From the NCBI GenBank assembly GCA_030680405.1, contig JAUXVT010000004.1, forward strand, positions 1 to 52,639: 52,639 nt of DNA. The letters run 5' to 3'. Position numbers and translations under genes: made by a program. Below are positions 1 through 52,639 of this stretch, in pieces (position 1 is the stretch's first letter; the number at the start of each line of letters is the position of its first letter). Under the pieces are notes generated by a model. The model did no database searches, had not been told where the DNA came from, and saw only the letters and a list, made by a program, of their open reading frames with translations. This DNA comes from Thiobacillus sp. (GTDB taxonomy: Bacteria; Pseudomonadota; Gammaproteobacteria; Burkholderiales; Thiobacillaceae).

Positions 1-990
1 GCCGCTGGAATCGACGAAGTGGATTTCCAGATTCTGCGGATCGGCTATTTCGCTCTGATCGAAGCCGGGTGCAGGAAAGCCTGCCAGCGAATCGAGCGCA
101 CGGCCCTGCAGCAGTTCGGTCAGTGCGCGTTCCAGTGCAACCTCAAAACGCGGGTGTGCGCCGAAGCTGGCGAAGCAGCCCTGATCGTGTGGGTGCAGCA
201 AGGTGACGTTCATCACCGGATACTGGCCGCCGAGCGAGGCATCTTTCACCAGGATGCCGAAGCCGGCCTCACGCAGGCCGCGAATGCCGGCAGCAATGTG
301 CGGATAGCGGTTGATCACGGCTTCGGGGACGTCGGGCAGGCAAAGGCCTTCTTCGATGATGCGGAATTTGATGTGGCGCTCGAAGATTTCGGCCAGCGCC
401 TGGGTGCGTGCCTCCTTCAGCGTGTTGCCGGCCGACATGCCGATGCTTACGTAGAGGTTGCCGATGAGGTTGACCGGGAAATACACCGTTTCGCCATCGC
501 GCAGACGCTGGTAGGGAATGGCGCAAATGCCGCGCGCGGCGTTGCCGGAATTCAGATCGATCAGCTGGTCGGCGCGCACGCCGTCGTCCGGGTTGTACAG
601 GGCGTGCAGCTCGGGCGTGAGGAGTTCTTCCGGCCAGGCGTCGCCCTCCGGTGCGAACCAGCGCTCGTCGGGCGTGTGGGTGTATTCCCGTTCGGCCAGG
701 GTTTCGCCCAGATAAAAATGGGTCCAGAAATAGTTGGTCGACAGCCGCTCGAAATACTCGCCCAGCGCGCTCGCCCGCGCGGCAAGTTCCGAGGCGCCCT
801 TGCCGTTGGTGAACAGCAGCGGGCAATCGCGGTCGCGGATATGCACCGACCAGACGCCCTCCACGGGATTGAGCCAGGAGCGCTCCTCGGTGTGAAAATC
901 CAGCGCTTCGAGCTTGGATTGCAAGGTGCGGATCGACGCTTCGAGCGAGGCGTCCTTGCCGGGGATGAAACTTTCGGTGGTGGCGTGCAT
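1..990 (-). CDS. ycaO: YcaO, ribosomal S12 methylthiotransferase accessory protein (5' part; gene runs off the left edge)
   Basis: The first 330 residues of an E. coli-type YcaO are visible; the family protein is about 585 residues, so roughly the C-terminal 40% lies outside the window. The start ATG is at 990-988 and the protein opens MHATTESFIPGKDASLEASI, which aligns with the E. coli N-terminus. Family stretches follow in order: SWLNPVEGVWSVHIRD, FTNGKGASELAARASALGEY with FERLSTNYFW, IGNLYVSIGMSAGNTLKEAR, and ASLGGQYPVMNV. YcaO proteins are ATP-dependent amide-activating enzymes; this subgroup is reported to assist RimO in beta-methylthiolation of ribosomal protein S12. No thiazole/oxazole-peptide genes are visible nearby, which supports the housekeeping reading. 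The gene is divergent from the TPR protein on its right. Confidence 0.92.
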   Translation of the reverse strand, partial: MHATTESFIPGKDASLEASIRTLQSKLEALDFHTEERSWLNPVEGVWSVHIRDRDCPLLFTNGKGASELAARASALGEYFERLSTNYFWTHFYLGETLAEREYTHTPDERWFAPEGDAWPEELLTPELHALYNPDDGVRADQLIDLNSGNAARGICAIPYQRLRDGETVYFPVNLIGNLYVSIGMSAGNTLKEARTQALAEIFERHIKFRIIEEGLCLPDVPEAVINRYPHIAAGIRGLREAGFGILVKDASLGGQYPVMNVTLLHPHDQGCFASFGAHPRFEVALERALTELLQGRALDSLAGFPAPGFDQSEIADPQNLEIHFVDSSG

Positions 991-1102
991 GGGGTGACTC
1001 TTTTTTGAACAGCCAACAGCATAATCGATGCGTCAAGTACGGCGTAAAATGACTAGTGTCGATCCCATCACCGAGGTGGCTGCAATTTGCGATTCCTGCC
1101 CC

Positions 1103-1771
1103 ATGTCTAAACGTGTCCCCTTGCTTTTGTTGTTGCCTTGGCTTGTGTTTGCAGGCCCGGTGGCGGCTGCCGCCCAGACCTTTGGCCTGGACGGCGATCA
1201 GGCGGCGCTTGCTGCCCGTCCGCAGGCCGAGTGGGTGCGGCAGGCGCAGGCGCTGGAAAAACGCGCCGACTGGGCGGGCCTGCTGGCGTGGGGGCAGGCC
1301 TGGGCGCGCGCCGATGCGAAGAATCCGCTGGCCTGGTTCGTACAGGGACGCGCGCTGGGTGAGCAGGGGCGGTTTGCCGACGCGATTGCGGCGTATCGGC
1401 AGAATGTGCGCCTGGCGCCCGGCGACGTGTTTGCCCGCAACAATCTGGGCAACGCCTACCGCGACAGCGGGCGCCCGCGCGAGGCGATGCTGGCGTATCG
1501 CGCGGCGGTGGAAATCGACCCCGACTATATTCAGGCCTGGCACAACTTGGGGCTGATGTTTTATCTGACCAAAGGGCAGGCGGGGGTGACGCAGGCGCTG
1601 CAAAAGTTGCAGGCCAGCGACTCGGCACTGGCCGACGTTTGGCGCGCGCTGGCGGTCGAATATTCGATCACGGGTGATATGCGTGTGGCGCGCGAGGCGG
1701 TACGGGTGCTGCGCGGTTTGAGCGAAGCCGAACGCGCGCGCATGTTTGGCATCCTGTTTGCCGAGGGCTGA
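1103..1771 (+). CDS. Periplasmic tetratricopeptide-repeat protein
   Basis: A 222-residue protein from the ATG at 1103. This start places a clean signal peptide first (MSKRVPLLLLLPWLVFAGPV, then AAAAQ). An upstream in-frame ATG at 1028 would add 25 residues of no known character ahead of that signal, so I prefer 1103, although no good Shine-Dalgarno precedes it. After a helical region at about 30-80 there are two to three TPR units, recognisable by NPLAWFVQGRALGEQGRFAD, NLGNAYRDSGRPREAMLAYR and AWHNLGLMFYLTKG. TPR repeats are protein-binding scaffolds, and no enzymatic motif is present. It ends 3 bp before the converging glycosyltransferase gene. The partner is unknown. Confidence 0.8.
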   Translation: MSKRVPLLLLLPWLVFAGPVAAAAQTFGLDGDQAALAARPQAEWVRQAQALEKRADWAGLLAWGQAWARADAKNPLAWFVQGRALGEQGRFADAIAAYRQNVRLAPGDVFARNNLGNAYRDSGRPREAMLAYRAAVEIDPDYIQAWHNLGLMFYLTKGQAGVTQALQKLQASDSALADVWRALAVEYSITGDMRVAREAVRVLRGLSEAERARMFGILFAEG

Positions 1772-1774
1772 TTT

Positions 1775-2734
1775 TCACCCCGAGCCTTGCTCGAATTCCG
1801 CCACCGCCTGCCGCAACCGGCTGGCTTCCTGCTCCGGACGCATCAGCCCACGACGCTGGCGGGCGTGGCTGAGCAGGTCGGCATAAAAATCGGGGTTGTT
1901 CTCGGCCATCGACAGCAGCCTGGCCAGCCGTCGTTCGTTGCCCACCGGAAAATAGCCGGGGTAGTCCTCGCCCAGCATGCCGATGTTGCCCGGCATGTGC
2001 GAGGCCAGCACCGGCACGTCGGCTGCCAGCGCCTCGCAGATCACGTTGGCGCCGCCTTCCATCACCGAGCTGATGACCATGAGGTGTGCGCGCGACAGGC
2101 GCTTTAGCACCGTCTTGTGCGGTACCTCGCCGGCCCAGTGCCAGCGCGGCAGCTTGTTTTGCGCCAGTTCTGCCGTTTCGGCCATGTCCTCGCTTAAGGC
2201 GCTGCCCAGATGCGTCACCTGGATTTGCGAATGTTCGGGCAGATAGGCCGTCGCCAGCGCCGCCCGGAAGGGGTCTTTTTCCGCGCGCAGGTGGCCGATC
2301 ACCAGCACCTCGAAAGTATGGGGAGGCGGGGGCAGGCGGGCAATGTCGGGCGACGATTGATAGATCACCCGCGTCCTGGAAATCAGATGCGCGGGCAATT
2401 CGTCGACGCCGCGCTCCTGCAGCACGATAAGGCGGTGCGCGAGCTCCAGCGCCTGCTGGGCGTCGCGGTCCTGGTGGATGTCGCGATACAGGTCGGTGCC
2501 GGTCAACGCCAGCAACAGCGGACGGCTCGGAAAGCGTTCTGCAAAGGCGCGGATCGAGGCAAAGCTGCGCCGCGCATGCAGCGCCAGCATCAGGTCGGCG
2601 TCGCGGCCATCCCATTCCACCTGCGTCCGCACCGTGTGCCCCGCTTCGCGCAGAAAGCGCGCCCAGCGCGCGGCCGTGTGCCAGTTGCCGTTGCGATGTT
2701 CGCGGCCGTAGGGTGTGATTAGGGCGATGCGCAT
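1775..2734 (-). CDS. senB: SenB-like (TIGR04348-type) glycosyltransferase
   Basis: A 319-residue GT-B fold, family-4-like glycosyltransferase. The N-terminus (MRIALITPYGREHRNGNWHT, then AARWARFLREAGHTV) is a Rossmann-type acceptor domain without signal peptide or membrane segment, so the protein is cytosolic. Family-typical stretches are LHARRSFASIRAF, LALTGTDLYRDI, VIGHLRAEKDPF, VMEGGANVICEALAADVPVL and GNIGMLGEDYPGYF. From memory of the family these match the selenosugar synthase SenB of selenoneine biosynthesis, which joins selenophosphate to UDP-GlcNAc. No senA (EgtB-like) or selD/senC gene lies within the window, so substrate assignment rests on sequence alone. Glycosyltransferase function is very likely; the SenB role is moderately likely. 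Confidence 0.68.
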   Translation of the reverse strand: MRIALITPYGREHRNGNWHTAARWARFLREAGHTVRTQVEWDGRDADLMLALHARRSFASIRAFAERFPSRPLLLALTGTDLYRDIHQDRDAQQALELAHRLIVLQERGVDELPAHLISRTRVIYQSSPDIARLPPPPHTFEVLVIGHLRAEKDPFRAALATAYLPEHSQIQVTHLGSALSEDMAETAELAQNKLPRWHWAGEVPHKTVLKRLSRAHLMVISSVMEGGANVICEALAADVPVLASHMPGNIGMLGEDYPGYFPVGNERRLARLLSMAENNPDFYADLLSHARQRRGLMRPEQEASRLRQAVAEFEQGSG

Positions 2735-2743
2735 GGGGTAAGT

Positions 2744-2773
2744 TTACGCCGGGCAGATTGAATCGCGGATAAT
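2744..2773 (+). promoter_or_regulatory. Possible sigma70 promoter giving a near-leaderless transcript
   Basis: TTACGC (2744-2749) and GATAAT (2768-2773) are separated by 18 bp. The -10 box ends only 6 bases before the ATG of the methyltransferase at 2780, so transcription from it would begin at or next to the start codon. No Shine-Dalgarno is visible in the short leader, which is consistent. The -35 match is only moderate. Confidence 0.35.
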
Positions 2774-2779
2774 TCGCCC

Positions 2780-3559
2780 ATGACTGAAACGCCCATTACC
2801 TCGCGCGACAACCCCATCTTCAAGCGGCTGAAGAAGCTCGCCGAGTCGGCCCGCTCGCGGCGCGAAGCGCAGATGACCCTGCTCGATGGCGAGCATCTGC
2901 TGGCCGCCTATCTGGAGGCAGGCGGCCAGCCGCACACGCTGGTGCGCGCGGCTTCGTTCGATGCCGGCAAACTCGCCCATCTGGCCGCGCGTTGCAGCCA
3001 GGCCAAAGCCATCGTCCTGCCCGATGCGCTGTTCGCCGAACTCGCGCCCGTCGCCACGCCCACCGGCATGCTCGCCGAGGCCGCCTGGCTCATCCCGCCT
3101 GCCATCGACGCCATCCCGCTGGTCATCGTGCTGGAAGACATCCAGGACCCCGGCAACCTCGGCGCCATGCTGCGCGCCGGCGCAGCAGCGGGCGCCACGC
3201 TGGTGGTGCTGTCGAAAGGCTGCCACGACCCGTGGTCGCCCAAGGCATTGCGCGGCGGGCAGGGCGCGCAGTTCGTGCTGCCAATGCAGCAGGGCGCCGA
3301 TCTGGTGGCGTGGCTGAATGGATTTTCCGGCCGGAGCATTGCGCTCGCCCTGGCCGAGGACAGTGATTTCTATGCACTCGACCTCGGCGGCCCGATTGCC
3401 CTCATCGCCGGCAACGAGGGCGCGGGCTTGTCCGCAGCCGTGTGCGGCGCGGCGACGCTGAGAGCGCACATCCCAATGGCGGGCAGGATCGAGTCGTTGA
3501 ATGCGTCAGCAGCGCTGGCGGTGGCGGTGTTCGAGGCGGTGCGGCAGCGCAGGGGGTAG
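2780..3559 (+). CDS. SpoU/TrmH-family RNA 2'-O-methyltransferase
   Basis: A 259-residue SPOUT methyltransferase. The N-terminal 95 residues form the substrate-binding domain (ITSRDNPIFKRLKKLAESAR, then LLDGEHLLAAYL), the pattern of rRNA 2'-O-ribose methyltransferases of the RlmB/TsnR/YsgA kind. The catalytic knot follows with motif 1 (VLEDIQDPGNLGAMLRAGAA, containing the conserved N and R), motif 2 (ALIAGNEGAGLS) and motif 3 (HIPMAGRIESLNASAALAVA), all intact. It transfers a methyl group from S-adenosylmethionine to a ribose in rRNA or tRNA; the target base cannot be named. The last 190 bp overlap, antisense, the open frame of the converging GGDEF/EAL gene. Confidence 0.88.
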   Translation: MTETPITSRDNPIFKRLKKLAESARSRREAQMTLLDGEHLLAAYLEAGGQPHTLVRAASFDAGKLAHLAARCSQAKAIVLPDALFAELAPVATPTGMLAEAAWLIPPAIDAIPLVIVLEDIQDPGNLGAMLRAGAAAGATLVVLSKGCHDPWSPKALRGGQGAQFVLPMQQGADLVAWLNGFSGRSIALALAEDSDFYALDLGGPIALIAGNEGAGLSAAVCGAATLRAHIPMAGRIESLNASAALAVAVFEAVRQRRG

Positions 3560-5601
3560 GTTACCGCGCTGCCCCGGCGTGCTTCTCGGGTGTGGCCAAA
3601 TTCCTGCAGCCAGTCGCGACCCAGCAGCGCGATGACCTGCTCGGCAGGTACCGGCCGGCTGATGAAATAGCCCTGCACAATCTTACAGCCGAGTTTGCGC
3701 AGCGATTCGAGTTGCCCCCGGGTCTCCACTCCTTCGGCGACGGCGCCGAGATTCAGTCCCTTGCACAGGGCGAGAATCGAACTGATGAGGGCTTCGTTGG
3801 CCGAGGCGTTCGGCAGGTCCTTGACGAAAAAGCGGTCGATTTTCAGGACGTCGAGCGGGAAGCGCTTCAGGTGGGCCAATGACGAATAGCCGGTGCCGAA
3901 GTCGTCGATGGACACGGCAACGCCCAAGGCCTTCAAGGCCAGTATCCTGACCACGGCCGCGTCGACGTCTTCCATGAAGATGCCTTCGGTCAGTTCGAGC
4001 TGCAGGGATTGCGGCGGCAGGCCGGATTGCGCCAGTGCATCGCGAACGTTGTCGAACAGGGTTTCGTGCCAGAACTCCTTGCTGGAGACATTGACGGCAA
4101 CGTCCAGATCGGTGAATCCGGCGGCATGCCAGTTTGCGGTTTGATGGCAGGCCGCCAGCAGAAGCGACCGTCCGACACTGACGATCCCGCCGGTTTCTTC
4201 CAGCATGCTGAGGAACAGTGCCGGGTTGAGCAGACCCTTGTCCGGCTTGTTCCAGCGAAGCAGCGCCTCGACACCCTCAATGCGCCCGGTTTCTAGGTTG
4301 AGCTGAGGCTGGTAATGGAATACAAACTCGTTCCGCTCCAGCGCATAGTGCAATTCGGTTTCCAACTGCAGCCTTTCCTCCGCCATCGCGTTCATTGCCG
4401 CGTCATAGAGTTGGAAGCGGTTCCTGCCGCTGCCTTTGGCGGTGTACATCGCCGTGTCCGCATTCTTCAGTAGGCTGCCAGCGTTGATGCCGTCATTCGG
4501 GTAGACGCTGACGCCGATACTGCAGCTGGAGAAAATTTCGCGCCCGGCAATCCGGTAGGGTTCGCTCACCACTGCGAGGGTTTTTTCCACGACCTGAAGA
4601 ATCTGTGTGATCTTGACGGCATCGAGGATCACGACGAATTCGTCGCCGCCCAGTCGCGCCACGATGTCTTCGGCGCGCGTCACCGCCTGCAGGCGCTTGG
4701 CCACCTCGCAAATGAGCAGGTCGCCGCTGGCGTGCCCGAGGGTGTCGTTGACGCGCTTGAAGCGGTCGAGGTCGATGAACATCACGCCGACCAGTGTTTC
4801 ACGCCGCTGGGCGCGGATCAGCGATTGCTCCAGGCGATCCATGAACAGCATGCGGTTGGGCAGGCCGGTCAGGGTATCGTGCGTGGCGAGGCGCTCGCGT
4901 TCCCGGCTCACGCGATTGGTGTAATACATGACAACCCCGGCGACGAAGACGCTCAGCAGCAGGGCGATCCCGGATAACAGATACATCCAGAAACGCGCCA
5001 CCCTGTGGGCTTCGTGCGCCTTGTGGCTGGCTTCCAACGCAACCTGCTGGGCTCCGGCGTCCAGTTGCGACAACACGGCCATCACGTTGTTCTGCGCCGG
5101 GATGGCTTTTCCGATAACCAGGTCTTCCGCTTCCTGATTGAGGTCGGCGCTGATCAGGTCGATGACCTGCTCCTGGATCGGCTGGGCGAAACTGATCAAC
5201 TGCTGCTGCAGGGTGATCAGTTCGTGCTCCCGCTCATTCAGGGGCAGATCCAGCAGTGCCAGCCGCGCCGTGACAAACTCCGAGCCCTTCTGGTTGAACT
5301 GCATCAGCAATTCGTCACGCTCGAACGGGTCCTCGATCTTGGTGAGCATGAACATGATCAGGGTTCGCTCACGTGCGGAAACCACCATTGCCTTGGTGTA
5401 ATTCTGCTTGCTCATGTGTACGTCGACCACGGTATCGAGGTTGCGCGTGGTCACGCCCAGTTGCTGCAGGCCGATGGCGGTGACGAACAGAATCAGCAGC
5501 AACTGGATGACAAAGCCGACGAGCAGCATGCGCCGCCAGGCTGTGGGGCTGGCGGGACGCCTCGCCGCCTTGGCTGGGGTGGCGTCAGTGTTGACGTGCA
5601 T
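3370..5601 (-). CDS. Membrane-bound diguanylate cyclase/phosphodiesterase (GGDEF-EAL)
   Basis: A 743-residue c-di-GMP enzyme. A transmembrane helix at about 25-47 is followed by a periplasmic helical sensor (50-200), a second helix at about 204-227, a GGDEF domain with an intact GGDEF signature at 318-322, and an EAL domain beginning near 420 with EALLRW at 445-450. DDFGTGYSSLAHLKRFPLDV shows the phosphodiesterase metal/base residues are kept, so both synthesis and breakdown are possible. The sensor contains RERTLIMFMLTKIEDPFERD and FNQKGSEFVTARLALLDLPL, shared with the paralogue at 29649-31640. After the EAL domain the frame continues about 75 residues of low-complexity sequence that overlap the neighbouring methyltransferase gene; the functional end may be near 3560. 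Confidence 0.9.
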   Translation of the reverse strand: MHVNTDATPAKAARRPASPTAWRRMLLVGFVIQLLLILFVTAIGLQQLGVTTRNLDTVVDVHMSKQNYTKAMVVSARERTLIMFMLTKIEDPFERDELLMQFNQKGSEFVTARLALLDLPLNEREHELITLQQQLISFAQPIQEQVIDLISADLNQEAEDLVIGKAIPAQNNVMAVLSQLDAGAQQVALEASHKAHEAHRVARFWMYLLSGIALLLSVFVAGVVMYYTNRVSRERERLATHDTLTGLPNRMLFMDRLEQSLIRAQRRETLVGVMFIDLDRFKRVNDTLGHASGDLLICEVAKRLQAVTRAEDIVARLGGDEFVVILDAVKITQILQVVEKTLAVVSEPYRIAGREIFSSCSIGVSVYPNDGINAGSLLKNADTAMYTAKGSGRNRFQLYDAAMNAMAEERLQLETELHYALERNEFVFHYQPQLNLETGRIEGVEALLRWNKPDKGLLNPALFLSMLEETGGIVSVGRSLLLAACHQTANWHAAGFTDLDVAVNVSSKEFWHETLFDNVRDALAQSGLPPQSLQLELTEGIFMEDVDAAVVRILALKALGVAVSIDDFGTGYSSLAHLKRFPLDVLKIDRFFVKDLPNASANEALISSILALCKGLNLGAVAEGVETRGQLESLRKLGCKIVQGYFISRPVPAEQVIALLGRDWLQEFGHTREARRGSAVTYPLRCRTASNTATASAADAFNDSILPAIGMCALSVAAPHTAADKPAPSLPAMRAIGPPRSSA

Positions 5602-5901
5602 GCTGACTGCTCAAACTAGGGCTTTCCTGACTGAATGCCCGGCATGTGCGGTCACTGAATCGCCCGCACATGCGCTGCGGCACCCCCCGAGCCGGTGGGC
5701 GGCACTGCGGGAAATCAAACGGGGGCACAACGGTGACATCACAACGCGTGACCCGGTGCGTGGTAAGGAACTAGACATCTGAAACTCCTGGTACTTGAGC
5801 GTGGGGTGGGATTCGAACCACAGCCAAATCGACGCCTAGATGTCTGCTTAATCGGGCGGAAAGCGGAAAACTTGAGGGCGGGCAGGCTGCGTGGCGCAGG
5901 T
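5602..5901. other. Intergenic region with an inverted repeat and tRNA T-arm-like sequence
   Basis: About 300 bases separate the GGDEF/EAL gene from ppsR, both on the minus strand. No convincing gene is present. Two things stand out: an 8-bp inverted repeat (AGACATCT at 5773-5780 and AGATGTCT at 5838-5845) and, between the arms, GTGGTTCGAATCCCAC on the minus strand, which resembles the TpsiC arm of a tRNA. No anticodon or D arm can be folded around it, so I do not call a tRNA. Confidence 0.4.
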
Positions 5902-6678
5902 TCAGGGATGCCGCAGGCGCGCCGCGATTTCCTCCACCGACATGCGGGTAGTGTCGAGGACGGCAAGGGCATGGCGTGCGAACAGCCGCTCGGCGGCGGC
6001 GAGTTCGTCGCGGCATTGTTGCAGGCTGGCGTAGCGGCTGTCGGGGTAGCGCGCCTGGCGGATGGTGGCGAGGCGTTCCGCCGACAGGGTCAAGGCGCGC
6101 AACTGGGGCAGGTGGGCGAGCAGGACGCCGGGCAGGCTGTGATGCGCAAGGTCGTCCGGCGTGAGCGGATAATTGGCAACGCGCAGACCGTATTGCAGGG
6201 CAAGGTAGAGCGCGCTGGGAGTTTTGCCGACGCGCGAGACCCCGACCAGGATCAGGTCGGCCTGATCGAGCCGCTGCGGCTGCAGGCCATCGTCCAGTGC
6301 CAGGCTGAAATTCACCGCGTCCATGCGCGATTCGTAGTTGTTCGTCATGCCGTGGGTGCGGCCGCCGCTGGGGGTGGCGGCCTGCCCCAGCGCGGTTTCC
6401 ACGGCGGGGGCGATGAGTTCGAAGACATCGAATAGACGGGCGCAACTCTCACGCAGGACGGCGCGCAGGGCAGGATCGGTCAAGGTGGAAAACACCAGTG
6501 CGCCGGGTGTGGCGGCAATCCGTGCGGCGGCGGCCTGCGCTTTCTCCGGGCTGTCGACGAAAGGGAGCACTATCAGACTAAACTCAAGTGCAGGAAACTG
6601 CGACAGCACGCTCTTCGCCACCGCTTCGACGGTGACGCCGGTGTGATCGGACACGCAGAAAACATAATGGCTTTTCAT
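5902..6678 (-). CDS. ppsR: PEP synthase regulatory protein (bifunctional kinase/pyrophosphorylase)
   Basis: A 258-residue DUF299/PPSR protein from the ATG at 6678-6676; a TTG five codons upstream is a weaker alternative. It opens [20 protein letters not shown], has the family helix [19 protein letters not shown], and carries the P-loop-like [20 protein letters not shown] plus [19 protein letters not shown]. The family inactivates PEP synthase by ADP-dependent phosphorylation of a threonine near the catalytic histidine, and reactivates it by Pi-dependent pyrophosphorylysis. Its target, ppsA, is the divergently transcribed neighbour, with only 9 bp between the two start codons, which strongly supports the assignment. 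Confidence 0.95.
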
Positions 6679-6687
6679 GGAGTGATT

Positions 6688-9030
<2,343 letters not shown>

Positions 9031-9275
9031 CGCCCGTTCTTGGGCGGGCAGCTTGCTCCTCTATGCTCATCACAGGATCGCACTGCTTCTGAGTCATGCG
9101 CCACCCATGCGCTGCCGCGCAAGACCGATGTGCCTTCATGCCGATCAAGAGCGGGAAAAACAAGCGCATCACCTGCCATGAACGGCCGCCATGATGGGCA
9201 AGGAAAAGATCCAAGAAAGTCGCCACCCCATGCTCAAAAGCCATTGAAGTTCCGGGAGTGGCATTGAGTAACAAC

Positions 9276-9314
9276 AAAGTTCAATAAAATATTTTTCATA
9301 TTTTATTGAACTTT
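9276..9314. repeat. Perfect 17-bp inverted repeat, AT-rich, upstream of mtoA
   Basis: AAAGTTCAATAAAATAT at 9276-9292 and its exact reverse complement at 9298-9314 are separated by TTTTC. The element could be a regulator-binding operator or an RNA hairpin. The A/T-only top of the stem and the absence of GC pairs make it a poor rho-independent terminator despite the short T-run at the end. It lies 183 bp before the mtoA start codon. Confidence 0.85.
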
Positions 9315-9362
9315 TTCGAGGAATATTTTCACCCTGTGTATATGATGGATACATAACCTGTC

Positions 9363-9385
9363 ATCTGGTATTTAAGGATCCAGAT
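9363..9385. repeat. Short inverted repeat in the mtoA leader
   Basis: ATCTGG (9363-9368) and CCAGAT (9380-9385) form a 6-bp dyad with an 11-bp spacer (TATTTAAGGAT). The spacing of about one and a half helical turns, centre to centre, suits a dimeric DNA-binding protein, but a chance dyad is possible. Confidence 0.4.
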
Positions 9386-9497
9386 AGATGGTTAATAAAT
9401 ACATGAATACATTGGGGGAGAGCGGCAGGTAGGTTTCCCCTCGGTTTTTGTAGTGGCTTTGATTGCCGTAAACACCGCAAATAAGGGGGGGACCCAT

Positions 9498-10502
9498 ATG
9501 AAAAGCATTAACATTTATGCATTGCGGCTGGCCGCGATGGTGTTGGCAGTTGGCCTTGGCTTCAGTATGTCCGCCAGTGCCGAGGAGGCGTCGGGTACAC
9601 CCTCAAACAAATTGGGTCCGGCAGACACGGTTCTGCGAGGTGATGCCAAGTGCACAGGCTGCCACGACAACTCCGACAACCCTCCGCCAACCATGCTCGG
9701 ATTGCACCCGGAGGTACTGGCCATCGGCAAGACCAAGCATGGCGTGGTGGGTGACACGCGGACGCCCACCTGCTCCAGCTGCCACGGCGAGAGCACCTCT
9801 CACATGAAGAAACCGGAGGCGGGCGGCAAACGGGCTTCTCCGGATCGCGTCTTCGGCAAGCACACCTCGAACACAGCGGGGGAACGCAGTGGCGCTTGCC
9901 TCACTTGTCACAAAGGGAGCGGGCGCACCCATTGGGCGGGCAGCCAACACCCCAGCAACGACGTGGCCTGTAGCTCTTGTCACAAGATTCACGCTGAGCA
10001 CGACACGGTGCGCGACAAGAAGACGCAACCCCAAGTCTGCTTCACTTGCCACAAGGATCAGCGCGCGGATAGCAAAAAAATATCGCACCACGCAATCGGT
10101 GAAGGCAAGGTGGCCTGTTCCGACTGCCACAACCCGCATGGCTCGGCCGGTCCCAAGTTGCTCAAGAAGAACAGCGTCAACGAAACCTGCTTCACTTGCC
10201 ACGCCGAAAAACGCGGTCCCTTCCTGTGGGAGCATCAGCCGGTGACCGAGGATTGCACCAACTGCCATACGCCGCACGGTTCCAACATCACGCCGCTGCT
10301 GAAATCACGTGCCCCCTTCCTGTGTTCGGAGTGCCACGACGGTCCCCACAACAGCAAGGTTCCCGCTGCAGGAAATGCCGCAGGCTTTCAAGGCGGGCTA
10401 ACCGCAGTGCCGAGCGAGAACTATACGGGCCGAGCCTGCCAGAATTGCCATTCCATGGTTCACGGTTCGAACCATCCTGCCGGCGCCCTGTTGCATCGCT
10501 AA
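9498..10502 (+). CDS. mtoA: Periplasmic decaheme c-type cytochrome, MtoA/MtrA/PioA/DmsE family
   Basis: A 334-residue cytochrome from the ATG at 9498, preceded by a G-rich ribosome site (AAGGGGGGGAC). A signal peptide covers about residues 1-28 (ending SMSASA). Ten CXXCH heme sites begin at residues 52, 92, 134, 158, 181, 207, 231, 253, 276 and 314, and many other histidines are present for bis-His ligation. Length and heme count match MtrA-type cytochromes, which insert into an outer-membrane barrel and form a heme wire from periplasm to cell surface. The matching porin gene follows 21 bp downstream. Family members work in Fe(II) oxidation (MtoA, PioA) or in metal/DMSO reduction (MtrA, DmsE); the MtoA name is chosen from the inferred betaproteobacterial context and is less certain than the family. 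Confidence 0.93.
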   Translation: MKSINIYALRLAAMVLAVGLGFSMSASAEEASGTPSNKLGPADTVLRGDAKCTGCHDNSDNPPPTMLGLHPEVLAIGKTKHGVVGDTRTPTCSSCHGESTSHMKKPEAGGKRASPDRVFGKHTSNTAGERSGACLTCHKGSGRTHWAGSQHPSNDVACSSCHKIHAEHDTVRDKKTQPQVCFTCHKDQRADSKKISHHAIGEGKVACSDCHNPHGSAGPKLLKKNSVNETCFTCHAEKRGPFLWEHQPVTEDCTNCHTPHGSNITPLLKSRAPFLCSECHDGPHNSKVPAAGNAAGFQGGLTAVPSENYTGRACQNCHSMVHGSNHPAGALLHR

Positions 10503-10523
10503 CCTGAAAATCGGGAGATAGTC

Positions 10524-12854
10524 ATGAAAATTCATAACAGAAAAATGCAGGTTAGCGTGCTGGGCCTTGCCGTACAATGTGCCTTGGCCGCGATGTTCGC
10601 GCTGCCCATGATGGCCCAAGCAGCAGACGCAACCGAAGCCGATGACGCCAACATGAGGCGCCCCTCCAACTATGTCGAGGTCGGCGCAGGGTATGTGTCG
10701 GAGGATTCTGCCAAGTTCGGCGAATACAACGGCCTGAATGATTCCGGTCCCTACCTCATCGGAAATTTCAGCGTGCGTGGCGGCGATAGTTACGAGGGCG
10801 GAGACGGGACCCTGCGCTGGGGCATCACCGGAACTGACCTCGGCACCACCTCCCGCGAACTTGGCGCAACAGTGGGCCACCAGGGCCAGTGGCACCTGAA
10901 CATCGGCTACGACGAGTTACGCCACAACATTTCGGATACCTACCAGACCCCGCAGCAGGGGAGCATGGGGGGGAACACTTTCACTTTCCCGGCAGATTTC
11001 GGCACGATTAACGGGCAATCCAACCCCAGCGCACGCGTCCTGAACGCGACCCAGTTGGGCGCTTTCCATACAACAGATGTCCACACCGACCGCAAGAACA
11101 CGTCCTTCGGTGCCGGCTACATCTTCAGCCCGAAATTAAGCCTCAAGTTTGATTACAACCACCTTGACCAGGACGGCGCCAAGCTGCTTGGCGTCGGGGC
11201 GCTGGGGGCACCAGCGACTACGGGCACCTGGCGTGCCGAAGCCGTTAATATCATCATGAATCCGACCAATTACAAAACGGATACTTTCAATCTGGCCTTG
11301 AACTGGGTCGGCGACAAGGGCCATCTGACGGGCAGCTACTTTGGCTCGATCTTCCGCGACGGCTATGACAGCGTGAGCGCGCAGAATGCCATGTTGAGTA
11401 ACACCAGCACCGCCGCTCCGGGTTTGTATCAAACAAACACGATGAGCACGGCCCCGGACAACAGTCTGCACCAGCTCAACCTGACTGGTGGCTATGCCTT
11501 CTCGTCGGCCACGAAACTGAGCGGGGGCTTGTCCTACGGCCGCAATACACAGGACAACAGTTACCTGAGCGGGATGCCTGAAATCTTTAGTGCACCTCGA
11601 TCGTCGCTTGATGGCAAAGTGATTACCACGCATGCCGATTTGAAGCTGACTCACCAGGCGACCCAGGATCTGGCGCTGAGCGCCGGGTTGAAATATAACG
11701 AGCGCGAAAACAAGTCGCCGTCCAATATGTACCAGTTCTGGGCAATCAACGGTGTCAGCACCAACCTTGCCAATGTGGATTACGCAGCGAATGCCCCCTA
11801 TAGCAATAGAAAGACGCAGTTCGAACTGGCCGGGGATTATCGGCTGAGCAAGGGGCAGAATGTACGGCTGGCCTATGAGCACGAGAGCATCAAGCGCTGG
11901 TGCGACAATTATGCAATCGCTGGCGCCAACTGCCTGGTCAATCCTGGCAACGACGAGGACAAGCTGGGTGTGACCTACCGGCTGAAAGCGCTTGATAACG
12001 TCAATTTCAATGCTGGCTATACTTTCTCCAAGCGCGGCGCGGACTTTGAAGGTAACGCCATTACACCGCTCGCCGGCCTTAATACTCCCAATCCAGATGA
12101 TGTTAACGCCCTGAACTATCCGGGATACATCGCCTATCCCTATGCCAAGCGCGACCAGCACCTGGTGAAAGCCGGCGTCAACTGGCAGGCTTCTGAAAAA
12201 TTGGATCTGGGCCTGAATGGCCGCTATGCGCGTGACGATTACAACGCGACGCTGGGCGTGCAGGACGGGCATACCGCAAGCGTCAATCTGGATGCCACGT
12301 ATGCCTACTCTGAAAATGGTAGCGTTTCTGCGTATGCGAGTTGGATGAACCGCGAGAGGAACCTTAAAGCCGGCGCTGCCGGAGCTGGCGCTGTTAATGA
12401 GGCTACCAGTTATGCCCTCTTGGTGGCGCCTGCCAATATCTGGACCAACCAACTTGAGGAAGATGGTAACGCCATCGGCCTGAACACCAAGCACAAACTG
12501 ATGGGAGGCAAACTGGAAATTGTCGGTGATGTGTCGTACTCGCTGGACAAGTCACACTATTCGACGCAGGTTCCGTATGTCGCCAACTGTGGCACCCCCG
12601 CAGTACTTACTTGCGGCAGTACGCCGGATATCAAGAACGAGTTGATCACGCTGAAACTCACCGGCACCTATGCGCTCGACAAGAGTGCCAAGGTGGGAGT
12701 GGGATACCTCTACCAACAGTTGAATAGCAACGACTATTACTACAATGCTTATCAGTATGGTTACACGCCGAACCGCGTGATGCCGACCAACGAGCAGGCG
12801 CCGAGCTACGAAGTCCATGTTGTCGCTGTAAGTTACATCTACAACTTCAAATAA
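10524..12854 (+). CDS. mtoB: Outer-membrane decaheme-associated porin, MtoB/MtrB/PioB family
   Basis: A 776-residue outer-membrane beta-barrel. GGGAG precedes the ATG at 10524. The signal peptide ends near residue 33 (ALPMMAQA), followed by family-typical SAKFGEYNGLNDSGPYLIGN, WGITGTDLGTTSRELGATVG and LNIGYDELRHNISDTYQTPQ. The rest is a long series of amphipathic strands ending in VVAVSYIYNFK, with an aromatic residue near the C-terminus as barrel proteins have. The family sheaths the decaheme cytochrome, and adjacency to that gene confirms the pair. The mature N-terminus lacks the CXXC motif known from Shewanella MtrB; the few cysteines are in the middle (WCDNY, NCLVNP) and late (NCGTP, TCGSTP). 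A strong terminator follows. Confidence 0.9.
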   Translation: MKIHNRKMQVSVLGLAVQCALAAMFALPMMAQAADATEADDANMRRPSNYVEVGAGYVSEDSAKFGEYNGLNDSGPYLIGNFSVRGGDSYEGGDGTLRWGITGTDLGTTSRELGATVGHQGQWHLNIGYDELRHNISDTYQTPQQGSMGGNTFTFPADFGTINGQSNPSARVLNATQLGAFHTTDVHTDRKNTSFGAGYIFSPKLSLKFDYNHLDQDGAKLLGVGALGAPATTGTWRAEAVNIIMNPTNYKTDTFNLALNWVGDKGHLTGSYFGSIFRDGYDSVSAQNAMLSNTSTAAPGLYQTNTMSTAPDNSLHQLNLTGGYAFSSATKLSGGLSYGRNTQDNSYLSGMPEIFSAPRSSLDGKVITTHADLKLTHQATQDLALSAGLKYNERENKSPSNMYQFWAINGVSTNLANVDYAANAPYSNRKTQFELAGDYRLSKGQNVRLAYEHESIKRWCDNYAIAGANCLVNPGNDEDKLGVTYRLKALDNVNFNAGYTFSKRGADFEGNAITPLAGLNTPNPDDVNALNYPGYIAYPYAKRDQHLVKAGVNWQASEKLDLGLNGRYARDDYNATLGVQDGHTASVNLDATYAYSENGSVSAYASWMNRERNLKAGAAGAGAVNEATSYALLVAPANIWTNQLEEDGNAIGLNTKHKLMGGKLEIVGDVSYSLDKSHYSTQVPYVANCGTPAVLTCGSTPDIKNELITLKLTGTYALDKSAKVGVGYLYQQLNSNDYYYNAYQYGYTPNRVMPTNEQAPSYEVHVVAVSYIYNFK

Positions 12855-12880
12855 TTTCGATTGCATGCCGTGAAAACATG

Positions 12881-12909
12881 GGGGGCAAAGTTTTTGCCCC
12901 CAATTTTTT
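12881..12909 (+). terminator. Rho-independent terminator after mtoB
   Basis: GGGGGCAAA (12881-12889) pairs perfectly with TTTGCCCCC (12893-12901) across a 3-base loop and is followed by AATTTTTT. This is one of the two strongest terminators in the window. It should separate mtoAB transcripts from the downstream cytochrome gene, at least in part. Confidence 0.9.
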
Positions 12910-13054
12910 ACATTCTGATGAGAAGCAAAAACGACAGCGGAAACGACCCACGGACCATCAAGGAAAAATTGATTTCTTGGCTTGAACAAGGAATCCTATG
13001 CAGATGGCGTGTAGTATTTGTAACGAGTCAACAACAATCAAGAGGGGGCCAGCT

Positions 13055-13624
13055 ATGCGTTACCGTGTCGTATATGGAGTGATTTTGGCGGGCCTGATGT
13101 GCTCGGCCCATGCCGCGGACAAGATCGAGGAAGTGGCCGAAACCTGCAGCGGCTGCCACGGCGCCAATGGCGTTTCGGAAAACGCGAACATCCCCTCCAT
13201 CGGCGGCCAGCCCGAGTCATACCTCAAGAAAATTTTGCTGGAATGGAAGTCCGGGGTGCGCCATTCCGAGACCATGGAAAGCCTGATTAAGGAATATTCA
13301 ATTGAGCAGATAGGTGCGCTGGCGGCGTACTACGCCAAGAAGCCCTGGACGCCCGTGGCGCAAAAGACCGACGCCAACCTGGTGAAGCTTGGCGAGGATG
13401 CGACCAGGGGCTGCGCCGGCTGCCATGGCGACACAGGCGTCGCCAACGATGTCGAGACGCCGAATCTCAACGGCCAATGGGCCGAATATCTGGAAATGGA
13501 TATGCTGAAGTTTCGCAAAGGCAGCATGACGGTGTCCAATCCGAAAATGCTCAAGGCCCTCAAGAAACTGAGTACCGAAGAACTCAAGGCCGCCGCCGCG
13601 TTTTTCGCCAGCCAGGGGAAATAA
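13055..13624 (+). CDS. Periplasmic diheme cytochrome c, c4-like
   Basis: A 189-residue protein from the ATG at 13055, preceded by AGAGGGGG. A signal peptide (about 1-21, ending CSAHAAD) leads into two homologous cytochrome c domains. The first has CSGCH at 31-35 and the second CAGCH at 120-124; each has a candidate axial methionine (SETM near 73, and MTV or PKM near 158-165). The first motif context, ETCSGCHGANGVSENANIPS, and the two-domain plan match the cytochrome c4 family of soluble or loosely membrane-bound electron carriers. It lies between two strong terminators, directly after mtoAB and before ccm, so it is a natural candidate to carry electrons between MtoA and an inner-membrane complex. 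That partnership is inferred. Confidence 0.85.
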   Translation: MRYRVVYGVILAGLMCSAHAADKIEEVAETCSGCHGANGVSENANIPSIGGQPESYLKKILLEWKSGVRHSETMESLIKEYSIEQIGALAAYYAKKPWTPVAQKTDANLVKLGEDATRGCAGCHGDTGVANDVETPNLNGQWAEYLEMDMLKFRKGSMTVSNPKMLKALKKLSTEELKAAAAFFASQGK

Positions 13625-13741
13625 GAAGATCGGCATCAGCCATTTTCCCGGTCTGGATGTCCTCTGGGTTCTTGCTGTCGCCAAGTATCCGAAGATGATG
13701 TCGCCGACGCCGAACGGAAAATAATATCCTGCAGAGACCCG

Positions 13742-13776
13742 GGGGAATCGGTGCAAGCCGCATTCCCCTTTTTTTT
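13742..13776 (+). terminator. Rho-independent terminator after the c4-like cytochrome
   Basis: GGGGAAT (13742-13748) pairs with ATTCCCC (13762-13768), extended inward by CGG/CCG around a small loop with one bulged base, and is followed by eight T residues (13769-13776). It isolates the mto/cytochrome block from the ccm operon. Confidence 0.92.
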
Positions 13777-13893
13777 TGTATGCTGTGGAAGTGGTTTGGC
13801 CGCCTCGCAGTGAGGTTAATCTGCCTGGTTACGCGGACATGAGTGTTAAATGTCGCAGTTTCAGATAAGCTCCACGTTGATGTTTCACGATTG

Positions 13894-14523
13894 ATGACGC
13901 CAAGTATGCTTTCTGTCCATGAGCTGGCCTGCGAACGCGGCGAGCGTCTGTTGTTCAAGAATCTGGGTTTCGAGTTGGGGAATGGCGAGGCTTTATTGGT
14001 GCGGGGGGGCAATGGTCGCGGCAAGACCAGTCTGTTGCGTATCCTCTGCGGCCTGTCTGTGCCTGCCACCGGCGTTGTGCGCTGGCGTGGCGAATCCATA
14101 AGCAAGGCACACGAGCAATATGGCCGGGAAATGGCCTACATCGGCCATGCCAACGGCATCAAGGACGATCTCACGCCTATGGAGAACCTGCGGATCGCGG
14201 CCGCGCTGGGCGGTCGCGTACTGGATGACGCGACCGCCACGGCCGCGCTGTGTCAGGTGGGCCTGTCACGTTGCGTGGATTTGCCCGCTCGCGTGTTGTC
14301 CTTTGGCCAGCGCCGGCGCGTTGCGCTGGCAGGACTGATGACGGCTGGCGCGCTGCTGTGGATTCTCGACGAACCCCTGACCGGTCTCGACGTCGATGGG
14401 GTCGCGATGGTCGAGTGGATGATCCACGATCACGTCTTGGCCGGTGGCTTGGCGATCATGACCACCCATCAAATGCTGATGCTTGACGGCTTGACGCCCA
14501 AAACTCTGTCGGTCGGGGACTGA
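13894..14523 (+). CDS. ccmA: Heme exporter ATP-binding protein CcmA
   Basis: A 209-residue ABC ATPase, the energy-coupling part of the CcmABCD complex that releases holo-CcmE. Counting from the ATG at 13894, Walker A is at about 38-46 (GGNGRGKTS, slightly unusual in having Arg where Ala is common), the signature LSFGQRR at 135-141 and Walker B LLWILDEP at about 154-161. The ATG at 13906 (MLSVHELACERGERLLFKNL) is an equally good start and matches homologues more closely; no Shine-Dalgarno favours either. It begins the ccm operon. It is separated from ccmB by about 190 bases of repeats, which is odd because the later ccm genes mostly abut or overlap. Confidence 0.93.
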   Translation: MTPSMLSVHELACERGERLLFKNLGFELGNGEALLVRGGNGRGKTSLLRILCGLSVPATGVVRWRGESISKAHEQYGREMAYIGHANGIKDDLTPMENLRIAAALGGRVLDDATATAALCQVGLSRCVDLPARVLSFGQRRRVALAGLMTAGALLWILDEPLTGLDVDGVAMVEWMIHDHVLAGGLAIMTTHQMLMLDGLTPKTLSVGD

Positions 14524-14531
14524 GCGTGGTT

Positions 14532-14624
14532 GTTGACGCTTTAGCGGCTTTACTGCATGAATGTTGCCGCTTTAGCAGCTTTAGAGCGTGGTTGTTGCCG
14601 ATTCATCGGCTTTACAACCATGGC
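14532..14624 (+). repeat. Three 31-bp imperfect tandem repeats between ccmA and ccmB
   Basis: Units begin at 14532, 14563 and 14594, exactly 31 bp apart. The conserved first 21 bases follow GTTGMCGCTTTAGCRGCTTTA, and in each unit the middle can form a small hairpin (CGCTTTAGCG, GCTTTAGC, CCGATTCATCGG). The last unit runs into the 26-bp repeats that follow. Confidence 0.8.
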
Positions 14625-14691
14625 CTCCTCCTTGCGGGGACAACCACGGCCTCCTCCTCGCGGGGACAGCCACGGCCTACCCCTTGCGGGT
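14614..14691 (+). repeat. Three 26-bp tandem repeats between ccmA and ccmB
   Basis: Units at 14614-14639, 14640-14665 and 14666-14691 share the core CCACGGCCTCCTCCTTGCGG with a few substitutions; the third unit is the most diverged. They sit directly upstream of ccmB (start 14717). No coding frame through them resembles a protein, so they look like an untranslated expansion inside the operon. Confidence 0.85.
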
Positions 14692-14716
14692 GGAGCGTGC
14701 GTGCGCATGAATTTCG

Positions 14717-15385
14717 ATGCTGAAATTCCTGTTCACCGTCATTCGCCGCGATGTGTTGCTGGCAGCGCGGCGACGCGGCGACTGGCTGACCGCGCAATTC
14801 TTCTTTGTCATGGTGGTAAGCATGTTTCCGCTCGGCGTCGGGCCGGAGCCGGGTATGCTGCGGACCATTGGCCCCGGGGTCGTATGGGTGGCGGCGTTGC
14901 TGGCCTCGCTGCTGTCGCTGGGCCGTCTGTTCGCCGACGATTATCGCGACGGCACCCTGGAACAAATGCTGCTGTCGCCTTATCCCAACACCCTGCTGGC
15001 CTTGGGAAAGGCGATCGCGCACTGGATCATCAACGGGATTCCGCTGCTGGTTATTGCGCCGGTGCTGGGGATTCAATTCAATTTGCCGGCCGAGGCACTG
15101 TGGATTCTCGTCCTGTCGCTGGCCATCGGGACGCCGATCCTGTCCCTGCTTGGCAGCATCGGCGCCGCATTGACACTGGGCTTGCGTGGCGGCGGCGCGC
15201 TGGTCACCTTGCTGATCCTGCCGCTTTACGTGCCCGCTTTGATCTTCGGTGCGGGCGCGGTGGAGGGCGTGCTCTCCGGCACCGGTTCGGAAGCGCATCT
15301 TTCACTGCTCGGGGCGTTTTTGATGATGTCGCTGTTGCTGGCACCCTGGGTGAGCGCAATGGCACTTAAAGTTTCTGTGGAGTAG
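14717..15385 (+). CDS. ccmB: Heme exporter membrane protein CcmB
   Basis: A 222-residue integral membrane protein with six predicted helices. It opens MLKFLFTVIRRDVLLAARRR and contains the family segments LASLLSLGRLFADDYRDGTL, EQMLLSPYPNTLLALGKAIA and GTPILSLLGSIGAALTLGLR. CcmB is the permease-like partner of CcmA. The immediate upstream sequence is the tandem-repeat block, and no strong ribosome site is seen (GGTGGAG lies about 20 bases upstream). Downstream, ccmC starts 4 bp after the stop. Confidence 0.94.
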   Translation: MLKFLFTVIRRDVLLAARRRGDWLTAQFFFVMVVSMFPLGVGPEPGMLRTIGPGVVWVAALLASLLSLGRLFADDYRDGTLEQMLLSPYPNTLLALGKAIAHWIINGIPLLVIAPVLGIQFNLPAEALWILVLSLAIGTPILSLLGSIGAALTLGLRGGGALVTLLILPLYVPALIFGAGAVEGVLSGTGSEAHLSLLGAFLMMSLLLAPWVSAMALKVSVE

Positions 15386-15389
15386 GCAT

Positions 15390-16124
15390 TTGAATTTGTA
15401 CCACTACGCTTCGCCATCGACCTTTTATCCCCTGGCCGGGAAACTGGTCCCGTGGTTTGCGGCCCTGGCGTTCATCCTGACGACGGCAGGCCTCTACATC
15501 AGCTTCTTCATGGCGCCCACGGACTTCCAGCAGGGCGAGGGCTATCGCATCATCTTCATCCATGTGCCAGCAGCCTGGATGTCGATGTTCATCTACGTCG
15601 TCATGGCCTTCTGGTCTGCCATTGGCCTGGCCTGGAATACCCGTCTGTCGTTCGTCATGGCGCGCGCGCTGGCGCCCACCGGCGCCATGTTCACCTTCGT
15701 CGCGCTGTGGACCGGCGCGTTCTGGGGCAAGCCGATGTGGGGCGCGTGGTGGGTGTGGGACGCTCGCCTCACCTCGGAACTGATCCTGCTGTTTCTTTAT
15801 GTCGGCGTCATGGCCCTGCAGGCCGCGATCGATGACCCACGCCGTTCCGACCGTGCCGGCGCGCTGCTCAACCTGGTCGGCGTCATCAACGTGCCGATCA
15901 TCTACTTCTCGGTCAAATGGTGGAACACCCTGCATCAGGGTTCCTCGCTCAGTCTCACCCGCGCGCCGTCGATGGCGCAGACCATGCTCTGGGGCATGCT
16001 GATCTTGGCGCTCGCCGCCTGGATGTACACCATTGCCGTCGCCCTGGCCCGCGCACGCACGCTGATCCTCGAACGCGAGCGGCGGACCGAATGGGCGCGC
16101 GCCCAGCTGGAGGGGCAGGCATGA
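15390..16124 (+). CDS. ccmC: Heme-handling protein CcmC
   Basis: A 244-residue, six-helix membrane protein that presents heme to CcmE. The tryptophan-rich WWD motif is at about 117-127 (WGAWWVWDARL), flanked by the two conserved heme-ligand histidines at about H58 (FIHVPAAW) and H182 (NTLHQGSS). The start codon is TTG at 15390, set by GGAG at 15379-15382; no in-frame ATG lies near, and MNLYHYASPSTFYPL aligns with homologues. The stop codon overlaps the ccmD start (ATGA). Confidence 0.95.
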   Translation: MNLYHYASPSTFYPLAGKLVPWFAALAFILTTAGLYISFFMAPTDFQQGEGYRIIFIHVPAAWMSMFIYVVMAFWSAIGLAWNTRLSFVMARALAPTGAMFTFVALWTGAFWGKPMWGAWWVWDARLTSELILLFLYVGVMALQAAIDDPRRSDRAGALLNLVGVINVPIIYFSVKWWNTLHQGSSLSLTRAPSMAQTMLWGMLILALAAWMYTIAVALARARTLILERERRTEWARAQLEGQA

Positions 16125-16294
16125 ACTGGGAAAGCTGGCAGGCCTTCTGGGCCATGGGCGGCTACGGCCTTTATGTCTGGGGCTCCTTCGGGATGACGCT
16201 GCTCTGCATCGTGGGTGAAATCGGGCTGTTGCGCCGCCATCGCCTGCAGGTCTGGCGACGACTCAAGCGCATGAAATCATGGGATCCGCAATAA
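16121..16294 (+). CDS. ccmD: Small heme exporter protein CcmD
   Basis: A 57-residue protein with one membrane helix (about 18-38: [20 protein letters not shown]) and a basic cytoplasmic tail ([13 protein letters not shown]). The start [20 protein letters not shown] is typical of CcmD, which holds CcmE to CcmABC. Its ATG overlaps the ccmC stop in ATGA, so translation is coupled. It ends 19 bp before ccmE. Confidence 0.93.
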
Positions 16295-16313
16295 TCCATT
16301 ATCTGGAAATAGC

Positions 16314-16766
16314 ATGGCAATGAAACCACGTCACAGAAAACTCGCCTTGATCGTCCTGGTCGTCGCTGCCCTTGGGGTCGCGGTGGCGCTGGTGCTCAAT
16401 GCATTCAACAGCAATCTGGTGTTCTTTTTCTCCCCCACCCAGGTCGCCAACGGGGAAGCACCGACCAGCCGCGCCTTCCGCATCGGCGGCCTGGTCGAGG
16501 CGGGCAGCATCCGGCGCGAGGCAGACGGCCTCACCACGCGTTTCGTCGTCACCGATACCGCCAAATCGATGCCGGTGACCTACACCGGCATCCTGCCCGA
16601 CCTGTTCAAGGAAGGAAAAGGAGTGGTGGCCGAAGGCAGGCTCGGTCCCGACGGACTCTTCAGCGCCACCCAGGTGCTGGCCAAGCACGACGAGAACTAC
16701 ATGCCGCCGGAAGCCGCCAGTGCCATCGAACAGGCGCAGAAGGCTCAACTGACGGTGGTGGAATGA
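16314..16766 (+). CDS. ccmE: Periplasmic heme chaperone CcmE
   Basis: A 150-residue protein with an N-terminal membrane anchor (about 9-30) and an OB-fold periplasmic domain. The covalent heme-binding motif is intact: His125 within [12 protein letters not shown], with Tyr129 in the HxxxY arrangement. Family stretches [20 protein letters not shown] and [11 protein letters not shown] are present. It accepts heme from CcmC and passes it to CcmF/H. A hairpin lies between it and ccmF. Confidence 0.95.
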
Positions 16767-16778
16767 TTTTGATATCCC

Positions 16779-16809
16779 AAGACGCCGAACCGGTTTGGAT
16801 CGGCGTCTT
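16779..16809 (+). promoter_or_regulatory. Hairpin between ccmE and ccmF
   Basis: AAGACGCCGA (16779-16788) pairs perfectly with TCGGCGTCTT (16800-16809) over an 11-base loop. Only three T residues close the right arm, so it would be a leaky terminator at best. An RNA processing or stability element that changes the ratio of ccmA-E to ccmF-I products fits its mid-operon position. Confidence 0.6.
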
Positions 16810-16833
16810 TCCAGGCAATAACAAGGAGAAAGC

Positions 16834-18810
16834 ATGATCCCTGAACTCGGCCATTTCGCCCTGATTATCGCGCTGCTGCTGGCGCTGACCCAGGCCATCC
16901 TGCCGCTCTATGGCGCGCAGCGCGGCAACCTCACGCTGATGGCCGTGGCGCGGCCCGCCGCGCAGGGGCAATTCGTGTTCGTTGCCCTCGCCTTCGCCTG
17001 CCTCGCTTATTCCTTCGTCACCAACGATTTCTCGGTCGAGAATGTGGCGCGCAACTCGTTCTCGCAATTGCCCGAGGTCTATCGCTTCACCGCCACCTGG
17101 GGCTCGCATGAAGGCTCGCTGCTCTTGTGGGTGCTGATCCTCGGCTTCTGGAGTACCGCGGTGTCGGTGTTCTCGCGCCACCTGCCGGAAGACATGGCGG
17201 CGCGCGTGATCGGCGTCATGGGGCTGATCTCGGTCGGCTTCCTCGCCTTTCTGCTCACCACCTCCAATCCGTTTGAACGCTTGCTGCCCGCCGCCATGGA
17301 TGGCAACGACATGAACCCGCTGCTGCAGGACTGGGGCATGATCATCCATCCGCCGATGCTGTATATGGGCTACGTCGGCTTCGCCGTCGCCTTCGCCTTT
17401 GCCATCGCCGCGCTGCTCTCGGGCAAGATGGACGTCGCCTGGGCGCGTTGGTCGCGTCCCTGGACCACGGTGGCCTGGGCCTTCCTGACACTGGGCATCA
17501 TGCTGGGGGCCTGGTGGGCCTATCGCGAACTGGGCTGGGGCGGCTGGTGGTTCTGGGATCCCACCGAGAACGCCTCCTTCATGCCGTGGATCGCCGGCAC
17601 CGCGCTGATCCATTCTCTTGCCGCCACTGAAAAGCGCGGCGCGTTCAAGGCCTGGACCGTGCTGCTGGCGCTGGTGGCGTTCTCGCTGTCGCTGCTCGGC
17701 ACCTTCCTGGTGCGCTCCGGTGTGCTGTCCTCAGTTCACGCCTTCGCCACCGATCCGGCGCGCGGCGCCTTCATCCTGGGCTTCCTCACCGTGGTGATCG
17801 GCGGCTCGCTCGCACTCTACGCCTGGCGCGCGCCGAAGATGATCACCGGCAGCGGCTTCACCTGGTTCTCGCGCGAGTCGCTGTTGCTGGCCAACAATGT
17901 GATCCTGATCGCGGCGCTGGGGGCGGTGCTGCTGGGCACGCTGTATCCGCTGTTCATGGACGCCATGGGGCTGGGCAAGATCTCCGTCGGCCCGCCTTAT
18001 TTCAATGCGGTGTTCGTGCCGCTGATGGCGCCGGCGTTGTTCCTCATGGGCATTGGCCCGCTCGCGCGCTGGAAGGAAGCCAGCCTGCCGGACATCGTCA
18101 CGCGCATGAAGTGGGCGCTGGGGGTGGCGCTCGCCACCGGCCTGCTGCTGCCGTTGACGCTGGACGGTTTCAAACCCTGGGCGGCGCTTGGCTTCTTCCT
18201 CGCGGCCTGGATCGCCCTGGCGGTGCTGGCGGCGTTGCTTGACCGCATCAAGTACAGCCAGGGCAAGCTGCCGCAGAAACTGGCGGCGCTGCCGCGCGGC
18301 TTCTGGGGCATGCTGCTGGCGCACTTCGGCATGGCGGTCGGCATCGCCGGCATCGCCGTGGTCGCCAACTACTCGACCGAGCGCGACGTGCGTATGGAGG
18401 TGAATAGCTACGCCGAGCTCGCCGGCTACACTTTCACCTTCCGCGGTACCACCGCGCACGATGGCCCCAATTACCGCGCCGCCCGCGGCACGCTGGAAGT
18501 CAGCAAGGATGGCAGGCCGGTGGCCACGCTGCATCCGGAGAAGCGCGTCTACAACGCTTCCGCGATGGCGATGACCGAGGCCTCCGTGCATCCGAATATC
18601 TTCCGCGACATCTACGTCGCCATGGGCGAACAGCTCGATGACCAGGGCGCCTGGACCGTGCGCCTGTTCCACAAGCCGTTCATCAACTGGCTCTGGTTCG
18701 GTGCCCTGTTCATGGTGGTGGGGGGCTTCATGGCGGCGTCGGACAAGCGTTACCGCATCGCGCTCAGGCGCAGCGAAGTGCCAAAGAACATTGCGGCGCA
18801 GGGGGCCTGA
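16834..18810 (+). CDS. ccmF: Cytochrome c heme lyase CcmF
   Basis: A 658-residue, multi-helix membrane protein that joins heme from CcmE to apocytochrome CXXCH sites together with CcmH. AAGGAGA precedes the ATG at 16834. The WWD motif (WGGWWFWDPTENASFMPW) is at about residues 230-250 and is flanked by conserved histidines (ATWGSHEGSLLLWV, IHPPMLYMGYVGF, LIHSLAATEKRGAF). The large C-terminal periplasmic domain has YTFTFRGTTAHDGPNYRAAR, and the C-terminal helix contains WLWFGALFMVVGGFMAASDK. Length is that of the family. ccmG starts 3 bp after the stop. Confidence 0.96.
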   Translation: MIPELGHFALIIALLLALTQAILPLYGAQRGNLTLMAVARPAAQGQFVFVALAFACLAYSFVTNDFSVENVARNSFSQLPEVYRFTATWGSHEGSLLLWVLILGFWSTAVSVFSRHLPEDMAARVIGVMGLISVGFLAFLLTTSNPFERLLPAAMDGNDMNPLLQDWGMIIHPPMLYMGYVGFAVAFAFAIAALLSGKMDVAWARWSRPWTTVAWAFLTLGIMLGAWWAYRELGWGGWWFWDPTENASFMPWIAGTALIHSLAATEKRGAFKAWTVLLALVAFSLSLLGTFLVRSGVLSSVHAFATDPARGAFILGFLTVVIGGSLALYAWRAPKMITGSGFTWFSRESLLLANNVILIAALGAVLLGTLYPLFMDAMGLGKISVGPPYFNAVFVPLMAPALFLMGIGPLARWKEASLPDIVTRMKWALGVALATGLLLPLTLDGFKPWAALGFFLAAWIALAVLAALLDRIKYSQGKLPQKLAALPRGFWGMLLAHFGMAVGIAGIAVVANYSTERDVRMEVNSYAELAGYTFTFRGTTAHDGPNYRAARGTLEVSKDGRPVATLHPEKRVYNASAMAMTEASVHPNIFRDIYVAMGEQLDDQGAWTVRLFHKPFINWLWFGALFMVVGGFMAASDKRYRIALRRSEVPKNIAAQGA

Positions 18811-18813
18811 ATC

Positions 18814-19335
18814 ATGAAACGCTGGCTGCCCCTTGTCCTCTTCGTCATCCTCGTCGGTTTCTTCGCCAAGGGCCTGTTCCTCAACCCGCGCGAAGTGCCG
18901 TCGCCGTTTATCGGCCGCACTGCGCCCGCCTTCACGCTACCGCTGGTGGGTGACGCGAACGCCGCCTTCAGCCCGGCCGAGATGGAGGGTCACGTCTGGA
19001 TGCTCAACGTCTGGGCGCCCTGGTGCGTGTCGTGTCGCCAGGAGCACGGGTTCCTGATGCAGTTGGCACAGACCAAGGTCATCCCCATTGTCGGCCTCAA
19101 CTGGAAGGACAAGGCTCGCGAGGCGGCGTCGCTGCTCGCGCGTACCGGCAGCCCCTATGTGGCCGTGCCGGAGGATCTCGACGGCCGCGTCGGCATCGAC
19201 TACGGCGTCACCGGCACCCCCGAGACCTACCTCATCGACCAGGCGGGCATCGTGCGGCTGAAGCACATTGGCCCGATCAGCCCCGAGGTGTGGCAGACCA
19301 AGTTCGAGCCGAAACTCAAGGAGCTGGGCGCATGA
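18814..19335 (+). CDS. ccmG: Periplasmic thioredoxin-like reductant CcmG (DsbE)
   Basis: A 173-residue protein with an N-terminal anchor (about 4-22) and a thioredoxin fold. The redox motif is C71-V-S-C74 within NVWAPWCVSCRQEHGF; the cis-proline is at about 136 (GVTGTPETYLID), and an acidic active site (VPEDLDGRVGIDYG) is present as in other DsbE proteins. It reduces apocytochrome heme-site cysteines before ligation. The stop overlaps the ccmH start in ATGA. Confidence 0.95.
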   Translation: MKRWLPLVLFVILVGFFAKGLFLNPREVPSPFIGRTAPAFTLPLVGDANAAFSPAEMEGHVWMLNVWAPWCVSCRQEHGFLMQLAQTKVIPIVGLNWKDKAREAASLLARTGSPYVAVPEDLDGRVGIDYGVTGTPETYLIDQAGIVRLKHIGPISPEVWQTKFEPKLKELGA

Positions 19336-19814
19336 AACATTTCCTGCTGGCCATGCTGCTGGCTTTTTCTCTGCCGGTGCTCGCCAATGAACCTGCCAGC
19401 GGGCCGACCAGTGCGCCGAAAGAGGCGCTGCCCATCGCGGACGATCCTGTCATCGAGCAGCGCATGGTCAATCTAGCGGAAGACCTGCGCTGTCTGGTCT
19501 GCCAGAACGAATCCCTGGCCGGCTCGCACGCCGAACTGGCGGAAGACCTGCGGCGCGAGATCCGCACGCAGATGAAGGCCGGCAAGGATGACAAGCAGGT
19601 GATCGCCTATCTCACCGAACGCTACGGCGACTTCGTGCTGTATCGTCCGCCGTTCAAGCCGGTGACTTGGCTGCTCTGGCTCGGCCCGCTGCTGTTCCTG
19701 GGTATTGGCGGCGGCGCTTGGTACATGACGCTGCTGCGTCGCCGCGCCGTGCCAGCCGCTCCAGTGGACGAAAAAAAGCGCGCCGCCGCCGCTCAACTTT
19801 TGGAAGAAAAATGA
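19332..19814 (+). CDS. ccmH: Cytochrome c maturation thiol protein CcmH
   Basis: A 160-residue protein: signal peptide 1-18 (ending LPVLA), a three-helix periplasmic domain with the LRCxxC motif (C54 and C57 in DLRCLVCQNESLAGSHAELA), the family sequence VIAYLTERYGDFVLYRPPFK, and one C-terminal helix at about 115-135. It corresponds to the N-terminal half of E. coli CcmH; here the TPR half is a separate gene, ccmI. The start overlaps the ccmG stop and its own stop overlaps the ccmI start, both as ATGA, so the three genes are translationally coupled. Confidence 0.95.
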   Translation: MKHFLLAMLLAFSLPVLANEPASGPTSAPKEALPIADDPVIEQRMVNLAEDLRCLVCQNESLAGSHAELAEDLRREIRTQMKAGKDDKQVIAYLTERYGDFVLYRPPFKPVTWLLWLGPLLFLGIGGGAWYMTLLRRRAVPAAPVDEKKRAAAAQLLEEK

Positions 19815-21100
19815 ACCTGTTCTGGACCGTCTCCCTGTTTTGGATTGCCGCCGTCGTCTGCATCGCTCTCGCCTTGGCCTTCGTGCTGCCCACGCTGCTG
19901 CGCGCGCGGACTGTAGCGGGCAAGGCCGTGCGACGCGACGTCAACATTGCCGTTTATCGTGACCAGATGAAGGAAATCGAGGCCGACCGCTCCAATGGCC
20001 TGATTTCGGAAGCGCAGTTCCAGACCGCCAAGCTGGAACTGGAAGCCCGCCTGGCGGACGATGCCCTGACCCTGGACGAGTCCCCCGAACCCAGCCATGT
20101 CGGCAGCCGAAAGTTGGGTTACACCCTGGGCGCCGTTCTGCCCGTCGCCGCTTTCGGCCTCTATTTCTGGCTGGGTAATCCCACGTCCCTGATTGCCATC
20201 GCGGATGCGCAATCCGGTCCGGCCCAACCCGCCATGACCGCTGCCCCAGGTGAGCATGATTTCACGAAGCTGATCCAGAAAATAGAAGAAAAGACCCAGG
20301 CCTATCCCGATGACGGCGAGGCTTGGACCATGCTGGCCAAGACCTACGCGGCGATCGAGCGCTGGCCTGAAGCCCTGCAGGCTTTTGAAAAGGCGATCAA
20401 GCTGTTGCCGCAGGATGCCTCGGTGCTGTCCGGGTACGCCGAGGCTCTGGCCATCACCAACAACCGTGTGCTGACGGGCAGGCCCATGGAGTGGGTCCGG
20501 AAGGCGCTGGAGATCGATCCCGAAGACATGAAGGGTCTGGAACTGGCCGGCATCAATGCCCATCAGGAAAAGAACTTCGCCCAAGCCGGCAATTATTTCA
20601 AGCGCTTGCATCTTTTGCTGCCGCCGGAATCGCCCTATGCCCAGGACATCCTGGCTGCGCAGAAAGAAGCCGAACGTCTGGCCCAAACCGGCATGACCGG
20701 TCTGGGCAATCCGGCCAATCCGCCGCCTGCCGACGACAAGACGGCGTCGGTAGCCCCGGGCGCCGCCATCATGGGCAGCATCGACATCGCCCCCGCGCTC
20801 AAATCCAGGCTCGCTGATACGGACGTGCTTTTTCTGTTCGCGCGCACGGGCCAGGGCGGTCCGCCGGTGGCAGCCATCCGTGCGAGCGCCAGCCAGCTGC
20901 CGCTGGAATTTGAGCTGGACGACAGCACGGCGATGAACCCCGGCAACACGCTCTCGCAGCACAAGCAGGTGATGCTGGTGGCCCGTGTTTCAAAATCCGG
21001 CAACCCGATGGCCCAGCCGGGCGATTTGGAGGGCACCGTCGCCAACGTGAAGGTGGGTGCGACCGGTGTGAAAATCATGATCGATCAGACCCGACCCTGA
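19811..21100 (+). CDS. ccmI: Cytochrome c maturation TPR protein CcmI
   Basis: A 429-residue protein from the ATG at 19811, which overlaps the ccmH stop. Two N-terminal helices (about 6-28 and 110-125) bracket a cytoplasmic helical loop (RDVNIAVYRDQMKEIEADRS). TPR units follow (AWTMLAKTYAAIERWPEALQ, then AFEKAIKLLP and later ELAGINAHQEKNFAQAGNYF), then a C-terminal domain (GSIDIAPALKSRLADTDVLF) like that of NrfG/CcmI proteins. It binds the C-terminal part of apocytochromes and delivers them to CcmF/H. It ends the operon, and pyrG has its own promoter just downstream. Confidence 0.93.
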   Translation: MNLFWTVSLFWIAAVVCIALALAFVLPTLLRARTVAGKAVRRDVNIAVYRDQMKEIEADRSNGLISEAQFQTAKLELEARLADDALTLDESPEPSHVGSRKLGYTLGAVLPVAAFGLYFWLGNPTSLIAIADAQSGPAQPAMTAAPGEHDFTKLIQKIEEKTQAYPDDGEAWTMLAKTYAAIERWPEALQAFEKAIKLLPQDASVLSGYAEALAITNNRVLTGRPMEWVRKALEIDPEDMKGLELAGINAHQEKNFAQAGNYFKRLHLLLPPESPYAQDILAAQKEAERLAQTGMTGLGNPANPPPADDKTASVAPGAAIMGSIDIAPALKSRLADTDVLFLFARTGQGGPPVAAIRASASQLPLEFELDDSTAMNPGNTLSQHKQVMLVARVSKSGNPMAQPGDLEGTVANVKVGATGVKIMIDQTRP

Positions 21101-21132
21101 TGGGGAGGCCGTAAGTAAAGCCGGTCACGCAT

Positions 21133-23668
<2,536 letters not shown>

Positions 23669-23696
23669 TCCGCGAAGGACAGAAACAGGAAATTAA

Positions 23697-28599
<4,903 letters not shown>

Positions 28600-28624
28600 A
28601 CCCAAGGACTTCCAGGGAAGAGAC

Positions 28625-29494
28625 ATGCAAAAAGTCAAAAAAGCCGTATTTCCGGTTGCCGGCCTGGGCACCCGTTTTCTGCCCGCCACCAAGGCAAGCC
28701 CCAAGGAAATGCTGCCCATCGTCGACAAGCCGTTGATCCAGTATGCGGTCGAGGAGGCGATGGAGGCCGGCATCACCGACATCATCTTCATCAGCAGCCG
28801 CACCAAGCGCACCGTCGAAGACCACTTCGACAAGGCCTACGAGCTGGAAACCGAACTGGCCGCGCGCGGCAAGAATCGCGATCTGGAGCTGGTGCAGTCG
28901 ATCCGACCGGCCGGCGTCAACTTCATCTACATCCGCCAGGCCGAAGCGCTGGGGCTCGGCCATGCCGTGCTGTGTGCGCAGCCGGTGATCGGCAACGAAC
29001 CCTTCGCTGTCATCCTAGCCGACGACCTGATCGACGGCAGTCCGGCAGTGATGAAGCAGATGGTCGATCAATACGAGTATTACCAGTGCTCGGTGCTCGG
29101 CGTGCAGCAGGTCGCGCCCGAGGAAACCGCGTCCTACGGCATCGTCGACGCCACCCCGATGGCCGAGCGCGTGTCGCGGGTGAACGCCATTATCGAAAAA
29201 CCCAAACCCGAAGACGCACCGTCCAACCTCGCCGTAGTTGGGCGCTACATCCTCACCCCGCGTATCTTTCATCACATCCAGCACCTCAAGCCCGGTGCCG
29301 GCGGCGAGCTGCAGCTCACCGACGCCATCGCCGCCCTGCTCAAGGAACAGCAGGTGCTGGCCTACGCCTTCGACGGCATCCGCTACGACTGCGGCAGCAA
29401 GCTGGGTTATCTGCAGGCCACCGTCGAATACGCACTCAAGCACAGCGAGGTCAGCGAAGATTTCGCGGCGTACTTGAAGAATCACATTTGCTGA
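28625..29494 (+). CDS. galU: UTP-glucose-1-phosphate uridylyltransferase
   Basis: A 289-residue nucleotidyltransferase making UDP-glucose for lipopolysaccharide, glycogen and exopolysaccharide. Motifs: [20 protein letters not shown] and [20 protein letters not shown] (nucleotide-binding signature), [72 protein letters not shown] and [20 protein letters not shown]. Length is typical. It begins 25 bp after ligA with AGGGAAGAG as ribosome site and probably shares that operon. Confidence 0.97.
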
Positions 29495-29503
29495 ATCCCG
29501 CCT

Positions 29504-29537
29504 GTTCGGCAGGGCTGTGCACACAGGCCGGCCGAAC
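29504..29537. terminator. Long hairpin in the convergent galU / GGDEF-EAL interval
   Basis: GTTCGGC (29504-29510) pairs with GCCGAAC (29531-29537), with an inner stem CTGTG/CACAG. No clear T-run follows on either strand, but the place between two converging genes suits a bidirectional terminator. A 12-base direct repeat (CTTGTGCTGAAT, twice near 29576-29602) lies just to its right. Confidence 0.4.
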
Positions 29538-29648
29538 GGGATGTGCGCCATCGGCAGGGTTTTATGTGCAGAAAGCTTGTGCTGAATCTTGTGCTGAATC
29601 TTGTGTGAAAGGGATGAATTTCGAACGTTGCGTTTTTTTAACGCGCAC

Positions 29649-31640
29649 TCAAAGCGCGTAAAGTGCGCCCGTCTCAACCTTTGACCACGCCGACTCCCGC
29701 AGCCATGCCTCCAGCTTTTCCACCGGCATCGGTCTGCCCATGAAGTAACCCTGTGAGCAATCGCAGCCGAGTATCTCGAGTATGTTCCAGGCGTCCTGGG
29801 TTTCCACCCCTTCGGCGGTGACCTTGAGTCCCAGGTTGTGCGCGAGGTCGATGGTGGAACGCACGATCACGGCGTCGTTTTCGTTCTCTTCCATATCCAT
29901 CACAAAGGATTTGTCGATTTTCAGTTCGTCTACCGGCAGGCGCTTGAGATAGGCGAGCGATGAATATCCGGTGCCGAAGTCATCGATGGCGAGCGTCACG
30001 CCCATGCGATCGAGTTCGGTGAGGATGGTCAGGCCGTCGCTGGGGTTGGCCATGACCGCGCTCTCGGTAATTTCGAGGATGAGGTGTTCCGGGGCCACGC
30101 CACTCTCGGCAAGCAGGGCGAGAATGCTGGTGGGCAGTTCCATGTCGTGCAGGTTGCGCGCCGAGAGGTTGACTGCCATGGTCAGGACGTGACCCTGCCG
30201 ATGCAGGGCCACCAACTGGGTCAGCGCAGTCCTGAGCACCCAGTGTGTGAGGGGGCCGATCAGGCCAGCATCTTCCGCTAGGGGGATAAAGTTGTCCGGC
30301 CCAAGGAAGCCGCGCTGCGGGTGGTTCCAGCGCACCAGTGCCTCGAGGCCGACCACGCGGCGGCTGCGATGGTCGATTTGCGGCTGATAGTACAGGCTCA
30401 ATTGATCCGACTGGATGGCTTCGCGCAATTCGCTCTTGAGCGAGAGATCGCTGCGGCTGGTGCGCTCCTGATCGGGTGCATACAGTGCATAGCCCTTGCC
30501 TGCGCGTTTCGCAACATACATCGCGATGTCGGCGCAACGAATCAGCCCGCTGGCATCGCTGCACTGGGAGGGGTACAGCGATACACCCAGGCTCGCGCCG
30601 ATGTCGATGCTCTGGTTTTGCCAGTGAAAGGGTTTGTCCAGGGTGGCGAGTACTTTGTTCGCGATCGCCGGGACGCCTTCTGGATCCAGGCCATGTATCA
30701 ACACGACATACTCGTCGCCGCCCAGCCGCGCCACGGTGTCTTCGGCGCGTACCGTCTCCTTCAAGCGGCGCCCGACTTCCCGCAGCAGTTCGTCGCCCAC
30801 GTTGTGGCCCAGGGTGTCGTTGACTTCCTTGAACCGGTCCAGGTCCATCAGTGCTACCCCAAACGACGTATGTGCGCGCCTGGACACTTCGATCTCGTGT
30901 TCGAGCCGGTCATGTAACAGCGAGCGGTTGGCCAAGCCGGTCAGCGGGTCGTACATCGCCTGGGAAGCGAGTTGCCTGGCCTGATGGGTTGCCCGCCGGC
31001 TGACAAACCCGGCAATCGTTATCCCCATCAGCAGCGCCGCCGTGCCCAGCCCCAGCATCAGGTTGCGCACGCGGGCATACGATATTTCTGCATTGCGCAC
31101 CGCAGTTGCTGTCTGCTGGCGCTGCAGGTCGAGCAAGGCACTAACTTGTTCGGCGATGGCGCGCTGTCTCGGCATGGCCACGCTGCGTATCTGGTCGAAG
31201 ATTGCCGTCTGGTCGTTGATGAAGGTGGACATATCCACCACTGCTTGCACTTCAGGTTGCGCCTCGCTGGTCAGTTCGAGGATGTGGGCCAGAATCTCGT
31301 TTTCTTCCGGGCTGAGCGGCATGCGCTCAAGGCGGTCGCGCGCCAGGATATACAGGGTGCCTTGGGAATTGAAGCGCTGAATCTCGGCATCCTTGTCGAA
31401 CGGGTCGGCGAGAATGGGCAGGGCGTGCATGGAGAGTGCGCGCTCGCGCAGCGCGCTGTGCATCTCCGTGGCAAGTTCGGTCTTGACGTTGTTGATCTGG
31501 GCGATGTCCTTCAGGCGCTGGTTGGCTTCAGCCACATAACGCAAGCCGATCGCACTGAGCGCGACCATCAGGGCGAGCACGACAATAAAGCCAATCCCGA
31601 TCCGGACACCCATCCCAAGGTGTTGCGTGCCCTGCTTCAT
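29649..31640 (-). CDS. Membrane-bound diguanylate cyclase/phosphodiesterase (GGDEF-EAL), second copy
   Basis: A 663-residue c-di-GMP enzyme with the same plan as the protein at 3370-5601: helix at about 12-33, periplasmic helical sensor 35-190, helix at about 194-214, GGDEF domain with the active variant GGDEY at 307-311, and EAL domain with EALVRW at 433-438. DDFGTGYSSLAYLKRLPVDE is intact. The sensor segment RERALSMHALPILADPFDKD, followed by FNSQGTLYILARDRLERMPL, matches the other copy closely, so the two likely read similar signals. It stands alone on its strand between galU (converging) and nnr. Confidence 0.92.
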   Translation of the reverse strand: MKQGTQHLGMGVRIGIGFIVVLALMVALSAIGLRYVAEANQRLKDIAQINNVKTELATEMHSALRERALSMHALPILADPFDKDAEIQRFNSQGTLYILARDRLERMPLSPEENEILAHILELTSEAQPEVQAVVDMSTFINDQTAIFDQIRSVAMPRQRAIAEQVSALLDLQRQQTATAVRNAEISYARVRNLMLGLGTAALLMGITIAGFVSRRATHQARQLASQAMYDPLTGLANRSLLHDRLEHEIEVSRRAHTSFGVALMDLDRFKEVNDTLGHNVGDELLREVGRRLKETVRAEDTVARLGGDEYVVLIHGLDPEGVPAIANKVLATLDKPFHWQNQSIDIGASLGVSLYPSQCSDASGLIRCADIAMYVAKRAGKGYALYAPDQERTSRSDLSLKSELREAIQSDQLSLYYQPQIDHRSRRVVGLEALVRWNHPQRGFLGPDNFIPLAEDAGLIGPLTHWVLRTALTQLVALHRQGHVLTMAVNLSARNLHDMELPTSILALLAESGVAPEHLILEITESAVMANPSDGLTILTELDRMGVTLAIDDFGTGYSSLAYLKRLPVDELKIDKSFVMDMEENENDAVIVRSTIDLAHNLGLKVTAEGVETQDAWNILEILGCDCSQGYFMGRPMPVEKLEAWLRESAWSKVETGALYAL

Positions 31641-31905
31641 CTTTTCAGCCGGTTATCCATGTTTATATTGGAATGCAAAGTCTATAAACCTTATTTATCG
31701 GCTTGGGCTTGGCGTACTTTAACCAACCGGGTATCAGCAGGAACGGGCCCGGGCGACATGGGTGGGGTTAAACAGCTATAACACGCACGCCTCACCCGAG
31801 TGTTGATGCACATACATTAATCAACATGCAACAGCGGGCAGGTTTTGCCCTGGCCGCCATCCGTCTCTTGAGGGCGCCGGCTCGGCAACGAGACGGCTAG
31901 CGTTC

Positions 31906-33369
31906 TTAGGTGGCGTTGCCATGCAGCCAGACCGCGGCTTCCAGCGCATCGCCCACTGCCATCCCCTGACCCAGCAGCGCGGCCAGCATGCCGGTGAGAC
32001 GGTCGCCCGAACCGGCCTGGGCGAGCCAGGGGCCGCCGCTGGTGTTGATGGCGTAGCGGCCGTCGGGGTGGGCGATGACGGTGCCGGCCCCCTTGAGCGC
32101 GATCTCTGCACGATAGTTCATGCTCAGATTTCGCGCAGCCCCGATGCGGTTCGCCTGTATATCTGCCGCGCTCACACCGAGCAGGCGCGCGGCTTCGCCG
32201 GGGTGCGGCGTGAGCAGGGTGGGAGGACTGCGGCGGGCGACCTGGCTGGCCAGTTCGGAGTCGCTGGCCAACAGGTTCAGCGCATCGGCATCCAGCACCA
32301 GCGGGCAGGGCGCGGCCAGGGCAGCTTCCAGCAGCGCATGCGCGCGGGGGCTTTGCCCCAGCCCGGGACCGACCGCCAGCACACTCAGGTGCGCGCCCAC
32401 CAGTTTTTCCGGTGCGGCAAACATCAGCCGCGGCTCACCGTAATCGACCACGACGCGCTCGTCCAGCGTTCCCAGTGTCACGCTGCCCGCGCCTTGCTGT
32501 AGCGCGGCGCGCCCGGCGATCAGGCCGGCGCCCACCATGCCGGGCGCGGCGCCGATGATGCCGACATGGCCGTACAGCCCCTTGTGGCTGTTCTGGGCGC
32601 GCGCGGACAGTCGATGGCGACTTTCCAGTTGCGTCAGCGCAATGCCTGGCACGGCGGGCAGGGCGGCCGGATCGACGCCGAGCGTGTCGAGGTGTAGTTC
32701 GCCGGCGCAATCAGGGCCGTCGGCGGTGAACAGGCCCGGCTTGAGGCCGAGAAAGGTCAGCGTGTGGTCGGCGCGCAGGGCGCAGCCGCGAATCCGGCCG
32801 CTGTCGCTGTCGAGGCCGCTCGGCACGTCGAGCGCGAGTTTGGGGCAGTTCACCCCATTGGCCTGTGCGATCCAGCGCGCGTCCTCGCCGGTGATGTCGC
32901 GTTGCAATCCCACCCCTAACAGGCCGTCGATCACAAGGCTGTATCGCCGCGATGGCGGGATGTCCGCCAGGAGGGTGCCGCCGTTTTCACGCCAGGCGGC
33001 CCAGGCGCGCGCGGCATCCGGCGGCAGGCGGGCGGGATCGGCGCGGCTGACGACAACCACGCGGCATCCCTGTGTCGTGAGCAGGCGCGCAGCGACCAAT
33101 GCGTCGCCGCCGTTGTTGCCGGGGCCGGCCAGGATCAGGACCGGCTCGCCCGAGTCGCTGGCCAGCGTGCCCGCCAGTTCGGCTGCAGCCGTCCCCGCCC
33201 TTTCCATCAGCGGGGTAGCGGGGTGGGTGGCCGCCCACTGCCGGTCGATCGCCCGGATGTCGGCGGCCATGAACAGCGGCGGGGAGACGAGTAAGCGGGG
33301 CGCGATCGGCATGGGGGCGTAAGAGTCGGGATGAACGGGGCGTTCAGGGTCTGCCATGCAATGGGGCAT
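31906..33369 (-). CDS. nnr: Bifunctional NAD(P)H-hydrate epimerase/dehydratase; C-terminus probably frameshifted
   Basis: A 487-residue metabolite-repair enzyme. The N-terminal YjeF_N epimerase domain (about 25-230) has LILAGPGNNGGDALVAARLL and LALDVPSGLDSDSGR. The C-terminal ADP-dependent dehydratase domain (about 240-487) has KGLYGHVGIIGAAPGMVGAG, LVLDADALNLLASD, LLTPHPGEAARLLG, EIALKGAGTVIAHPDGRYAI and GGPWLAQAGSGDRLTGMLAA. It restores damaged NADHX/NADPHX. The frame stops at AVWLHGNAT; the next frame on the same strand continues about 28 codons to 31821 with KNASRLVAE, resembling the missing family ending (HG-AAD-LVAE). The ATG at 33312 (MPIAPRLLVSPPLF) is an alternative start. Confidence 0.92.
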   Translation of the reverse strand: MPHCMADPERPVHPDSYAPMPIAPRLLVSPPLFMAADIRAIDRQWAATHPATPLMERAGTAAAELAGTLASDSGEPVLILAGPGNNGGDALVAARLLTTQGCRVVVVSRADPARLPPDAARAWAAWRENGGTLLADIPPSRRYSLVIDGLLGVGLQRDITGEDARWIAQANGVNCPKLALDVPSGLDSDSGRIRGCALRADHTLTFLGLKPGLFTADGPDCAGELHLDTLGVDPAALPAVPGIALTQLESRHRLSARAQNSHKGLYGHVGIIGAAPGMVGAGLIAGRAALQQGAGSVTLGTLDERVVVDYGEPRLMFAAPEKLVGAHLSVLAVGPGLGQSPRAHALLEAALAAPCPLVLDADALNLLASDSELASQVARRSPPTLLTPHPGEAARLLGVSAADIQANRIGAARNLSMNYRAEIALKGAGTVIAHPDGRYAINTSGGPWLAQAGSGDRLTGMLAALLGQGMAVGDALEAAVWLHGNAT

Positions 33370-33564
33370 CCAGTTCAGGACGGGCCGCGGTATCGGACTG
33401 ACATCTTAATCCCAAGGCTGACGCTGTGCGATTGACTGTGCGTGAGGCGGCGGGCGCTGGTTGAAATTTACCAACGTGATCAGGCATTCAGCGCATCCAC
33501 CCAATTGCCCAATTGCCGTTAATGGTCGACCGGATCCACAGCGACTAATAAATAGGCGGGTGAC

Positions 33565-34341
33565 ATGCGTAGGCGTAGCTTTCTGGCGAGACTGACCATT
33601 CTTCCCGCGCTGCCGCTGGTGGCCCATGCCGCCAAGGCCGAGCTGAATATCGGAATCTACCCGGGTACCGGCAAAGCCGATATTTTGATGGGAGATTTTC
33701 GCGCCTATGCGATGCCTTTTGCGCAGGCGCTGGGCGCTGCCCTGGATGCGAAACCCAGGCTCACCCTGTTTCGCAGCATCAAGAGCGCCCTGAGGTCCTT
33801 GAAAAGCGGCCGGCCGGATCTCTATTTTGTTCCGCCGTCGGTGGCGGTTTCCGTGCTCGATAACGATTATTCTCCCGTCGCCCGCGTGCGCGATCAGGCC
33901 ACGGGGGTGCTGGTACGCCGCAAGGGCGTGGCCATTCACACCGTTGCCCTTACCGAGAAAGAGTCCTGGTTGGATGTGATGGCTCGCCACGCACTCAAGC
34001 GCAACAAACACGAATCGGTGAAGATTGACAATTTCAAGACGCAGGATGATATGGCCTTGGCCATGCAGCGTGATTATGCCCAGGCCGCCAGCCTGCGCAG
34101 CAGGCTGGCCAATGAACTGGTTGCAAAGGACGCGTTCGAAATCTGGCTGCCCCTGCCGACCACGTCGGATTTCACGCTGATGGCGAGCAACCGCCTGAGC
34201 GCAGCCGAGCAGAGAAGGCTGGGGGCGGCTGCCGTCGCGCTCAGTCCGGCCGCCACCGAGTCGCTGCAAAAAACCATCCACAGCAAGGTAACGGGCTTTG
34301 TGATCGACAAGGAGGCGGATTACAAGATCATCAGCAGGTGA
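33565..34341 (+). CDS. Orphan PhnD-like periplasmic substrate-binding protein
   Basis: A 258-residue protein with a signal peptide (1-25, MRRRSFLARLTILPALPLVA) that has a twin-arginine-like RRxFL start. The mature part resembles PhnD-type (phosphate/phosphonate-binding) type II periplasmic binding proteins: LNIGIYPGTGKADILMGDFR, PFAQALGAAL, SIKSALRSLKSGRPDLYFVP and GVLVRRKGVAIHTVAL. No permease or ATPase gene is adjacent, so it is an orphan. Such orphans often serve as sensors or lipid/phosphonate-independent binding proteins; the ligand is unknown. It faces away from nnr. Confidence 0.72.
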   Translation: MRRRSFLARLTILPALPLVAHAAKAELNIGIYPGTGKADILMGDFRAYAMPFAQALGAALDAKPRLTLFRSIKSALRSLKSGRPDLYFVPPSVAVSVLDNDYSPVARVRDQATGVLVRRKGVAIHTVALTEKESWLDVMARHALKRNKHESVKIDNFKTQDDMALAMQRDYAQAASLRSRLANELVAKDAFEIWLPLPTTSDFTLMASNRLSAAEQRRLGAAAVALSPAATESLQKTIHSKVTGFVIDKEADYKIISR

Positions 34342-34380
34342 TCAGCGAAGCCGGGTACTGAACCGATCCGGACAGGCGGC

Positions 34381-34408
34381 TTGCAGGGCGGTCCTGGTGA
34401 CCTAGACT
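34381..34408 (+). promoter_or_regulatory. Weak sigma70-like promoter before the DUF3330 gene
   Basis: TTGCAG (34381-34386) and TAGACT (34403-34408) are spaced by 16 bp and lie about 32 bp before the start codon. Both boxes are imperfect, so confidence is low. Confidence 0.3.
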
Positions 34409-34439
34409 GAAAAGCATCCGATGGTTTGAGGAATGTCAT

Positions 34440-34682
34440 ATGGATAAACAGCATCGCAACCCGGCGGGGGCGCTGGTGGCGCAATGTTCCGACGAAGACA
34501 GTTGTACCGTGGTCAGCTGTGAGGTCTGTCTGAAGGAAATACCGGCCGATGCGGTCAACGTGACGGATGCGCAGGATTATGTCCATCATTTCTGCGGTCT
34601 TGACTGCCTCGAAGCTTGGCAAAAGCAGGCCGGCATTCGCCAACAAGCCGGTCCGGAGAGGTGTCCAGATCGGCTAAAATAG
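34440..34682 (+). CDS. Small cysteine-rich DUF3330-type protein
   Basis: An 80-residue protein preceded by GAGGAATG. Five to six cysteines are arranged as CSDEDSC, CEVC and CGLDC, with HH just before the last group (QDYVHHFCGLDCLEAWQKQ). The pattern looks like a TRASH/zinc-ribbon-like metal site. From memory it matches the DUF3330 family, whose members are often carried beside mercury-resistance transposons, but no transposase or mer gene lies here. The stop is 27 bp before purL. Function is unknown; metal binding is inferred from the cysteines. Confidence 0.75.
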   Translation: MDKQHRNPAGALVAQCSDEDSCTVVSCEVCLKEIPADAVNVTDAQDYVHHFCGLDCLEAWQKQAGIRQQAGPERCPDRLK

Positions 34683-34685
34683 CGC

Positions 34686-34703
34686 CTTTGCCCGTTTGCA
34701 AAG
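34686..34703 (+). promoter_or_regulatory. Small dyad in the purL leader
   Basis: CTTTGC (34686-34691) and GCAAAG (34698-34703) form a 6-bp inverted repeat ending 6 bases before the purL ATG. A possible -10 box TAAAAT precedes it at 34675-34680. The sequence does not match the enteric PurR operator well, so it may be an RNA hairpin over the ribosome site or a chance dyad. Confidence 0.3.
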
Positions 34704-34709
34704 ACGCAC

Positions 34710-37700
34710 ATGTCTGCCCTCGTCTCCCTTCCCGGCGCCGCCGCGCTGTCCCCGTTCCGACTCGACAAAATCCGCCGCGAGGCTGCGCAGCGGGGCCTGA
34801 ACCTGGGCACGCTGGCGGCGCGCCACTGGCATTTTCTGGAAGTGGATGACACGCTCGACGCCGCGCAAATGCGGCTGGTCGAGCAGGCGCTCGATTACGG
34901 CACGCCGGCCGATACGCCGACCGCAGATGATCCGCTGATCCTGGTCACGCCGCGTCCCGGCACGATTTCGCCGTGGTCGTCGAAGGCCACCGACATCCTG
35001 AAAAACTGCGGCCTCGCTGGTTTCCGGCGCATCGAGCGCGGCGTGGCCTTCCATGTGCTGGATGCAGCCGGTCAAGCGCTGTCAGCCGAGGCGAAGTCGC
35101 GTTTGTTGCCGTTGCTGCACGACCGCATGACCGAAGCGGTGATGACGCTGGCCGATGTGGCCCGGCTGTTCCGCCACGTGCCGCCGCGCGAACTGGCCCG
35201 CATCGACGTGCTGGGCGGTGGGCGCCCGGCGCTGGAAGCCGCCAATACGACCCTGGGCCTCGCGCTGTCGGACGACGAACTCGATTATCTGGTGGAGAAC
35301 TTCGTCAGCATCGGGCGCAACCCCACCGACGTCGAGTTGATGATGTTCGCGCAGGCCAACTCCGAGCATTGCCGCCACAAGATTTTCAACGCCTCGTGGG
35401 TGATCGACGGCGCGGCACAGGCCAAATCGCTGTTCGGCATGATCCGCGACACCCACGCCGCCCACCCCGAGGGCACGGTGGTGGCGTATTCGGACAACTC
35501 CTCCGTCATCGAGGGGGCGACCATCGATCGGTTCTACCCGCGCGCCGACGGCAGCTACGCCTACAGCAGCGAACTGACCCATGTGCTGATGAAGGTGGAA
35601 ACGCACAACCACCCGACGGCGATTTCGCCTTTCCCGGGCGCGGCGACAGGCAGCGGCGGCGAAATCCGCGACGAAGGCGCAACGGGAACCGGGTCGAAAC
35701 CCAAGGCCGGGTTGTGCGGATTTTCGGTGTCCAACCTCAATATTCCCGGCTTCGATCAGCCTTGGGAGACGGGCGCCTACGGCAAGCCGGAGCGCATCGT
35801 CACCCCGCTCGCGATCATGCTCGAAGGTCCGATCGGCGCGGCGGCGTTCAACAACGAATTCGGTCGCCCCAACCTGGCGGGTTATTTCCGCACTTTCGAG
35901 GAAACCGTGGCCGGGCAGCGGCGCGGCTACCATAAGCCCATCATGCTGGCAGGCGGCGTCGGCAGCATTCGCGCTGACCATGTGGACAAGAAAATGCTGC
36001 CGGTCGGCACGCTGCTGATCCAACTGGGCGGCCCCGGCATGCTGATTGGCCTCGGCGGTGGCGCGGCGTCGTCGATGGATACCGGCGCCAACGCCGCCGA
36101 TCTCGACTTCGACTCGGTGCAGCGCGGCAACCCCGAAATGGAACGGCGCGCGCAGGAAGTCATCGACCGCTGCTGGCAGCTGGGCGAGGCCAATCCGATC
36201 CTGTCGATCCACGACGTCGGCGCCGGCGGCCTGTCGAACGCGCTGCCCGAGCTGGTGCACGGCGGCGGCCGCGGCGGCCGCTTCGAACTGCGCGCCGCGC
36301 CGTCGGAAGAATCCGGCATGTCGCCGCGCGAAATCTGGTGCAACGAGGCGCAGGAACGCTATGTTCTGGCGATCCCGCCGCAACGTCTCGGCGAATTCCG
36401 CGCCATCTGCGAGCGCGAACGCTGCCCGTTTGCCGTGCTGGGCGATGCCGCCGAGGACAACCATCTGCGGGTGACCGACAGCCATTTCCAGAACGTGCCG
36501 GTGGACGTGAGTCTGGATGTGGTTCTCGGCAAACCGCCCAAGATGACGCGCGACGTCGCGCATCAGGCGGCCACCCCCGCCCCGCTGGTGCTCGATGGCA
36601 TCAACCTGAAGGACGCCGCCTACCGCGTGCTGGCGATGCCGGGGGTGGCGTCGAAGATGTTCCTGATTTCCATCGGCGACCGCACGGTCGGCGGGTTAAC
36701 CGCACGCGACCAGTGCGTCGGGCCGTGGCAAATTCCGGTCGCCGATTGCGCAATCACGCTGGCGGGGTATCAGACCACGCTGGGCGAGGTGTTTTCCATC
36801 GGCGAGAAAGCCCCGTTGGCATTGATCGACGCGCCCGCATCGGGACGCATGGCGATTGTCGAGGCGATCACCAACCTGGCCGCCGCGCGCGTGGAGGGCC
36901 TCACGCAGGTGAAACTGTCGGCCAACTGGATGGCACCGGCCGGCCACCCGGGCGAGGACGCCGCGTTGTTCGATACCGTGGCGGCGGTCTCGAATTATTG
37001 CCAGGCGCTGGGTGTGAGCATCCCGGTCGGCAAGGATTCGATGAGCATGAAGACCGTGTGGCAGGCCGACGGCGAGAAAAAGGCGGTGACTTCGCCGATC
37101 TCGCTGGTGATTTCGGCGTTCGCCAACACCCCCGATGCGACGCAACATCTGACCCCGCAGTTGCGCACCGACGCCGGCGAGTCCGATCTCGTCCTGATCG
37201 ATCTGGGCCTGGGCAAGAACCGCCTCGGCGCATCAAGTTTTGCCCAGGCTTACAAGCAGGTAGGCGACGACTGTCCGGATGCGCCGGAGGCTGCAGCGCT
37301 TGCCGCGTTCTTTGACACCGTGCAGGCACTGAACGCGGCCGGCAAATTGCTGGCCTACCATGACCGTTCTGACGGCGGCCTGTTTGCTGCCCTCGCCGAA
37401 ATGGCGTTTACCGGGCACTGCGGGCTGGATCTGGAGGTGGACGAACTGTGTCTCGACCAGATCCGTCACGAGGTCGAAGACGAAGGATTGCCGGAACCGG
37501 AGTTGCTGAGCGCGGGTGATGTCTCCCAGCGTATTTTCAATGTGTTGTTCAACGAGGAAGCCGGTGCGGTGCTGCAAGTGAGGCGCGACGACACGCAGGC
37601 GGTGATGCAGGCCTTCATGAATGCCGGCCTGCGCGGCGAATTCCATGTGATCGGCCAGCCCAATGCGTGTGACCACCTGCGCTTGCTGCGCGGCGATCAA

Positions 37701-38663
37701 GAGTTCTTCGACGAGGCGCGCACCGATCTGCAAAGCGCATGGACGCGAACCAGTTACGAAATGGCGAAGCGGCGCGACAACCCGGTGTGCGCCGAACAGG
37801 AGTTTGCCCGCCACGCCGATGCCGCCGATCCCGGCCTGCACTATGCGCCGAGCTTCGACATCAACGCCGACATCGCCGCGCCCTTCATCGCCAGCGGCAA
37901 GCGCCCGCGCGTCGCGGTGCTGCGCGAGCAGGGTGTCAACGGCCAGGTCGAGATGGCCGCGGCATTCGACGCCGCCGGTTTTGCCGCGGTCGACGTGCAC
38001 ATGAGCGACATCCTCGCCGGCCGGGTGAGCCTCAACGATTTCACCGGGCTGGCCGCGTGCGGCGGTTTCAGCTACGGGGATGTGCTGGGCGCGGGCGGTG
38101 GCTGGGCCAAGTCGATCCTGTTCAACCCGCGTGCGCGCGACCAGTTCGCGGCGTTTTTCCAGCGCACCGATACCTTTGCGCTGGGCGTGTGCAACGGCTG
38201 CCAGATGATGAGCCAGCTGCACGACCTGATCCCGGGCGCGGCCGCGTGGCCGCGTTTCGAGCGCAACCTGTCGGAGCAGTTCGAGGCGCGCTTTGCGCTG
38301 GTCGAAGTGCTGGCCTCGCCGTCGATTTTCTTCGCCGACATGGCGGGCTCGGTGATGCCGATCGCGGTGTCGCACGGCGAAGGCCGGGTCGCTTTCCGCG
38401 ATCCCGCGCACGCCGCGCAGGCGAAGTCCACGCTGCGTTATGTCGACCACCGCGGCGCGCTGACCGAGACCTATCCGCTGAATCCCAATGGCTCGCCCGG
38501 CGGGCTGACCGGCTTCACCACTGCGGATGGCCGCTTCAGCATCCTGATGCCGCACCCGGAACGCGTGTTCCGCGCCGCGCAGCTGTCGTGGAAACCGGAC
38601 GGCATGACGGGCGCCGGTCCGTGGCTGCGGATGTTCCGCAACGCGCGGCGCGCGGTTGGGTGA
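34710..38663 (+). CDS. purL: Phosphoribosylformylglycinamidine synthase, large single-chain type
   Basis: A 1317-residue enzyme for the fourth step of purine synthesis (FGAR + ATP + Gln to FGAM). In order: N-terminal PurS-like domain; linker; first synthetase half with [40 protein letters not shown] and [13 protein letters not shown]; second half with [40 protein letters not shown] and [20 protein letters not shown]; and a C-terminal class I glutaminase with the nucleophile Cys in [13 protein letters not shown] and the HPE motif in [11 protein letters not shown]. Length matches the gammaproteobacterial/betaproteobacterial large form (E. coli 1295), not the split PurLQS form. Confidence 0.98.
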
Positions 38664-38739
38664 TGTGCGTCGACTATGCGAAAATAGGCGGCTTTGTCGC
38701 ACTGAATCCCGCTGTGCCGGGCTCTGATTCCCTTCTGCC

Positions 38740-41559
38740 ATGAATGCACACGAAAATCTCCTGACGGATGACCACCTGCGCGCGCAGGTCAAACTGCTGG
38801 GCACCCTGTTGGGCCAGGTGTTGTTGCAGTTTGCCGGCGAAGACGTGTTCGATGCGGTGGAAACCCTGCGGCGCGGCTTTACCGAACTGCACCAGCAGGA
38901 AGATCAGCAGCGCCGCACCGAGCTGATGGCGATGATCGACGCCATGCCAGCCGACAAGGTTGAACTGGTGGTGCGCGCCTTCTCCAGCTATTTCATGCTG
39001 GTCAACGTGGCGGAAGAAAGCTTTGCGCACCGCAACCGCCGCCGCATGCTGTCGCACGGCATGGCGCTGTGGGACGGCTCATTCGACCGCACCTTGGCCG
39101 ACCTCAAGGCGCAGGGCATCACAGTGTCTACCTTGCAGGGCATGGTCAACCGGCTGCACTACGCGCCGGTGTTCACCGCCCATCCCACCGAAGCACGTCG
39201 CCGTGCGGTGATGGAAGGGGTGCGCCGGGTGTTCCTGATTTGCGACCAGCTGTACAGCCCGACGCTGGGGGTGAACGACCAGCGCGAACTGGAAACCCAG
39301 CTGGCTGCCGAAATTCAGGTGATGTGGCGCACCGACGAACTGCGCACCGCCAAGCTGGAAGTACGCGACGAAGTGCGAAATGGCCTGTATTACGTGCGGG
39401 AAAGCCTGTTCGAGGCGGTGCCGAAGGCGTATCAGTATTTCGAGAAAGCCATCCGCAAGCATTACGGCGTGAATGCCGACGGCGTTGGCGTGGTGGAGGT
39501 GCCGAGCTTCATCCGCTTCGGTTCGTGGATCGGTGGCGATCGCGATGGCAACCCGTTCGTGACGGCGGATGTCACCGAATGGACCGTGCATACGCAGATG
39601 CAGGCGGCACTTGATGAATACCGCTTGCGGGTGATGGAACTGCGGCAGACGCTCACCCACAGCAGCGACTGGTGCACACCTTCCGCGCCCTTCCTGGAGC
39701 GCCTGCTGGAATATGAAGCCGAGTTCGGCGAACAGGTGTTCCTCGGTACGGCGGTCCAGATTTACAGCCGCGAACCCTACCGCCGCATGGCGGCGATCAT
39801 GCTGGCGCGGCTGGGCGCCAACCTGTCCTACGTCCACCAGTGCCTGGCCGATGTGCCGAGTTTTACCTCGCACCTGGCGTACAAAAACGCAACCGCTTTC
39901 CTCGACGACCTCTATCTGCTGCGCGATTCGCTGATCAGCCACGGCGACCGCATCGTCGCCACGCAGGATCTGCGGGCACTGATCCGGCTGGTCGAAAGCT
40001 TTGGCTTCCATTTGTTGCAGCTCGACATCCGCCAGGAATCAACCGTGCACACGCGCACGGTCACTGCGGTGCTGCAGCAGATCGACCCCGATTTCGATTA
40101 TGCCGGTGCGGCGGAAGCCGAACGCCTGCAGCGCCTGGCCGCCTGGATCGGCTACATCGACCCGATCGAGGTCAACGATGTCGCGCTGGACGAGGAGGCG
40201 CGCGAAGCGCTCGCGGTGTTCCGGCGCATGGCCAAGCTGCAGGCCGAAGTGGGCGATGAGGTCTTCGGCACCTATGTGATTTCGATGACGCACAATGCGT
40301 CCCACGTGATGGAAGTGATGCTGCTGGCGCGGCTGGTCGGCTTGTGCGGCCACACCGGGCGCGACTGGTTCTGCCACATTCTGGTGGCGCCGCTGTTCGA
40401 GACGGTGGACGACCTGCAGCGCAGCCAGGTGATTCTCGAGCAGTTGTTGTCCAACAAGGTCTATCGTGCGCTGGTGGCGGCCGAAGACAACCGCCAGGAA
40501 GTCATGCTCGGTTATTCCGATTCGTGCAAGGACGGCGGCATCCTGGCGTCGAACTGGAATCTCTATCAGGCGCAGCTTTCCATCATCGCGCTGACCCAGC
40601 AGTTCGGCGTCGAATGCCGCCTGTTCCATGGGCGTGGCGGTACCGTCGGGCGCGGCGGCGGCCCCACCTACGAAGCGATCCTGTCGCAGCCGCCCGGTAC
40701 CGTAAACGGCGAAATCAAGTTCACCGAGCAGGGCGAGATGCTGTATTACAAATACGGCCATCCCGAAACCGCCAACTACGAAATCGGCATGGGGGTCACC
40801 GGCCTGCTCAAGGCCAGTGCCACCGCGCTGGCGCACTGCGAAGTGCGTTACCCGCAGGATTATCTCGACTGGATGCGCGACATGGCGGCAGCAGGCGAGA
40901 CGGCCTACCGTGCGCTGATCGGCATGCCGGGCTTCATCGATTATTTCTACGAGAGCACGCCGGTCACCGAAATCGGCCTGCTCAACATCGGCAGCCGGCC
41001 CTCGCACCGCAAGAAGGCCGACCGCTCGCTGGCGTCGATTCGCGCGATTCCGTGGGTGTTCGGCTGGGCGCAGTCGCGCCACACGCTGCCCGCCTGGTAC
41101 GGTATCGGCAGCGCGTTGAAGGGCTTCATCGACAGCCAGCCGGAGGGTCTCGCGCACCTGCAGGCGATGTATCGCGAGTGGCCGTTCTTCCGCAGTTTGC
41201 TGTCCAACGTGCAGATGGCGCTGACCAAGGCCGACATGGAAATCGCCGAGGAGTATGCGCGCCTGTGCGATCACCCCAACACCATGGTGATCTACCGCAC
41301 GATTGCGGCTGAATTCGCGCTCACCGTGGCCGGTGTCAAACAGGTCGCGCAGATCGAGACCCTGCTGGAAGACAACCAGACGCTGGCGCTATCGATCTCG
41401 CGCCGCCGTCCCTATATCGACCCCATCAACCACATCCAGGTGCGCATGCTGAAACGTTATCGCACCGGCAGCGTGTGGGAATCCGAGCAGGACACCTGGC
41501 TAACGCCGCTGAAGCGGTCGATCAATGCCATTGCTGCCGGGATGCGCAACACCGGCTGA
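38740..41559 (+). CDS. ppc: Phosphoenolpyruvate carboxylase
   Basis: A 939-residue enzyme that carboxylates PEP with bicarbonate to oxaloacetate. Catalytic signatures are intact: FTAHPTEARRRAVMEGVRRV (His), SDSCKDGGILASNWNLYQAQ with the lysine, FHGRGGTVGRGGGPTYEAIL (glycine-rich mobile loop), and FGWAQSRHTLPAWYGIGSAL. The C-terminus ends SINAIAAGMRNTG, a variant of the usual ...MRNTG tail with its allosteric-site context. It is somewhat longer than the E. coli enzyme (883), with the extra length mainly in the N-terminal half. With ppsA, ppsR and eno it makes four PEP-node genes in this window. Confidence 0.98.
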   Translation: MNAHENLLTDDHLRAQVKLLGTLLGQVLLQFAGEDVFDAVETLRRGFTELHQQEDQQRRTELMAMIDAMPADKVELVVRAFSSYFMLVNVAEESFAHRNRRRMLSHGMALWDGSFDRTLADLKAQGITVSTLQGMVNRLHYAPVFTAHPTEARRRAVMEGVRRVFLICDQLYSPTLGVNDQRELETQLAAEIQVMWRTDELRTAKLEVRDEVRNGLYYVRESLFEAVPKAYQYFEKAIRKHYGVNADGVGVVEVPSFIRFGSWIGGDRDGNPFVTADVTEWTVHTQMQAALDEYRLRVMELRQTLTHSSDWCTPSAPFLERLLEYEAEFGEQVFLGTAVQIYSREPYRRMAAIMLARLGANLSYVHQCLADVPSFTSHLAYKNATAFLDDLYLLRDSLISHGDRIVATQDLRALIRLVESFGFHLLQLDIRQESTVHTRTVTAVLQQIDPDFDYAGAAEAERLQRLAAWIGYIDPIEVNDVALDEEAREALAVFRRMAKLQAEVGDEVFGTYVISMTHNASHVMEVMLLARLVGLCGHTGRDWFCHILVAPLFETVDDLQRSQVILEQLLSNKVYRALVAAEDNRQEVMLGYSDSCKDGGILASNWNLYQAQLSIIALTQQFGVECRLFHGRGGTVGRGGGPTYEAILSQPPGTVNGEIKFTEQGEMLYYKYGHPETANYEIGMGVTGLLKASATALAHCEVRYPQDYLDWMRDMAAAGETAYRALIGMPGFIDYFYESTPVTEIGLLNIGSRPSHRKKADRSLASIRAIPWVFGWAQSRHTLPAWYGIGSALKGFIDSQPEGLAHLQAMYREWPFFRSLLSNVQMALTKADMEIAEEYARLCDHPNTMVIYRTIAAEFALTVAGVKQVAQIETLLEDNQTLALSISRRRPYIDPINHIQVRMLKRYRTGSVWESEQDTWLTPLKRSINAIAAGMRNTG

Positions 41560-41572
41560 GCACAGGAACAGA

Positions 41573-42133
41573 ATGGCTATCCCTGCTCTCAATCAGCCGA
41601 AGCGGCGCGGGCTGATCGTCTCCATCGGCCTGAATGTCGTGCTGCTGGTGCTGGCGTGCGGCTTGGTGCTGTATGCCTTCATGCTCAATGTCGATCTGGG
41701 CGATGTGAAGCGGCGCCTGTCGAAGGAAGTCGAAACCCACCAGCAGACCGAACGCTATCTGATCGAAACGCGCAACCAGCTGACCGACAGCCAGCGCGAA
41801 ATCGAGCAGCTGAAAGCGCAACTGGCCTACAAGGAAACCGATTTCCAGGCGGCGGCAGCAGCCAAACCTGCGCTGCCGGTGGTGGTCGGTTTTCGCTCGT
41901 CGATGCTGGGCAAGGGGCTGGTTGCGGTGATCGAAAACACCAGTGATCGTTATCTGACCGTGGTGCTCGCGGTGCGCAACCCCACGCTGTCGACGGCGCG
42001 CCGTTTCAAGCTCGACCTGGAGCCCAGATCCAGTACCGATTTCGGCCACCTCGAAGGCTGGCAGTTTGCGTCGGGCGACGAGGTGGGGCTGTTCAACGAC
42101 GAGTTCGGTGCGCTGAGAATTACGGTGCCATGA
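41573..42133 (+). CDS. Membrane-anchored coiled-coil protein, unknown function
   Basis: A 186-residue protein from the ATG at 41573 (preceded by AGGAACAG), 14 bp after ppc. A membrane helix at about 15-36 (LIVSIGLNVVLLVLACGLVL) is followed by a heptad-rich coiled coil (about 45-95, KRRLSKEVETHQQTERYLIE, then TRNQLTDSQREIEQLKAQLA) and a globular C-terminal half (VVVGFRSSMLGKGLVAVIEN, then TSDRYLTVVLAVRNPTLSTA) that looks like a small beta-sandwich. I do not recognise a named family. Its last 14 bp overlap the converging MMPL gene. A role in the cell envelope is inferred only from topology. Confidence 0.75.
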   Translation: MAIPALNQPKRRGLIVSIGLNVVLLVLACGLVLYAFMLNVDLGDVKRRLSKEVETHQQTERYLIETRNQLTDSQREIEQLKAQLAYKETDFQAAAAAKPALPVVVGFRSSMLGKGLVAVIENTSDRYLTVVLAVRNPTLSTARRFKLDLEPRSSTDFGHLEGWQFASGDEVGLFNDEFGALRITVP

Positions 42134-44402
42134 CGGCCTGCTGCGGCTTGCGCAATTGCAGGCCAAGCAGGGCGGGCATCAGCAGCAATTCGAACACCTG
42201 GCCGGCGAACAGGCCGGCCGCGCACAGCATGCCGAAATGCGCAGTGGGGCGGAAGTCGGACAGCCCCAGCAGGCTGAACTGCGCAATCAATACCACCGAG
42301 ATGGCGATGACCGCGCGGCCCGAGCTTTCCACGCTGCGGATGATGGCGAATACCGGGCTGGCGCCGCGGCGGAGGCGGTGCAGGTAGCCGTGATACAGGT
42401 GAATGGTGTCGTCCACCGTGATGCCAAGGATGATGCCGGCAATCAGCACGGTGGCGACGTCGAGCGCAATGCCGGTTACGCCCATCACCACGAAAATGAA
42501 GAACAGCGGCGCCAGGTTCGGCACCAGGCAGATCAGGCCGGCCCTGAACGAGCGGAACAATAGCGCCATCAGCAGCAGAATCTGCAGGAAGGACGAGATG
42601 AAACTCTTCACCTGACCCACGACGATGCGATCCTCTTGATCCGAGAACAGCCGACCGAAACCGGCCATCTCGGCGTGAATCCCGGTGATCGGCTGCGCAC
42701 CCAGATGTGCCTCGATCCGCTCGATCACCTTGCCAATTTCATTGGCGCCGTGAACATTCAGATTGAGGGCAATCCGGCCGCGCTGGAATTCGCGGTTGAC
42801 CAGTTCGTACAAATCCTTGCCGTCATAGATCAGCAGCAGCTGTTCGACCAGCTTGCGGTTGGTCGGCAGCGCATTTGGGCCAAGTTCCTCGCCGCTGAAG
42901 GCGCGGTTCATTTCCTCGATCACTTCAACCAGCGAAAAGCTGCGATCGATTTCCGGCTGCTGTTCCAGCCAGATCTGCAAGGCCTTGATCTGCGCCAGCG
43001 TGGCGGGATTTTTCAGCGCGTCGCGTCCGGGGGCGGTGAGCACGATTTCCATCGTGGTCACACCGGATAATTTGGCTTCGACCCGGGCGGTGCTGCGGCT
43101 GATGCTGTGGTCCGGGGCAAAGAATTTGATCAGGTTGGATTCCACCTTGACCTGCATGGCGAGCGGAATCGTCGCCAGCACCAGCGCCAGCGTGCCGATA
43201 AGCACGGCCCGCGAGTTGCGCAGGCTGAACACCGCGACGGCCGCGGCGATGCGACGCGCATGCGCCAGCCCGGAGCGGCGGCGCGGCCAGCGCGGCGTGT
43301 CCCACTTCAACAGGATCGGCGGCACCAGGATGAATACCACCAGAAACACCATCAGTGTGCCGATCGCGCCGGACAGGCCGAAGGTCTGCACCGGCGGAAT
43401 GTCCACCCACAGCAGGCTCAACAGACCGGCGCCGGTCGTCAGCACATTGAACAGGCCCGGCACGAAGGTTTCAGACAGCGCGCGCGCGATGCGTTGCGGG
43501 CGCGACAGCAGCGCAATGCGTCCGCGCTGGATCGCCGCGTACAGATGCAGCAAGGTTGCCGTAGTGTAGGCGGCCATGAGGGTGGGGATCATGGCGGTGA
43601 TCGGCGTGTAGGGCTGGCCTGACGCGACGATTCCCGCCACGCTGACCGAGACGACCATCCCCATCGCCAGCCCGCCGACGATCATCGGCCGCACCCGTCC
43701 GACCACCCACCACATCAGTGCCAGGCCGATGACGACGGTCAGCGGAATGAAGATCGTGCTATCGCGCCAGAGCGAGCGCAATTCCTCGACAGTCTGGGCC
43801 ACGGTTCCGGCGGTTGCCGTCCGGTAAACGTCGAGTTTCTCGGCGGCGATGGCGGCATCGAGCGCGATCAGGATATCGCGACGCGCGAGGCTTTCTTTCA
43901 ATACCTTGGGTCGTACCACCAGCGCGACGGCCTTGCCATCCTTCGAGACGATCGCCCCAGGTGCCACCGCATCGTCCAGCACCCTTGCCTTCCATTCAGC
44001 GGGCGTGCGTGCTTTAAGGTTATCGGGATCCACCAGCAGGGAAACCGCAAAGCCATCGTCGGTCGCGTCGATATGTTCGACCGTGGTGAGCGTGAGCACA
44101 CGATCCACCGAAGGATGCGCTTCCATTCTTCCGGCAACACGATCGAGTGCGCCGAGGAACGCCGGGCTGAATAGTGCATCGCCCTCGAACAATACGATCA
44201 GCGCCTCGTCGCTGGGAAACTCGCGAAACAAGGATTCACGCAGCTGGATGATGGGCGCGTCCGCAGGGGAGTAGATGTCCCCCGCATTGTTGAAATGGAT
44301 ATTGAGCAGGAAAGGCAACGAAGCCAGTTGCAGGCCGAGCAGGATGGCCAGCGCCAGCCACGGCGGCAGCATTCGACTGCCATTGAGCCAGGGTTTCAGC
44401 AT
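42120..44402 (-). CDS. MMPL/RND-family membrane transporter
   Basis: A 760-residue protein with two RND-type repeats: helix 1 (about 15-35), a large periplasmic loop (36-215), helices 2-6 including a sterol-sensing-like segment (about 220-375), a link, helix 7 (about 405-425), a second periplasmic loop (430-610) and helices 8-12. Characteristic stretches are FFAPDHSISRSTARVEAKLS and VLIAGIILGITVDDTIHLYH, where acidic residues in the helix are the expected proton-relay site. Families of this kind (MMPL, HpnN-like) move lipids or hydrophobic compounds across the periplasm. It is the last gene of a minus-strand set with an outer-membrane protein and a LolA-like protein, suggesting a lipid-export chain. 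Confidence 0.88.
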   Translation of the reverse strand: MLKPWLNGSRMLPPWLALAILLGLQLASLPFLLNIHFNNAGDIYSPADAPIIQLRESLFREFPSDEALIVLFEGDALFSPAFLGALDRVAGRMEAHPSVDRVLTLTTVEHIDATDDGFAVSLLVDPDNLKARTPAEWKARVLDDAVAPGAIVSKDGKAVALVVRPKVLKESLARRDILIALDAAIAAEKLDVYRTATAGTVAQTVEELRSLWRDSTIFIPLTVVIGLALMWWVVGRVRPMIVGGLAMGMVVSVSVAGIVASGQPYTPITAMIPTLMAAYTTATLLHLYAAIQRGRIALLSRPQRIARALSETFVPGLFNVLTTGAGLLSLLWVDIPPVQTFGLSGAIGTLMVFLVVFILVPPILLKWDTPRWPRRRSGLAHARRIAAAVAVFSLRNSRAVLIGTLALVLATIPLAMQVKVESNLIKFFAPDHSISRSTARVEAKLSGVTTMEIVLTAPGRDALKNPATLAQIKALQIWLEQQPEIDRSFSLVEVIEEMNRAFSGEELGPNALPTNRKLVEQLLLIYDGKDLYELVNREFQRGRIALNLNVHGANEIGKVIERIEAHLGAQPITGIHAEMAGFGRLFSDQEDRIVVGQVKSFISSFLQILLLMALLFRSFRAGLICLVPNLAPLFFIFVVMGVTGIALDVATVLIAGIILGITVDDTIHLYHGYLHRLRRGASPVFAIIRSVESSGRAVIAISVVLIAQFSLLGLSDFRPTAHFGMLCAAGLFAGQVFELLLMPALLGLQLRKPQQAVMAP

Positions 44403-44421
44403 TGTCGCGCCGTCCGCAGGG

Positions 44422-45873
44422 TCAGAATTTGCTGCGCAGGCCCAGCGTGATCAGCGAATGATCCTGGTGGAAGCCGCCCAGGGTGCGCGCCTCGCCGTCG
44501 AAATAGTGCGCGGCGACATACAGCTCGTGCGGTTCCCATCCCACGTAGCTGAGTTTAGGGCTGAGGTAGACGTCGTGCACGTTGAAGCCGCTGGCAAAGC
44601 GCATGCCGGCTTTCCAGCGGCCCTGGCCGAAGGTCGTCTCGATTTCGCCGTTGGCGCCGTAGTACTCCTTTAGTTCAAGGATGCTGCGGTCGGTCTGCAG
44701 CGCGTGCGCCACCAGTTGCAAGTTGACCCGGGTGTCCTTGCCGCCGGGGAAGAATTCCAGCGCACCGATCCAGTCGAGCGCATGCGTGGTATCCATCGCG
44801 GTGGTGGGGCGGGTCACCGGCACGCCGTCGGTGTAGCCGAGTTCCATGCGCCAGGTGAGGCCGCCGCTTACCCGTTCCAGGTCGGCGCCGACGAAGGTGT
44901 TGAACGGATGCACGGCAGTGAGCGAGGGCGCGAGCAGATCGACCCGGTAATACGGCAGCGACTGCCGGGTGCGCGCCAGCGTCACGCCGAAGTCGAACGG
45001 CGCGCCGGTCTTGGTCAGGCGCAGGGCACCACCGCCGCTGCCGTGCTCGTCTTCGTCGATGCGGGCGGCGCCCACCAAAGCGGCGAGCGCCGGGCTGGGG
45101 GCAATGCCGAGGACCTGGCCGGTAGTGCGGTTGATCGGGCTCCAGATGCTGGTGACATCCGGCAGCTGCGCGCCGCGGAATAGCGGCAGCCACACCGCGT
45201 CCAGCTTGTAGTCGCCGAAGCTCTGTTCCCAGCGTGCGGCCGGCTGGGCGCGGCGGCGGTCGGGCAGGTCGTCGAGGACAAAACGGGTGAGGTCGGCGCG
45301 GCTGACGCGGTCGGCCAGCGGAATTTCGTCGGCGCGGCCCCAGATGATGGTCTGCGCGCCGAGCGTCAGGCGGGTGTCGCCGTTGCGGTAGCGCACATAG
45401 GTGTCGCCGTAGTCAGCCAGCATTTCGCGGTGATCTGCGCTGCCGCCATCCTGCGTCATGCCGTCGAGCCGGGCGCCGGCGCGGAACTCCCAGTTGCGGC
45501 TCGGCTGCCACAGCACGTAGGCGCTGGCGCGCAGGGTGGAATAGGTGTCCGCTTCAGGCGCGTCGGGCAGGCCGCCGGCTTCCAGCAGCAGGTCGTCGAC
45601 GCCGGCCTTGAGCACCGGCTTGAAGCCGCGCGCGACTGCTTGGCGACTGCGCGCGGTGGGCGGCGGCAGATCGTCCGCTGCGCGGATCTGCGGCGTCGCC
45701 TCGGCGGGAGCCGCTTCGGAGGGCACTGCACGCGGCTTGCGCGTAGGGGTGCGCGGTGGCGGCAGGTCGTCAGCCGTGTCCTGGACGGCGGGGCGCGGCG
45801 GCGGCAGATCGTCGGCGGCGTAGGCGGGCAGGGCGGCGAGCGACAGGCTCAGGGTCAGCAACAGATTTTTCAT
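44422..45873 (-). CDS. Outer-membrane beta-barrel protein with proline-rich N-terminal repeats
   Basis: A 483-residue protein from the ATG at 45873, whose ATGA overlaps the stop of the LolA-like gene. A signal peptide (1-19, MKNLLLTLSLSLAALPAYA) is followed by a low-complexity segment with three DDLPPP copies (about 20-75), then a long series of alternating-residue strands (RASAYVLWQPSRNWEFRAGA, YVRYRNGDTRLTLGAQTIIW, GWEPHELYVAAHYFDGEART) ending LITLGLRSKF with a terminal Phe, as outer-membrane barrels do. GRADEIPLADRVSRADLTRF resembles DUF1302-like outer-membrane proteins that often accompany MMPL transporters. No exact family is claimed. Confidence 0.75.
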   Translation of the reverse strand: MKNLLLTLSLSLAALPAYAADDLPPPRPAVQDTADDLPPPRTPTRKPRAVPSEAAPAEATPQIRAADDLPPPTARSRQAVARGFKPVLKAGVDDLLLEAGGLPDAPEADTYSTLRASAYVLWQPSRNWEFRAGARLDGMTQDGGSADHREMLADYGDTYVRYRNGDTRLTLGAQTIIWGRADEIPLADRVSRADLTRFVLDDLPDRRRAQPAARWEQSFGDYKLDAVWLPLFRGAQLPDVTSIWSPINRTTGQVLGIAPSPALAALVGAARIDEDEHGSGGGALRLTKTGAPFDFGVTLARTRQSLPYYRVDLLAPSLTAVHPFNTFVGADLERVSGGLTWRMELGYTDGVPVTRPTTAMDTTHALDWIGALEFFPGGKDTRVNLQLVAHALQTDRSILELKEYYGANGEIETTFGQGRWKAGMRFASGFNVHDVYLSPKLSYVGWEPHELYVAAHYFDGEARTLGGFHQDHSLITLGLRSKF

Positions 45874-46679
45874 GGGCGATACTCCGATTCCAGGCTTTCG
45901 TCGGCCAGGGCTTGCGAGGTGAACAATTTGGCGGGCAGTTTCTGGTCGTACAGCGCGGCGTCGACCACCATTCGGGTTTCGTGGCCACTGGCCAGATCGA
46001 TCATGCGGCTGTCGGTCAGCGTCCAGTAGCCCTGATTGCGCTTCTTGCCGCGCAGCAGCCAGCGTTTGCTGGGGGTGTTGGCGTCCTTCTCGAAATAGTC
46101 CACCCGCTGCGGGATGGCGGTGGCGGGGTCGATCCAGCTGATGCGCTTGCTGTAGACCGAATCGTCCGCGTCGAGCGGCACGCTTTCGAGCACCTCGCAC
46201 AGGATGCCGTTCTCGGTCTGCTTGCCGAGCAGGCGGTGGCGGTCTTCCGACGGCTTGCGCTCCTGCAGATCTTCGAAATACAGGTCGGAAGCGACAAAGC
46301 GGCCGCCCTTGCGGTCGCTGGAAATGCGCCGCACGCGGTCAAGCGCGGGTAGATACAGCCATTGATCGGTGCTGCCGTCAGCTTTGTCTATGCTGAGAAG
46401 ACCGGTACCGGCGATATCTTCCGGGTCGAGAAAACGGATCAGGTTGGCGGTTTCGCCGCCCGACTTGTCGAGGCGATAGGTGACGATCTCGCGGATGCGC
46501 GGCGCGTGGCCCTTTTCGGTGAGCACCATGCGGCCCAGCGTAGTGAGGTCGCGCCCATTGGGGCGGTCGTGGACCTTTTGCGCCAGATCGGAGGCTTCGT
46601 TGGCGCGGGCAGCCGTGGTGCCGAGCAGCAGCGCGAGCAGCAGAAATCGAATGACGTGCAGCAACGGGGTGGATGACAT
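45870..46679 (-). CDS. LolA-like outer-membrane lipoprotein-sorting protein
   Basis: A 269-residue periplasmic protein with a signal peptide (1-26, ending TTAARA). The mature part has the LolA-like fold signature of the outer-membrane lipoprotein-sorting family often found with MMPL transporters: GRMVLTEKGHAPRIREIVTY, LIRFLDPEDIAGTGLLSIDK, DQWLYLPALDRVRRISSDRK, GGRFVASDLYFEDLQ, SKRISWIDPATAIPQRVDYF and GYWTLTDSRMIDLASGHETR. Such proteins are thought to carry a lipid or lipoprotein in a half-barrel cavity. It is first in the three-gene set and diverges from hemN. Confidence 0.82.
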   Translation of the reverse strand: MSSTPLLHVIRFLLLALLLGTTAARANEASDLAQKVHDRPNGRDLTTLGRMVLTEKGHAPRIREIVTYRLDKSGGETANLIRFLDPEDIAGTGLLSIDKADGSTDQWLYLPALDRVRRISSDRKGGRFVASDLYFEDLQERKPSEDRHRLLGKQTENGILCEVLESVPLDADDSVYSKRISWIDPATAIPQRVDYFEKDANTPSKRWLLRGKKRNQGYWTLTDSRMIDLASGHETRMVVDAALYDQKLPAKLFTSQALADESLESEYRP

Positions 46680-46800
46680 GTGATTTCCGGGCGTGTACGC
46701 ATACTTAACAACGGTTTGCCAGCCTTGAACTTTACCGCAAAACTCGGTGGGCGCCTCGGCCAGGTGGTGCGCTGGATTTCAGGTCTGCGCTGTGATAAAA

Positions 46801-46814
46801 AGACACTATTGTCT
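46801..46814. promoter_or_regulatory. Short palindrome upstream of hemN
   Basis: AGACA-CTAT-TGTCT, a 5-bp dyad with a 4-base centre, lies 18 bp before the hemN ATG, in the interval shared with the divergent LolA-like gene. Spacing is like that of FNR/CRP-type sites but the half-sites do not match TTGAT. It could be an operator or chance. Confidence 0.25.
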
Positions 46815-46831
46815 GTTATGAGGACGCCAAG

Positions 46832-48202
46832 ATGACGTCGACCACCCTGGAACTGCTCCGGAAGTACAGCGTAGCTGGCCCGCGTTACACCTCGTACCCG
46901 ACCGCGCCTTATTTCCACACCGGCTTTGGCGAAGCGGATTGGGCCGAGGCGCTGGCCGCGCCGGCGCCGGATCGCGGGCTGTCGCTATATGCTCACATCC
47001 CGTTCTGCGATTCGCTCTGCCACTACTGCGGCTGCAACATGGTGGCGACCCGCGACTACAGCAAAACCCAGCCCTACCTCGCCACGCTCGACCGCGAAAT
47101 GGCGCGCACCGCGAAGCTTGTCGACCCGACGCGCGTGGTGCGCCAGTTGCACTGGGGCGGCGGCACCCCCACCTATCTGAATCCAGACGACATCCGCCGC
47201 CTGATGGCGATGATGCGGCAGTATTTTCCCCTGGCTCCCGATGCCGAAATCAGCTGCGAGGCCGATCCGCGCGAGCTGACGCGCGAGCATCTGGTGGCGT
47301 TGCGCGAATCCGGTTTCAACCGTGTGTCGTTCGGCGTGCAGGACATGGACCCGGCTGTGCAGCAGGCGGTCAACCGCATCCAGTCTGAGGCGCTGATCCG
47401 GCAGGTGCTCGACTGGTCGCGCGAACTGGGTTTTTCCAGCATCAATCTGGATTTGATTGTGGGGCTGCCGAAACAGACGGTCGAAAGCTTTAGCCGGACG
47501 CTGGAACGGGTGGTGGCGTGGGCGCCCGATCGGCTGGCGGTGTTTGCCTATGCTCACGTTCCGTGGCTGAAAAAACACCAGCTTCTGATCCGTGACGCCG
47601 ACCTGCCCGATTTAGCGGCCCGTCTGGGCCTGCAGCAGGCGGTGAACGAGGCGCTGGGCGCGGCAGGCTACGTCAATATCGGGCTCGACCACTTCGCCCG
47701 TCCCGACGACGAACTGGTGCGCGCGCAGCAGAACAAGACGCTGTGGCGCAATTTTCAGGGCTACACCACGCATAAGGACAGCGACATTCTCGCCTTCGGC
47801 GTGTCCAGCATCAGCCAGACGGCTGACGTCTACATGCAGAACGAAAAGAACCTCAAGCGCTATCAGGAACGCATCGCCGCGACCGGCTTTGCCGTCGAGC
47901 GTGGCATCAAGCTCACGCGTGACGACCAGATTCGCCGCGAAGCCATCACCCGCGTGATGTGCGATCTGGAACTCGATTTCGCTGCCTTCGGCAAGGAATG
48001 GAACATTGCCTTCACCGACTATTTCGCCGATGCGCTGGCTGGCCTGCGCCCGCTGGCCGACGACGGGCTGGTCAACATTGCGCCGGACAAGATCAGCGTC
48101 ACCCCCAGCGGTCGCCTGTTCCTGCGCAACATCGGGATGTGCTTCGACCGCTATCTGAAGGAAGCCGCCAGCAAGCAGCCGCGCTATTCGCGGACGGCTT
48201 GA
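46832..48202 (+). CDS. hemN: Oxygen-independent coproporphyrinogen III oxidase
   Basis: A 456-residue radical SAM enzyme converting coproporphyrinogen III to protoporphyrinogen IX without O2 in heme synthesis. The iron-sulphur cluster cysteines are C59, C63 and C66 (PFCDSLCHYCGCN), with the extra Cys68 typical of HemN. SAM-binding stretches are LHWGGGTPTYLNPDDIRRLM and RVSFGVQDMDPAVQQAVNRI. The N-terminal trip-wire-type helix (LLRKYSVAGPRYTSYPTAPY) and the C-terminal HemN domain (CDLELDFAAFG) are present. Length equals E. coli HemN (457). It sits tail to tail with the cbb3 accessory genes, a common pairing for low-oxygen heme supply. Confidence 0.97.
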   Translation: MTSTTLELLRKYSVAGPRYTSYPTAPYFHTGFGEADWAEALAAPAPDRGLSLYAHIPFCDSLCHYCGCNMVATRDYSKTQPYLATLDREMARTAKLVDPTRVVRQLHWGGGTPTYLNPDDIRRLMAMMRQYFPLAPDAEISCEADPRELTREHLVALRESGFNRVSFGVQDMDPAVQQAVNRIQSEALIRQVLDWSRELGFSSINLDLIVGLPKQTVESFSRTLERVVAWAPDRLAVFAYAHVPWLKKHQLLIRDADLPDLAARLGLQQAVNEALGAAGYVNIGLDHFARPDDELVRAQQNKTLWRNFQGYTTHKDSDILAFGVSSISQTADVYMQNEKNLKRYQERIAATGFAVERGIKLTRDDQIRREAITRVMCDLELDFAAFGKEWNIAFTDYFADALAGLRPLADDGLVNIAPDKISVTPSGRLFLRNIGMCFDRYLKEAASKQPRYSRTA

Positions 48203-48212
48203 AAGGGCGCCG

Positions 48213-48512
48213 TCAGCAGCAACCGCTGCCTTCGTCGCGTTTTGGACAGCCCTCGGGCCGGTTGCGCGGCGGCAGCGGACAGCGGTTGATTTCGTTCGTA
48301 CCGCGCTGGAAGTAGCAGGTCATGGCACTGGAAGCGATGCCCAGGAGCCAGAACACAAAAAAGCCGACGGTGTAGGCGCCTATGCGGTGTTCGATCAGCG
48401 CCTCGCCGCGATACATGATCTCCAGCGGGTCGAACAGGGTGGTGAAGATGATGTCGGCCACCCCGGCAACGAGGAAGGACGGCCACAGAATGTGGATCAG
48501 GCGTTGCATCAT
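48213..48512 (-). CDS. Small two-helix membrane protein with a cysteine-rich tail
   Basis: A 99-residue protein with a good ribosome site (AGGAG, 8 bases before the ATG at 48512). Two membrane helices (about 8-28, ILWPSFLVAGVADIIFTTLF; about 44-68, AYTVGFFVFWLLGIASSAMT) are followed by a soluble tail with CPLPPRNRPEGCPKRDEGSG and a terminal CC. I do not know the family. It is the last gene of the minus-strand run after ccoG, fixH and the DUF3149 protein and meets hemN tail to tail, so a role in oxidase assembly or metal handling is possible; that is inference from place and cysteines. Confidence 0.7.
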   Translation of the reverse strand: MMQRLIHILWPSFLVAGVADIIFTTLFDPLEIMYRGEALIEHRIGAYTVGFFVFWLLGIASSAMTCYFQRGTNEINRCPLPPRNRPEGCPKRDEGSGCC

Positions 48513-48537
48513 GGCGTGCTCCTCGCAGGGATGGCGG

Positions 48538-48672
48538 TCATTCTTCCGGATTGTTCATTTTGCGTTTGAGCCAGACCGACAGGTAAATCGCCATCCCGAT
48601 GATGAACAGGATGGTGAACAGGCTCAACAGGCCGATCGGGTGGGTAAACAACAAATTGAGTACGACATCCAT
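48538..48672 (-). CDS. DUF3149-type small membrane protein
   Basis: A 44-residue single-helix protein (MDVVLNLLFTHPIGLLSLFT, then ILFIIGMAIYLSVWLKRKMN and NPEE), matching the short DUF3149 proteins of betaproteobacteria as I recall them. GGGAGAC inside the end of fixH is its ribosome site, and the ATG lies 1 base after the fixH stop, so it is coupled to fixH. It holds the place where ccoS is often found in cbb3 gene sets, but its sequence is not that of CcoS. Function unknown. Confidence 0.75.
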   Translation of the reverse strand: MDVVLNLLFTHPIGLLSLFTILFIIGMAIYLSVWLKRKMNNPEE

Positions 48673-48673
48673 T

Positions 48674-49204
48674 TCAGTCTCCCTTTGATTGAACGGTGGA
48701 TTCAGCATCTGTCGTCAGCGTGACGGGCTGGCTGAACGGGGTGTACAGCACGCCGGAAAGCCGCCAGGTTGAAGCGGCATCGGCTAGCTGGACATGCCAT
48801 TTGCCGGCCGGCATGGCGGGCAGCGCTGCGCGATAGTGTCCGCCGCCAGCATGGCTGAAGACAAGCGTCTGGTCCAGGCCCTGACGGGTGGGGTGGGCCA
48901 TCGTGAGGGTCAATTGCTCGGGATACGCCTTCATGCGCCCCGCCAGCGTCAGCGTCAGCGCACCGTCTTCGTTCTTCAGGGTGGCGGCGAGCGCCAGGGC
49001 ACGCGCGGCGTCGTCGCGCGCCAGCGTCTGGTTGATGGCCAGCCCGGCCTTGTAGTAGTCGCCGACCACCAGGCCGTCGGCGCTCGTGGCCGCGATCCAC
49101 ACGGTGGTCACGCCGGCAATCACGGCGGTGGCGGGCAGGCTGATGAGAAACCACGGCCAAGGTTCGCGATACCAGGGTTTGGAATGCAGGGCGGTATTAA
49201 TCAT
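48674..49204 (-). CDS. fixH: FixH-family cbb3 oxidase assembly protein
   Basis: A 176-residue protein from the ATG at 49204 with GGTGAT as ribosome site; a GTG three codons upstream overlaps the ccoG stop (GTGA) and is also possible. One membrane helix (about 14-38, FLISLPATAVIAGVTTVWIA) follows the family start WYREPWPW, then DGLVVGDYYKAGLAINQTLA and a periplasmic beta domain (AHPTRQGLDQTLVF, ALPAMPAGKWHVQLAD). FixH proteins act with FixG/CcoG and the CcoI ATPase in supplying copper to cbb3 oxidase. No CcoI gene is within the window. Confidence 0.9.
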   Translation of the reverse strand: MINTALHSKPWYREPWPWFLISLPATAVIAGVTTVWIAATSADGLVVGDYYKAGLAINQTLARDDAARALALAATLKNEDGALTLTLAGRMKAYPEQLTLTMAHPTRQGLDQTLVFSHAGGGHYRAALPAMPAGKWHVQLADAASTWRLSGVLYTPFSQPVTLTTDAESTVQSKGD

Positions 49205-49209
49205 GGCAA

Positions 49210-50628
49210 TCACCGGTTGAAGAATTTAGTGGCGACCTCATCCCTGATGCGCGGATCGTCGGTCGCCTGTATCGTGAACGTCACTTCGATCGAGCGGCCT
49301 TCCAGCTCTTCCGGGTCGGCAATCAGGCTGACGGGTATGTCGATGGTCTGCAAGGGCGCGGCTGCAATTTCGCGTGCGGCGGTTACTACCTGCAGGTCAT
49401 CGATTCCCTGCGCGCTGATCGTGTAGCGGTGCGGCTGGCCGTCCTTGTTGATGAGCTGCAGGCGATAGACGTTTTCGATTAGGTCGTCGTCGGTTTCCTT
49501 CGACAGCGCGGCGCGGTCGCGTATCACGTCGACGCGTAGCGGCACGCGGGTGGCGAGGCTGTAAACGAACGCACCGGCGATCAGCGCCAGCAGCACGGTG
49601 TAGATGATGGTGCGCGGGCGCAGGACGTGTTTGACGATGCCACTGTCGGGGTATTTACCCTTCACCACGTTTTCCGTGGTGTAACGGATCAGCCCGCGTG
49701 GGTAATTCATCTTGTCCATGATCTGGTCGCAGCCGTCGATGCAGGCGGCGCAGCCGATGCATTCGTATTGCAGGCCGTTGCGGATGTCGATGCCGGTGGG
49801 ACAGACCTGCACGCAGACGCTGCAGTCGATGCAGGTGCCGAGGCCGGCTGCCTTGTAGTCGGTCTTCTTGCTGCGCGGACCGCGGGGTTCGCCGATGGAA
49901 CTGTCGTAGGTCACGGTCAGCGTGTCGGAGTCGAACATCACGCTCTGGAAGCGCGCATACGGGCACATGTATTTGCACACTTGCTCGCGCATGAAGCCGG
50001 CATTGCCCCAGGTGGCAAAGCCGTAGAACAGGATCCAGAAGCTTTCCCACGGGCCAAGGCTGGTGCTCAACACTTCGCCTGCCAGCGTCTGGATCGGTGT
50101 GAAATAGCCGACAAAGGTGAAGCCGGTCCACAGCGCAATCAATATCCAGACGACGTGCTTGAGTCCGCGCCGCCGCAGCTTGTTGGCGTTCCACGGCGAC
50201 TTGTCGAGTTTCCTGCGTGCGAGGTGGTCGCCTTCCAGCCAGCTTTCCACCCACATGAAGATTTCGGTGTACACGGTCTGCGGGCAGGCAAAGCCGCACC
50301 ACAGGCGGCCGGCCACCGCAGTGAACAGGAACAGCGCCAGCGCCGACAGAATCAGCAGGCCGGTAAGATAGACAAAATCCTGCGGCCAGAACACCAGACC
50401 GAAGATATAGAACTTGCGCGCAGCCAGATCGAACAGCACCGCCTGGCGGTTATCCCACTGCAGCCAGGGCAGGCCGTAGTAAAGCGCCTGGGTCAGCAGC
50501 ACCAGAGCGATGCGCCAGTTGGCGAACACCCCATGCACTGCGCGCGGCTGAATTATTTGCCGGATCGCGTAGAGTTGCTGTTCGATCGGCGCGTCGGCGG
50601 GTGGCGCGGGCTGCTTGTTGTCTGTCAC
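49210..50628 (-). CDS. ccoG: Cbb3 oxidase accessory iron-sulphur protein CcoG (FixG/RdxA)
   Basis: A 472-residue membrane ferredoxin from the GTG at 50628, preceded by GGAAAAA; a TTG at 50697 would add 23 unsupported residues. Helices near the N-terminus (ALVLLTQALYYGLPWLQWDN and later) carry GRLWCGFACPQTVYTEIFMW with the CxxxCP motif. Two 4Fe-4S sites are seen in GTCIDCSVCVQVCPTGIDIR and ECIGCAACIDGCDQIMDKMN. The C-terminal immunoglobulin-like FixG domain (about 370-465) contains VYRLQLINKDGQPHRYTISA. CcoG is reported as a cupric reductase used in cbb3 assembly. It follows ccoP across a structured 104-base gap. Confidence 0.95.
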   Translation of the reverse strand: MTDNKQPAPPADAPIEQQLYAIRQIIQPRAVHGVFANWRIALVLLTQALYYGLPWLQWDNRQAVLFDLAARKFYIFGLVFWPQDFVYLTGLLILSALALFLFTAVAGRLWCGFACPQTVYTEIFMWVESWLEGDHLARRKLDKSPWNANKLRRRGLKHVVWILIALWTGFTFVGYFTPIQTLAGEVLSTSLGPWESFWILFYGFATWGNAGFMREQVCKYMCPYARFQSVMFDSDTLTVTYDSSIGEPRGPRSKKTDYKAAGLGTCIDCSVCVQVCPTGIDIRNGLQYECIGCAACIDGCDQIMDKMNYPRGLIRYTTENVVKGKYPDSGIVKHVLRPRTIIYTVLLALIAGAFVYSLATRVPLRVDVIRDRAALSKETDDDLIENVYRLQLINKDGQPHRYTISAQGIDDLQVVTAAREIAAAPLQTIDIPVSLIADPEELEGRSIEVTFTIQATDDPRIRDEVATKFFNR

Positions 50629-50650
50629 TGCGTTTTTCCGTGGAAGGTCT

Positions 50651-50723
50651 GAGCCGCTTGAACGCACTGCCTGATGATGCCAGCACAATGTGCTCAAGCG
50701 GCTCGCCGGGAGATTCGGCGAGC
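50651..50723 (-). promoter_or_regulatory. Two overlapping, mutually exclusive hairpins between ccoP and ccoG
   Basis: GAGCCGCTTGA (50651-50661) pairs perfectly with TCAAGCGGCTC (50694-50704), enclosing a small GCACAATGTGC dyad (50683-50693). GCTCGCCG (50701-50708) pairs with CGGCGAGC (50716-50723). The two structures share GCTC at 50701-50704, so only one can form fully. There is no strong T-run. Attenuation or mRNA processing that lowers ccoG relative to ccoNOQP is the likely role. Confidence 0.55.
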
Positions 50724-50732
50724 GCCCTTTAC

Positions 50733-51653
50733 TTACTGCTTCTGCGACAGGCCATAGACATAAGCCGCCAGCAAGTGCAGCTTGGCTTCCTTGTTGGAGG
50801 TGGTGCCGAGCGTCTGCGCCATGGCGGGCATCACGCCGTTGCGCCCCTTGGAAATGCTCTCGATGATCGTGGCCTCGCTACCGCCATACAGCCACACCTT
50901 GTCAGTGAGGTTGGGTGCGCCCATCGCCTGCATGCCGGTGCCGTCGGGCATGTGACAGGCCGCGCAGTTCTCGGCGAACTTCGCCTTGCCCGCCTCAGCC
51001 AGTGCGGCGTCGTGCTTGCGGCCCGACAGCGACATCACGTAGTTCGCCACCTCCTGCGTCCCTTGTGGGCCGATCGCTTCGCCCAGCGCCGGCATCACCG
51101 CGGCGCGGCCATCGGTGAGGGTGGCCTTGATGGTGTCGGGGTCGCCGCCGTAGAGCCAGTCGCTATCGGTCAGGTTGGGGAAACCCCTGGCGCCTGCCGC
51201 ATCCGAGCCGTGGCACTGCGAGCAATAGGTCAGGAACAGGTGCTTGCCGATGGCGCGCGCGTCGGGATCGGCGGCCACGGTGGCGATGTCCTGCTTCATG
51301 AACCCGGCATAAACCGGCTGGAACTTGGTTTCGGCGGCTTTCACCTCGGCCTCGTATTCGCCGATCTGCGTCCATTTCAGCACGCCGGCATAATTGCCCA
51401 GCCCCGGCCACAGCACCAAATACGCCAGCGCAAACACCAGGGTGCCGTAGAACAGGCCCAGCCACCAGCGCGGCAGCGGGTTGTTGAGGTCCTGCAGGTC
51501 GCCGTCCCAAGTGTGCTCGATCAGCTCGGGCTTTTCGCCGGGCGCGAGCTTGCGGGTGGTCTGCGACTTGAGAAACACCCAGGTTCCGATGATGCTCACC
51601 AGGGTGAGAACGCTGATGTAAATCGGCCAGAAGCCGTGTGTGAAATCACTCAT
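50733..51653 (-). CDS. ccoP: Cbb3 cytochrome oxidase subunit III, diheme CcoP
   Basis: A 306-residue membrane-bound diheme cytochrome that takes electrons from periplasmic carriers into cbb3 oxidase. Two membrane helices (about 9-28 and 64-82) flank the family loop EHTWDGDLQDLNNPLPRWWL. Heme sites are CSQCH at 144-148 and CAACH at 230-234; candidate axial methionines are in AAVMPALGEAIG and GVMPAMAQTLG. The start ATG overlaps the ccoQ stop (ATGA). The protein ends LLAAYVYGLSQKQ, as is typical. Confidence 0.97.
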   Translation of the reverse strand: MSDFTHGFWPIYISVLTLVSIIGTWVFLKSQTTRKLAPGEKPELIEHTWDGDLQDLNNPLPRWWLGLFYGTLVFALAYLVLWPGLGNYAGVLKWTQIGEYEAEVKAAETKFQPVYAGFMKQDIATVAADPDARAIGKHLFLTYCSQCHGSDAAGARGFPNLTDSDWLYGGDPDTIKATLTDGRAAVMPALGEAIGPQGTQEVANYVMSLSGRKHDAALAEAGKAKFAENCAACHMPDGTGMQAMGAPNLTDKVWLYGGSEATIIESISKGRNGVMPAMAQTLGTTSNKEAKLHLLAAYVYGLSQKQ

Positions 51654-51823
51654 TGCTTGTCTCCTTGTTTGGCTGGCTTGTCTTTTCCTTCTTCGTCGAA
51701 GGGCAGCTTGCCGGCGTCCTCAAAACGCTGCTTGTTGCCCTTGCTGTAGGCCCACCAGACGATGCCGATGAACACCACGATGAAGACGACCGTGACGATG
51801 CCGCTGATGGTTCCGCTGTCCAT
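51650..51823 (-). CDS. ccoQ: Cbb3 oxidase small subunit CcoQ
   Basis: A 57-residue single-helix protein: MDSGTISGIVTVVFIVVFIG then IVWWAYSKGNKQRFEDAGKL, PFDEEGK and a charged tail. The helix followed by SKxNKxRFEDAxxLPF is the CcoQ signature. It stabilises CcoP in the complex. It starts 7 bp after the ccoO stop and overlaps ccoP by 4 bp. Confidence 0.94.
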   Translation of the reverse strand: MDSGTISGIVTVVFIVVFIGIVWWAYSKGNKQRFEDAGKLPFDEEGKDKPAKQGDKQ

Positions 51824-51830
51824 GCCGGTT

Positions 51831-52436
51831 TCAGTTCTTCGGGGCGTGGGTGCCCAGCACCTGCAGGTAGGCGATGACCGCGTCGAGCTCTTTCTTGCCT
51901 TCCAACTCCGCGGACGCTCCGGCGATTTCCTGCTCGCTGTAGCCGTGGCCAACCAGGTTCAGCCTGCGCATCTTGGTCTGGATGGACGAGCCATCGAGCG
52001 GACGGTCGAGCCAAGGGTAGGCCGGCATGTTGGATTCCGGCACCACGTCGCGCGGGTTCATCAGGTGCGCCACGTGCCAGGCGTCGGAATAGCGTCCGCC
52101 GACGCGCTGCAGGTCGGGCCCGGTGCGCTTGGAACCCCACAGGAAGGGGCGGTCGTAGACGAATTCGCCCGCCACCGAATAGTGGCCGTAGCGCTCGGTC
52201 TCGGCGCGGAACGGTCGGATCATCTGCGAATGGCAGCCGACGCAGCCTTCGCGGATATAGATGTCGCGTCCCGACAGTTGCAGCGCCGTGTAGGGCTTCA
52301 GTCCCGCCACCGGGGTGGTGGTGGAGGTCTGGAAGAACAGCGGCACAATCTGCACCAGACCGCCGACGCTGACGATCAGGATGGTCAGCACGATCAGCAG
52401 GCCGAGGTTTTTTTCGATGGTTGCATGCGAAATCAT
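51831..52436 (-). CDS. ccoO: Cbb3 cytochrome oxidase subunit II, monoheme CcoO
   Basis: A 201-residue protein: one N-terminal helix (about 11-33, [20 protein letters not shown]), then the heme site CVGCH at 65-69 in [20 protein letters not shown]. Further family motifs are [40 protein letters not shown] and [20 protein letters not shown], which supplies the axial Met. It passes electrons from CcoP to the CcoN heme b site. ccoN ends 11 bp upstream. Confidence 0.97.
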
Positions 52437-52447
52437 GGTCGGTTTCC

Positions 52448-52639
52448 TCAGGCGTGAACGGCTTGCGGGATGGCGGCGTCATTCACCACGCGTCCCTGGC
52501 GGGTGGTCTGCCAGACGTTGTACGCCATGATCAGCATGCCGCTGAAGAACAGCGCGCCGCCCAGCAGGCGAATGCCGTAGAAGGGATACATGGTGTTGAG
52601 CACCTGGGCGAAGCTGTAGGTCAGCGTGCCGTCGGCGTT
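52448..52639 (-). CDS. ccoN: Cbb3 cytochrome oxidase subunit I CcoN (C-terminal 63 residues only)
   Basis: Only the 3' end is in the window; the rest continues past the right edge. The visible part, [20 protein letters not shown], then [20 protein letters not shown] and [10 protein letters not shown], is the final membrane helix and tail of CcoN, which holds heme b, heme b3 and CuB and reduces O2. Identity is fixed by this sequence together with the directly following ccoO-ccoQ-ccoP. Confidence 0.93.

Follow-up and report, generated by a model that had tools for sequence, protein, structure and literature searches.

A decaheme cytochrome gene and an outer-membrane β-barrel gene lie side by side in a 52,639-nucleotide stretch of a Thiobacillus sp. 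genome (the window), and their two products add new members to the established MtrAB/MtoAB/PioAB family. On balance, the pair is likely to be an Mto-type conduit, placed in a block between ppsA and the cytochrome c maturation (ccm) operon, that would pass electrons from Fe(II) or minerals inward to a diheme cytochrome and then to a cbb3 oxidase or some other acceptor of high potential. Sequence does not record the direction of flow, and uptake from Fe(II) or a mineral is the reading that fits best. An outer-membrane conduit of this kind had been proposed in the initial annotation; family profiles, the conservation of heme ligands, a barrel model and the trees of both proteins support it. New beyond that first reading are the absence of a NapC-type partner, the diheme cytochrome found instead, the placement between ppsA and ccm with an empty site in a relative, and an association between conduit porins and ccm genes. 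The source genome is a MAG that is 87% complete, and absences from it are accordingly provisional.

According to the available text of PMC3753534, the enzyme of nitrate-dependent Fe(II) oxidation by Thiobacillus denitrificans is not known, the type strain is devoid of mtoA, pioA and cyc2 homologues, and no targeted cytochrome gene has been shown to be important for Fe(II) oxidation in this species. No report of MtoAB in Thiobacillus was found in the accessible portions of PMC8805035, PMC10734462, PMC5566968, PMC3753534, PMC10654088, PMC12016527 and PMC13390432, although one may exist in print. Thiobacillus lineages with MtoAB, nitrate reductase and RuBisCO in one genome would make it possible to test directly, by genetics, whether nitrate-dependent Fe(II) oxidation is conferred or improved by the conduit; a RuBisCO large subunit gene is present in the genome described here.

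The decaheme cytochrome and its barrel

The mtoA/mtrA-type periplasmic decaheme cytochrome (positions 9498–10502, + strand) is 334 residues long and begins with a signal-peptide-like N terminus, secretion being judged by eye. Its family membership is defined by a match to the MtrA/DmsE-family profile TIGR03508 (277.7 bits; cut-off 192.2) and by exactly ten CXXCH motifs, at residues 52, 92, 134, 158, 181, 207, 231, 253, 276 and 314; it also aligns with MtrA of the Mtr crystal structure (6r2q_A) at 232.5 bits. Ten motifs within 801 bp of a single frame are not a product of chance, and genome-wide the CXXCH codon pattern has 226 matches versus 100 for a reversed control pattern. Ten histidines outside the motifs are invariant in an alignment of 20 sequences, the window's included, and would serve as the second ligands, one being available per heme. 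The second match to TIGR03508 in the genome (contig C54, 52.8 bits) is a different, 636-residue multiheme protein, and was rejected as a second MtoA.

The mtoB/mtrB/pioB-type outer-membrane β-barrel gene (10524–12854, + strand) follows after 21 bp and encodes 776 residues, which match TIGR03509 with 485.5 bits (cut-off 240.05) and PF11854 with 477.6 bits (cut-off 23). The earlier description of a secreted 334-residue protein with ten CXXCH sites, 21 bp before a 776-residue porin, was correct in coordinates, lengths and spacing. The barrel was modelled as a single chain from a 44-row alignment (pLDDT 81.7, pTM 0.78; the single-sequence fold reached only pLDDT 29.4), and the model contains 26 strands of at least 8 residues each. 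Its best structure match is MtrB (6r2q_B; E 5e-43, TM 0.77/0.91), followed by a runner-up with E 1e-10 and TM 0.35/0.40. Cysteines are located at residues 19, 460, 470, 689 and 697, and the barrel is devoid of the N-terminal CXXC, which we take to be important in Shewanella MtrB. From the sequence matches and the model, the decaheme cytochrome is predicted to thread the barrel and carry electrons through the outer membrane.

Relatives of the pair and known conduits

In the trees, the window's MtoA and MtoB cluster with proteins of Sideroxydans, of further betaproteobacteria and of methanotrophs. A 35-row clade (SH-aLRT 100) in a quick tree joins the window's MtoB to Sideroxydans, Gallionellaceae, Polaromonas and methanotroph copies and leaves out the five other Thiobacillus copies of that tree; the MtoA tree is arranged likewise. 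A branch with support 98 separates the window's MtoA from MtrA of S. baltica and Photobacterium, in trees that were built without ES-1, PioA and DmsE sequences and from which seven duplicate loci, short matches, sequences with fewer than nine heme motifs and barrels of 550 residues or less were left out. The Photobacterium MtrA, encoded beside a 10-heme gene and a barrel gene on a plasmid record, served as the MtrCAB anchor; the search of the plasmid collection for named anchors matched 14 records, one of them near full length.

One of the closest known systems is MtoAB of Sideroxydans lithotrophicus ES-1, likewise a decaheme cytochrome with an MtrB-type porin and no MtrC. The window's MtoB groups with two Sideroxydans MAG copies (L065 and L080; the ES-1 sequence itself lies outside the trees), whose clusters consist of a monoheme gene, mtoA, mtoB and a NapC-family tetraheme gene, the content of ES-1 as given in the available text of PMC12016527, where the ES-1 mto cluster includes ImoA/CymA. 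In contrast, the window's cluster contains neither the tetraheme ImoA/CymA nor the monoheme MtoD/PmcA, and has a diheme cytochrome of the FccA/c4 type instead. No NapC/ImoA-type tetraheme gene was found at the locus, and no match to PF03264 (NapC/NrfH) at E≤0.01 in the 87%-complete genome; among frames of more than 80 residues with CXXCH in the window, none encodes a monoheme MtoD/PmcA-type carrier in the cluster, and the only ones other than the decaheme gene are the diheme gene and those of two cbb3 subunits. Relative to Sideroxydans, the electron path would be without a NapC-type inner-membrane quinone protein, and the gene set offers an alternative to the ImoA/CymA route that can be tested.

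PioABC of Rhodopseudomonas palustris resembles the window in its porin–decaheme pair, in having no surface multiheme protein and in a periplasmic-carrier gene downstream, but the Pio carrier is the HiPIP PioC, whereas here no HiPIP gene lies downstream of the pair, the next genes being those of the diheme cytochrome and the ccm operon (PioA and PioB sequences were outside this comparison). The MtrCAB systems of Shewanella (6r2q) and Vibrionaceae share the MtrB fold (TM 0.77/0.91) and MtrA homology (232.5 bits), and differ in the presence of MtrC, in the support-98 branch that splits off the window's MtoA, and in the N-terminal CXXC. The window holds no MtrC/OmcA gene, and TIGR03507 has no match at E≤0.01 in the 87%-complete genome, consistent with the initial observation that a surface multiheme protein is missing.

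Of the 25 clade relatives whose 3′ sequence is 800 bases or longer, 12 have a tetraheme gene after mtoB, and all 12 of these genes belong to the NapC/NirT family (neighbourhood heme genes were called by motif count, CX2-4CH). Five of the 25 have no heme gene after mtoB, so the window is not alone in missing a partner. Nine of the 34 relatives were excluded from the count, eight with too little 3′ sequence and the two-pair locus L083, in which no heme gene lies directly between the first mtoB and the second pair. In L053, L054 and L131, mtoB is followed by nine-heme genes that were considered as MtrC; those of L131 and L053 were scanned, and neither matches TIGR03507. The genes of L053 and L054, and not that of L131, have a cytochrome b561 match below cut-off, so their products may be Cytbc/MtoC-like and located in the inner membrane.

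The diheme cytochrome and the direction of electron flow

The periplasmic diheme cytochrome (13055–13624, + strand; 189 residues from the ATG at 13055) is of the flavocytochrome-c (FccA)/c4 type, and its reading frame is intact. From MtoA, electrons would pass to this protein, as the gene order in two genera suggests, and it would hand them on to the cbb3 oxidase or some other high-potential acceptor; NADH would presumably be generated by reverse electron flow. The cbb3 oxidase named as a neighbour in the initial annotation is indeed encoded, outside the cluster, 36–40 kb away at the contig end, by ccoO and ccoP together with a gene for a CcoG/FixG-type protein (49210–52436, − strand), and is a possible end of the path. 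The order mtoA–mtoB–diheme is kept in the nearest relative, L037, which belongs to another genus, and a diverged barrel–diheme–ccm order occurs in L163, whose barrel gene is only partly on its contig. What ties the diheme cytochrome to the pair is the window itself, this one full case and this one partial case, and the three dihemes are united at only 79/78 in the diheme tree.

The ‘c4-like carrier’ of the initial annotation is a real diheme neighbour, with PDB scores slightly better for a cytochrome c4, but it groups with cytochromes linked to flavocytochrome c sulfide dehydrogenase (FCSD) and is parted from the barrel gene by a hairpin. In a 13-row tree it belongs to an 8-row group (support 95/95) that includes four FCSD-linked copies; four of the five other Thiobacillus members of the group adjoin an FCSD flavoprotein gene, and homologues in L168, L033, L176 and L177 lie directly 5′ of one. 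It is therefore possible, if doubtful, that this cytochrome is a remnant of a flavocytochrome c and plays no part in the conduit, and that MtoAB uses another periplasmic carrier. This would fit the genome's only FCSD flavoprotein above cut-off being encoded elsewhere (contig C77), beside a monoheme protein, and the window's diheme gene having no adjacent flavoprotein gene, with ccmA coming next. It would also fit the hairpin, an intrinsic-terminator-like element of 9 pairs with a T run (12881–12909, + strand), owing to which the diheme gene may not be co-transcribed with mtoAB. At the same place in L037, inspection by eye shows a T run and a hairpin-like repeat whose stem differs. Five terminator-like sites occur in 8900–14200, below the shuffle mean of 6.8, and a promoter scan of the same interval found no sigma-70-like promoter (shuffles give 2.9). 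The intact frame, the gene order kept in another genus and the diverged order in L163 argue against a leftover subunit.

The same conduit could also work outward, with the diheme cytochrome feeding periplasmic electrons to the decaheme and on to Fe(III), humics or a partner, although we consider this unlikely. MtoA is not clearly separated from MtrA in a published tree, and flow may be reversible (available text of PMC10734462), and MtoA and PioA form no function-specific clade (available text of PMC8805035); for these reasons, Fe(II) or mineral oxidation is a function that we infer. Diheme shuttles are known with MtrCAB as well, PdsA being a characterized member of such pathways (PMC8805035, in the portion available), and a 10-heme gene, mtrAB and a diheme gene occur together in three relatives (L038, L039 and L042). 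The window's diheme cytochrome resembles PdsA in its position beside an MtrAB-type pair, but was rejected as PdsA, scoring 103.6 bits against a cut-off of 330 and lying outside the PdsA-like group in the tree. The absence of both MtrC/OmcA-family and NapC/CymA-type proteins from the 87%-complete genome further argues against outward flow.

A DmsEF-like conduit serving an extracellular terminal reductase is highly improbable: no DMSO reductase, whose gene just outside the window would have refuted the initial annotation by that annotation's own criterion, is among the three molybdopterin-domain (Molydop_binding) matches in the 87%-complete genome, these being arsenite oxidase large subunit, NarG and a weakly PhsA-like, presumably SoeA-like, protein, all on other contigs. 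The NCBIfam name of the decaheme family, ‘DmsE family’, points towards such a conduit but does not decide function, because Gallionellaceae MtoA clusters carry the same label (PMC10734462, in the text available).

The ppsA–ccm interval

The block of mtoA, mtoB and the diheme gene spans approximately 4.9 kb between ppsA, which encodes a PEP synthase-type protein (6643–9030, + strand), and a System I ccm operon (13843–21100, + strand) that starts approximately 220 bp after the diheme gene. The ccm genes had been listed nearby from the outset; ccmB, C, E, F and I were identified by profile, and ccmA (ABC domain) and ccmG (redoxin) by domain and position. These neighbouring genes probably assist in attaching the hemes of the conduit. 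Linkage of mtrCAB with ccmA–I has already been published, and the genes were read as having travelled together in the majority of cases (Baker et al. 2022, PMC8805035, available text). System I maturation genes adjoin the conduit in both cases, but the window contains MtoAB without MtrC, in Thiobacillus, and a few relatives have an empty site or other cytochrome sets at this place.

The empty site is found in Thiobacillus G105 (a MAG, 79% complete and 6% contaminated), in which ppsA adjoins ccmA; homology to the window ends at 9021, and the stretch 9022–13906 (+ strand) has no counterpart. This empty site in one relative suggests that the block reached the ppsA–ccm interval by recombination. 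Three other Thiobacillus genomes contain different cytochrome sets between ppsA and ccm, and comparing the filled and empty states of a single site among relatives shows how such conduits are gained. A ppsA–ccm site universal across Thiobacillus was not supported by a survey of 19 other genomes with the window's ccmA type (63–89% identity), as most ccm loci examined have other surroundings: ppsA lies left of ccm in three stretches (G105, G065 and G099) and, via L047, in a fourth (G074). Multiheme genes adjoin ccm in 7 of the 19 genomes (6 upstream, 1 inside the operon), and none was found beside ccm within 2.8 to 13.9 kb upstream in the other 12.

We tentatively raise a wider reading, itself rather unlikely, in which the ppsA–ccm interval in part of Thiobacillus would be an exchange site for respiratory cytochrome sets, with unrelated conduits and other multiheme sets coming and going. 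Here, a conduit would have been wired to a diheme cytochrome of sulfide-dehydrogenase descent, so that electrons from outside would bypass the quinone pool and enter at the high-potential end, and the ccm operon beside the interval would supply heme-attachment genes that most Thiobacillus, having System II, lack. If true, a sulfur bacterium would have turned mineral oxidizer through cassette exchange. Among 56 Thiobacillus genomes, ccm genes are present in 12 of the 13 with a conduit porin versus 14 of the 43 without one, a count in which kinship is ignored.

Structure and ancestry of the decaheme cytochrome and its barrel

The window adds a new member to a known family of conduits; its set of partner genes is a variant one and its genomic site is informative, and for the genus, Thiobacillus, the literature examined contains no known report of such a conduit. 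The conduit is made up of a 334-residue decaheme cytochrome with exactly ten CXXCH motifs and a signal-like N terminus (mtoA, 9498–10502) and a 776-residue barrel (mtoB, 10524–12854) that begins 21 bp after it; frames, spacing and profiles bear out the initial annotation, which had described the two as a ten-CXXCH protein preceding an MtrB-type porin. Scores against TIGR03508 and TIGR03509 are far above their cut-offs, PF11854 matches with an E value of 9e-143, and the closest solved structures come from the S. baltica Mtr complex (6r2q), chain A for the cytochrome and chain B for the barrel. All ten heme motifs are conserved across 20 aligned MtoA-type sequences, including that of the window, and ten histidines outside the motifs are invariant in the same alignment (residues 81, 102, 151, 165, 198, 214, 246, 260, 284 and 322). 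These are probably heme ligands, their count matching the need of ten bis-histidine hemes. The barrel, modelled as a single chain from a 44-row alignment (mean pLDDT 81.7), has 26 strands of at least eight residues and matches 6r2q chain B with an E value of 5e-43 and TM-scores of 0.77 (by query) and 0.91 (by target), compared with 1e-10 and 0.35/0.40 for the second-best structure. The pair is almost certainly a conduit of the MtrAB/MtoAB/PioAB kind.

A barrel above the family cut-off was found in 19 of 117 genomes of the bacterial family and in 6 of 56 within the genus, the other five Thiobacillus barrels being only 24–30% identical to the window MtoB. In quick, midpoint-rooted trees with one kind of support, the window MtoB falls in a clade of 35 rows (support 100) that also takes in sequences from Sideroxydans, Gallionellaceae, Rhodocyclales, Polaromonas and methanotrophs (Crenothrix, Methylococcaceae), and MtoA falls in a 37-row clade (support 98) that leaves out the MtrA proteins of S. 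baltica and Photobacterium. Other Thiobacillus copies lie outside both clades, and both proteins are closest to those of L037 (69% and 72% identity), a locus that belongs to a different genus of the family. Tree placement, low identity to congeners and a nearest relative in another genus thus argue that the pair was not simply inherited within Thiobacillus. Members of the mtoA clade of the window also occur at four loci in genomes of Crenothrix and other methanotrophs; three of these (L056, L057 and L064) also have mtoB, with monoheme genes flanking on both sides, and the sequence covered for the fourth (L076) stops short of mtoB, still inside its contig.

Partner genes and the diheme cytochrome

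Among the 25 of 34 clade relatives with at least 800 bases of sequence 3′ of mtoB, the next gene encodes a tetraheme protein in 12 (all 12 of the NapC/NirT family), a nine-heme protein in 3, a monoheme protein in 4 and a diheme protein in 1 (L037), with no heme gene within 2.5 kb in the remaining 5. The single cluster reported for S. lithotrophicus ES-1 comprises MtoD, MtoA, MtoB, ImoA/CymA and a second monoheme protein, of which MtoA, MtoB, ImoA and the second monoheme were enriched on magnetite (PMC12016527); PmcA, not MtoD, reportedly interacts with MtoA as well as with ImoA (PMC13390432). Instead of the tetraheme protein of that cluster, the window has a diheme cytochrome downstream of mtoB (13055–13624). 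The source genome is a metagenome-assembled genome (MAG) of 2.67 Mb in 80 contigs (87% complete, 3.8% contaminated), in which the window is the entire contig C33. No NapC/NrfH-family protein was found in this 87%-complete genome, nor was any MtrC/OmcA match.

The diheme protein had been described as a c4-like carrier. Its scores against solved structures slightly favour cytochrome c4 (72 bits, versus 65 for a flavocytochrome subunit), so it is named no more finely than FccA/c4 type, whereas its tree groups it (8 rows, support 95/95) with homologues at L168, L033, L176 and L177, where a gene for the flavoprotein of flavocytochrome c sulfide dehydrogenase (FCSD) lies directly 3′. PdsA-like diheme proteins beside mtrCAB-like genes (L038, L039 and L042) lie apart from this group. 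No flavoprotein gene adjoins the window diheme gene; contig C77 carries the source genome's sole FCSD flavoprotein above the cut-off, adjoining a monoheme protein, and a further match, on contig C22, is under the cut-off. A 9-pair hairpin and a T run separate the barrel and diheme genes, and the equivalent place in L037 has an inverted repeat with a different stem plus a T run. The diheme gene may therefore be transcribed separately, although such sites are no more frequent in the region (5 observed) than in shuffled sequence (6.8). Elsewhere in the source genome, contig C54 (L032, 346–2256) encodes a 636-residue multiheme protein whose decaheme-family match is under the cut-off.

The ppsA–ccm interval and cytochrome c maturation

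The gene order in the window is senB, a GGDEF-EAL gene, PPSR, ppsA, mtoA, mtoB, diheme, the System I maturation (ccm) operon, pyrG and eno. In G105, a Thiobacillus MAG (79% complete, 6% contaminated), ppsA adjoins ccmA, and DNA homology to the window ends at 9021 and restarts at 13907, so that a block of about 4.9 kb is absent. The selenoneine biosynthesis gene senB (1775–2734, minus strand; TIGR04348, 442 bits against a cut-off of 300) is also found near ppsA in G105.

L037 has ppsA, mtoA, mtoB and diheme in the window's order, with ccm absent from that contig, and L035, from the same genus, has monoheme–mtoA–mtoB–tetraheme in reverse orientation between ppsA and ccmA. At L047/L168 this interval holds a NapB-like gene, a different mtrAB, a DUF302 gene, flavocytochrome c genes and a cytochrome c552-family multiheme gene; at L176 and L177 it holds flavocytochrome c genes and a seven-motif multiheme gene (c552-family, as established in L176) without mtrAB. 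L163 has a partial diverged barrel, a diheme gene 68% identical to that of the window, and ccm, its contig ending short of ppsA. In genome G100 (L045), an intact ccmA and a degenerate second ccmA, recognizable in three pieces and followed by ccmB, flank a monoheme–tetraheme–mtrAB set that looks as if it was inserted with a partial duplication.

A general rule of exchange between ppsA and ccm is not supported: among 19 other Thiobacillus genomes with window-type ccmA, only 4 showed ppsA on the left of that gene, and 12 had no multiheme gene within the 2.8 to 13.9 kb of upstream sequence covered. The ccm operon therefore has several different surroundings, and only a few genomes document the exchange site.

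CcmA is present in 26 of 56 Thiobacillus genomes and the System II marker ResB in 51, including the source genome; since four of the five without a ResB match have CcmA (G066, G074, G098 and G105), System I may be the sole maturation system in some lineages. CcmA occurs in 12 of the 13 genomes that carry either type of conduit porin versus 14 of the 43 that carry neither (P = 2e-4), in 5 of 6 versus 21 of 50 for mtrB alone (P = 0.09) and in 7 of 7 versus 19 of 49 for the large porin alone (P = 0.003; all Fisher tests uncorrected for kinship and MAG gaps). Outside the genus, at least two ccm genes lie in the stretch covered around 17 of 80 mtrA loci from named genomes; ppsA lies near one (Thiobacillus itself), and pyrG, eno and PPSR near none. 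Adjacency of mtrCAB to ccmA-I, possibly travelling together, is already published, with six complete cases, one apparently native to its site (PMC8805035). To this the present analysis adds an Mto-type pair lacking MtrC, its occurrence in Thiobacillus, an empty version of the site, and one place that different sets occupy.

In all six large-porin genomes examined at this point (every one of the seven but G085), a second, diverged ccm type begins 0 to 25 bases 3′ of the large-porin frame (L180–L183, L185 and L186; also L187–L192). The clusters complete in the stretch (G063 and G080) encode proteins with 24 and 45–47 heme motifs (CX2-4CH) and resemble the PCC3 conduit type as described in PMC5566968. 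The source genome has a second ccm operon of its own on a 6.4-kb contig beginning at ccmA (C60, L184), whose CcmA is 51% identical to that of the window and about equally distant from both Thiobacillus types (49–54%).

Direction of electron flow

The source genome encodes nitrate reductase (NarG), arsenite oxidase, RuBisCO and cbb3 oxidase; with these, the simplest interpretation is that electrons pass into the cell, from Fe(II) or a mineral to oxygen or nitrate. T. denitrificans ATCC 25259 carries out nitrate-linked Fe(II) oxidation, yet is reported to have no mtoA, pioA or cyc2 homologues (PMC3753534); trait and genes are therefore not tied in Thiobacillus. MtoA and MtrA are reported not to be clearly separated in a published tree, and electrons may be able to flow either way (PMC10734462). 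The whole explanation, including inward flow through the diheme protein, is favoured with modest confidence.

The arsenite oxidase large subunit is encoded on contig C17 (L133; TIGR02693, 934 bits), where the adjoining opposite-strand gene encodes a response regulator, judged by eye to be of the sigma-54 type.
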